IMG/VR virus record: IMGVR_UViG_3300023179_000190
Span: 1 to 43,794 of that record
DNA length: 43,794 bases
From: a virus
Reading direction: 5' to 3' (one strand)
Part shown: positions 1 to 43,794 of the stretch, piece after piece
How the letters are laid out: each line of letters opens with the position of its first letter
Numbering within the stretch: position 1 is the first letter of the stretch
The notes under the pieces: model-generated
The model's input: the letters and a program-made list of their open reading frames with translations, nothing else
Databases searched by the model: none
Told to the model about the DNA's origin: nothing
Position numbers and translations under genes: made by a program

Positions 1-95
1 AAATAGTCTAGCAGTTCGTCGTTGAGGTCTAGCAACTCTTGGTTCGATATAGTTGCTAGATCAGTGCCATCAGGCAGCATCATTGTAAAATTCAT
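1..95 (-). CDS. Hypothetical protein, 3' end outside window
   Basis: Only the first 31 codons are present; the reading begins MNFTMMLPDGTDLATI and runs off the left edge without a stop. Its ATG (95-93) overlaps the TGA stop of the upstream gene as ATGA, which indicates translational coupling in a minus-strand operon. The visible part is acidic and Leu/Asp-rich. I recognise no family and assign no function. Confidence 0.6.
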   Translation of the reverse strand, partial: MNFTMMLPDGTDLATISNQELLDLNDELLDY

Positions 96-382
96 AACAT
101 CAGCTCCTCAGCAGGATAAGTAATTTTGCCATCAAATTCAAGTTGTTGTTGTTCAAATTGTGTAACATAGTCGTCATTGACCAGTTCCCAGCCAATGATA
201 TATTCTTTAGTATAATCGCCATCGTGTTCAACTATATCTTTGGCTAAAAGCATTTTAGCCAAAGCTTCAGCATCATCTGCTATGTTTTTTACAATATAGT
301 CGTTGCCACCCTTCATTTTCCAGTAAGGGTTATGAGCCGAGCCGTAGTTCTCGCAGAATTGTGTAGTGATTATAAGTTTCAT
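92..382 (-). CDS. Conserved phage protein of unknown function (96 aa)
   Basis: The protein starts MKLIITTQFCENYG, contains a YWKMKGG segment and an EYIIGWELVNDD segment, and has a Glu-rich C-terminus. Small proteins with an N-terminal I-T-T-Q-F-x-E-N-Y-G signature and a W-K-x-K-G-G motif occur in many phage early regions, from memory; their function is unknown. The start is supported by a GAGG Shine-Dalgarno about 8 nt upstream, inside the 3' end of the preceding gene. Its stop overlaps the start of the next gene. No membrane segment or signal peptide is seen. It lies in the minus-strand accessory module, away from structural genes. Confidence 0.7.
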   Translation of the reverse strand: MKLIITTQFCENYGSAHNPYWKMKGGNDYIVKNIADDAEALAKMLLAKDIVEHDGDYTKEYIIGWELVNDDYVTQFEQQQLEFDGKITYPAEELML

Positions 383-383
383 A

Positions 384-569
384 TCAAACCTCGTATCGTT
401 TAGCTAATTGTTCCTGATGCTTTGCCATTGTAGCATAAGCATCGCTTTTTGCAACATTGCCTGCAACTGTTTCATTTTTTGAAATGATCCAGTATGCTTC
501 AGCATTGCGGCGGGCTATGCGAAGCTTTACTTGTCGCATAAACTCGCTATATTTTCTGTTACGGTTCAT
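384..569 (-). CDS. Small basic hypothetical protein (61 aa)
   Basis: I chose the ATG at 569 (MNRNRKYSEF) because an AGAGGA Shine-Dalgarno sits 8 nt upstream. A GTG at 608 in the same frame would add 13 residues, but it lies inside a TATAAT-like -10 box (600-605) and has a poorer ribosome site. The protein is rich in Arg/Lys and Ala and predicted mostly helical (alternating Ala/Arg/Glu), so nucleic-acid binding is possible but not shown. One base separates its stop from the start of the next gene, so the two are probably co-translated. Family not recognised. Confidence 0.6.
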   Translation of the reverse strand: MNRNRKYSEFMRQVKLRIARRNAEAYWIISKNETVAGNVAKSDAYATMAKHQEQLAKRYEV

Positions 570-599
570 CTTGCTATCCTCTGTCTTGCTATGCTTGTA

Positions 600-628
600 A
601 TTATACACCTATTCTAGTCTGCTGTTGT
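600..628 (-). promoter_or_regulatory. Possible weak promoter for the left minus-strand genes
   Basis: On the minus strand a perfect TATAAT (605-600) lies 17 nt from ACAACA (628-623), which matches the -35 consensus poorly. Transcription would begin about 25 nt before the ATG at 569. Only the -10 box is convincing. Confidence 0.35.
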
Positions 629-635
629 GCTATCT

Positions 636-683
636 GTCGGCTATAACCTGCCACACATCAGCCGACCAGTGGTGGCTATAACC
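636..683. repeat. Short inverted repeat overlapped by 10-bp direct repeats
   Basis: GTCGGCT (636-642) and AGCCGAC (660-666) form a 7-bp inverted repeat with a 17-nt loop. GGCTATAACC occurs at 639-648 and again at 674-683, 35 bp apart. The array lies between the minus-strand genes and the plus-strand promoter at 707 and looks like binding sites, but no protein can be named. Confidence 0.45.
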
Positions 684-698
684 CGACGAACGGTAGCT
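680..698 (+). promoter_or_regulatory. 19-bp element, copy 1, upstream of a promoter
   Basis: AACCCGACGAACGGTAGCT recurs perfectly in inverted orientation at 1533-1551. Here it ends 8 nt before the TTGACA of the plus-strand promoter. Both copies have the same orientation relative to the promoter they precede, so an activator, repressor or UP-type site is plausible. Confidence 0.6.
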
Positions 699-706
699 GC
701 AAGGGG

Positions 707-736
707 TTGACACGGTGGCAAATTATATGCTATAAT
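707..736 (+). promoter_or_regulatory. Sigma70 promoter with no gene downstream
   Basis: TTGACA (707-712) and TATAAT (731-736), both perfect consensus hexamers, are 18 nt apart. Downstream on the plus strand there is no credible gene: transcription would pass the hairpin at 747-765, parS at 782-797 and the hairpin at 803-837, then run antisense to two minus-strand genes. A short non-coding or antisense RNA is the simplest reading. Confidence 0.65.
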
Positions 737-746
737 TTGGCGCCAG

Positions 747-765
747 CGCTATAATTTTTATAGCG
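747..765. repeat. Perfect AT-rich hairpin
   Basis: CGCTATAA and TTATAGCG pair over 8 bp around a TTT loop. A near copy of the hairpin lies at 1698-1718. It is followed by AT-rich DNA but not by a clean T-run, so I do not call it a terminator. It would lie just downstream of the transcription start of the 707-736 promoter. Confidence 0.5.
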
Positions 766-781
766 ATTTAATTTTTATAGC

Positions 782-797
782 TGTTTCACGTGAAACA
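782..797. promoter_or_regulatory. parS: parS site, exact match to the chromosomal ParB (Spo0J) consensus
   Basis: TGTTTCACGTGAAACA matches the bacterial chromosomal parS consensus (TGTTNCACGTGAAACA) at every position, and flanking C and G extend it to an 18-bp perfect palindrome (781-798). ParB binds this site and loads as a CTP-dependent clamp during chromosome segregation. I see only one copy in the window and no parA or parB gene. The site is non-coding, between the minus-strand genes ending at 863 and the genes to its left. A chance match to 16 fixed bases is very unlikely, but use by ParB is inferred. Confidence 0.85.
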
Positions 798-802
798 GTA
801 GC

Positions 803-837
803 GGGCTAAGAATGTTATCATAAACATAACATAGCCC
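803..837. terminator. Two-part hairpin between gene 863-1075 and parS, possible terminator
   Basis: GGGCTA (803-808) pairs with TAGCCC (832-837), and TGTTAT (813-818) with ATAACA (826-831), with a 4-nt bulge and a 7-nt loop. It follows the minus-strand gene that ends at 863 and could also end a plus-strand transcript from 707-736. There is no long T-run on either side, so termination is uncertain. Confidence 0.4.
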
Positions 838-862
838 CACAATATAAAAACCATAATGTTAT

Positions 863-1075
863 TCATTCTGCCATCATCCCAGTTATAATATTTGTAGCCT
901 TGTTGAACTTGGGGTTAGTGAGCTTGCGCCCTAACAGCTTTTGCTTGGCAAGCCACATTAGCCCTGCCATGCTAGTGGGTACAACAAAAAACTGTAACGG
1001 TTCCTCAACGGCAACTTCAGTGCGACGACTGAATGCTACAATCTTTGGATCAATTGATAGGCTGGTAAGTTTCAT
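863..1075 (-). CDS. Hypothetical protein (70 aa)
   Basis: The protein begins MKLTSLSIDPKIVAFSRRTE and ends with TNIITGMMAE. A central hydrophobic stretch (about residues 28-45, FFVVPTSMAGLMWLAKQ) is too short and broken to call a membrane segment. The C-terminal half is basic. An AAAAGGA Shine-Dalgarno lies about 9 nt before the ATG. It is 43 bp downstream of the helix-turn-helix gene and probably shares its promoter at 1476-1504. The reverse-strand reading of the same region has no ribosome site and is a shadow. Family not recognised. Confidence 0.6.
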   Translation of the reverse strand: MKLTSLSIDPKIVAFSRRTEVAVEEPLQFFVVPTSMAGLMWLAKQKLLGRKLTNPKFNKATNIITGMMAE

Positions 1076-1118
1076 AGCATTATCCTTTTTATAACGGGGA
1101 GCTATGCTCCCCTTGGTT

Positions 1119-1442
1119 CTACTGGTTAGAACGGATGAAGGTTACAATTGCGGCAAGCGCAGTCTTGTTTGCCTTCGTCAGAGAATCTATATCGTTCTCT
1201 GAAAGGTTGAGAGCCGCACCAATGAAGTCAGCGTGAACATCCTTCTTGATGGGAGCTTCACCGTTCTTGTTTACATAGCTCTTGGCTACGTAAACCTTTT
1301 CGCGTGAGAGCTTGGCAACCACGCTACGAACAGTCTTGCCTAGTGCTTGGGCAATCTGTTCCACGCTAACGCCAGCTTGATAATCGGCCACGAGCTTTGC
1401 AGTCTGCTCTGGGGTATAATTAGGGGCTTTGGCTTCCGCCAT
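1119..1442 (-). CDS. Small helix-turn-helix DNA-binding protein (107 aa)
   Basis: Residues about 8-50 read as a compact helix-turn-helix: YTPEQTAKLVADYQAG, then VSVEQIAQALGKT, then VRSVVAKLSREKVY. This arrangement of a two-helix lead followed by an S/T-x-x-S-V-x-x-K-L recognition helix is seen, from memory, in small DNA-binding proteins of marine phages. The C-terminal half carries LSENDIDSLTKANKTALAAI, which could be a helical dimerisation part. An AGGAG Shine-Dalgarno sits 9 nt upstream and a consensus promoter lies at 1476-1504. As first gene of the divergent operon it is a candidate regulator of this region and of the neighbouring repeat elements; that role is inferred. Confidence 0.7.
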   Translation of the reverse strand: MAEAKAPNYTPEQTAKLVADYQAGVSVEQIAQALGKTVRSVVAKLSREKVYVAKSYVNKNGEAPIKKDVHADFIGAALNLSENDIDSLTKANKTALAAIVTFIRSNQ

Positions 1443-1475
1443 TTTTGCTACTCCTGAGTTGTTGAAAGAAATTCT

Positions 1476-1504
1476 ATTATAGGCTAATCGGGCAGGGATT
1501 GCAA
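1476..1504 (-). promoter_or_regulatory. Sigma70 promoter for the helix-turn-helix gene
   Basis: On the minus strand TTGCAA (1504-1499) and a perfect TATAAT (1481-1476) are separated by 17 nt. The start site would lie near 1469, giving a leader of roughly 25 nt before the ATG at 1442. The 19-bp element at 1533-1551 lies 28 bp upstream of the -35 box. Confidence 0.75.
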
Positions 1505-1532
1505 GTGAGAATTTTGCCGCTCATCGGCTTAT

Positions 1533-1551
1533 AGCTACCGTTCGTCGGGTT
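1533..1551 (-). promoter_or_regulatory. 19-bp element, copy 2, inverted
   Basis: The minus strand reads AACCCGACGAACGGTAGCT, identical to 680-698. It points toward the promoter at 1476-1504, as copy 1 points toward the promoter at 707-736. The two copies bracket about 830 bp that hold parS and two genes. Confidence 0.6.
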
Positions 1552-1582
1552 GGCTTAGTGCTAAGATTTAGTACAAGTTTTA

Positions 1583-1675
1583 TAGTAGATTATAGAATTT
1601 ATAATGTAGTAGATTATAGAATTTATAATGTAGTAGATTATAGAATTTATAATGTAGTAGATTATAGAATTTATA
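1583..1675. repeat. 24-bp AT-rich tandem repeat, 3.9 copies
   Basis: Units start at 1583, 1607, 1631 and 1655; the first three are identical 24-mers beginning TAGTAGATTATAGAATTT and the last lacks its final 3 bases. Each unit holds an imperfect palindrome, TTATA-5 nt-TATAA. The array lies in the divergent intergenic region between the minus-strand module and the late operon. Iterons of a replication origin, a centromere-like array or operator sites are possible. It is the main content of the 395-bp gene-free stretch 1443-1837. Confidence 0.85.
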
Positions 1676-1697
1676 CCAGACCAGGGCGGTTATTAGA

Positions 1698-1718
1698 CCG
1701 TTATAATTTTTATAGCGG
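1698..1718. repeat. AT-rich hairpin, near copy of 747-765
   Basis: CCGTTATAA and TTATAGCGG pair (one G-T) around TTT. The 16-mer TATAATTTTTATAGCG (1702-1717) is identical to 750-765, and its core AATTTTTATAGC also occurs at 770-781. It is followed by a GC-rich patch (GGGGCCCCC) unusual for this AT-rich DNA. Confidence 0.5.
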
Positions 1719-1783
1719 TGGGGCCCCCTAACACGCGCTACTTTCAAAAAAATTTCAAACCCCTAAGGTGCCAAATCTCGAAC

Positions 1784-1812
1784 TTGAAAATATTTAGCCT
1801 ATCTGCTATAAT
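1784..1812 (+). promoter_or_regulatory. Sigma70 promoter opening the late operon
   Basis: TTGAAA (1784-1789), 17 nt, then TATAAT (1807-1812) preceded by TG at the extended -10 position. The start site would be near 1819, about 6 nt before the AGGAG Shine-Dalgarno (1825-1829) of the first gene. About 25 bp upstream of the -35 box lies a direct repeat of TTTCAA with 11-bp period (1741-1758), only loosely like a Pho box. Confidence 0.75.
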
Positions 1813-1837
1813 CAAACTAATTATAGGAGTACCTACA

Positions 1838-2608
1838 ATGGACTACAAAACCATAGCAATCTCCGATGTTCATCTAGGCAGTCATGGCTGCAAAGCAAAA
1901 CTACTAGTTAATTTCCTAAAAAATAATAAGTGTGATATACTCTATCTTATAGGAGATATAGTAGACGCCTGGAAAATAGAACAAAATAAGTGGTACTGGC
2001 ACCAGTCACATACAGACGTAGTTCGTGAAATACTTAAAAAAGCTAAACGTGGCACAGAAGTTGTGTGGATAGCTGGTAATCATGATGAGTTTTTACGTCC
2101 ACTAATTCCCTACAATATAACATTTGGTTCAATTAAAATAGCTAATCAGTGGGTACATAGTGGAATTGATGGTAATCGCTATCTATTAGTACACGGCGAT
2201 TTATTTGATGGTATTACTAGAATTGCTCCATGGATAAGCTTTTTAGGTGATAAAGCTTATGATATACTACTAGCAGTTAATACTAAATATAACTGGTGGC
2301 GTCATAGGTTAGGATTTGGTTACTGGAGCCTTAGCAAGTACCTAAAACATAAAGTCAAACGAGCTATAGACTTTATGTTTCAGTTTGAATTAAACTTAGC
2401 CAACTACTGTATTCGCAAAAATTTTGATGGTGTTATTTGTGGTCATATACACAGATCAGAAATTAAGTGGTTAAATGGTGTTTGGTATATGAATAGTGGT
2501 GACTGGGTTGAGTCATGCACAGCACTTGTAGAACACCACAGCGGTCGCTGGGAAATAGTAGAGTGGCACGAATTAAAACATGAAGAAAATACTAGTAATA
2601 ACGGATAA
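1838..2608 (+). CDS. plcP: Metallophosphoesterase, PlcP/LpxH-like; probable lipid-remodelling phospholipase C
   Basis: The 256-residue protein carries a full calcineurin-type two-metal site: D10-x-H12, G39-D40, G80-N-H-D83, H119-G-D121 and G202-H-x-H205. The segments SDVHLGSHGCKA, YLIGDIVDAW, YWSLSKYLKHKVK and GDWVESCTALVEH are those of the alphaproteobacterial family often annotated UDP-2,3-diacylglucosamine diphosphatase, which includes PlcP. PlcP is a cytoplasmic phospholipase C that releases diacylglycerol from phospholipids under phosphorus limitation. I chose the ATG at 1838, 9 nt after AGGAG and just downstream of the promoter, rather than an upstream in-frame start with no ribosome site. 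The gene overlaps the glycosyltransferase by 29 bp. PlcP activity is inferred mainly from this partner; LpxH-like or other phosphodiesterase activity is the alternative. There is no signal peptide. Confidence 0.8.
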   Translation: MDYKTIAISDVHLGSHGCKAKLLVNFLKNNKCDILYLIGDIVDAWKIEQNKWYWHQSHTDVVREILKKAKRGTEVVWIAGNHDEFLRPLIPYNITFGSIKIANQWVHSGIDGNRYLLVHGDLFDGITRIAPWISFLGDKAYDILLAVNTKYNWWRHRLGFGYWSLSKYLKHKVKRAIDFMFQFELNLANYCIRKNFDGVICGHIHRSEIKWLNGVWYMNSGDWVESCTALVEHHSGRWEIVEWHELKHEENTSNNG

Positions 2609-3572
2609 CTTACCAGACCAAATAAATGGAGTAGTTACTACCTATAAAAATTTAGCTAATACAGCACTAGAAAATGGTTACAAACTAGTTTTTATAGACC
2701 CTACAAACTTTTTACATATAAATTGTCCTGGTTATAGTGAGATTAAACTTGCACTGCCCTTCAACATAAACAAACTAATTGCTAGCACAGATGCTAATTA
2801 CTATCACATAGCCACAGAAGGGCCGCTAGGACTAGCAGCACGCCAATACTTTACAAAACATAATATTAGGTATAATACTAGCTACCATACTAGATTTCCT
2901 GAAGCACTAAAAACCTTTTTAAATATACCTGAACAATTAACTTGGCGTTATATTCGCTGGTTTCATAAACATACTGGCAGATGTTTAACTACTACACAAA
3001 CTATTGCTAGTGAACTAAAGTCTCAGGGAATTAACAATGTTGTATGTTGGACGCGTGGAGTAGATACTAAACTATTTAATCCACAACCTAGACTTGCAAA
3101 ACCTTATAAAACACTGCTATGTGTTAGCCGTGTTAGCCGTGAAAAAAACTTAGAAGATTTTTGCAGTCTACAAGTACCTAACACTCGTAAAGTACTTGTA
3201 GGATCAGGGCCACATCTTAGCTACTTACAGCAACACTATAGTGATGTTGAATTTGTAGGCATGAAAACTGGTAGTGAGTTGGCTAGCTACTATCAACAGG
3301 CTGATGTATTTGTGTTTCCATCACGCTGGGATACATTTGGCATAGTTATGTTGGAGGCACTAGCTTGTGGAGTACCTATAGCAGCTTATCCTTGCAATGG
3401 TCCACTAGATGTTGTTGAGGTTGGTATAAATGGTTACTTAGACCAAGATTTAAATCTAGCAGTTGAAGGTTGTTTTAGTTTAAATAAAGCAAATATATAC
3501 TTATCTAGTCGTCGTTGGACCTGGCAAAATTGCTGGGATATTTTTCACCAAAACTTAGTGGAGCCAACATGA
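2580..3572 (+). CDS. agt: GT4-type glycosyltransferase, Agt-like; probable diacylglycerol glycosyltransferase
   Basis: This 330-residue GT-B enzyme has DNLPDQINGVVTTYKN at the N-terminus, HIATEGPLGLAARQY and TSYHTRFPEAL mid-way, then RGVDTKLFNP, LLCVSRVSREKNLEDF, LVGSGP and DVFVFPSRWDTFGIVMLEAL. The acidic residue pair DTFGIVMLE takes the place of the usual E-x7-E. These blocks match the alphaproteobacterial family whose member Agt transfers sugar from a nucleotide sugar to diacylglycerol. Its start lies inside the 3' end of the phosphoesterase gene, and its stop overlaps the small terminase start (ATGA), so translation is coupled on both sides. With PlcP it would turn phospholipids into glycolipids. 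Glycosylation of virion proteins or DNA is an alternative. Confidence 0.78.
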   Translation: MKKILVITDNLPDQINGVVTTYKNLANTALENGYKLVFIDPTNFLHINCPGYSEIKLALPFNINKLIASTDANYYHIATEGPLGLAARQYFTKHNIRYNTSYHTRFPEALKTFLNIPEQLTWRYIRWFHKHTGRCLTTTQTIASELKSQGINNVVCWTRGVDTKLFNPQPRLAKPYKTLLCVSRVSREKNLEDFCSLQVPNTRKVLVGSGPHLSYLQQHYSDVEFVGMKTGSELASYYQQADVFVFPSRWDTFGIVMLEALACGVPIAAYPCNGPLDVVEVGINGYLDQDLNLAVEGCFSLNKANIYLSSRRWTWQNCWDIFHQNLVEPT

Positions 3573-4042
3573 CAACTTATCTACCCGCCGAAACTGTTCG
3601 TATAAGTCCTGAAGCTTTAGAAATTGCTAACTGCTATCTTCAACTGCAAGATGCTAGAAAAGTTGCTAAGGAACTAGACTTAGATCAAGATATAGTAGTT
3701 ACTACATTAGCCCGTCGTGAAGTACGTGGCTATATAGATCAAGTATTTTTTGATACTGGCTACAACAACAAATTTTTAATGCGTCGTGCTATAGACGCAC
3801 TAATACAGCAAAAATTTCATGAGCTTGAGGAGTCGGGAGTAGGTTCTAGTAAAGATATTGCCGAACTACTATCCTTATCACATAAAATGAGTATGGACTT
3901 ATTAGATCGCGAAATTCAACTAGAAAAGTTGAAACAAACTAATATTGGGCCACAAAAGCAAGTTAATGTACAAATTAATAGTGATGACGGTACCAAGTAT
4001 GGACAGCTTATACATAAATTAATTAGTGGTGAAGGTATTTAA
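3569..4042 (+). CDS. terS: Terminase small subunit (putative)
   Basis: The 157-residue protein lies directly before the large terminase, the standard place for the DNA-recognition subunit. Residues about 12-50 (SPEALEIANCYLQLQDARKVAKELDLDQDIVV) form a helix-turn-helix-like segment, followed by REVRGYIDQVFFDTGYNNKF, a helical oligomerisation region and a polar tail. I start it at the ATG at 3569, which has GGAG 5 nt upstream and overlaps the preceding stop; an upstream in-frame ATG at 3515 lies deep inside the glycosyltransferase gene. The last base of its TAA is the first base of the next ATG (TAATG). Assignment rests on context and size rather than a strong signature. Confidence 0.75.
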   Translation: MTTYLPAETVRISPEALEIANCYLQLQDARKVAKELDLDQDIVVTTLARREVRGYIDQVFFDTGYNNKFLMRRAIDALIQQKFHELEESGVGSSKDIAELLSLSHKMSMDLLDREIQLEKLKQTNIGPQKQVNVQINSDDGTKYGQLIHKLISGEGI

Positions 4043-5334
4043 TGCTAACAGTAAGTCGTGAGGACGTTGATGTTGAGTTTATACAAGAATTTGACCCTAA
4101 ATCGAGATTTATTAAACTACCCATAGACAACTATTTAAAATTACTTAACCTTTATGATACTATTAACAGGCCGCAGATTGCACTAATTAATAGCGTCAAC
4201 AATCCTAAATATCGTTTTATTTGTGCTGCGCTTGCACGTCGACTAGGAAAAACTTATATAGCTAATATTATAGGTCAATTAGTTACACTAGTACCTAATA
4301 GTAATGTTTTAGTAATATCACCTAATTATAATCTTAGTAGTATTTCATTTGAACTACAGCGTAGATTGATCAAACACTTTGACCTAGAAGTACAACGCGA
4401 TAATCTTAAAGATAAGGTTATTGAACTACAAAATGGTTCAACTATCAGAATGGGTTCAATTTCAACAGTAGATTCAACTGTAGGTCGTAGTTATGATCTT
4501 ATTATATTTGATGAAGCTGCACTGTCGGAGCGTGGCGAAGAAGCTTTTAATGTTGCACTGCGTCCAACACTAGACAAACCTAATAGTAAAGCAATCTTTA
4601 TTAGTACACCTCGTGGTCGCAACAATTGGTTTTCAAAGTTTTATAATCGTGGTTTTGATAATAGTTTTTTAGAGTGGTGTAGTATACAAGCTGACTATAC
4701 CGAAAACTTACGCATGGCTGAGTCTGATGTGGAGGAAGCTCGCAAATCAATGAGTAAAGCGGAATTTGAGCAGGAGTATTTAGCGTCATTTACTACGTTT
4801 GAGGGTCAAATTTACGAAAGCTTTAGACCAGAGTATATTATTAGCGAAATACCAGAAAATTTACATGGCGAAGCTTTTAGTGGCTGTGATCCAGGTTATC
4901 GTGATGCTACAGCTTGGGTAAATATTATCTATGACTACAATACAGATAAGTTTTATGTTGTAGAAGATTATTTAGAAGCAGAACGTAGTACTAGTGAACA
5001 TGCTGAAAAATTTCATAAAATGATAGATCAGTGGAAAATTGAAGTAGTATTTATTGATAGTGCAGCAGCACAATTTGCCAGTGATTTAGCCTATGGTTAT
5101 GATATAGCAACTACCAAAGCCAAAAAAGATGTACTACCAGGAATTGCCTATATACAAACACTAATACAACAAGGTAGATTATTAGTCTACAAAGAATGTA
5201 AACATGTATTAGCAATGTTAGATCAATATCGTTGGGACAATCGTGAAGGATTAACTCGCGAAAAGCCTAAGCATGATCAATATAGTCATACAGCTGATGC
5301 TATACGCTATGCACTCTATAGCTATGTAGTCTAG
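4042..5334 (+). CDS. terL: Terminase large subunit
   Basis: The 430-residue packaging motor has an N-terminal ATPase with a Walker A-type ARRLGKTYIA (about residues 65-75), Walker B LIIFDEAAL (about 154-162) and the coupling segment AIFISTPRG (about 183-191). The C-terminal RNase H-like nuclease shows acidic sites in GCDPGYRDATAW, VVFIDSAAAQF and HTADAIRYAL. It cuts concatemeric DNA and pumps it through the portal, using energy from ATP hydrolysis. Length is typical. It starts on the TAATG shared with the small subunit. A promoter follows at once, so this gene ends the first transcription segment, although no terminator hairpin is seen after it. Confidence 0.95.
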   Translation: MLTVSREDVDVEFIQEFDPKSRFIKLPIDNYLKLLNLYDTINRPQIALINSVNNPKYRFICAALARRLGKTYIANIIGQLVTLVPNSNVLVISPNYNLSSISFELQRRLIKHFDLEVQRDNLKDKVIELQNGSTIRMGSISTVDSTVGRSYDLIIFDEAALSERGEEAFNVALRPTLDKPNSKAIFISTPRGRNNWFSKFYNRGFDNSFLEWCSIQADYTENLRMAESDVEEARKSMSKAEFEQEYLASFTTFEGQIYESFRPEYIISEIPENLHGEAFSGCDPGYRDATAWVNIIYDYNTDKFYVVEDYLEAERSTSEHAEKFHKMIDQWKIEVVFIDSAAAQFASDLAYGYDIATTKAKKDVLPGIAYIQTLIQQGRLLVYKECKHVLAMLDQYRWDNREGLTREKPKHDQYSHTADAIRYALYSYVV

Positions 5335-5352
5335 GTAGTATAAATTTAGTTA

Positions 5353-5382
5353 TTGACAATTTACTACCTTTTAGTGTATAAT
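5353..5382 (+). promoter_or_regulatory. Sigma70 promoter before the HNH/portal genes
   Basis: Perfect TTGACA (5353-5358) and TATAAT (5377-5382) are 18 nt apart in the 88-bp gap after the large terminase. A second TATAAT lies at 5397-5402 without a good -35 box. The start site would be near 5389, about 34 nt before the HNH ATG. Confidence 0.75.
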
Positions 5383-5422
5383 CATAAAAATTAGGTTATA
5401 ATAGTAGAGTAAAAATAATTAG

Positions 5423-5884
5423 ATGGCAATTAATACTAATAAAAGAATACCAGTAAAATGGGTTAGAGATAAAGCTAAGTCAGCTTATGAAAAACAAGCT
5501 AAATGTTATATTTGTGGTTCTACTAGTGAACTAGAGTTGCATCACCTACATTCTATTACTTGGTTACTAGAATCTTGGGCTAGCAAAAATAAAATAGACA
5601 TTAGCACCGATGAAGCTATACTAGCAGTTCGCGATAGTTTTATTAGCAGTCACTATACAGAGATTTATGAGCTTGTTTATACATTGTGCAATCGTCATCA
5701 TGTACAACTGCACAGCATATATGGCAAATCACCTAGTCCTAATAGTGTAGCTAAGCAAAAACGTTGGATAGAGCTGCAGTGTGAGAAACATAGTAGTGGC
5801 GATAGCAGTTTTCGTGGCAGTAGCTATACCAGCTATTTCTCACAATTTTTAGGAGAAATAGATGGCACTAGAAAAGATTCGTAG
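5423..5884 (+). CDS. HNH endonuclease-like protein
   Basis: The 153-residue protein has a zinc-knuckle CYICGSTSELELHH (Cys-x2-Cys at about residues 28-31, His-His at about 41-42) and a second pair in LCNRHHVQLH (about 88-97), which is the Cys4/His arrangement of HNH nucleases. In HK97-like phages an HNH protein beside the terminase assists cutting of packaged DNA; that role fits the position here. The Shine-Dalgarno is weak. Its last 23 bp overlap the portal gene. It could instead be a selfish homing nuclease, but its integration into the packaging cluster by overlap and shared promoter argues against that. Confidence 0.8.
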   Translation: MAINTNKRIPVKWVRDKAKSAYEKQAKCYICGSTSELELHHLHSITWLLESWASKNKIDISTDEAILAVRDSFISSHYTEIYELVYTLCNRHHVQLHSIYGKSPSPNSVAKQKRWIELQCEKHSSGDSSFRGSSYTSYFSQFLGEIDGTRKDS

Positions 5885-7046
5885 TTGGATTCGTGAAAAA
5901 TTAAATCCAGCTCAACCACTAATACATCATGACGAAGGCACACATATAGGTAGCGAAAGTAGAATCGTTACTTATAGAAATGCATTTCGTAACATAGACA
6001 GTGTAAATCGTAGCGTTAATATGGTTATTAGCGCAGCTAGTTCACTAGACTATGATATAAAAGATAAAATAAATGAAGGAGTAGTAGTTGGTGTTCGTCA
6101 AAAAACGCTAGCAAACTTACTTAACTTTAGACCAAATCCTTATCAAACAGCACAAGATTTTAGGCGAGAACTATTTAAAGACCTACTACTAGAAGGCAAT
6201 GCATTTATACACTTTGATGGCGTATTTATGTATCACCTACCAGCAGAAAATGTAGAAATATTAAGTGATGCAAAAACTTTTATACGTGGATATAGATATA
6301 ACGGTAATGTATTATTTGAAGAACGCGAAGTTTTTTACTTTAAGGACATAAATAGTGCCAGTATTTATAGAGGTGCTAGTAGACTAGAAGGCTGTATAGA
6401 AAATATAGGTATACTTTACAGCATGCAAGAATTTCAGCAAAAGTTTTTTGATAATGGTACTATATTTGGACTAGTACTTACTAGCGATAATACACTATCA
6501 CAAGCTGCCAAAGAAAAAACACTACAATACTGGCAACAAAGATATAATACTAAGTCGGGCGGAAAGCGTCCAATTATTTTGGACAGCGGACTAAAGCCTA
6601 TGCGCCTAAGTGAGCAAAGTTTTAGTGATCTAGACTTTGATCGCGCAATAAAAACACATGGTGAGCGTATTATGACAACTGTAGGTGTTCCACCTATACT
6701 ACTACAAGGAGGTAATAATGCTAACATTGCCCCTAATTTACGCTTATTTTATCTGGAAACAGTACTGCCTATTGTTAGGCTATATATTTCCGCTGTCGAA
6801 AGATATTTTGGATACGACGTGGAAGCAGTAACTAGTAATGTTAGTGCATTACAGCCTGATATTGGTGAATTAGCAAAATATCATAGCACACTAGTTAATG
6901 GTGGTATTATAACACCAAATGAAGCTAGAATAGAATTAAGGTATCCTAAATTAGACGGTGGGGATACTATTAGAATACCTGCTAATATAGCAGGTTCAGC
7001 AGCCAACCCATCTCTTGGTGGTAGGCCTAGTGATACGAAGGAGTAA
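5862..7046 (+). CDS. Portal protein, HK97 family
   Basis: The 394-residue protein has the hallmarks of phage portals: NIDSVNRSVNMVISAASSLDYDI near the N-terminus (split here as NIDSVNRSVNMVI and SAASSLDYDI), LLNFRPNPYQTAQDFRREL, LLEGNAFIHFDG, and VGVPPILLQGG followed by a helical stretch ending in a flexible Gly/Pro-rich tail. Twelve copies form the ring at one capsid vertex that docks the terminase and later the tail. An AGGAGA Shine-Dalgarno lies 6 nt before the ATG, inside the HNH gene. The stop is immediately followed by the start of the protease-capsid gene. Confidence 0.92.
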   Translation: MALEKIRSWIREKLNPAQPLIHHDEGTHIGSESRIVTYRNAFRNIDSVNRSVNMVISAASSLDYDIKDKINEGVVVGVRQKTLANLLNFRPNPYQTAQDFRRELFKDLLLEGNAFIHFDGVFMYHLPAENVEILSDAKTFIRGYRYNGNVLFEEREVFYFKDINSASIYRGASRLEGCIENIGILYSMQEFQQKFFDNGTIFGLVLTSDNTLSQAAKEKTLQYWQQRYNTKSGGKRPIILDSGLKPMRLSEQSFSDLDFDRAIKTHGERIMTTVGVPPILLQGGNNANIAPNLRLFYLETVLPIVRLYISAVERYFGYDVEAVTSNVSALQPDIGELAKYHSTLVNGGIITPNEARIELRYPKLDGGDTIRIPANIAGSAANPSLGGRPSDTKE

Positions 7047-7047
7047 T

Positions 7048-9078
7048 ATGAAAACAAAACTGGAAAAATTACTCTATTTAAGCAGTAAGTTTACAGCTAG
7101 TACAGATACTGAAGATAGCATTTATATTGAAGGATATGCTAGCACAGTAGACCGTGATCGTCAAGGTGATGTAATTCCTATGTCTGCATGGACTGAAGGA
7201 TTAAAAAATTATCTTAAAAATCCGATTATACTAGCCTATCACAATCATCAGATGCCAATTGGCAGAATGATCGATCATAAAGTTACTGATCAGGGTTTGT
7301 GGATTCGAGCACAGATTCCTAGTGAAGTAGGTGATGTATACAAACTGGTTAAAAAGGGTATATTAAGTGCATTTAGCGTAGGTTTTAGAGTACGTGATGC
7401 AGATTATGATCACGCTAGTGAGTCATTTTTGATCAAGGATCTAGAACTACATGAAATTAGTGTAGTTTCAATTCCTGCCAATCAAAATACACTATTTAGT
7501 TTAGCCAAGGCATTTGACACTGCCGAAGATTTTGAGTCATTTAAACAGCAATTTGCTCCAAAGGAATCAGCTAAAAAGCTAGATACCCAAAAATCAGCAA
7601 AAAGCACTATAAAAGAGGAATGGGACATGGATCCAAAAGAATTAGAGAAATTACTAGCAGATGCTGCTGCTAAAGCTGCTGAGCAAACTGCTAAAGCCGT
7701 AGTAGAGGCACAAACAAAAGCTGCTGAAGAAGCACAACGTAAATTAGCCGAAGAGCATGCACTAGAAGCTAAAATTAAAGCTGCTGTTAATGCAGTATCA
7801 CCAGCTGTACAAACAGTAGATACTGGTGCTGAGCGTCTCTTAGCAGATGTTGAAAAGCGCTTAGAAGATCAGGCCAACGAGCACAAGAGTGCTATTGAAA
7901 ACCTACAGAGTGCTATTCGTGAAAAAGCCAAAGAGCTCGAGCAGCTACAAAATAAGAGTGGTGAGCTAGAAGCACTACAAAAAAGCCGTATGCACTTTAC
8001 TGATGCAAAAGAAGGTGATGTTAGCTATAGTGACAAAGAAAAAGCTGTTTTACTAAGTAAAGTTCTACGCAAGCCAATTCAAGAAACCAAATTTGGTAAA
8101 ATGGTATTAGAAAAAGCAGCTAGTTTTGGTGGACGTGATCGCTTTACTAGTACTAATGGTGAAGCTTGGGAAATTGAAGTTAGCACAGCTATTCAAGGTG
8201 AAATGCGTCGTCAACTAGTAGTAGTTGGCACAGTTAATAGCATTGCTATGAATCAAACAGTTATGCGTATTCCTGTAAACCCAGATACTGGCACAAATGC
8301 TACTTGGGTAGCTGGCAGCAGTTTCGGGTCGGACTATACTAGCGTTGCTGGTACAGGTGCTAGTAGCGGTACAACTAGAACACATACTATCAAAGAAGTT
8401 ACACTAACTGCACAAAAATTAGCTACAAAAGAGTATGTATCTTTTGAAGAAGATGAAGATACAATTATTCCCTTACTACCACTAATTCGTGATGCTATGG
8501 CACGTCGTATGGCCAAAACACTTGATAAAGCTATGCTATTAGGTGATGGTGGTACAACTGCTACAGGTCAAGTAGCTGCTGCTATTAAGGGTCTAGCAAG
8601 TTATGATCCCGTTGCTGGTAGTGGCGTTACACTAGATATTAGTGCTGCTGATAAATTCACTGTTGCTAAGGCAATGGCTGCTCGTAAAGCACTAGGTGCT
8701 TGGGGCTTAAATCCTAGTGAACTAATTATGTTTGTTAGTACACAATCTTACTATGAGTTAATGGAAGATAGCAACTTTTTAACAGTTGACAAAGCTGGTC
8801 CTGCTGCTACACTACTAACTGGTCAAGTAGGTAGCATAGGTAATACACCAGTGCTTGTTAGCGCAAGTTTTGATGCTGCTGGAGTAGACGGAAATGCTGC
8901 TGCTGTAGTAGTCAATCCCATGAACTTTTTAGTAGGTACACATCGTGGTATGCGCGTTGATAGTGACGACGAAGTCGTAAATCAGCGTAGTGTACTAGTA
9001 GCTAGTATGCGTATTGGTATGACACAACTATCAACAGTTGATGGTCAAGGTGTTGTAGCAGTTCGTTACGTACCCTAA
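7048..9078 (+). CDS. Prohead protease-major capsid protein fusion
   Basis: The 676-residue polyprotein has an HK97-type (S78) prohead protease at about residues 20-155: IEGYASTVDRDRQGDVI, the His-containing LAYHNHQMPIG and the Ser-containing ILSAFSVGFR. A charged Ala/Glu/Lys coiled coil at about 190-310 resembles the scaffolding delta domain. From about 335 on it is an HK97-fold capsid protein (AIQGEMRRQLVVVGTVN, ALGAWGLNPSELIMFVS, GMRVDSDDEVVNQ). AAGGAG lies 7 nt before the ATG at 7048; an in-frame ATG at 7015 inside the portal gene is less likely. The protease would be expected to release itself and the scaffold domain during maturation. An internal start at 7627 may give capsid protein alone. 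Confidence 0.92.
   Translation: MKTKLEKLLYLSSKFTASTDTEDSIYIEGYASTVDRDRQGDVIPMSAWTEGLKNYLKNPIILAYHNHQMPIGRMIDHKVTDQGLWIRAQIPSEVGDVYKLVKKGILSAFSVGFRVRDADYDHASESFLIKDLELHEISVVSIPANQNTLFSLAKAFDTAEDFESFKQQFAPKESAKKLDTQKSAKSTIKEEWDMDPKELEKLLADAAAKAAEQTAKAVVEAQTKAAEEAQRKLAEEHALEAKIKAAVNAVSPAVQTVDTGAERLLADVEKRLEDQANEHKSAIENLQSAIREKAKELEQLQNKSGELEALQKSRMHFTDAKEGDVSYSDKEKAVLLSKVLRKPIQETKFGKMVLEKAASFGGRDRFTSTNGEAWEIEVSTAIQGEMRRQLVVVGTVNSIAMNQTVMRIPVNPDTGTNATWVAGSSFGSDYTSVAGTGASSGTTRTHTIKEVTLTAQKLATKEYVSFEEDEDTIIPLLPLIRDAMARRMAKTLDKAMLLGDGGTTATGQVAAAIKGLASYDPVAGSGVTLDISAADKFTVAKAMAARKALGAWGLNPSELIMFVSTQSYYELMEDSNFLTVDKAGPAATLLTGQVGSIGNTPVLVSASFDAAGVDGNAAAVVVNPMNFLVGTHRGMRVDSDDEVVNQRSVLVASMRIGMTQLSTVDGQGVVAVRYVP
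7614..7629 (+). promoter_or_regulatory. In-frame internal ribosome binding site and ATG for capsid protein alone
   Basis: AGAGGA (7614-7619) lies 7 nt before an in-frame ATG (7627-7629) at the junction between protease and scaffold domain. Initiation here would give a 483-residue scaffold-capsid protein (MDPKELEKLL...) without protease. That would solve the need for hundreds of capsid subunits but few proteases. The site is visible; its use is inferred. Confidence 0.6.
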
Positions 9079-9091
9079 TCTTTAAGGTTAA

Positions 9092-9149
9092 AAACAGGAC
9101 TCGCAAGAGTCCTGTTTCTAAAGACTATTAATATAGTTTTTAGAAACAG
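9092..9149 (+). terminator. Two mutually exclusive hairpins after the capsid gene
   Basis: Hairpin 1 is an 11-bp perfect stem, AAACAGGACTC with GAGTCCTGTTT (9092-9117), capped by a GCAA tetraloop. Hairpin 2 (9112-9149) is a 17-bp stem with one G-U pair and a TAAT loop, formed by CTGTTTCTAAAGACTAT and ATAGTTTTTAGAAACAG. They share 9112-9117, so only one can form in full. Hairpin 1 lacks a T-run. Hairpin 2 ends 1 nt before the AGGAGA of the next gene. Partial termination, RNase III processing or mRNA protection are candidate roles. Confidence 0.6.
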
Positions 9150-9162
9150 TAGGAGAAATTAA

Positions 9163-9735
9163 ATGGCCGTTAATCTAGTTACAAAAACAGAATGTAAAAA
9201 TTACTTAGGAATTACTACTAGTAACAGAGATACGGAAATAGACTTTCTTATTCCTAAGGTAAGTAAATTAGTACAAACATATTGTCGTAGAGGCTTAACA
9301 GAATATGCAAATGCTACTGTATATACACAGTATGATAATGGTGGATATGATAAGATTATACTAAAAGAAACCCCTGTTATAAATCTTATCAGTTTTGGAT
9401 ATAGTACTGACTATGGTGTAACATATACTAGTTTAACACAAAATACTGACTGGTTATTGGATGGAGACTTTATAATTCCTATTAACTATCAAGGTATATT
9501 TAAATATTATCTACGAGGATATAAAATAGAATATTTTGGTGGTTATGATGATTTACCAGACGACTTAAAATTAGCAGTTTTAGATTTAGTAGAGTACTAC
9601 ATGAAAAACAATAGTGCTGTGCATGTTAATAGAGATATAGGCCCTAATACTACACAAATACAATATATAGCTACAACAAACTTTCCGGCACATATTAAGC
9701 GTATACTAGATCAATATGTTGTGGATTATACATAA
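9163..9735 (+). CDS. Head-tail connector protein, gp6-like (adaptor)
   Basis: The 190-residue protein reads as an HK97 gp6/SPP1 gp15-type adaptor: an N-terminal helical part (TKTECKNYLGIT, EIDFLIPKVSKLVQTYCRR), a central beta part with TVYTQYDNGG and a C-terminal helix (LKLAVLDLVEYYMKNNS). Such rings sit between the portal and the tail. The position right after the capsid gene fits. AGGAGA lies 6 nt before the ATG. Its TAA overlaps the next ATG (TAATG). Confidence 0.75.
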   Translation: MAVNLVTKTECKNYLGITTSNRDTEIDFLIPKVSKLVQTYCRRGLTEYANATVYTQYDNGGYDKIILKETPVINLISFGYSTDYGVTYTSLTQNTDWLLDGDFIIPINYQGIFKYYLRGYKIEYFGGYDDLPDDLKLAVLDLVEYYMKNNSAVHVNRDIGPNTTQIQYIATTNFPAHIKRILDQYVVDYT

Positions 9736-11360
9736 TGGGAATACGTAGACAAATACATTTTTCTAGATTACTAGATATAATTTGTGGAAGTGCTCTACAA
9801 GGAGCAAATACTAAAATTCAAAAAAGCGCAGTATACGAAGATTTTAAGTTAGCTAAGCTAGAAGAAAATAAACTAAGAAGTTTAATTGATGCCAATCTTC
9901 CAACATTTTATGTAGTTAATACAGAAACAATTACACATGAGTTAGTAAAAGGTCTTGATTTAAATAACTTTAAAGAAAATGAAGACTATGTACGTCAGCA
10001 GTTTCCTAGTAAGCAAGAATTAAAAGATTTTTTATTAAAAACTGTAACAGATGCTATTAAAACTCTGCCAACTAAATCTTTTGTAGACGCAAGCTATAAT
10101 CCACTAAATAAAGCCTATAGTGAATTATTAGATACATTTGCTAGAAGAACTAGTTACTATGGTTATAGAACAGCCGCAAATAAGTTTGGTAGTGATATGC
10201 GCGCAATATTAAAGCAATCAGGCATATACATAGCTAGTGACGCTTCAACTATAATAGATTTACCAGCTTTATCTTATTTAGTAATAGGTCCAACTTTTAA
10301 TAGTGTAGTTGCAAAAGTAAATGATTTGCTAAATAAACATTTGCGAGATAAGTTTAAAAGCTCCTATGATATAAATTTAAAAGCCTACGATAAAGATGCA
10401 GATGCTAGAAATAGATTTACTATAGGTGACTACATAAATGCAGGACATACTTCAGCATATACTGGTTCTGGAGATTTAATAGGTATAAATATGCCACTAG
10501 CACAAGAAAAACAATTCTTGTTAAGCGGCGACCCTAAATCGGAGGGATTAGAAACAGCTATAGCAGACCTATATCTTAATGCTAATTATAGCATAACTTT
10601 TAAGCAAAATTTTACTAGGCAAGCTACAAATTTACTTGATATGCAATTTAGTTTTACTATTACTATGCCAAGTAAATTTAATACTACTACCCTACGAACA
10701 GATGAAGTTAGAAGAATAAAAAAATATATAGGCGATACCATACTGCCAACAATTTTAGAACAAGCACAACAGAAGTTTAAGGGCGGTATAATAGAGCAAG
10801 TCACTTTAGATAGTGCAGCTAGTCCAAGTTTTTATGAATATGTAGAAGATTTAATAAAAAATACACTAAAAGGTAAACCTACTCTTGATATAACTAAAAT
10901 CAGTACAAACAGTAAAACAAATAGCGTAGCTATTAAAACTCATGCTATAATTAAAAGTAAAAAGCCATTAAAAGCAAAAAGTAGTACTGGTAAAATTAAA
11001 ATAAGTGCACAAAAAATACCTAAATCAGTAGACTCTAGCGTAACAAGCTTACAAACTCTTTTAAATGCTAAGTTAGTGCAAACCATAAAACAAAATATGG
11101 GTCTGGGAAATAGGCGAGACATACTCAACCTACGCAGTGGCAGATTTGCAGAAAGTGTAAGTGTAGAACAATTAAGCGAAAGTCGTCAAGGAGCTATAAG
11201 CGTATTTTATACTTACATGCGTAATCCTTATGCTACTTTTAGTGAGGGCGGACGTCAGCAAAATCCACGTAGTAGAGACCCTAAATTGCTAATCTCAAAG
11301 TCAATTAGACAATTGGCCCAACAAATAACCCAACAAAGATTACGGGCTGTACTAGTATGA
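9735..11360 (+). CDS. Putative neck/head-completion protein, unusually large (541 aa)
   Basis: The gene sits where HK97-like phages encode small neck or tail-completion proteins, but at 541 residues it is several times larger. The C-terminus (GRFAESVSVEQLSES, YTYMRNPYATFSEGG, PRSRDPKLLISKSIRQLAQQ) resembles the virion-binding end of tail-completion proteins. The N-terminal 400 residues are Lys-rich with helices and beta segments and are unfamiliar. There is no signal peptide or membrane segment. Start and stop overlap both neighbours (TAATG and ATGA), so translation is coupled. Role inferred from position. Confidence 0.55.
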   Translation: MGIRRQIHFSRLLDIICGSALQGANTKIQKSAVYEDFKLAKLEENKLRSLIDANLPTFYVVNTETITHELVKGLDLNNFKENEDYVRQQFPSKQELKDFLLKTVTDAIKTLPTKSFVDASYNPLNKAYSELLDTFARRTSYYGYRTAANKFGSDMRAILKQSGIYIASDASTIIDLPALSYLVIGPTFNSVVAKVNDLLNKHLRDKFKSSYDINLKAYDKDADARNRFTIGDYINAGHTSAYTGSGDLIGINMPLAQEKQFLLSGDPKSEGLETAIADLYLNANYSITFKQNFTRQATNLLDMQFSFTITMPSKFNTTTLRTDEVRRIKKYIGDTILPTILEQAQQKFKGGIIEQVTLDSAASPSFYEYVEDLIKNTLKGKPTLDITKISTNSKTNSVAIKTHAIIKSKKPLKAKSSTGKIKISAQKIPKSVDSSVTSLQTLLNAKLVQTIKQNMGLGNRRDILNLRSGRFAESVSVEQLSESRQGAISVFYTYMRNPYATFSEGGRQQNPRSRDPKLLISKSIRQLAQQITQQRLRAVLV

Positions 11361-11800
11361 CTAAACGCAGACAAATAATTCAAGCACTAGCAGATAAAAT
11401 TAATGCTAGTATAAATGGAGGTAGTCCTTATCAAACTAACTTACAAAATCAGTGCTTTGCCAAACTAAAGTTTTGGGACGAAGTAAATGATTTTCCTAGT
11501 GTTTATATAACACCAGGTAGCGAAACTAGAGACTATCAACTAAGTAATTTTGCTTGGGGTATGCTAGGTGTATCTCTAAAAGTATACTGTAAGGGTGAAG
11601 ATGATTCACAAGAACAACTAGAGCAACTACTAAGTGATCTAGAGATTTGTATAGATGCTAATAGACAACTTGTCTATGATTCAACAACAGGTTATGAAAC
11701 CACAGAAATACTAATAGCTTCAATAACTACAGATGAGGGATTATTGTCTCCCTATGCAGTTGGTGAAATTAACTTACAGGTCCGCTATCAGATCATGTAA
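11357..11800 (+). CDS. Tail terminator/tail completion protein (putative)
   Basis: The 147-residue protein has helices at the N-terminus (RRQIIQALADKINASI), a beta core (FPSVYITPGSETRDYQ, GMLGVSLKVYCKG) and a helix EQLEQLLSDLEICIDAN. This is the fold order of lambda gpU/HK97 gp10-type terminators that cap the tail tube. It directly precedes the tail-tube gene, as expected. Its ATG overlaps the preceding stop (ATGA). The assignment relies on position and size. Confidence 0.6.
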   Translation: MTKRRQIIQALADKINASINGGSPYQTNLQNQCFAKLKFWDEVNDFPSVYITPGSETRDYQLSNFAWGMLGVSLKVYCKGEDDSQEQLEQLLSDLEICIDANRQLVYDSTTGYETTEILIASITTDEGLLSPYAVGEINLQVRYQIM

Positions 11801-11806
11801 GCAACT

Positions 11807-11856
11807 GTGCTCGTAAGCTAGCTACAGATAAATATCTTGTAAAAGCTTTGCAGCAC
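11807..11856 (+). repeat. Imperfect inverted repeat before the tail-tube gene
   Basis: GTGCT (11807-11811) plus AAGCT (11815-11819) can pair with AGCTT (11844-11848) plus AGCAC (11852-11856), separated by a 3x3 internal loop. No promoter is seen in this 76-bp gap. A transcript-stabilising or processing hairpin for the highly expressed tube gene is possible. Confidence 0.35.
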
Positions 11857-11876
11857 CTAATAAAAAAGGAAGAGAT

Positions 11877-13349
11877 ATGGCTTTAAATTTAATTCGTAAT
11901 GCAAGAATGTTCTTTACAACTAATATTAGTTCTACAGGAATAGTTCAAGCTAGTGGATTTACTAATGCTAATACATTTGAAATCCAGGTACTAGATGGTT
12001 TAAGTTTTAGTCAAAATACTACAACTGAAACTATAACAGTTAATGAAGCTGGCGATAGCCCAATTCGTGGTCAACGCCAGTTTAATACAGCTTTAGATCC
12101 AGCAGAGATTACATTTAGTACATATATTAGACCATATAAACTAAATGAAACTGGTGCTTTACCAGCTTGGAGTGCAAGTTTTGCTAGAGTAGATCCATCG
12201 GGTGCTAATGCTACACTTGGTAATGGTACTGGTGGTACACAAATTGCTACAGCTTATGGACCCAATACATTTATATATGCTGATGCAGCACCTACAGGTG
12301 GTAGAACAGCAAGATTTAGTCCTGTATTTAATAGTAGTAGTCAATTAATTGGTATTACAATGGTAGATGCTGGTGCAGGCTATCTTGTATTGCCTACAGT
12401 ATATATAGTAGATCCTGATACTACAGCTGAAACTGGTGCTGACTTAGTACAAATAACTCTAAGTGGTTCATTAACTACAGGAGCAAATATTGTACCAGAA
12501 GAATATGTATTATGGGAAGCATTTGCTACTGGTTTAGGTGCTACAAGCGGTTGGGTTCCAGGTAGTAGCTTTAGTGAAGTTAATTTTAATAGTAGTTCTA
12601 AAAATCAATTAACACGTTTTGGTATGATTATTGTACTTGATGGTACTAGTTATTTTATAGATAACTGTAGCTTAGATCAAGCTAGTATTGATTTCGGACT
12701 AGATGCTATTAGTACTATTGCTTGGACTGCTCGCGGTACAGAATTACGTTCGGCAAGTACTAATATTGCTATTAATGATAGTACAAATAGTCTATCTGGA
12801 GGCGCATCAGGTAATTTTAAACCAAAAATTACTAGTGCACATTTTTTAGCTAATAAATTAAGCACAGTAAGTATTCAATCAATTACTCGTGGTGGTCAGA
12901 CTGTTAGTGGAGCTAGTAAAACTTATACACTAGCATTAACTGGTGGTAATATTACACTTGCTAATAATATTACTTATCTAACACCTGCTAATCTTGGCAT
13001 TGTTAATAAGCCTGTTACTTATTTTACAGGTACTCGTGCTATTAGTGGAAGTTTTAACTGCTATTTAAAAACTGGTAGTAATAATAGCTATGGACTAATG
13101 CAAGATATGCTAGCTCAATCAACAACAAATGTACAACCATCTTTTGATGTTGAATTACATATTGGTGGTAAAACTGGAGATCCTATAAGACTACAAATTG
13201 ATTTAGACAGCTGCGTATTTTCAATACCAACAATTAATACAGAGCAAGTTGTTAGCCAAACATTAAACTTTACAGCACAAGGTAGCACTAGTGGTGACTA
13301 TGATCTTGCAGCTACTAATGAAGCAGTAATTAAATACTATAGTATATAA
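11877..13349 (+). CDS. Major tail tube protein
   Basis: The 490-residue protein starts MALNLIRNARMFFTTN and contains FEIQVLDGLSFSQNTTTETI, FNTALDPAEITFSTYIRPY, then a C-terminal half with TLALTGGNITLANNITYL and VVSQTLNFTAQGSTSGDYD. These are beta-rich Thr/Ser/Gly features of large tail-tube proteins. Between about residues 95 and 190 is an extra beta region with MVDAGAGYLVLPTVYIVD, a pattern common in surface-exposed virion insertions. AAGGA precedes the ATG. A strong hairpin follows the stop, as after the capsid gene, fitting a major virion component. No sheath gene follows, which supports a non-contractile tail. Confidence 0.8.
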   Translation: MALNLIRNARMFFTTNISSTGIVQASGFTNANTFEIQVLDGLSFSQNTTTETITVNEAGDSPIRGQRQFNTALDPAEITFSTYIRPYKLNETGALPAWSASFARVDPSGANATLGNGTGGTQIATAYGPNTFIYADAAPTGGRTARFSPVFNSSSQLIGITMVDAGAGYLVLPTVYIVDPDTTAETGADLVQITLSGSLTTGANIVPEEYVLWEAFATGLGATSGWVPGSSFSEVNFNSSSKNQLTRFGMIIVLDGTSYFIDNCSLDQASIDFGLDAISTIAWTARGTELRSASTNIAINDSTNSLSGGASGNFKPKITSAHFLANKLSTVSIQSITRGGQTVSGASKTYTLALTGGNITLANNITYLTPANLGIVNKPVTYFTGTRAISGSFNCYLKTGSNNSYGLMQDMLAQSTTNVQPSFDVELHIGGKTGDPIRLQIDLDSCVFSIPTINTEQVVSQTLNFTAQGSTSGDYDLAATNEAVIKYYSI

Positions 13350-13356
13350 TTAAATA

Positions 13357-13376
13357 GGGGTGCTATATAGCACCCC
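13357..13376 (+). terminator. Perfect hairpin after the tail-tube gene
   Basis: GGGGTGCT and AGCACCCC form an 8-bp GC-rich stem around ATAT. It is followed by CTCTATT rather than a T-run, so it may attenuate weakly or protect the 3' end of tail-tube mRNA from decay. Confidence 0.5.
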
Positions 13377-13403
13377 CTCTATTAACCAAAGGAAATTAAA
13401 TAG

Positions 13404-13814
13404 ATGTCTAGCTTATCACTAAAAAACATGCTTGTTCCTAGCAAGGAAGTTACTGTAGAGTATCCAGGTATGCCAGGATTTGAAATTCAAGTAAGTTTTT
13501 TATCCAGAGAAACATTACAAACAATTCGTAAAAAAGCCACTAAAACTACTTTTAAAAATCGTCAGCCTGTAGAAGAACTCAATGACGATTTATTCTTAGA
13601 ACTATATGTTCGCGGAAGTATTAAAGGCTGGACCGGCTTAAAATTTAAATATCTAGAACAATTAGCACCAGTTGATTTAGCTGATCAAGATCTTGAGCAA
13701 GAATTAGAGTATAGTGAAGAAAATGCACTTTACTTAATGAAAAGCTCTACTAACTTTGACAGCTTTATCAGCGAAAAAGTAACTGACTTGGGAAACTTTT
13801 CCAAGAGCAAGTAG
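13404..13814 (+). CDS. Tail assembly chaperone, short form (G-like)
   Basis: The 136-residue protein lies between the tail tube and the tape measure, the invariant position of G/GT chaperones. It starts MSSLSLKNMLVPSKEVTVEY, has a beta N-terminal part and a helical acidic C-terminal part (LADQDLEQELEYSEENALYL). It would coat the tape measure protein and recruit tube subunits. AAAGGA precedes the ATG by 10 nt. Near its 3' end is a GGGAAAC slippery site from which ribosomes shifting to -1 would make the long form. Confidence 0.8.
   Translation: MSSLSLKNMLVPSKEVTVEYPGMPGFEIQVSFLSRETLQTIRKKATKTTFKNRQPVEELNDDLFLELYVRGSIKGWTGLKFKYLEQLAPVDLADQDLEQELEYSEENALYLMKSSTNFDSFISEKVTDLGNFSKSK
13790..13796 (+). 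promoter_or_regulatory. Programmed -1 frameshift site GGGAAAC
   Basis: In the zero frame the bases read TTG GGA AAC, so G-GGA-AAC is a canonical X-XXY-YYZ heptamer, close to lambda's GGGAAAG. Slippage moves ribosomes into the frame of 13796-14185, which is open with no stop. The slip point lies 6 codons before the zero-frame TAG. Confidence 0.85.
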
Positions 13815-14185
13815 ATAGGGTAGAAGAATTATTAGATAATTATTTTCAAAATCGTGACTTAGGTGTTACTAAGGATCAGTACTATGAAATGTGCGATATG
13901 CTTGGTAACGAACCTAATCTTGAGGAAGTTCCTGTAGAATTTGATGACCTACCTAACATAGTACAACAAGCTTTAGAAATTTATGGCTACCTACCTGATC
14001 GATGGGAAGGTATGAGTGCTACATTTATGGGCAAAGACTATTCAATTGTTTTTGAGTTATTTACAACATACGAAATAGAATCAAATATTGAAAAACGATT
14101 ATTACTAAGAATTATGAGTGTTATTGATGGTATACGTAGCAAAATAATTCAAGGTAAACAAAACTCAAAAAAGTCCTCTAAGTGA
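13796..14185 (+). CDS. Tail assembly chaperone, frameshift extension (T-like part of GT)
   Basis: This frame has no good start of its own: an ATG at 13889 lacks a close Shine-Dalgarno, and the frame is open upstream to the slippery site. After -1 slippage at 13790-13796 it adds 129 residues to the first 131 of the short form, giving a GT product of about 260 residues. The extension begins LFQEQVDRVEELLDNYF and includes LPNIVQQALEIYGYLPDRW and helical segments, ending Lys-rich. In lambda-like systems the T part binds tail-tube subunits while G binds the tape measure. Confidence 0.82.
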   Translation, partial: LFQEQVDRVEELLDNYFQNRDLGVTKDQYYEMCDMLGNEPNLEEVPVEFDDLPNIVQQALEIYGYLPDRWEGMSATFMGKDYSIVFELFTTYEIESNIEKRLLLRIMSVIDGIRSKIIQGKQNSKKSSK

Positions 14186-14195
14186 GGACTTTTTT
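14167..14195 (+). terminator. Rho-independent terminator after the tail chaperones
   Basis: AAAAAAGTCCTC pairs with GAGGACTTTTTT over 12 bp with a 5-nt loop (TAAGT), ending in a T-run. The stop codon of the chaperone extension lies within the stem-loop. It separates head/tail-tube transcription from the tape measure promoter directly downstream. Confidence 0.85.
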
Positions 14196-14215
14196 ATTGC
14201 TTAAGAAATTTATAG

Positions 14216-14244
14216 TTGCAATTTTATTTGTGTTGTGGTATAAT
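14216..14244 (+). promoter_or_regulatory. Sigma70 promoter for the tape measure and tail-tip genes
   Basis: TTGCAA (14216-14221) and TATAAT (14239-14244) are 17 nt apart, directly after the terminator at 14167-14195. The -35 hexamer is the same as that of the promoter at 1476-1504. It gives a leader of about 60 nt before the ATG at 14312. Confidence 0.78.
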
Positions 14245-14311
14245 TAGTGTAAACTTAGAATTATTGCTAGCTATAAAAATTACTAGTAAAATTGATTGTG
14301 TGAGGAACTAT

Positions 14312-17300
14312 ATGGCATCACAAGACGTATCAATTCGCTTAAAAATGGTTGCTGAAGGCGTAGATCAGCAAGTACAAAATAGTCAGACTATTGCTAATAA
14401 CTATGCTAGTGCGGCTCGTAGTGCACAACAAGTAGGCAGTGCGCCACAAGCTCGTCGTGCTGCTCAAGCTGGTGCTATGACTACTAGTGAAAATATTGAA
14501 TACGGTCGTGCACGTGGCAACATTGGTGGTACCGGTGCTAGTGCTCGTGACTTTGCTAACCAAGCTCAAGGTCTTGGGGGCTTAGTTCGTCTATATGCAA
14601 CAGTAGCTGCTAATGTATTTGCTGTTACTGCAGCTTTTAATGCGCTTAGTCAAGCAATGGATACCGCTAATATGGTTAAGGGCTTAGATACACTAGGTGC
14701 TGCCAGTGGTAGATCACTTGGAACATTAAGCAAACAATTAGTAAGTGTTACAGATGGTGCTATTAGTATGCGAGAAGCCATGAGTGCTACAGCTATGAGC
14801 AGTAGTGCAGGCTTAACTAATCAGCAAATACTTCGTATGGGTCAAGTGGCTAAAACAGCTAGCTTAGCCTTAGGTATTAGTATGCCAGATGCTATTAATA
14901 GATTAAGTCGTGGTATTACTAAACTAGAACCAGAACTATTAGACGAACTAGGAATATTTACTAAAATTGAGCCAGCTGTGCAAGCATATGCCTTGCAAAT
15001 GGGTAAAAGTGCCACACAGCTAACTGATTTTGAACGTCGTCAAGCCTTTGCTAATGCTGTGCTTAAAGAGGGTGAAGATAAATTTAATGCTCTTAGTGAT
15101 GCTGCAGCAAATCCATTTGATAAATTTTTATCACAACTTAAAAACGTTGTAACTTCAGTACTTGATCTTATAAATAGAGCACTAGGTCCTCTATTTAATC
15201 TACTATCAGAAAGCCCAACAGCTTTATTGGGAGGCCTAACATTATTAGTATCTAGCCTAGTTCGAAGAGCGTTGCCAGCAATAGGACAATTTAGAGAACA
15301 ATTAGCAGCTAGCAGAGATTTAGCTCAAGAAAAAGTAGCTCAAAAGCAGCAAGATACTGTTAAAGCAGGAGAAGCCCTAGGTAGACTAGCTTACAGCAAA
15401 GTAAAAGCTCAAATGGAAGCGGATGCTGATAGCGAACTAAGAGTATTTGAACAAAAGGAACAAAAACTAAATGAGTTAAAAAAACAGGGAGCATCGTATA
15501 GCAAAAGTTTAAATGAGCTATTAAAGAAAGATATTGTTGACATTACTCAACAAGAAATAAATGCTGCAAAAATAGTAGCTAAAGAAAGAGTAGAAGTAGC
15601 CAAGAAAGCATATAAAGAATTACAGTTTTTAGAAAAACAGGGTTATTCTGTTAAAGCTGAGGATATGGCTAAAGCTAAATCTGATAGAATGGCGGCTAGT
15701 GCAGAGTTAGTAACGGTAACAGCACTAGAAAAAACTGTTCAGGCAGAAGAAAATCTTATTAGAGTACAAAAACAAAAAGAACAACAAGAAATAAATAGAC
15801 TAAAACAAACTAAGCAATATCAAAGTTTAATAAAAGCAGAAGAGCAACTAGTTATACAAGCTAAGCGTTCAGAAATAGTTGCTAATATGGCATATAATAC
15901 CAGTCTTATAGGTATAGTAGATGCTTATAAGTTAATGAAGGCTGAAGCAGAAGCGGCAGGAAAGATTGGAGATTTAACTAGTCTTAAACTAAGGGCGATT
16001 GCTGCAGGTATTGGTACCGTTATTACTACTGCACTTGGTGCTATAGGCGTAGTAATACAAGTAGTAACAGCAGCTATTGCTGCATTTGGTTTATTAGATG
16101 GTATACTTAGTAGTAATGCAAAAGAAAGTAAAGCATTCAAAGAAGCTGTAGATCAAAGTGACTCTAGTGTTAAAAATGCAACTAGAACCTTAGAGCTATA
16201 CGAAACAAAAAATAAAGATAGTATACAAAGTACTGTAGCTTATGCAAATGCTTTTGGAGAGCTCTCAGATAGTTTAGAAAATGTTGTTAAAAAGTTTGAA
16301 AAAGCCGAAGCTAAAGCAGGAGATTATGATAAAGGTATAGAACGAATACTACAATTTGCAGATGTTCTAACTTTTGATATATTTAATTTTAGTAGCCAAA
16401 ATAGATTTGCAGATGCTGTAGCAAAAGACTTGGCGGCAACAATAGATGTTGCTGAAAAATTTGGAAAGTCTGGCGAATTACAAGCTAGGCTACAAGAGAT
16501 TTTAGGTATACAAGATATATTTAATACTGATAAAGTAAAAGAAGCAGTAAAAAGATTAGATGATATTGGTCGCAAAGAACTAGTAGGTGTTACTCAAAAC
16601 TTTAAAAAACAATTCCAAGAAATAGCAGGCTCATTAGATAGTTTTAGATCAAATCTAGACAAAAGCTATAAAGGGTTTCAAGAATTTATTAAAAGTTTAG
16701 CTTTAAATGATCCTTTTGAAAAATTAGCCCAAAACTTTATGTCTTTGGCTATTGATATGTCACGTCTATCATTTGCAAGCGCTGAGCAACAATTAAAAGC
16801 AATAGAAGAACTATTAAATAATCCTGAAAAAATGCTAGGTTTTGGACAAGAAATAGCTCAAGGATTTTTAGACATAAAAGAAAGTTTTAAATTAGACAAA
16901 GAAATTGCAGACTCTTATACAAATGTAATCAGTCAAATGACTAGAGACTTAGCAAAGCTAGAAGAAAGCTATGCTAAGTTAGAGGAGACACCACTTTTAG
17001 ATCCTAAAAGAATTGCCGCATATACGGCAGCTGGAACAGCAGCAGGTGCAGGTATTGGTGCAATAGCAGGTGGAGTCGGAGCAGTTCCAGGCGCACTAAT
17101 TGGAGCTGGAGCAGGACTGGGAGCTGGAGTTCTAGACAGTCTATTAAATAAATTTTTTAGTACTCAAAATAAACAACAAGCAGCAGCTAACATAGAACAA
17201 CAGAAAAATAATATAGATGCTTATAAACTAGCTCAGGCAGCTTTTAAAGCAAATTCAGAGACTTTTACTAAGGCAACTCAATTATTTGTTGCAGCTGCAC

Positions 17301-20300
17301 AAGAAAGTCTAAAGTTAGCTAGAGAATATACTGACAGAGCAGTTGAAAACTCCGCTATTAGAGCTGCTAATACGATAGCTAGTGCATATGCTACTAATTT
17401 AAGTGGTCCACAAGCAGTAGCAGAGCAAACACGAATTGCAAAAAGTGAGCAAGATATTAAAATTAGAGAAGCGCAACAAGCTCTAAAAATATTAAATTCA
17501 CAAAATACTCTAGAAGATGCTATACGTGCTAATACTGAACAATTAGCTATAAATACAGAGCGACTAAAAGGAACAACAGAAGGTACTGCTCAAGCCGATA
17601 GATTAGAAAGAACTAGAAGCTTAAGACAAGAAGCAGCAAGATTATTGAAAGAAAATAATGGCGATCCTGCTAAAGTTCAGCAGGCTATGGGAGTAACTTC
17701 TGCAACTGTAACAGATCAAGAAAAAATGGCGGCTATCACTGCTGCACAAGCAGACAGTGAAGAAAGAAAAAATAAGTTAAAAATGGCCCAAGCTAGAGTA
17801 AATGAAGAAGCTGCTAAAAGGGAGGCTATCAGTGAAAAAGGTAAGATAGACTTAGAAGCCGCTAGAATAGTTCAAGAAAAACAAATACAAGAAATAAAGA
17901 ATAGTACTAAGCAACTAAGTTTACAAGAACTAGATATTACTAAACAGATATTAGGGGTTACTTCTGAACAATCTATTTTAGATAAATTTAGTGAACAAGA
18001 CAGTATTAAAGAAAAAAGTAACAAATTAGAAATAGCTGATATAGACAGAAGAATAAAGCAAGAAAATACTACATTAACCAAAAAATTAAGTGCTGAACAA
18101 CGAGAAATACATAAGCAAGAATTAAAATTTTTAGAAACACAACTAAAACCAGCAATAGTCGCTAGACAAGAAGCAGAAAAAGAAGTAGAAGAACGTCGTA
18201 AACGCTTAGAGTTATTAACTAGAGAATTGGACGTAATAAGAAAGCAGTACGAGTTACAAAAGAGTATTCAGGATACTATTTATGCAGAAAATTCGGCCAA
18301 TCTAGAAATAGATAGGGCTCGTTTTACTTCGCGTGCTGAAATAGCAGATCTGGATAAGGACTATGTAGCACAAATAACTTATCAAATGGATTTGGAAAAA
18401 AGTAGATTAGATACTGAAAAGAGCAGACAAGATATTAATCAAAAATATAATCAGCAGTTAGAAGAGTTTAGTAAACGTGAAGCAGCTGCTGGTAAAGTAG
18501 GTGCAGATTTAGAAAAAGCTATTAGTGATGAAAAAGATCGCCAAGCCAAATTACAACAGAATGAACTATCTAGAGCAGATATTGAAAGTAAAAAACGAGA
18601 AGAATTATTAAGACTAAGTAAAGATCAAACTGTAGAGCTGGAAAAGCAGAGAAGAGCACGAGAAGCTTCGGATAGACAGGCCGAAATACGCCAAGCAGAG
18701 TCAGAGAATCTACTAGCAAAAACTAATTTTACCGAAGTTTATCAACAACAATTAAAGAATAGATTAGCACTAGCAGAAATAGACAGAAAAGACTCTTTAG
18801 AGCGAGATAGAAGGCTAGCCGGGTATAAAAAACAATTATTAGAAATAGCTGCTATTGAAGAGAGTGGAGACATATTATCACCAGAAACCTTACGAAGACG
18901 CGAAACTACACAAAGTGCTTTAGCTACAGCAACACAAGAGTTAGACGCTAAATTGGAAAAAGATCGTGAAGTACAAAGATTAGCAAATGACACAGCTTCA
19001 CAACAAGCAAGATTTAATGATGAAATGCAACGTAGCGTACTACTGGCCAACAGATTAAAAGATTCGTTTGGCGAAGTAGGCGATCGTATTGGTCAATTAG
19101 CCGTAGCATTTACGGAATATAGTCAAACACAAGAAAAAAATCAAGCAACACTAGCAAATATTGCCAAAGAAAGACTTCAAACAGAAGCTCAAATAAGAGA
19201 AGCAGAAAGTAGAGATGACTACGGCGAAGGATATGAAGCAGCAAAAAATAGACTAAAAGATTTATCTGCTGAAGAAGCAAAAGCTGGACAAAGAAGCTTA
19301 GCAACCGAAGAAAAATTAGTTGCTAGTGCTAAGAAGTCATTTAAAGAAAAAACAGCTGCCTATAAAGCATTTGGTGCACTAGAAAAAGCATATCACATAG
19401 CTAGACTAATAATGAGTGCTAAAGAAATAGCCACTCAAATTGCTAGTACTGTTAGTTTTATTACTCAAAGTATTACACGCCAAGGAGCCGCAGCAGCCGA
19501 AGCAGGAGTACTAGGTGTTAAAGCTGTAATTAATGCTATGAGTACACTACCTCCTCCATTTAGTTTTGCAGCAGGTGCTGCTATGACTGCACTAGTAGCA
19601 GGAATATTGAGTGGAATTGGTCAAAGTTTTCGTGGTGGTAGTGGAAGCTATTCTGGCCCAAGCACTGAAGATCAAGCTAAATATGCAAATACTGCTATGG
19701 GTTATAATGATCAAGGTAAACTTGTACAAGTACGTCGTGGAGTTGTAGGCGAACCTGAAAAACGTAGTGAAAGCGTTGCTAATAGCATTAGTATTTTAGA
19801 AAAAAATAGTTTGGATGGACTACTACTAAATAATAAAATGTTACAAGCACTACGTAGTATTGATAGAAATACTAAGATTAGTAGTGTAGCCTTATATGCT
19901 TCAACAGGTTTAAAAAGTGGAGAAATACCTGGTTTATCAAAAACAGGTAGTTTTGATGTCAATAATATAGGTACAGTTTTAGCTGATGTAGCTGGAACTA
20001 TTGCTGGTGGATTTATAGGCAGTTTAGCTGGTGCATTTACTGGTACACTATTTTTTGGTGAATTGGGTATGGCTTTAGGAGGCCCAGTAGGAGCTGTAAT
20101 AGGTGCAGTTTTAGGCAATGCAATTGGCGACTTAATTTATAATAAAGAAATAACTAATACTATTACGCAGTCAGGAATTAAATTAACTGGTAGCATATTA
20201 GAGCTTGCAAAAGAACCTGAAGAAGCTGTAAAAGCATATGTTACAGGCACAAAAACAACTAGAATTGGTGGACTTGCGGGAGCTGTTACAGAGCTATTTG

Positions 20301-23167
20301 GTGGAGATCGTACTAGTACAAGTGCACTTAATGAAACAGTAAAACTAATTGATACCAAACTGCCTGGAGTACAAACAATTATACAAAAAATTGGTACAGC
20401 TTTTAGTAGTAGTATAGATGTTTTTACAGAAATAGCACTAAAAACAGGAAAAACAGCTGAATTTGTTAACACAGAACTAGCAAAACCAATTCAAGCACTA
20501 GAAGTACCACTAAAAGATGTAAAAACTGGTGCAGAAGCAGCTGAACAATTAACAGGAGCTGTTAATGCCGCACTTGATGAGGTAGCACTAAGGTTATTTT
20601 CTAGCTTTACTGAATTTGAACAAAACGGAGAAACAATACTACAAACAGTAGTTCGTGTAGTATCAACCTATGATTTAGTTAATCAACAACTAGAAAATTT
20701 AACTGGCAAAATTTCTACTATACAAATAACTCGTGGAGCTCAAGAAACAGATCAAAGTTTTGAAAAACGATTGTTTGACGCATATAGACTATCAGAATCA
20801 CTAGTAGAAGCTTTTGGTGGTTTAGACAAATTTGTAGAAAAAACCGAATACTTTAGAAAAGCATTTTTAACTGAAAGTGAACAAATAGGTAACAGTGTAG
20901 GTGGATTACAAAGAAGATTAAAAGAATTAGGCATTGCTAATGTTGATACTATGGAAGAGTTTAAACAACTTGTACTTAGTATAAAACCAGTAACTCCAGA
21001 AGCAGCACAACTACAAAATAGTTTACTAGAGCTAGCTCCAGCGTTTGAAAAAGTTTATAAAGCAGCAGATGATCTACTAGAAAATCTTCGAAAAGAAACT
21101 ATTAACCTAACAACTACACTTAGTGCAGATGAAATTATATTACGTGATATAACTATAAAAACTAGTGAATATGTTGAAACACTAAAAGCAGCCGGTGTAG
21201 CTACTGAAAAAAATGTTAAAATAGTAGCAGACTGGTCTAAAGCTAGCGCACTAACACAACTACGTAATAATTTAAAAAGTGCATATGAAGAACGTAAGCG
21301 TGAATTAGAGAGTAATATTGCTGCACTTAAGAAATTTAAAGATACACTAGTAGATCTTAAAAATAGTTTGTTAATAGGAGAATTGTCAACATTAACACCG
21401 CTAGAACAGTATAACGAATTATTAAGCCAATATGAGACTAGTTTAATTAATTTACGCAGTACTGATAGTGCTGTAGCAGAATCAGCCCGTGCAAGTTTTC
21501 CACAATTAGCAAAACAATTACTAGAATCTGGTAAATCACTATATGCTTCTAGTGCTAACTATGTTACACTAAGCGAAAAAGTTAATAGTGATATACAAAG
21601 TGCTGGAGAGTTTATAGATAGTCAAATAACTACTGAAGAAGCAACACTAAAAATACTAAATGATACTTATACTAGTATAGTAGGTATAGAAACTGCTAGT
21701 AAAACTGCTGCAGAAAAGCTAACAGAACTTGCCACGCTATACAATCAAGTTGCTGCAACTGATACTACAAAGCTAGCTAAGGATATTGTTACTGCACTAA
21801 GTGGTGGTAAGAGTCCTGTAGAATCTGTAGCTGATGCATTAAATAAACAAATTCCTATTATTACTAAAGCAACAGCTGAGGCAGTAGTAACAGTTTTAGG
21901 TAATAAAACTGTTGATACAGTACTTAGTGACGCTGTTAGTAAAGTAATTGCAGATGCAGATGTTAAGGCTACAAAATTACAAGATGCAGGAACAGCTGCT
22001 GCTAGTGTAGTTAAAAAAGCTGGCGAAGATGCTGCTAGTGAAGTTAAAAGTGCCGGCACTGGTGTAATAGATAAAATTGATAGTGCATTTGCAAATAGTA
22101 GTGCTGGAGGCGGTGGAGGCGGTGGAGGCGGTGGAGGCGGTGGAGGCGGTGGAGGCGGTGGAGGCGGTGGAGGCGGGGCTACAGTAATAACTGCAGCTAC
22201 TAATGGTGGCAATATACTTAGTAGCACTACAACAGCAAAAGACTTAGGAGCTGCAGTTGATTCTACAGATAAAGCTATAGGTGATGCTGCTTTAGTTGCA
22301 GCACAACAAGCAAGTGACGCTGCACTAAATGCTAGTGCTGGTTTTGATTCAGCTGGTTTAAGCGCTACAAATTTTGCATCGTCGCTATCAAGTACTGCAG
22401 ATAAGGTTTCAGAAGCTTATGGTACACAATTAGCAGTATTTAATGGTACAAATGGTAATCCTCTACTTGTTAATACCGAACTAGCTACTGGCAGAAGTTA
22501 TGAAGGTAATACTGCACAACTTAGCGATGCCAGTATACTACAATCTGCCACAGATTTACTATCAACTATTGCTAATTCTAGTAGCGCTACTAATGCAGCA
22601 TTATTAACTGCTTATGCTATTCAAGATATAAATACATATAGAATGGATCAAATTATAGCGGCAATACCTGAAGTTTTTAGTACTGTAGATAGTGTAATAT
22701 CTACAGTAATAGATGTTGTATCTACAGCAGTAAGTACAGCAACTGATACGATAGGACAAATGGGTTCTAGTTTTATAGATCTTACAGTTTCTGGTAGTAG
22801 AAGTAGTGGTGATATTAGTCCGTGGCAAATGGGTGGTGATGCTTTAAAAGGTTTTGATCGTAACCTAAGCGGTATGGCTACAGGAGGCCCTGTAATAGGT
22901 AATAATCCATATATAGTAGGTGAAAATGGACCAGAATTATTTGTACCTAAAACTAATGGAACTATAATTAGTAATACTCAACTACAGCAATATCAAGAAT
23001 CTAATAATCAAAAATTATTAGCTAAGATTGATCAATTAATTCAAGCTGTGGCCGAAGGTGCTGTAATTAATGTGCAAGCTACTCGTAAAAATACAGAAGA
23101 AATTGCACAAGCTATTAATATTAATAATACCACCATTAGAACACAAAATAGAGTTGCTATTAAATAG
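14312..23167 (+). CDS. Tape measure protein (2951 aa)
   Basis: The protein threads the tail tube, sets its length and is ejected ahead of the DNA. I start it at the ATG at 14312, with GAGGA about 7 nt upstream, not at 14216. Features in order: an Ala/Gln-rich start; a hydrophobic segment near residues 563-595; Lys/Glu coiled coils over about 330-560 and 1000-1660; Gly/Ala-zipper stretches likely to insert in membranes near 906-945 and 1893-1945; a 24-residue polyglycine near 2599-2622; and the common tape-measure ending GPVIGNNPYIVGENGPELFV near 2855-2875. No lytic domain is recognised. At about 0.15 nm per residue the tail would be roughly 0.44 micrometres long, assuming the usual scaling. 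Confidence 0.93.
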   Translation: MASQDVSIRLKMVAEGVDQQVQNSQTIANNYASAARSAQQVGSAPQARRAAQAGAMTTSENIEYGRARGNIGGTGASARDFANQAQGLGGLVRLYATVAANVFAVTAAFNALSQAMDTANMVKGLDTLGAASGRSLGTLSKQLVSVTDGAISMREAMSATAMSSSAGLTNQQILRMGQVAKTASLALGISMPDAINRLSRGITKLEPELLDELGIFTKIEPAVQAYALQMGKSATQLTDFERRQAFANAVLKEGEDKFNALSDAAANPFDKFLSQLKNVVTSVLDLINRALGPLFNLLSESPTALLGGLTLLVSSLVRRALPAIGQFREQLAASRDLAQEKVAQKQQDTVKAGEALGRLAYSKVKAQMEADADSELRVFEQKEQKLNELKKQGASYSKSLNELLKKDIVDITQQEINAAKIVAKERVEVAKKAYKELQFLEKQGYSVKAEDMAKAKSDRMAASAELVTVTALEKTVQAEENLIRVQKQKEQQEINRLKQTKQYQSLIKAEEQLVIQAKRSEIVANMAYNTSLIGIVDAYKLMKAEAEAAGKIGDLTSLKLRAIAAGIGTVITTALGAIGVVIQVVTAAIAAFGLLDGILSSNAKESKAFKEAVDQSDSSVKNATRTLELYETKNKDSIQSTVAYANAFGELSDSLENVVKKFEKAEAKAGDYDKGIERILQFADVLTFDIFNFSSQNRFADAVAKDLAATIDVAEKFGKSGELQARLQEILGIQDIFNTDKVKEAVKRLDDIGRKELVGVTQNFKKQFQEIAGSLDSFRSNLDKSYKGFQEFIKSLALNDPFEKLAQNFMSLAIDMSRLSFASAEQQLKAIEELLNNPEKMLGFGQEIAQGFLDIKESFKLDKEIADSYTNVISQMTRDLAKLEESYAKLEETPLLDPKRIAAYTAAGTAAGAGIGAIAGGVGAVPGALIGAGAGLGAGVLDSLLNKFFSTQNKQQAAANIEQQKNNIDAYKLAQAAFKANSETFTKATQLFVAAAQESLKLAREYTDRAVENSAIRAANTIASAYATNLSGPQAVAEQTRIAKSEQDIKIREAQQALKILNSQNTLEDAIRANTEQLAINTERLKGTTEGTAQADRLERTRSLRQEAARLLKENNGDPAKVQQAMGVTSATVTDQEKMAAITAAQADSEERKNKLKMAQARVNEEAAKREAISEKGKIDLEAARIVQEKQIQEIKNSTKQLSLQELDITKQILGVTSEQSILDKFSEQDSIKEKSNKLEIADIDRRIKQENTTLTKKLSAEQREIHKQELKFLETQLKPAIVARQEAEKEVEERRKRLELLTRELDVIRKQYELQKSIQDTIYAENSANLEIDRARFTSRAEIADLDKDYVAQITYQMDLEKSRLDTEKSRQDINQKYNQQLEEFSKREAAAGKVGADLEKAISDEKDRQAKLQQNELSRADIESKKREELLRLSKDQTVELEKQRRAREASDRQAEIRQAESENLLAKTNFTEVYQQQLKNRLALAEIDRKDSLERDRRLAGYKKQLLEIAAIEESGDILSPETLRRRETTQSALATATQELDAKLEKDREVQRLANDTASQQARFNDEMQRSVLLANRLKDSFGEVGDRIGQLAVAFTEYSQTQEKNQATLANIAKERLQTEAQIREAESRDDYGEGYEAAKNRLKDLSAEEAKAGQRSLATEEKLVASAKKSFKEKTAAYKAFGALEKAYHIARLIMSAKEIATQIASTVSFITQSITRQGAAAAEAGVLGVKAVINAMSTLPPPFSFAAGAAMTALVAGILSGIGQSFRGGSGSYSGPSTEDQAKYANTAMGYNDQGKLVQVRRGVVGEPEKRSESVANSISILEKNSLDGLLLNNKMLQALRSIDRNTKISSVALYASTGLKSGEIPGLSKTGSFDVNNIGTVLADVAGTIAGGFIGSLAGAFTGTLFFGELGMALGGPVGAVIGAVLGNAIGDLIYNKEITNTITQSGIKLTGSILELAKEPEEAVKAYVTGTKTTRIGGLAGAVTELFGGDRTSTSALNETVKLIDTKLPGVQTIIQKIGTAFSSSIDVFTEIALKTGKTAEFVNTELAKPIQALEVPLKDVKTGAEAAEQLTGAVNAALDEVALRLFSSFTEFEQNGETILQTVVRVVSTYDLVNQQLENLTGKISTIQITRGAQETDQSFEKRLFDAYRLSESLVEAFGGLDKFVEKTEYFRKAFLTESEQIGNSVGGLQRRLKELGIANVDTMEEFKQLVLSIKPVTPEAAQLQNSLLELAPAFEKVYKAADDLLENLRKETINLTTTLSADEIILRDITIKTSEYVETLKAAGVATEKNVKIVADWSKASALTQLRNNLKSAYEERKRELESNIAALKKFKDTLVDLKNSLLIGELSTLTPLEQYNELLSQYETSLINLRSTDSAVAESARASFPQLAKQLLESGKSLYASSANYVTLSEKVNSDIQSAGEFIDSQITTEEATLKILNDTYTSIVGIETASKTAAEKLTELATLYNQVAATDTTKLAKDIVTALSGGKSPVESVADALNKQIPIITKATAEAVVTVLGNKTVDTVLSDAVSKVIADADVKATKLQDAGTAAASVVKKAGEDAASEVKSAGTGVIDKIDSAFANSSAGGGGGGGGGGGGGGGGGGGGGGGGATVITAATNGGNILSSTTTAKDLGAAVDSTDKAIGDAALVAAQQASDAALNASAGFDSAGLSATNFASSLSSTADKVSEAYGTQLAVFNGTNGNPLLVNTELATGRSYEGNTAQLSDASILQSATDLLSTIANSSSATNAALLTAYAIQDINTYRMDQIIAAIPEVFSTVDSVISTVIDVVSTAVSTATDTIGQMGSSFIDLTVSGSRSSGDISPWQMGGDALKGFDRNLSGMATGGPVIGNNPYIVGENGPELFVPKTNGTIISNTQLQQYQESNNQKLLAKIDQLIQAVAEGAVINVQATRKNTEEIAQAININNTTIRTQNRVAIK
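22106..22177 (+). repeat. 9-bp minisatellite coding 24 consecutive glycines
   Basis: Eight copies of GGA-GGC-GGT (last codon GGG) encode an unbroken 24-residue polyglycine inside the tape measure protein. It is the most GC-rich patch of the gene. Copy number is likely to vary by replication slippage in steps of three residues without frameshift. Confidence 0.95.
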
Positions 23168-23175
23168 GAACCAAT

Positions 23176-23982
23176 ATGCGAATAATTTATAAAAATCTTG
23201 CTGATTTTGCTACTATCGCTGCCAGTACAACTAGTACTGGCAGCGTTAATAATCTACAAAATAATCGTAAATCTAGTATACACAGAAGCGCTACTACTGT
23301 AACTTATACACTAACTTGGACTAGTGCTCAATTAATAAATGCTGTAGCACTACCAGCTACTAATTTAGTAACTGGTAGTAAGATTACTGTAAATATGTAT
23401 GCTAATATTAATGATACAACCCCACATACAGATGCGATACTTATTGACGCCGCCCTAGAAAGATCACCAATATTTCCAGATAATACACAATTTGCAACAG
23501 CTTCTAATTTTTCCAGAGGTGGTGCAACAAATTCAAGTGTATGGTTTCCAGCAAATTTAACGCAAACTACTAGAAAAATGGAAATTATACTAAGTAATTC
23601 AAGAACTATAGACTGTAGTAGAATAGTTTGTGGAAAATACTGGGAGCCAGCTAGACAAGTTAGTCGTGGAATAACTTTAGGCCTACAAGATAGCAGTGAA
23701 ATTAGTAAAACTCGTAGTGGCGATACTTATATTAATAGTAAATATATAACAGAATCTATGAATTTTGAATTAAAATATTTTAGTGATACTGATAGAAAAG
23801 AACTGTTAAATATATTTCGTACTTGGGGTAGTACTAACTATATTTACATTTCTGTATTTCCAGATAGTACAAATACAGAACTATCTAGAACTTATAGTAT
23901 TTATGGTAGAAGCAGCGATATTAGTCTAGTTTATGATATAGCTAGTATTTATACAACATCATTAACTATAGAAAGTTGGTAG
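23176..23982 (+). CDS. Distal tail-like protein (tail tip)
   Basis: The 268-residue protein directly follows the tape measure gene, where siphoviruses encode Dit. It has an N-terminal beta jelly-roll-like region rich in Thr/Ser (TYTLTWTSAQLINAVALPAT, SITVNMY-type strands) and a C-terminal region with SMNFELKYFSDTDRKELLNI followed by TWGSTNYIYISVFPDS and a final beta strand LTIESW. The middle part could carry a carbohydrate-binding fold. AGGAA lies 5 nt before the ATG. Role is from position and strand pattern. Confidence 0.6.
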   Translation: MRIIYKNLADFATIAASTTSTGSVNNLQNNRKSSIHRSATTVTYTLTWTSAQLINAVALPATNLVTGSKITVNMYANINDTTPHTDAILIDAALERSPIFPDNTQFATASNFSRGGATNSSVWFPANLTQTTRKMEIILSNSRTIDCSRIVCGKYWEPARQVSRGITLGLQDSSEISKTRSGDTYINSKYITESMNFELKYFSDTDRKELLNIFRTWGSTNYIYISVFPDSTNTELSRTYSIYGRSSDISLVYDIASIYTTSLTIESW

Positions 23983-23992
23983 GAATAAAAAA

Positions 23993-25771
23993 GTGGCTAA
24001 AACTGTAACACAGATACAAGAATGGTTAGATAGTCCTTACCATATAAAATGTATTTTGGCTGATATTACTTATAGTAATGGTACTAGTGATCAAACACTT
24101 TATTTATCAACACAACCTTATTATATTGATAATTCATCTATTCAATATCTACCTATAATAGTAGGAGGATTATCTTTTAGCGAGTCTATGTCACCTGATT
24201 TAAGTATATCTATAAATTATGGATCACTAGAGCTAGAAAATACTGGTGGCACCTATGACTATTTATTAAACTATATTTATAAACGCAGAAATATTGAACT
24301 CTATATAGGCGATCCTAGTTGGCCAAAAAGTGACTTTACACTAATATTTAGTGGTTTATCAGATAATTTAGTGTCTAGTGGTGAATCTAGTTTACAGTTA
24401 ACAATTGTAGATAAATTAGAAAGCTTAAATGAAGTTTTAACTACTAGAACTCTTAAAGCTCTTAGTGGATACAGTACTCAAAATAGTCAAGAAGAAAAAC
24501 TGCTACCAGTACTATTTGGCGAAGCATTTAATATAACACCTATTTTAGTAGATAATGGCACAAATTTTGATACTGGTCCTTGGTCAGCTAAAATTAGTGG
24601 TATAAGTAGTACTAGCGGTATAGCTGCAGGACAAACAGTTACAGCAGCTAGTAGTATAGGCAGATTGTATGGAGGTCTACCAACTAGTTGTACAGTAACA
24701 TCAATTATAAGTAATAGTGCAATTATTTATACTGTACAAGGTGGTCAAAGACCCCTGCCAGGAGCAATTAATACTCTTACGATTAATGGAGCCGCATATA
24801 GTGGCACATTAAAAATTACTGATATAACAGGAACAGGTGGACCAATATATAAAATTACTGATGGTACTCTAAATGAACTAATAGAGGTTAGAGATAAAGC
24901 TGCTCCTATAACAGTAATAGCAGATAGAGTTGTTCCATATGGAGAATTTAGTTTAAAGTATAATTCTTTTGGCACAATTACTTGCAGCGCTAGAAGTTTA
25001 CCTAGTGTGGATTGTACTATACCAAATCTAATAAAATATATTGTAAAAAATTATGGTACTAATAAATTATTAGACTCAGATTTGGATCTATTAAATATAG
25101 ATAGTAATCGTCAAAGCTATAAAGCAGGTATTTATATAACTGATAGAGTAAATATATTAGATGTTTGTAATGAATTAGGTAAAAGTATAAATTGTGGTTT
25201 ATACTATTCACCAATTTCTATTTCTAGTAATATTGTAGATAAGGGTAAGTTACGTTTAATTGAATTAAATATACCAACAACTGGTTCAACTATAATATTA
25301 GATGATACTTTAATGCTAGAAGGAACCTTACAGGTCACAGAAACTTTTAATGTAAAATCTAGTATTAAATTAGGTTACTGTAAAAATTATACACAACAAC
25401 CACAAGATTTAGCACTAGCACTAAATCCAGATCATGGAAATGTATTTAGTGATCAATATTGGTATGTGCAAAAAGAGGATAGTTCTAAGATTACACTCTA
25501 TAAAGATAGCGGCATAGTACAAGAAGAATTAACTAACTTGTTAGTTACTAGTGAAGCAGAGGCAGAAGCAACTAAACGATTAAATTTATGGAAAATACCT
25601 AGACAGTTAATAACTGCTACATATTTACCACACTTAATATTTACACAATTAGGTGATATAGTTACTATTAAATCAAATAGATTTAATTTAAGTAGTGGTA
25701 AAATAGGAATAGTTTATTCTATAAATAGAAACTGGATAACAGGTTTTGTTGAGATTGGAGTACTAGTATAA
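23993..25771 (+). CDS. Tail tip/baseplate hub protein (putative)
   Basis: The 592-residue protein uses a GTG start with AGGAATAAAAAA upstream. N-terminal strands with PYHIKCILADITYSNG and LSISINYGSLELENTGG, then SSLQLTIVDKLESLNE, look like the hub domains of siphovirus tail-associated proteins that hold the fibres and close the tube. The middle 190-330 is a Thr/Gly-rich beta insert. The C-terminus (LPHLIFTQLGDIVTIKSNRF) is the conserved end of many such hub proteins, from memory. It overlaps the next gene by TAATG. Enzymatic residues are not recognised. Confidence 0.6.
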   Translation: MAKTVTQIQEWLDSPYHIKCILADITYSNGTSDQTLYLSTQPYYIDNSSIQYLPIIVGGLSFSESMSPDLSISINYGSLELENTGGTYDYLLNYIYKRRNIELYIGDPSWPKSDFTLIFSGLSDNLVSSGESSLQLTIVDKLESLNEVLTTRTLKALSGYSTQNSQEEKLLPVLFGEAFNITPILVDNGTNFDTGPWSAKISGISSTSGIAAGQTVTAASSIGRLYGGLPTSCTVTSIISNSAIIYTVQGGQRPLPGAINTLTINGAAYSGTLKITDITGTGGPIYKITDGTLNELIEVRDKAAPITVIADRVVPYGEFSLKYNSFGTITCSARSLPSVDCTIPNLIKYIVKNYGTNKLLDSDLDLLNIDSNRQSYKAGIYITDRVNILDVCNELGKSINCGLYYSPISISSNIVDKGKLRLIELNIPTTGSTIILDDTLMLEGTLQVTETFNVKSSIKLGYCKNYTQQPQDLALALNPDHGNVFSDQYWYVQKEDSSKITLYKDSGIVQEELTNLLVTSEAEAEATKRLNLWKIPRQLITATYLPHLIFTQLGDIVTIKSNRFNLSSGKIGIVYSINRNWITGFVEIGVLV

Positions 25772-26202
25772 TGGCTGCTATTAATTCTAGAGATATATTT
25801 ATACAAGCATTAGTACCTAGACTTTTAACTCAAACTTATAAAGTTAATGATTTATATATTACTCTACAAGATACCAACATAGTAGTAAAACTAATAATAC
25901 AAGAAGATTTACCAAAATATATTAAAAATTTTTCAGTTAAGTTGTGGAGACAGGGTGAAGTAGCGGCAGCAACTTCTACAAGTGATTGGTGGAATAACCC
26001 ATTTGATCCAGATAATATGCTACTAGTTCAAACACTAGATACGGCAACTTTTAATTTATTAAATTTGCCAAGTACAACAACAGTAAAAAGAATCAGTAAA
26101 ATAGGTATAAACTATCAAATAGCAGCTAGAGCTATTGATAATACAGATAATTTTAGTTCAGTGAGTATGCTTGGTAGCATATTTATAAAAACTATTAGTT
26201 AA
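25771..26202 (+). CDS. Small tail-tip protein of unknown function (143 aa)
   Basis: The gene overlaps the hub gene (TAATG) and precedes the giant receptor-binding protein by 12 bp, so it is part of the tail-tip operon. The predicted pattern is beta (DLYITLQDTNIVVKLIIQED, YQIAARAIDNTDNFSS), the last part resembling the end of a fibronectin III-like domain. It may be an adaptor or a chaperone for the following fibre. Family not recognised. Confidence 0.5.
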   Translation: MAAINSRDIFIQALVPRLLTQTYKVNDLYITLQDTNIVVKLIIQEDLPKYIKNFSVKLWRQGEVAAATSTSDWWNNPFDPDNMLLVQTLDTATFNLLNLPSTTTVKRISKIGINYQIAARAIDNTDNFSSVSMLGSIFIKTIS

Positions 26203-26214
26203 TAGGAATAATAT

Positions 26215-29200
26215 ATGGCATTAACAGTTAATAGTGGTTATAAATCTCTAAATTTATATTTTAGCGAGCCACAAAATACTTATTTTATTGATGATATTAA
26301 TAGCCTAGGAACTAGTCAAATTCCAGTCAACAGTGCACGCACTGATAAAGATAAATTATATGTTTGGATAGGTACAAGTAGTAGTTTTAATACAGATACT
26401 ACTACACTAGTATATGAAGGAAATTATCAAAACAATATTACTATAGATAAATATTATGATAGTAGTTCATCAACTAAAAAAGATTTAGAGGATAATACTA
26501 ATTATTATATTAAATACGCTATAACTAGTAAGCTAGAGCCACTATTACAAGATATTACTACTCTAGCAATTGGAGCAACAACGAGAGATATAGGCTCTGA
26601 TGTTGGTTTTAAAGACTGGGTAATTATAAATGCAAACTATCAAGCACTTTCAGGTGACAGAATAATTGCAGACACTAGTGCTGGGTCATTTACTATTACT
26701 TTGCCTGGTAATCCAACTATAGGCACATCTGTTACTATAACAGATGGTGCAAATTTTTTAACTAATAAATTAACAGTAGCTAGAAATGGTTCAACAATAT
26801 TAACTCAACAAAAAGATGTAGATCTAGATATATTAAATACAACTTTTGAATTTATATATACTGGCTCACCTAAAGGTTGGGATTTTACCGCTACTACTGG
26901 TCCTAAAGGCGACGATGCCACAGTAATAGATCTTAGTAATGATAATCAAGATATAGCAACAGATACCGATGGCACAAATGGAGACTATAGTTTAGCTGTA
27001 ACTACTTTATTTTTAAATACCGGTACTATAAATGCACTACCATTTGTTAAAAATCTTACTATAACTCCTAGTCTAGGTGTTGAATTTAACTATACTAAAA
27101 ATGGAGTTCAAAGTAGTAATTTTACTTCACAGATCAATGTACCAATAACACCTGCAATAAATACACTTATTTTAAAAATAAATAATTTAGTTGGCCAAGA
27201 TAATGGAAAGCTTACTATTACAACAAACTATGGTAATAGCATATATTCAATAGAATTTACAATAAGTAAAAATAAAGGTGGTGCTGCTGCAGTAATATAC
27301 AGTATTGAAGCAAATAGTGAAATAATTTACAATCCAAATACAAAAATATTTAGTCCTAGTAAAGTTATATATACGGCATATAGTAAAACAGGAAATACTT
27401 CAAAAATAGAATATAAAGACTCTACTGGTAAGATTAATCTTGAGTATAGTACTAATAATACTACATGGATACAAATTGGTAGTCCTCAACAATTGAGTAG
27501 CACTATTAGTACTAGAGAATTAGATACTACTAATCCTCTAGTACTACCAAAATCTGCAAAATATTTACGTTATACATTTTTAATTAATAATATAGAAGTT
27601 GATAAGGAAACAGATGCTATAGTTAATGACGGAACGAATGCTTCTGTAGTTACTGTAGATGTAGAAAATGATAATCATACAATACCTGCAAATTCTAGTG
27701 GCGTTATTAGTTATCAATATAGTGGCACAAATATACAAGTATTTGATAATGTTAGTGAATTACAATATATAAGTGGTCCTAGCAGTGCTTTAGTAGCAGG
27801 TCAATGGACTTTAACTGGTGTAACTGGAAGTAACATAACTCCTTCTGTAACAGTAGGTTATACTGCGGATCCTTTTAAAAAATATCTGGTTGTACCAGAT
27901 CACAGTAATTTAACAGGAAATACAGCTAGCATTACTTATACTATAAAAGCTATAACAAATTATTCAGTAGAAGTACCTGGATTACAAGGCAATCAAACAT
28001 TTAGTAAAGTTTTAAGTAGTCCTATTTATAGAATAACGGGTGCGACTACTATAGTTAGAAGTAAAGCTTCATTATTTAGTCCTATAACACTATCAGCTCA
28101 AAAAATTGACGGTACTACTTTAGAGAATGATTTTGGATTTTTAACATTTACTCCTAGTACTGGTACTGAAAGCAGCAAGCAAAAAACACCTTTTACATAT
28201 ACACTTACAACCGGAAGTTCTGCTACTAGTGTATTGGTCAAATTATATAAAAATTCTAATGATACCGAGGTACTTGATTCTAGCGATATTAAAATAGTAG
28301 GTGAAGGCATAGATGGAACAGGTTTTACTGTAGATGTAATAAATGATGCGCATGCTATTCCTTGTGATTCTGATGGAACACCTATTAGTTATCAATATAG
28401 CGGCACTGACATCTATTTATTTGAAAATACTACAGAATTACAATATATAGGTACGTCAACTCCACTTAATACTGGTGAGTGGAAAATTGCTAGTGTTTCA
28501 GGAACTAATATTACGCCAAGTACAATACCTGGACCAACAGCTAATCAAAAATATGCAACTATTGCAGACCACAGTAATTTAACTAGTAATAATACAGCTA
28601 GTATTACGTATAATATAGAAGCAAAAACAACTAAAGGTGTTGTAGTAAGTGGATTAAAAGGTAATCAAACATTTACAAAACTTAAACTTTCTGCAATATT
28701 TAGAATTATTAATGCTACACCAATACGTGTTAGTAGTGATGGTACTATAGTTCAAGCAACTATAAATGGTCAAAAAACAACAGCAGAAAAAACAGTATCA
28801 CCATTTGGCTGGGTTACAGAACAATTAGATAATGGTTCAGTAAGTGCTGTTCGTCAACAACTTACTAGTAGTGGGTATACTACTACTGCAACTCTTACTA
28901 CAAAGCAAGTAACTATTAGATTATATGATGCAGCAACTGGAGGCAATTTAGTAGATACTGCTGAATTAAAAGTAATTAGTGATGGTGTATCAGTTATAGT
29001 AGATGTAGAAAATGACACACATCAAATACCATTTACTGCTAGTGGTACTCCTACTTATACTTTTAGCGGAACAAAAATACAAGTATTTGAAAATGCTAAT
29101 GAGTTACAGTATGTAAGTGGAATACCTAGTAATAGTCAGTGGACCATTACTAATATAAGTGCTACTAATATTACTGCTTCTGGTAAACCTAGTTATGTAT

Positions 29201-32200
29201 CTACTCAAAAATATGCAACTGTACTAGATCATAGTAATTTAACAAGTGATACTGCTACTATTACTTATACTATACAAGCTAAAACATCCTCTGGACTAGT
29301 TGTTAATAATTTATTAGGAAATCAAACATTTACAAAAGTTCAAAGAAGTGGTGTTTGGAGAATTGTAGGTGCAGCTGCTATAGGTATAGATAATAACGGA
29401 ACTGTTAATCAAGTAGCCAATATAACAGGGCAACTTATTGATGGAACAACAATTTTACAAAATCAAGGCTGGCTTACACAACAAATAATGCCTGGTGGTA
29501 CAGAATCTAGTCCTAGGGTACAACAATTAACAACAAATGCTACTAGTAGTTCAAAATATGTAACTATTAAATTATACGATGCAGTAACTGGGGGCAATTT
29601 AATAGATCAAGCAGATTTAAGAGTAATTACTAGTGGGGGCAGTGGTCAAAGTGTAGATATAGTATTTACTAGAATTGCTGCAGGATCTACTCCTACTATT
29701 ACTAATACTACTAATCCACCTAGTGGTAATTCTACTTGGTCTACTAGTCCGCCTACTGGTAGTAATCCACTATGGGCAAGTACTGGATATAGTTCTAGTC
29801 CTCCGTATACTACATGGCTTTGGGATACACCAGTTAGAATAACTGGCGAAACTGTTATCGAATTAAGTGTCTATACACGTAGTAGCAGTAGTAGTATAAC
29901 TACACCTAGTGGCGGTAGTTATAATTTTATCTCTAAAACTTTTACAACTTTACCTACTAGTAGTGGTGTTACTTGGAGTGATAATGTACCTGTTGGCACC
30001 GATCCAGTATGGGAGTCAAGAGCCGTTATAACAGATATTAATACTGCGCCTACGTGGAGTACTCCAGTAAGAATTAGTATGTCTGCTAGAGCCTTAGATA
30101 TTAGTGGTATAGCTAGTATAAAATACGATAATAGTAGTGCTACAAAATTTAATCCTAGTAGTTTATCACTTTCAGCAGTTATCAGTAATTTAATTGGTAC
30201 TGTTAGTTATAGTTGGTTAATAAGCCCTAATACAGGTATAACTGTTAGTGGTAATACAACATCTAATGCAACTTTTACATTTAGTAATAGTGCAAATAAA
30301 GATACAAAAACTATTACATTACAAGCTACAGATAGTATAGGCACACTTAGTAAAAGTTTAACTATACCTATCATAGAAAATGCAGAGAATACTGTAGATA
30401 TAAGTTATAGTAACGATAGTCATGGTGTATCAATAGGTAGTAGCGGAGCTATATGGACAGGAAGCGGCGGAATAATTGAAGTATTTGAGGGTCAAATTAA
30501 ATTAACACTTAATACTACTTCATATACTGCTAGTTATCCCAGTGCTAATGGAAGATATAATTTATCTATTACTAAAATTAGTGGAGATACCTTAACATTA
30601 GGTAATATTAGTGGTAGTACAACAGTTACTCTTAGTCAGTGGAGTGGTACTATTACACAACCAACTGTTTATAGAATAAGTGCATATGTACTTACTAGTG
30701 GTGGAACTCAAGTTGTAGTAAGTACAGATGCCACATTAACACCAGCTAAAGATGGTGTTAGTTATTCTCTAATTACTAATAGTTCTGCAATAAGTAGAGA
30801 TTTAAATACAGGTATTTATACTCCAAGTACGCTTACAACAACATTATATCGTAGAGTAGGAGATAGTAGTCCTCAACTCTATCCTGGTAGATTTATTATT
30901 AATTTAAATAATAGTGGTAGTGCTTTATATACTTCATCTGTAGACGAATCTAGTGTAAGTATACCACTAGTTACCGGAAATAATATAACTTCTGTTAGAT
31001 TTAGAGCATATTTAGCTGGAGGAACTAGTACATTAATAGATGAGGAAACTATTAATGTAGTAAATAGTGGTTTAAATGGTGCACCAGGTGCACCTGCTAA
31101 AGGTATAGATATTAATGCAACTGTTACTGCATTTAAAAAGAGTGGAGGTTCGTATAATCCAGCTAGTTCTATTTTAACTGCAGTACCTCAAAATTTAACT
31201 AGTCCTAGCTATAATTGGACAATAAGTGGTCAAGGTTCGCTAAACACAACTAGTGGCTCAACAGTTACAGTTACTCCTACTGGTACAACTTATATAACTG
31301 TTACACTAACTGCAACAGATTCTGGTTCAACCTATCAAAAAAGTATAACATTAAGTATTTATTCAGATGGTATAGGACAAGACGGGAAAAGAACTGCAAC
31401 TGGATATGTATACTATCAACAACCACAATCTACTGCTCCTAATAAACCTACGGCCGCTAACTATCAATTTACTACAGGTACTTTTAGTAGTTTAAGCTCT
31501 AATTGGAGTACAAGTGCTCCAACTTATACACCTAATAATGTTTATTGGGCAGCAACTTATACAGCTCTAGAAGATAATGCTAGTAGTAACAGTAGTAGTG
31601 GAAGTAATTTAAGTTTTAGTAATCCGCAACAAACTATAGGATTTAGTGGATTAGTAACATTTAGTTCATTATCTACCCCAGGACAAACTACAATTGATGG
31701 TAGTAATATTACAACTGGTCAAATTAATGCGGCTAGAATAAATACTAATGGTTTAGTTATTAGAAATAGTCTTGGTACTCCAATTCTTGGTGGTGGAAAT
31801 GCATTACAGTGGTCAGATATTAGTACTAGTTATCCTAATTCAATTGCTAATAGTGGAATAACTATTGATGGCAGTGGCATTTTACAAGGTATTGGTACTA
31901 CTAGTAAAGTTGTAGCAAACGATAAAATTAGTCTTAGTGCTAGTACTGGTAGTTTAACTTTAAATACTGGTGCAGGTAGTCAAACTACAAATTTAAGCAG
32001 TGCAGGTATAAGTAGCATGGCTTATATACAAAAATTAACTAAAGCTAATTTAGCTACATATATGGATTCAGGCATTATTGAAAATGCTTTTATTGGTAAT
32101 ATTATTTCTAGTACTAATTTTGATGGTCAATTTAATGAAAATACAGGAGTTATTTCTAGTGATGGTACAACAGGTTGGGCTATAGGCAAAGCTGGTAAAG

Positions 32201-32907
32201 CTGTATTTAATAGTTTAAATGTACGCGGTAAACTAAGAGGTGGTACTACTTCTGGTAATATAGTAGAAGTAGGTGCCGACGTTGGAATATCTCCTGGACA
32301 CCATGGAATTAGTCTTGGTGATACTAATTATAATAATTGTTTTGTAAGAAGAAGTGATGGAAATATATTTTTTTATATAAATTATGGTGGTCCGCAAAGT
32401 TTAACATTTGATACAGAAACTAATCAACTAAATATTAAAGGTAATATAACTTGCAATACATTAACAGCTGATAGATTAATTACTACCGGTATGCTTACTA
32501 ATGAAAGCATTAGTACTGGTGGATTCTTTGCAACTTCATGGTATCCTCAAACAATAACTACATCATGGACAAATGTGGGTGCACCCACATCTCTCAGCGT
32601 ATCTGGATTACCATCTGGGGAAACTGCACGAATAATAATTATAGCTTTAGGTGCTTTATATCCAACTAATAATATAGGTAGTACTATTGAGATTGGTATA
32701 TTTATAAATAATAATCTTTCTGGTAATGTATTTGGTTTTACATTGAGAGATGCTGGTTTATGTATTACAAATTCCACTCAAGATTTATTACCTAATGGAA
32801 CACATACAGTACAATTAAAGGCTCGAACTGATACTGCAGCCGGAGGGGCTAGTACCAAAATTTTTGGTGGTATAGCAAATATAGTTAATTTACTAGTTAA
32901 AAGATGA
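26215..32907 (+). CDS. Central tail fibre/receptor-binding protein (2230 aa)
   Basis: This beta-rich protein follows the tail-tip genes, as lambda gpJ-type host-specificity proteins do. About residues 131-230 hold a domain with DRIIADTSAGSFTITLP and TTFEFIYTG that recurs twice in the collagen-like fibre at 39222-43409. From about 480 to 1140 there are three repeats of about 220 residues (opening VDVENDNHTIP, VDVINDAHAIP, VDVENDTHQIP), each with a QYSGT-x-IQVFEN-x-xELQY block; degenerate copies occur near 237 and 1393. The C-terminal 400 residues (DGSNITTGQINAARINTNGL, GTTGWAIGKAGKAVFNSLNV) match the conserved C-terminal region of phage host-specificity proteins. It would carry the primary receptor contact. 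AGGAATA precedes the ATG. Confidence 0.82.
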   Translation: MALTVNSGYKSLNLYFSEPQNTYFIDDINSLGTSQIPVNSARTDKDKLYVWIGTSSSFNTDTTTLVYEGNYQNNITIDKYYDSSSSTKKDLEDNTNYYIKYAITSKLEPLLQDITTLAIGATTRDIGSDVGFKDWVIINANYQALSGDRIIADTSAGSFTITLPGNPTIGTSVTITDGANFLTNKLTVARNGSTILTQQKDVDLDILNTTFEFIYTGSPKGWDFTATTGPKGDDATVIDLSNDNQDIATDTDGTNGDYSLAVTTLFLNTGTINALPFVKNLTITPSLGVEFNYTKNGVQSSNFTSQINVPITPAINTLILKINNLVGQDNGKLTITTNYGNSIYSIEFTISKNKGGAAAVIYSIEANSEIIYNPNTKIFSPSKVIYTAYSKTGNTSKIEYKDSTGKINLEYSTNNTTWIQIGSPQQLSSTISTRELDTTNPLVLPKSAKYLRYTFLINNIEVDKETDAIVNDGTNASVVTVDVENDNHTIPANSSGVISYQYSGTNIQVFDNVSELQYISGPSSALVAGQWTLTGVTGSNITPSVTVGYTADPFKKYLVVPDHSNLTGNTASITYTIKAITNYSVEVPGLQGNQTFSKVLSSPIYRITGATTIVRSKASLFSPITLSAQKIDGTTLENDFGFLTFTPSTGTESSKQKTPFTYTLTTGSSATSVLVKLYKNSNDTEVLDSSDIKIVGEGIDGTGFTVDVINDAHAIPCDSDGTPISYQYSGTDIYLFENTTELQYIGTSTPLNTGEWKIASVSGTNITPSTIPGPTANQKYATIADHSNLTSNNTASITYNIEAKTTKGVVVSGLKGNQTFTKLKLSAIFRIINATPIRVSSDGTIVQATINGQKTTAEKTVSPFGWVTEQLDNGSVSAVRQQLTSSGYTTTATLTTKQVTIRLYDAATGGNLVDTAELKVISDGVSVIVDVENDTHQIPFTASGTPTYTFSGTKIQVFENANELQYVSGIPSNSQWTITNISATNITASGKPSYVSTQKYATVLDHSNLTSDTATITYTIQAKTSSGLVVNNLLGNQTFTKVQRSGVWRIVGAAAIGIDNNGTVNQVANITGQLIDGTTILQNQGWLTQQIMPGGTESSPRVQQLTTNATSSSKYVTIKLYDAVTGGNLIDQADLRVITSGGSGQSVDIVFTRIAAGSTPTITNTTNPPSGNSTWSTSPPTGSNPLWASTGYSSSPPYTTWLWDTPVRITGETVIELSVYTRSSSSSITTPSGGSYNFISKTFTTLPTSSGVTWSDNVPVGTDPVWESRAVITDINTAPTWSTPVRISMSARALDISGIASIKYDNSSATKFNPSSLSLSAVISNLIGTVSYSWLISPNTGITVSGNTTSNATFTFSNSANKDTKTITLQATDSIGTLSKSLTIPIIENAENTVDISYSNDSHGVSIGSSGAIWTGSGGIIEVFEGQIKLTLNTTSYTASYPSANGRYNLSITKISGDTLTLGNISGSTTVTLSQWSGTITQPTVYRISAYVLTSGGTQVVVSTDATLTPAKDGVSYSLITNSSAISRDLNTGIYTPSTLTTTLYRRVGDSSPQLYPGRFIINLNNSGSALYTSSVDESSVSIPLVTGNNITSVRFRAYLAGGTSTLIDEETINVVNSGLNGAPGAPAKGIDINATVTAFKKSGGSYNPASSILTAVPQNLTSPSYNWTISGQGSLNTTSGSTVTVTPTGTTYITVTLTATDSGSTYQKSITLSIYSDGIGQDGKRTATGYVYYQQPQSTAPNKPTAANYQFTTGTFSSLSSNWSTSAPTYTPNNVYWAATYTALEDNASSNSSSGSNLSFSNPQQTIGFSGLVTFSSLSTPGQTTIDGSNITTGQINAARINTNGLVIRNSLGTPILGGGNALQWSDISTSYPNSIANSGITIDGSGILQGIGTTSKVVANDKISLSASTGSLTLNTGAGSQTTNLSSAGISSMAYIQKLTKANLATYMDSGIIENAFIGNIISSTNFDGQFNENTGVISSDGTTGWAIGKAGKAVFNSLNVRGKLRGGTTSGNIVEVGADVGISPGHHGISLGDTNYNNCFVRRSDGNIFFYINYGGPQSLTFDTETNQLNIKGNITCNTLTADRLITTGMLTNESISTGGFFATSWYPQTITTSWTNVGAPTSLSVSGLPSGETARIIIIALGALYPTNNIGSTIEIGIFINNNLSGNVFGFTLRDAGLCITNSTQDLLPNGTHTVQLKARTDTAAGGASTKIFGGIANIVNLLVKR

Positions 32908-32913
32908 GTTAAT

Positions 32914-33366
32914 ATGGATTATTATATAAAAATTACTGATGATAATAGTATAGTTGGGTATACAACATATGAAGAACCTGCAGCTATTAAAGGTTTTAGA
33001 TCTATAAAAGTAGATTTTAATCCTGCATATATATTATCTAAAATAACTAAACATAAATTTATTGATAATAAAGTTGTTGATACTCAAGAGCCTATTTTTC
33101 CATCACCTAATCCATGGTCTATTTGGGATAAAACTAACGAGAAGTGGGTAGATGGTAGAACACAAGAACAAAAAATACAAGCAGAATGGCAAGAAGTAAT
33201 AGAAAAAAGAAATCAACTATTACAACAAACAGATTGGACAGATACTTATTCGGCAGTAACTAGATTAGGAAATAAATATAGTGTTTGGCAAGAATATCGT
33301 CAAGCATTAAGAGATATTACTAATCAATCAGATCCTTTTAATATTGTCTGGCCTGTTCAACCATAA
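32914..33366 (+). CDS. Tail fibre assembly/chaperone-like protein (150 aa)
   Basis: The protein has an N-terminal beta part (MDYYIKITDDNSIVGYTTYE) and a helical C-terminal part with EWQEVIEKRNQLLQQTDWTDT, SVWQEYRQALRDITNQ and a final FNIVWPVQP. The R-x-x-L-L-x-x-x-D-W...YRQALRDI pattern is that of small phage tail-fibre assembly proteins encoded next to fibres. Such proteins help fibre trimerisation or cap it. It begins a few bases after the fibre gene and is followed by a terminator. Confidence 0.72.
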   Translation: MDYYIKITDDNSIVGYTTYEEPAAIKGFRSIKVDFNPAYILSKITKHKFIDNKVVDTQEPIFPSPNPWSIWDKTNEKWVDGRTQEQKIQAEWQEVIEKRNQLLQQTDWTDTYSAVTRLGNKYSVWQEYRQALRDITNQSDPFNIVWPVQP

Positions 33367-33374
33367 TAAATTAT

Positions 33375-33416
33375 AAAAATTCGGTGCTACTATAAACGGC
33401 AGCGCCGAATTTTTTA
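33375..33416 (+). terminator. Rho-independent terminator ending the tail operon
   Basis: AAAAATTCGGTGCT pairs with AGCGCCGAATTTTT over 14 bp (one G-U) with a 12-nt loop, followed by further T residues. It is the strongest terminator in the window. Confidence 0.88.
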
Positions 33417-33436
33417 TTTATAAGCAAAATATTTTT

Positions 33437-33469
33437 CTAGTTGAATTTAACTAGCTTTTCTGGTATAAT
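33437..33469 (+). promoter_or_regulatory. Sigma70 promoter with an inverted repeat over the -35 box
   Basis: TTGAAT (33441-33446), 17 nt, then TATAAT (33464-33469) with an extended TG at 33461-33462. The -35 box lies inside an inverted repeat, CTAGTT-6 nt-AACTAG (33437-33454), which looks like an operator for a dimeric repressor. It is the only late promoter in the window with such a symmetric site. Confidence 0.72.
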
Positions 33470-33506
33470 GTATTAAATTCTTACAGATATTAACAGGAGA
33501 ATTATA

Positions 33507-33845
33507 ATGGATTTAGATAATCAAAGTCTAGTACAAACTATTTCACTGCTATCTGTTGGATTAATAGCACTAGTAATAGGTATACAAAAATTATTAAGAG
33601 ACTGGCGAACTACTAAAGCTGAAAGTGATATTATACAAATTATGCACACAGAAATTGAACGTATGAGTGCTCAAAATACTACACTAAGTAATGCTCTAGG
33701 TAGTTTGCAACAAGAAATTCTAGAGCTAAATAAACAAATAACAAAATTAAATATAGAAAATAATAAACTACAAGAAGAAGTTTCTATATTAACTTTAGAA
33801 CTAGACAGCTTTAAAAAATTAGTAGCACAAAGGAATATATCGTGA
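33507..33845 (+). CDS. Membrane-anchored coiled-coil protein; possible spanin or holin-like
   Basis: The 112-residue protein has one predicted transmembrane segment near the N-terminus (about residues 9-28, VQTISLLSVGLIALVIGIQK) followed by a basic stop (LLRDWR) and a long heptad coiled coil (about 45-107). This layout, N-terminal anchor plus coiled coil, is that of inner-membrane spanins and of some haemolysin XhlA-type proteins. AGGAGA lies 6 nt upstream. It has its own promoter after a strong terminator and overlaps the next gene by GTGA. No endolysin, holin or outer spanin is seen nearby, so lysis is only one option; a virion-anchored role is another. Confidence 0.55.
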   Translation: MDLDNQSLVQTISLLSVGLIALVIGIQKLLRDWRTTKAESDIIQIMHTEIERMSAQNTTLSNALGSLQQEILELNKQITKLNIENNKLQEEVSILTLELDSFKKLVAQRNIS

Positions 33846-34447
33846 GTATTACACCAGCAAGAATTAATCTAAAAATTTATCAGGGCAGTACATTTAGAGA
33901 AACTTTTAGGTGGGAATCTCAAACTAAAGCATATGTATCTATAAGCAATATAAGCAAATCAGCCCCGTGCATAATTACTACTAGTAATACACATAACATA
34001 CCAACAAGCTGGAGATTTAGAGTTACTGATGTTGCTGGTATGAATCAAATAAATCAAACTACAGAAGATCAATTTTATTTAGCAAATACTGTTACTAGTA
34101 ATACTATAACAATAAATGCATTAAATAGTATTAATTTTAATAATTATACAAGTGGTGGAACAATTAGCTATAATGTTCCAGTTTCACTAGCTAATTTTAC
34201 AGCAATTTTTCAAATGCGTGAAAATATTAATAGTACCACAACTTTAAAACAATTAACTAGTGCCCCTAATCAAGGAATAGTAATTGATGATACTAATAAA
34301 TTAATTACTATAACTATTAATGCTACTGATACTAGTAATTTTAATTTTCCTAGTGCTGTATATGGACTAGAATTAACAAGTCCTACGGGAGAAGTATTCT
34401 CACTTATAACTGGTACAATATCCTTAATTAAAGAGATAGTAAGATGA
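33842..34447 (+). CDS. Beta-sandwich virion protein (putative, 201 aa)
   Basis: The gene uses a GTG start overlapping the preceding TGA and has AAGGA upstream. The protein starts ITPARINLKIYQGSTFRETF, a motif seen, from memory, at the start of small beta-sandwich proteins near phage tail fibres, and ends with a matching strand pair (VYGLELTSPTGEVFSLITG). A middle insertion (about residues 40-110) is Thr/Asn-rich. It probably links fibres to the tail tip. It is coupled to the next gene by ATGA. Confidence 0.5.
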   Translation: MSITPARINLKIYQGSTFRETFRWESQTKAYVSISNISKSAPCIITTSNTHNIPTSWRFRVTDVAGMNQINQTTEDQFYLANTVTSNTITINALNSINFNNYTSGGTISYNVPVSLANFTAIFQMRENINSTTTLKQLTSAPNQGIVIDDTNKLITITINATDTSNFNFPSAVYGLELTSPTGEVFSLITGTISLIKEIVR

Positions 34448-34731
34448 CAACTACAACAGTAGTACTAGATGCAGTTAATACTATAGTAGTAGAAAGTGGT
34501 GGTGAACTAGAAGCTGTTATTACTGAAAATAATAATACTGTTGTGGTTCAAAATGAATCTACGTATGCAATTGTAGCTGGTACAATTGGACCAAATAGTG
34601 TTTCTACTATGATAGATACAGATTTAACTAATTTAAGTGATGGCAATTTATTAATTTATAGTCAACAAACAAATAAATGGGTATCAAGTAGTTTGTTAGA
34701 AAAACAAATTATTGAGTCAGGTCAATATTAA
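34444..34731 (+). CDS. Small virion-associated protein (95 aa)
   Basis: The N-terminal half is a run of short beta strands (TTTVVLDAVNTIVVESGG, NNTVVVQNES). The C-terminal half carries LTNLSDGNLLIYSQQTNKWV, the L-x-D-G-x-x-L-x-Y-x-x-x-x-x-K-W pattern common in tail fibres and their adaptors. It may be a separately encoded fibre N-terminus or adaptor. ATGA overlaps the preceding stop; the Shine-Dalgarno is weak. Confidence 0.5.
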   Translation: MTTTTVVLDAVNTIVVESGGELEAVITENNNTVVVQNESTYAIVAGTIGPNSVSTMIDTDLTNLSDGNLLIYSQQTNKWVSSSLLEKQIIESGQY

Positions 34732-34742
34732 AAGGAGTAATA

Positions 34743-36845
34743 ATGGCTTCAATTTTAAGAATTAAACGAAGTGAGGTAAGTGGTAATCCAGCCACACTAG
34801 GTGCAGGTGAGTTAGCTTATAGTGCTCTACCAGATAGTGGTGCTAATGGCGGCGATCGTTTATATATTGGTATGGGTGTTGAAACTAGTGGTAATGCTGT
34901 AAATCATATTATTATTGGTGGTAAACGCTATACTGATATGATTGATGCTGCTACTAATATTAATACAGTATCCACACTTGTTAAAAGAGATAGTAACGGT
35001 AATTTTAGTGCCGGAACTATTACAGCTAATTTAACAGGTAATGTAACTGGTGACGTAACTGGTAATATTACTAGTAGTGGAACTAGTACATTTACAACTA
35101 TTGATGTAAATGGTGGTACAATTGATGGTACTAGTATTGGTAGTACAAGTGCTAGCACTATTACAGGTACTACTATTACTGCTACAAGCGGCTTTAGTGG
35201 TAATTTAACAGGCAATGTAACAGGCAATGTAACAGGGGATTTAACTGGTAATGTTACAGGAAATATTACTAGTACTGGTACAAGTACATTTACAACTATT
35301 GATGTAAATGGTGGTACAATTGATGCGGCTGTAATCGGCGGTACAGTGGCAGCTGCTATTACAGGTACTACTATAACTGCTAGTACAGGTTTTAGTGGTA
35401 ATTTAACAGGTAATGTTACAGGTGATGTAACTGGCAATATTACTAGTACTGGCACAAGTACATTTAGTAATATTGATGTAAATGGCGGTACAGTTGATGG
35501 AGCCATAATCGGCGGCACCAGTGCCGCAGCTATTACAGGTACTACTATAACAGCTAATACAGGTTTTAGTGGTAATGTAACAGGCAATGTAACAGGGGAT
35601 TTAACTGGTAATGTTACAGGAAATATTACTAGTACTGGTACAAGTACATTTACAACTATTGATGTAAATGGTGGAAATATTGATGGTACTGTTATTGGAG
35701 CAGCAGTAGCTTCTGCTATTACAGGTACTACTATAACTGCTAGCACAGGTTTTAGCGGTAATTTAACAGGTAATGTTACAGGCGATTTAACAGGTAACGC
35801 TAGTACAGCTACTACTTGGCAAAGTGCACGTAATTTAACTATTAGTGGTGATGCTACAGGTACTTTTAGTGGTGTTAATGGTAGTGCCAATGTTGATGCA
35901 CCACTAACACTAGCAAATACAGGTGTAACTGCAGGTAGTTATGGTAGTACTACAGAAATACCTACATTTACTGTTGATAGTAAGGGTCGATTAACAGCAG
36001 CAGGTACATCTACTATTAGTACTACACTTAATATTACTGATGGTACTAATAACGATGCAGTTGCACTAGGTACTGATACACTAACTTTTAATAGTGGAAC
36101 CGGTGTCACAGCAGCAGTAAGTAATAATCAAGTTAGTATTGCTATTGGCCAAGCTGTAGGTACTACTGATAATGTTACTTTTAATAATGTTACTGTAAGT
36201 GGTCAGTTAAGTAGTGATGATATTACAGCAGCTAATATTAGTGTTGCAGGTAATGCTACAATTACTGGTGACTTAACAGTACAAGGTACAACAACTACTG
36301 TTAATAGTACAACGGTTGCTATTGGTGATAAAAATATTACACTAGCAAAGGATGCTACAAACGGTAGCGAAGCAGATGGTGCTGGATTAACAATACTAGG
36401 GCCAACAACTCCTGCAACTATACTTTACAATAACACAAATAATAGCTGGGATTTTAATAAACAAGTATATGCTAATGTAACAGGTAATTTAACAGGAAAT
36501 GCAGATACAGCTACTAAATGGGCGACTGCACGTAATTTAACACTAAGTGGTGATGCTACCGGTACACTTACTGCAGTAGATGGTACTGCAACAGTAGATG
36601 CAGTAGTAACACTAGCTACAGTTAATAGTAATGTAGGAACTTTTGGTAACAGTACTAGTGTACCTACATTAACTGTTAATGATAAAGGTTTAGTAACAGC
36701 ACTAAGTTCTACATCAATACCATTAGCTACAGCTGCTAGCACAAGTGGTGCAGCTGTAAATGGTTTAGCAAGTTTTAGTACAGCAAATTTTAGTATTACT
36801 AGCGGTTATGTAACTGTTTCAGAAGTAGATGGCGGCACCTATTAA
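34743..36845 (+). CDS. Beta-repeat tail fibre (700 aa)
   Basis: After an N-terminal segment (SILRIKRSEVSG, GAGELAYSALPDSG) likely to be the virion anchor, about residues 95-360 hold four repeats built of G-N-L/V-T-G-N-V-T-G-D, GTSTFTTIDVNGG and AITGTTITA-x-TGFSG, a pattern expected to form a beta helix or beta-prism shaft. The C-terminal half has TISGDATGTFSGVNGSANVD and LTVQGTTTTVNSTTVAIGDK, modules frequent in phage fibres. AAGGAG lies 5 nt before the ATG. It is the first of three successive fibre genes sharing the promoter at 33437-33469. Confidence 0.78.
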   Translation: MASILRIKRSEVSGNPATLGAGELAYSALPDSGANGGDRLYIGMGVETSGNAVNHIIIGGKRYTDMIDAATNINTVSTLVKRDSNGNFSAGTITANLTGNVTGDVTGNITSSGTSTFTTIDVNGGTIDGTSIGSTSASTITGTTITATSGFSGNLTGNVTGNVTGDLTGNVTGNITSTGTSTFTTIDVNGGTIDAAVIGGTVAAAITGTTITASTGFSGNLTGNVTGDVTGNITSTGTSTFSNIDVNGGTVDGAIIGGTSAAAITGTTITANTGFSGNVTGNVTGDLTGNVTGNITSTGTSTFTTIDVNGGNIDGTVIGAAVASAITGTTITASTGFSGNLTGNVTGDLTGNASTATTWQSARNLTISGDATGTFSGVNGSANVDAPLTLANTGVTAGSYGSTTEIPTFTVDSKGRLTAAGTSTISTTLNITDGTNNDAVALGTDTLTFNSGTGVTAAVSNNQVSIAIGQAVGTTDNVTFNNVTVSGQLSSDDITAANISVAGNATITGDLTVQGTTTTVNSTTVAIGDKNITLAKDATNGSEADGAGLTILGPTTPATILYNNTNNSWDFNKQVYANVTGNLTGNADTATKWATARNLTLSGDATGTLTAVDGTATVDAVVTLATVNSNVGTFGNSTSVPTLTVNDKGLVTALSSTSIPLATAASTSGAAVNGLASFSTANFSITSGYVTVSEVDGGTY
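35221..35674 (+). repeat. Near-perfect 94-bp direct repeat inside the fibre shaft
   Basis: Bases 35221-35314 are identical to 35581-35674, offset exactly 360 bp (120 codons). Intervening shaft repeats are more diverged, so this pair looks recently homogenised by recombination or gene conversion. Confidence 0.75.
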
Positions 36846-36883
36846 AATTATTTAAATTTTATTATCCTTTTTAGGAATTGTAA

Positions 36884-39217
36884 ATGGCATCTTTGCTAAA
36901 GTTAAAAAAGAGTTCAGTTCGTGGCAAGATACCACTTGCCACGGATTTAGACTATGGAGAATTAGCACTTAATTATACTGATGGACTAATATTTTATAAA
37001 ACTTCTAATAATGATATAGAAAGTTTAGGTGCTCAAGGCTTACAGGGTATTCAAGGCATACAGGGTATTCAAGGCATACAGGGTATTCAAGGTCAACAGG
37101 GTATTCAAGGTATACAAGGTAGACAAGTTACTTGGCGAGGTGAATGGGCTCCTGGTGTTATATACAATACAGATGATGTTGTTTATTATGAAGGTAATAG
37201 TTTTGTTGCTGTATATATTAATGGTTCTTTTAATGGTAATGTTTCTGTACCACTACTTGGAGAAACTTATCCAAAAATTGTAAATGCAACTTTTTGGAAT
37301 AGAATGACTCAAGAAGGTATACAAGGTACTCAAGGTACTCAAGGTATACAAGGATTACAAGGAATTATAGGGGTTACAGGTGACATTGGTCCTACAGGTA
37401 TTCAAGGTACTCAAGGGATTCAGGGTTTGCAGGGTTTGCAGGGTTTGCAGGGTTTGCAGGGTACTCAAGGAATTCAGGGTATTAGTGTACAAGGATTTAC
37501 TGGTACACAAGGTGTACAGGGTGCACAAGGTGCACAAGGATTAGCTTTATCTATAAAAGGCAATTGGAATAGTGTAGATACTTATAGTGCAAATGATATA
37601 GTATATTATGAAGGTAGTAGTTGGGTTGCACTAATACCTAATCAGGGCAATTATCCCCCTAGTACAAGTCCTAGTCAGTGGAATTTACTTACGTCACAAG
37701 GTACACAAGGTACACAAGGTACACAAGGTACTAGTGGTACATTAATGGAAATTAGCTTAATAAATAATGCTAATGCTATTAGTAGTGTAGTAAATAATAT
37801 AACCGCATTACGATTTGATACAGATAGTGGATTTGATGTAACTGATTTAGGTAGTGGTGCTGTAAAAGTAGGAATGAATTCTACTTTTAAAACTTGGCAA
37901 GTAGATGGTGAAGATGATTTAATAGCACAAGGTTTGGATACAATTGAGTTTGTCGCTGGTACTGGTGTACAGATTACTACTAATCCAAATAGCACACCTA
38001 AGTCAATAATATTTGATGTAGATACTGAAAGTAGTGGTAATTTAGTTTGGACTACTTCTGGTAATTATAGAACCTTAACTGGATTTAAAGAATCAGGATC
38101 TACATTAACAATTAGATCTGCAGAATTTTTTAATAATCTTTTAAGATTAACTATAGCTACATTTACTCCTAATTTAAACTCTGTAGCTATACCAGGTAAT
38201 TCCTTAAATTGGGATATTCCAGCAACTGGATTTACTGTAACCGTAGATAATCCTACAGATTTTACTACTTCATTTATAAGTAGTGTGTTAAGCATAACAG
38301 CTACCACTGGATCTGCGGCTGCATTAAATAATTTTATTGCTGGAGCATACTCAAATACACCAGCAGGTGGTGTTGATTGGACAAAATCATTTACAAATGG
38401 TTGGATTAGATCGAATTCTACTACGATAGCTGGTGGTTCAGCAGTTAATACAATAGTATTTAATGTTACAACAAATGGAACAGAAAGTCAGTACAATACT
38501 TCGAATGTTACGCTTACTATAACATGGGCAACTCCTACTATGACAGTTTCTTTAGCTTCCTTAACTGGACAGAACTTTTTAAGTGAATATTCTAGTGTAT
38601 CATATACTGTATCTGTAACCGGTGTGACTAATCCTGCTAACTATTCACATGCTATAACAGCTTCTGGCGGAACAGTAAATAATCTAACAGAATCTGGAAT
38701 ATTTACTTTTGTTACTCCACTACATAAAAATAATACAGGTATTACAAGAACAGTAAGTAATACTACAACATTTACACGTCCTGTAGGTGTAACAGGCTCT
38801 AGCTATACGGCACAACTAACAACTACTACACCTAATCCAACAGTTACTTTTACTTATCCTAGTTTTTGGATATTTACTTCTTCAACTGGTATAGCCCCAG
38901 TTAGATCGGATATTGTTAATGGCTTTGGATTTAAAAGCACTGTAACAATTTTAGGTAATCAAGTAAAAATATTTAGTGGCAGTGTTAACAATTCACAAGG
39001 TAATCCTAGAGCTTTTTGGTTTGGAGTACGTACATCGGTTAATCAACCTACTACATTTAAAACAGGAGCTTCGGCTTCTTTATTAAGTACAGTTTCATAT
39101 ACAACTAGTAGTGTTTTACTAGAACCCGATAATCCCGGGGCTGGATATAGTGCAGAAAGTTATACTCTTTATGGTATTACATTACAGCCAGGCATAACTT
39201 ATGTAGATATAGGATAA
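36884..39217 (+). CDS. Collagen-like tail fibre with carbohydrate-binding-type modules (777 aa)
   Basis: The N-terminus (ASLLKLKKSSVRGK, DYGELALNYTDGLIFYK) resembles that of the preceding fibre and is probably the anchor. Three collagen-like blocks of G-I-Q, G-T-Q and G-L-Q triplets (about residues 48-82, 143-220 and 268-285) alternate with two related modules. These are WRGEWAPGVIYNTDDVVYYE and KGNWNSVDTYSANDIVYYEG, each with aromatic W...Y...D-x-V-x-Y-x-G-x-x-x-x-A spacing as in CBM5/12-type chitin-binding modules. The C-terminal 480 residues are beta-rich with two apparent Ig-like domains. AGGA lies 7 nt upstream. Confidence 0.75.
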   Translation: MASLLKLKKSSVRGKIPLATDLDYGELALNYTDGLIFYKTSNNDIESLGAQGLQGIQGIQGIQGIQGIQGQQGIQGIQGRQVTWRGEWAPGVIYNTDDVVYYEGNSFVAVYINGSFNGNVSVPLLGETYPKIVNATFWNRMTQEGIQGTQGTQGIQGLQGIIGVTGDIGPTGIQGTQGIQGLQGLQGLQGLQGTQGIQGISVQGFTGTQGVQGAQGAQGLALSIKGNWNSVDTYSANDIVYYEGSSWVALIPNQGNYPPSTSPSQWNLLTSQGTQGTQGTQGTSGTLMEISLINNANAISSVVNNITALRFDTDSGFDVTDLGSGAVKVGMNSTFKTWQVDGEDDLIAQGLDTIEFVAGTGVQITTNPNSTPKSIIFDVDTESSGNLVWTTSGNYRTLTGFKESGSTLTIRSAEFFNNLLRLTIATFTPNLNSVAIPGNSLNWDIPATGFTVTVDNPTDFTTSFISSVLSITATTGSAAALNNFIAGAYSNTPAGGVDWTKSFTNGWIRSNSTTIAGGSAVNTIVFNVTTNGTESQYNTSNVTLTITWATPTMTVSLASLTGQNFLSEYSSVSYTVSVTGVTNPANYSHAITASGGTVNNLTESGIFTFVTPLHKNNTGITRTVSNTTTFTRPVGVTGSSYTAQLTTTTPNPTVTFTYPSFWIFTSSTGIAPVRSDIVNGFGFKSTVTILGNQVKIFSGSVNNSQGNPRAFWFGVRTSVNQPTTFKTGASASLLSTVSYTTSSVLLEPDNPGAGYSAESYTLYGITLQPGITYVDIG

Positions 39218-39221
39218 AATA

Positions 39222-42200
39222 ATGCCAATAGATTATAGTGGTTTAACTAGAAATACTTGGCCAGGAACTTGGAGTTCATCTGGTTCAGCACCAATTGTAC
39301 TAGATAATGAAATACGTGGTGGAATACACAGCATTTCTGGAAATTCGGGAGATAGACTTACTGATATAGCGGGACAGCGTCTTCAAGAAGGAATGTTGGT
39401 TTATGTTAAAAATGGCTATACTTCCGGAGCGTACACTCGTACTGCTGATAGTTATTATAAGTATACACTATTAGTAGGTGAAAGTAGAAATGCTACCACA
39501 GGTATTATGCCTAATGCAGAAGCAAACTGGAAACTTTATGAGGGAACTCAAGGTATACAGGGTTTAGAAGGTATACAAGGTACACAGGGTTTAAAAGGTA
39601 CACAGGGTTTAGAAGGTACACAAGGTTTAGAGGGTATTCAAGGTATTCAAGGTCTAGAGGGTATTCAGGGTATTCAGGGTCTAGATGGAATACAAGGTCT
39701 AGATGGAATACAAGGTTTAGATGGTATTCAAGGTACACAGGGTCTAGATGGTATTCAGGGTATTCAAGGTATTCAAGGTCTAGAGGGTATTCAAGGTATT
39801 CAAGGTCTAGAGGGTATTCAAGGTATTCAGGGCGTTCAAGGTACTGATGGAATACAAGGTATTCAGGGTACTCAAGGTTTAGAGGGTATTCAAGGTACTC
39901 AAGGTTTAGAGGGTATTCAAGGTATTCAAGGTACTCAAGGTACTCAAGGTCTAGAGGGTATTCAAGGTATTCAAGGTCTAGAGGGTATTCAAGGTATTCA
40001 AGGTATTCAAGGTACTGATGGAATACAAGGTATTCAGGGTACTCAAGGTTTAGAGGGTATTCAAGGTACTCAAGGTTTAGAGGGTATTCAAGGTATTCAA
40101 GGTACTCAAGGTACTCAAGGTCTAGAGGGTATTCAAGGTATTCAAGGTCTAGAGGGTATTCAAGGTATTCAAGGTATTCAAGGTATTCAAGGTCTAAAGG
40201 GTATTCAGGGAGTTCAAGGTCTAGAGGGTATTCAAGGTCAACAGGGTATTCAAGGTATTCAGGGTCTAGATGGAATACAAGGTCTACAGGGTATTCAAGG
40301 TCTAGATGGTATTCAAGGTACTCAAGGTATACAGGGTATTCAAGGTCTAGAGGGTATTCAAGGTCTAGAGGGTACTCAAGGTACTCAAGGTACTCAAGGT
40401 ACTCAAGGTCTAGAGGGTACTCAAGGTACTCAAGGTCTAGAGGGTACTCAAGGTACTCAAGGTCTAGAGGGTATTCAAGGTCTAGAGGGTACTCAAGGTA
40501 CTCAAGGTCTAGAGGGTACTCAAGGTACTCAAGGTCTAGAGGGTATTCAAGGTATTCAAGGTATTCAAGGTACTCAAGGTACTCAAGGTACTCAAGGTAC
40601 TCAAGGTACTCAAGGTACTCAAGGTCTAGAGGGTATTCAAGGTATTCAAGGTATTCAAGGTCTAGAGGGTATTCAGGGTCTAGAGGGTATTCAGGGTCTA
40701 GAAGGTATACAAGGCGTTCAAGGTACTGATGGAATACAAGGTATTCAAGGTTTAGAGGGTATTCAAGGTACTCAAGGTACTCAAGGTACTCAAGGTACTC
40801 AAGGTCTAGAGGGTATTCAAGGTATTCAAGGTATTCAAGGTATTCAAGGTCTAGAGGGTATTCAAGGTATTCAAGGTATTCAAGGTACTCAAGGTACTCA
40901 AGGTACTCAAGGTATCTTTAGTCCATGGATTAAAAAAACAAGCAATTATTTAGCTATTAATGAAGATAGAATTATAGCAGATACAAGTAATGGTACTTTT
41001 ACTATTACTTTACCAACTAATCCTGTTTTAGGTTCTTATGTTGTTATTACTGATGGTGGAGATTTTGGTATAACAAATCTAATAGTAAGTATTAATAATA
41101 CTACTATAGAAAATTTAATTACTGATGTATTTTTAGATATACCTGCTACAACTTATGAATTTATTTATGATGGTAACACTTGGCATATAACTGCTACAAC
41201 AGGTTCACAAGGTATTCAGGGTATTCAAGGTATTCAAGGCTTAGATGGTACTCAAGGTACTCAAGGTTTAAATGGTACTCAAGGTATTCAAGGTCTAGAT
41301 GGTATTCAAGGTACTCAAGGTCTAGATGGTATTCAAGGTACTCAAGGTATTCAAGGTTTAGAGGGTATTCAAGGTTTAGAGGGTATTCAAGGTCTAGACG
41401 GTATTCAAGGTACTCAAGGTATTCAGGGTCTAGAAGGTATACAAGGTCTAGAGGGTATTCAAGGTATTCAGGGTATTCAGGGTATTCAGGGTATTCAAGG
41501 TACTAAAGGAGATACTGGTTTAGGATTTAATATAGCTAAAACTTATATAAGTGTAGCTGCACTAATAGCTGATACTAGTCCTGTAGATATAATACCAGGT
41601 GAATTTGCTATTATTGAAACAGGAAATACTAATGATACTGATAATAGTAGACTATATCTTTGGAATGGAGTTAACTATATTTATACTACAGATCTTAGTG
41701 GTGCTGTAGGTATACAAGGTATACAAGGTCTACAAGGTCTAGAGGGTATTCAAGGTATTCAAGGTCTAGAGGGTATTCAGGGTATTCAGGGAGTTCAAGG
41801 TCTACAGGGTATTCAAGGTCAACAGGGTATTCAAGGTATTCAGGGTCTAGATGGAATACAAGGTCTAGATGGTATTCAAGGTCTAGATGGTATTCAAGGT
41901 ACTCAAGGTACTCAAGGTATACAGGGTCTAGAGGGTATACAGGGTCTAGAAGGTATACAAGGCGTTCAAGGTACTGATGGAATACAAGGTATTCAAGGTA
42001 TTCAAGGTATTCAAGGTACTCAAGGTACTCAAGGTACTCAAGGTCTAGAGGGTATTCAAGGTATTCAAGGTCTAGAGGGTATTCAAGGTATTCAAGGTCT
42101 AGGGGGTATTCAAGGTCTAGGGGGTATTCAAGGTCAACAGGGTATTCAAGGTATTCAAGGTATTCAAGGTCTAGAAGGTATTCAAGGTACTCAAGGTCTA

Positions 42201-43409
42201 GATGGTATTCAAGGTACTCAAGGTACTCAAGGTACTCAAGGTACTCAAGGTATCTTTAGTCCATGGATTAAAAAAACAAGCAATTATTTAGCTATTAATG
42301 AAGATAGAATTATAGCAGATACAAGTAATGGTACTTTTACTATTACTTTACCAACTAATCCTGTTTTAGGTTCTTATGTTGTTATTACTGATGGTGGAGA
42401 TTTTGGTATAACAAATCTAATAGTAAGTATTAATAATACTACTATAGAAAATTTAATTACTGATGTATTTTTAGATATACCTGCTACAACTTATGAATTT
42501 ATTTATGATGGTAACACTTGGCATATAACTGCTACAACAGGTTCACAAGGTATTCAGGGTATTACTGGTAGTGGTACTCAAGGTACTCAAGGCTTAGATG
42601 GTACTCAAGGTATTCAAGGTATTATTGGTAGTGGTACTCAAGGAACTCAAGGTATTGCAGGAACAGCAGTTGCACAAGGTAGCCAAGGTACTGCAGGTAC
42701 AAATGGTAGTCAAGGTACTACAGGTACAAACGGTATTCAAGGAACTCAAGGTATTACTGGTAGTGGTACTCAAGGTACTCAAGGTACTCAAGGTATTACT
42801 GGTAGTGGTACTCAAGGTACTCAAGGTACTCAAGGTACTCAAGGTACTCAAGGTATTCAAGGTATTCAAGGTATTCAAGGTATACAAGGTTTTGGTTATC
42901 AACAAAATCAAGGTACTCAAGGTACTCAAGGTACTCAAGGTACTCAAGGTACTCAAGGTACTCAAGGTACTCAAGGTACTCAAGGTCGTCAAGGTACTCA
43001 AGGCTTAGATGGTACTCAAGGCTTAGATGGTACTCAAGGTACTCAAGGTCTAGAGGGTATTCAGGGTACTACTGGAATCTTTAGTAATAGAGTGGTTTCC
43101 TATGCCAGTAGCAGTACGTTAACGGTAAATACCGACACTACAGACATGGCAGTAACTGACAATACTGAATCAGCAGGAACACTTACAATAGAAGAACCAA
43201 CTGGAGTAGCTATTAATGGTCAAAAATTGATAATTAGAATACAAAGTACTAATCAACAAACATTGTCATGGAACTCTATATTTCAAGATAGTAGTTCATT
43301 AAGTTTACCTTCTTCAACTACTGGTAATACTAAATATGATTATTTAGGTTTTATTTATAATTCTACTATTACAAAATGGCAACTACTAGCAAGAATAATG
43401 GATTTTTAA
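39222..43409 (+). CDS. Giant collagen-like tail fibre (1395 aa)
   Basis: After an N-terminal head of about 105 residues (MPIDYSGLTRNTWPGTW..., GMLVYVKNGYTSGAYTRT), most of the protein is Gly-X-Y triplets with Y = Gln, Glu or Asp (GIQ, GTQ, GLE, GLD) and no proline. This composition is known in phage collagen-like trimers. The triplets are interrupted by three globular modules: two identical copies beginning FSPWIKKTSNYLAINEDRI (40918 and 42256) and one beginning GFNIAKTYISVAALIADTSP (about 41525-41705). The C-terminus (about 1285-1395) is a beta domain ending LIRIQ-type strands and KYDYLGFIYNS, probably the tip. AGGA lies about 8 nt upstream of the ATG. Confidence 0.85.
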   Translation: MPIDYSGLTRNTWPGTWSSSGSAPIVLDNEIRGGIHSISGNSGDRLTDIAGQRLQEGMLVYVKNGYTSGAYTRTADSYYKYTLLVGESRNATTGIMPNAEANWKLYEGTQGIQGLEGIQGTQGLKGTQGLEGTQGLEGIQGIQGLEGIQGIQGLDGIQGLDGIQGLDGIQGTQGLDGIQGIQGIQGLEGIQGIQGLEGIQGIQGVQGTDGIQGIQGTQGLEGIQGTQGLEGIQGIQGTQGTQGLEGIQGIQGLEGIQGIQGIQGTDGIQGIQGTQGLEGIQGTQGLEGIQGIQGTQGTQGLEGIQGIQGLEGIQGIQGIQGIQGLKGIQGVQGLEGIQGQQGIQGIQGLDGIQGLQGIQGLDGIQGTQGIQGIQGLEGIQGLEGTQGTQGTQGTQGLEGTQGTQGLEGTQGTQGLEGIQGLEGTQGTQGLEGTQGTQGLEGIQGIQGIQGTQGTQGTQGTQGTQGTQGLEGIQGIQGIQGLEGIQGLEGIQGLEGIQGVQGTDGIQGIQGLEGIQGTQGTQGTQGTQGLEGIQGIQGIQGIQGLEGIQGIQGIQGTQGTQGTQGIFSPWIKKTSNYLAINEDRIIADTSNGTFTITLPTNPVLGSYVVITDGGDFGITNLIVSINNTTIENLITDVFLDIPATTYEFIYDGNTWHITATTGSQGIQGIQGIQGLDGTQGTQGLNGTQGIQGLDGIQGTQGLDGIQGTQGIQGLEGIQGLEGIQGLDGIQGTQGIQGLEGIQGLEGIQGIQGIQGIQGIQGTKGDTGLGFNIAKTYISVAALIADTSPVDIIPGEFAIIETGNTNDTDNSRLYLWNGVNYIYTTDLSGAVGIQGIQGLQGLEGIQGIQGLEGIQGIQGVQGLQGIQGQQGIQGIQGLDGIQGLDGIQGLDGIQGTQGTQGIQGLEGIQGLEGIQGVQGTDGIQGIQGIQGIQGTQGTQGTQGLEGIQGIQGLEGIQGIQGLGGIQGLGGIQGQQGIQGIQGIQGLEGIQGTQGLDGIQGTQGTQGTQGTQGIFSPWIKKTSNYLAINEDRIIADTSNGTFTITLPTNPVLGSYVVITDGGDFGITNLIVSINNTTIENLITDVFLDIPATTYEFIYDGNTWHITATTGSQGIQGITGSGTQGTQGLDGTQGIQGIIGSGTQGTQGIAGTAVAQGSQGTAGTNGSQGTTGTNGIQGTQGITGSGTQGTQGTQGITGSGTQGTQGTQGTQGTQGIQGIQGIQGIQGFGYQQNQGTQGTQGTQGTQGTQGTQGTQGTQGRQGTQGLDGTQGLDGTQGTQGLEGIQGTTGIFSNRVVSYASSSTLTVNTDTTDMAVTDNTESAGTLTIEEPTGVAINGQKLIIRIQSTNQQTLSWNSIFQDSSSLSLPSSTTGNTKYDYLGFIYNSTITKWQLLARIMDF
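39840..40181 (+). repeat. 171-bp tandem duplication inside the collagen region
   Basis: The block starting GGTACTGATGGAATAC at 39840 begins again at 40011, a period of 171 bp (57 codons, 19 Gly-X-Y triplets), with nearly identical bases including synonymous positions. It is the largest clean duplication within the triplet array. Confidence 0.75.
40911..41225 (+). repeat. 315-bp perfect repeat, copy 1 (globular module)
   Basis: Every base I compared from 40911 to 41225 is identical to 42249-42563, an offset of 1338 bp (446 codons). It encodes the module FSPWIKKTSNYLAIN... to ITATTGSQGIQGI. Identity at synonymous sites points to recent duplication or continuing gene conversion. Confidence 0.85.
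42249..42563 (+). repeat. 315-bp perfect repeat, copy 2 (globular module)
   Basis: Second copy of 40911-41225, in the same gene and frame. The triplet flanks on both sides also match for some tens of bases upstream, so the pair offers a large target for homologous recombination that would delete or duplicate 1338 bp in frame. Confidence 0.85.
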
Positions 43410-43410
43410 C

Positions 43411-43620
43411 ATGAAAATATATAAATTCTCAATGACTTATGACGGTAAACCCTATACAGATTCTGTAAATTTGCCAGACGACCACACCCATACTGATGAA
43501 GAAATCATGCAAATGATGCTTACAAAATTTTCTACATGGAAAAATATGCTGGCAAATCCTGGCGATTTGAGCATTACCGAAGAACAACCTCTTTTAATTG
43601 AAGAGCCACCTATAGAGTAA
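43411..43620 (+). CDS. Hypothetical protein (69 aa)
   Basis: The small acidic protein reads MKIYKFSMTYDGKPYTDSVN followed by a His/Asp/Glu-rich helix (DDHTHTDEEIMQMML) and a C-terminus of Glu and Pro (EEQPLLIEEPPIE). It starts one base after the stop of the collagen-like fibre, without a clear Shine-Dalgarno, so it probably depends on re-initiation. Its place after a fibre suggests a fibre chaperone or accessory, but I recognise no family. The DNA here lacks the frequent CTAG tetramers of the neighbouring genes. Confidence 0.55.
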   Translation: MKIYKFSMTYDGKPYTDSVNLPDDHTHTDEEIMQMMLTKFSTWKNMLANPGDLSITEEQPLLIEEPPIE

Positions 43621-43622
43621 TT

Positions 43623-43794
43623 ATGGCAACTTACACTTGGATCGGAGCAGCCGGTGGTTTATATGCTACAACAACAAATTGGTCGCCTACAGGACTTCCA
43701 GCTGCTGCTGACGATATAGTTTTTACTGGTACGGCTACACCCAATGTCAGTACCACTGCCAGAACGGTAAGAAATCTCACTGTCAACAGCGGCA
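43623..43794 (+). CDS. Beta-structured virion protein, 3' end outside window
   Basis: The first 57 codons are present, beginning MATYTWIGAAGGLYATTTNW, then SPTGLPAAADDIVFTGTA and ARTVRNLTVNSG. The pattern W-x-G...G-x-x-x-x-x-x-N-W...P-x-x-x-D-x-V-x-F occurs at the start of beta-helix proteins of phages and of surface adhesins. It begins 3 nt after the preceding stop. It is probably another fibre or appendage protein of the same operon. Confidence 0.6.
   Translation, partial: MATYTWIGAAGGLYATTTNWSPTGLPAAADDIVFTGTATPNVSTTARTVRNLTVNSG

Follow-up and report, generated by a model that had tools for sequence, protein, structure and literature searches.

In phage lambda (C/Nu3), as in Mu (I/Z), an in-frame internal start within the protease gene gives rise to a second, protease-free product. 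Herpesviruses (UL26/UL26.5) and retroviruses (Gag-Pol/Gag) make a minority protein that carries the protease and an abundant one that does not, the two having an assembly domain in common; UL26.5 is made from its own transcript, and Gag-Pol arises by frameshift or readthrough. The Gifsy-2 prophage is said to possess a "tripartite capsid gene" in which a protease, a central scaffold-like domain and the capsid protein are encoded together. Fusion of protease to capsid is itself already known, and in thaumarchaeal proviruses an S78 or chymotrypsin-like protease is fused to an HK97-like major capsid protein (MCP), in an archaeal and unrelated context; the passage describing that fusion makes no mention of a nested start (PMC6563490). 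The prohead of phage T5 contains 775 pb8 subunits, and its protease, pb11, removes the delta domain (PMC5292684). Protease and capsid are two separate ORFs in all nine of the cultured T5-like phages that we examined.

The DNA analyzed here (the window) is a virus record of 43,794 bases, a piece when set against whole T5-type genomes of about 110-120 kb with terminal repeats, and its head module resembles that of T5. This module includes small and large terminase genes, an HNH-like ORF, and genes for a portal protein, a fused protease-capsid protein, head completion, a T5 p143-like protein and the major tail protein, and thus has neighbors similar to those in T5 (TerL, portal, head completion, p143-like and major tail). 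As in the T5-type (Demerecviridae) head module, an S78 protease is found beside a delta-domain MCP, homologous to pb11 and to the delta-bearing, HK97-fold pb8, respectively. The T5-like phages have two ORFs parted by a stop codon, whereas the window has a single ORF in which the capsid start is nested, at a position homologous to that of the T5 capsid start. The locus also differs from lambda, where the nested product is scaffold only and the capsid gene is separate; here, the predicted nested product comprises scaffold and MCP, with the capsid domain included. Gifsy-2 reportedly differs in having a ClpP-like protease, the domain in the window being Peptidase_S78. The likeness to Gag-Pol/Gag is functional, and no homology is claimed for Gag.

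The fused prohead protease-delta/scaffold-MCP gene occupies positions 7048-9078 on the + strand and encodes 676 aa, an assignment based on its single ORF together with Pfam, PHROG (80/617/10) and fold matches. The ORF begins with the ATG at 7048 and its stop codon ends at 9078; an in-frame TTG upstream, at 7015, was not preferred as the start. The ribosome site of the full-length product, AAGGAG (7038-7043, + strand), was read from the sequence and pairs with the anti-Shine-Dalgarno (anti-SD) sequence at -8.3 kcal/mol. Peptidase_S78 (PF04586; E 1.9e-18; 67.6 bits vs a gathering cut-off of 21) covers aa 18-151 (7099-7500, + strand), and the HK97-fold capsid domain, aa 377-657 (8176-9018, + strand), was recognized by PF05065 (Phage_capsid; E 1.8e-12) and by Foldseek, whose best PDB matches were the DT57C and T5 capsids. 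The single ORF and its two domains bear out the protease-capsid fusion claimed in a first-pass annotation of this DNA. An AlphaFold2 model of the fused protein was built from 30 relatives (mean pLDDT 71, pTM 0.48). Its protease part is beta-rich, with pLDDT mostly 70-85, and is followed by a disordered linker at aa 164-195 (7537-7632, + strand; pLDDT <50), which varies in sequence among relatives, and by a delta (scaffold) domain with long helices at aa 196-248 and 261-313 (7633-7986, + strand). PF05065, the T5 capsid fold and these modeled helices together describe an HK97/T5-fold MCP with a helical N-terminal delta domain. Model confidence for the whole fold is moderate, but the model clearly separates linker from helix at 195/196, where M194 is located.

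The first-pass annotation had also noted AGAGGA 7 nt ahead of an in-frame ATG at the domain junction, and both details match the sequence exactly. The AGAGGA internal Shine-Dalgarno (SD) site (7614-7619, + strand), recognized by sequence, by comparison with relatives and by anti-SD pairing, is followed by the 7-nt spacer ATGGGAC and then by the ATG of codon 194 (7627-7629, + strand), which lies between the disordered linker and the first delta helix. The predicted delta-capsid product would begin MDPKELEK and comprise 483 aa. When 19 internal in-frame ATGs were tested, this one showed the strongest anti-SD pairing (-6.0 kcal/mol, the next being -4.6), with a value close to the -5.6 kcal/mol of the major tail protein gene. 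Other internal ATGs seldom carry an SD in related fused genes (21 of 431, or 4.9%). Since the site has the strongest anti-SD pairing in the ORF, few other ATGs have an SD and relatives retain it, we conclude that it is more than chance.

Scans of IMG/VR provided 204 distinct full-length fused coding sequences with a tree length of 19.3 substitutions/site; a junction peptide was among the patterns of the first of these scans only, the rest relying on protease peptides. All 204 sequences have ATG at codon 194. Taken alone, this invariance could reflect peptide constraint, as only one codon encodes Met; the window lacks a good SD at three other columns with invariant Met. An SD core is present at -16 to -5 in 204/204. 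Codon 190 (E/K/R) is AAG in 123 sequences, GAG in 72, AGG in seven and GAA in two, and has undergone approximately 15 parsimony changes in its first two bases, which change the amino acid, vs one in its third base. Codon 191 likewise had one third-base change, compared to a mean of 15.4 over 42 comparable A/G-ending columns; the comparison for both codons was also run as a 156-sequence version. In both GAA relatives the SD has moved one codon upstream (AAGGAAGAA), and several lineages have one additional codon (ATC) between SD and ATG. The codons after the start are variable (MDPK, MTPE, MDSK, MNPE). One relative (L217:3050-3145), excluded from the 204-sequence set, has TTG as its internal start and a nonsense codon shortly thereafter, and may be a sequencing error or a decayed copy. 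A sliding synonymous-rate scan of the closest 33 sequences found the junction window to be low, along with several other windows, so that it was the larger sets that were decisive. The SD and start are conserved as nucleotides while the nearby peptide varies, and they lie where the stand-alone capsid ORF of T5-like phages begins; both observations support the earlier proposal that the site would give scaffold-capsid alone from the same mRNA. The comparative case for predicted internal initiation is strong.

More divergent genes were collected with a protease-anchored scan, which recovered 50 fused and 30 split loci as classed by ORF length; a few of the "split" loci are incomplete or frameshifted contigs (e.g. 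L351, L352 and L370). Dereplication left 34 fused genes with identity to the window down to about 35%. A fixed rule was applied, in which an SD tetramer had to lie 4-12 nt before an in-frame ATG or GTG situated 10-75 aa after a VPxNQ motif. An SD and start were found at the junction in 34/34 genes vs 17.6 +/- 2.5 (max 26) in 500 synonymous shuffles, which preserve amino acids and so form a conservative control if the SD itself shapes the residues. Among deep relatives, the linkers (29-66 aa long up to the start) are unrelated in sequence, leaving the SD and start as the only shared part. The SD is spelled in several codon registers and residues (aAG GAa, GAG GAa, AGG AAa, aaA GGA Gac), with a GGA-to-start spacing of 7, 9 or 10 nt only and a start codon in 43/43 representatives (ATG in 41, GTG in two). 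This fixed relation to a start codon argues against the SD-like stretch being a translational pause or frameshift signal, an idea that draws on the ability of internal SD-like sequences to slow ribosomes and on the location of the site at a domain junction. By eye, no slippery heptamer is present near the site in the window, and the downstream codons vary; we regard a pause or frameshift role as highly improbable.

An initial scan of genome contigs found no fused gene. GTDB genome contigs were then used as a hold-out set and scanned with two protease-only patterns, which yielded ten full-length or near full-length fused genes. All ten passed the same rule vs 4.7 in shuffles, although L406 and L407 look near-identical, leaving nine independent genes. 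Their motifs are of the textbook type (e.g. AAAGGAGAT...ATG). The contigs come from MAGs assigned to several phyla and are most likely misbinned phage DNA.

These counts bear on a reading in which only a polyprotein is made, such that all capsid begins as protease-delta-capsid, the protease is removed within the prohead by a cut in the linker and the SD-like sequence is unused. Such a scheme would leave unexplained both the third-base stasis of the SD codons despite amino acid changes and the presence of SD and ATG in 34/34 and 10/10 genes with unrelated linkers, and it would place hundreds of protease domains in each shell. In its favor, other phages have protease-capsid fusions, and one of these, an unrelated S78-capsid fusion in an Atlantibacter prophage (L430:3793-5626), lacks a good junction SD, with only a weak AAAGAGA before the junction Met. 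The linker also contains what looks like a cleavage site, a conserved Ser-Ala-Lys at aa 174-176 (7567-7575, + strand), which does not vary among 14 diverse clade members although the rest of the linker does. This candidate protease release site lies 18 residues before the internal start and resembles the T5 pb8 Lys|Ala site; it may represent a second cut that frees the protease. We consider a polyprotein-only scheme quite unlikely.

A delta-capsid product could alternatively come from its own transcript, as for herpesvirus UL26.5, with a promoter in the protease part and 7614-7629 as a mere leader. The same SD and start would serve in that case. Promoter-like sites in 6900-9300 occur at chance level (7 vs 6.4 expected), and the nearest one on the + strand ends >250 nt upstream of the internal start. 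Deep relatives moreover share only the SD and start, their linkers being unrelated. A separate transcript is therefore unlikely.

We propose instead that the locus very probably contains a nested in-frame gene, in which one mRNA would yield both protease-delta-capsid and delta-capsid; it has an internal in-frame start with a ribosome site, and both are conserved as nucleotides. Every intact copy examined keeps the second ribosome start, so the virus probably has a means of producing additional shell protein free of the protease. The fused gene alone would supply one protease per capsid subunit. Initiation at 7048 would produce the full protease-delta-capsid protein, and initiation at 7627 via the SD at 7614-7619 would produce a T5-pb8-like delta-capsid precursor, presumably in excess in vivo. 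As the delta and capsid domains are common to both products, a minority of prohead subunits could be full-length protein that co-assembles with the shorter form and carries its own protease inside. The protease would then cut the linker and the delta domain, the latter at a predicted maturation site, K356|A357 (8113-8118, + strand). This site corresponds by homology to the point at which mature T5 pb8 chains start; the mature chain in 5TJT begins AVNQSS..., at the Ala after the Lys that aligns with K356|A357. The arrangement may thereby act as the "stoichiometry switch" that the first-pass annotation envisaged.

The strength of the internal SD is ordinary. In 33 genes tested, mean SD pairing was -7.7 kcal/mol at the ORF start vs -6.1 kcal/mol at the internal site, which was the weaker in most of them, and the predicted unpaired fraction was 0.64 at the internal site vs 0.47 at the ORF start. 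We considered SD strength as a predictor of capsid excess and found it unsupported; with the stronger SD, on average, at the ORF start, these values give no sign of a large excess of capsid.

The fused and split arrangements were compared on a tree of 49 proteins, in which one change separates fused from split. When distant outgroups were included, the free tree placed the split group inside the fused group; a single fused clade was not rejected by the AU test (p 0.645), with the Moraxella and Shigella phage outgroups on very long branches. Judging from positions in a profile alignment, the DT57C capsid N-terminus falls within approximately 2 residues of the M194 position. In some split relatives, such as phiR2-01, the two ORFs share a frame and an SD immediately precedes the capsid start, as would be expected if two genes had recently been fused by loss of a stop codon and the internal site were left over from that event. 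We reject this origin as scarcely credible, given that the site is conserved across hundreds of fused genes, down to about 30% identity, and that the tree holds a single fused/split change. The nested start does raise the question of whether T5, with its protease and capsid genes apart, shows the ancestral or a derived state. Tentatively, a large and mostly uncultured T5-like lineage might build heads in the style of Gag/Gag-Pol, the protease being a covalent, minority N-terminal extension of capsid subunits and its dose depending on how two ribosome sites of a single mRNA compete, and the two-gene layout of cultured T5 might be a derived split; we see this broader picture as possible, and less likely than its opposite.

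Within the literature searched, which omits most subscription papers, no account turned up of fused S78-capsid genes having a conserved nested capsid start, or of a large T5-like lineage in which the fusion is the rule. The locus illustrates a way for a fused protease-capsid gene still to provide shell protein in excess, and bears on the means by which phages may set the dose of the maturation protease and bring it into the prohead. It also calls for a correction to automatic annotation, as the capsid ORF is missing in many T5-like metagenomic genomes, and offers a simple case in which to test internal initiation where selection on the nucleotides is conserved.

Several other features of the window were observed. 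Just after the capsid stop is an 11-bp GCAA-tetraloop hairpin (9092-9117, + strand; -22.1 kcal/mol for 62 nt), and a strong fold occurs in the 60 nt past the capsid stop in 186/186 relatives checked (mean -23 kcal/mol). The hairpin is likely a terminator, or perhaps an mRNA 3'-end stabilizer for an abundant message. The tape measure protein (14312-23167) is approximately 2950 aa long and has a long poly-Gly run; as the T5 tape measure is approximately 1220 aa, an unusually long tail is predicted. Two adjacent tail-fiber-like genes at 36884-43409 contain long collagen-like GxQGxQG repeats, with a Pfam Collagen match in the first. Just upstream of the terminase genes, 1718-3572 encodes a calcineurin-like phosphoesterase (LpxH-like by eye) and a family 4 glycosyltransferase, possibly involved in lipid A or surface-glycan modification.
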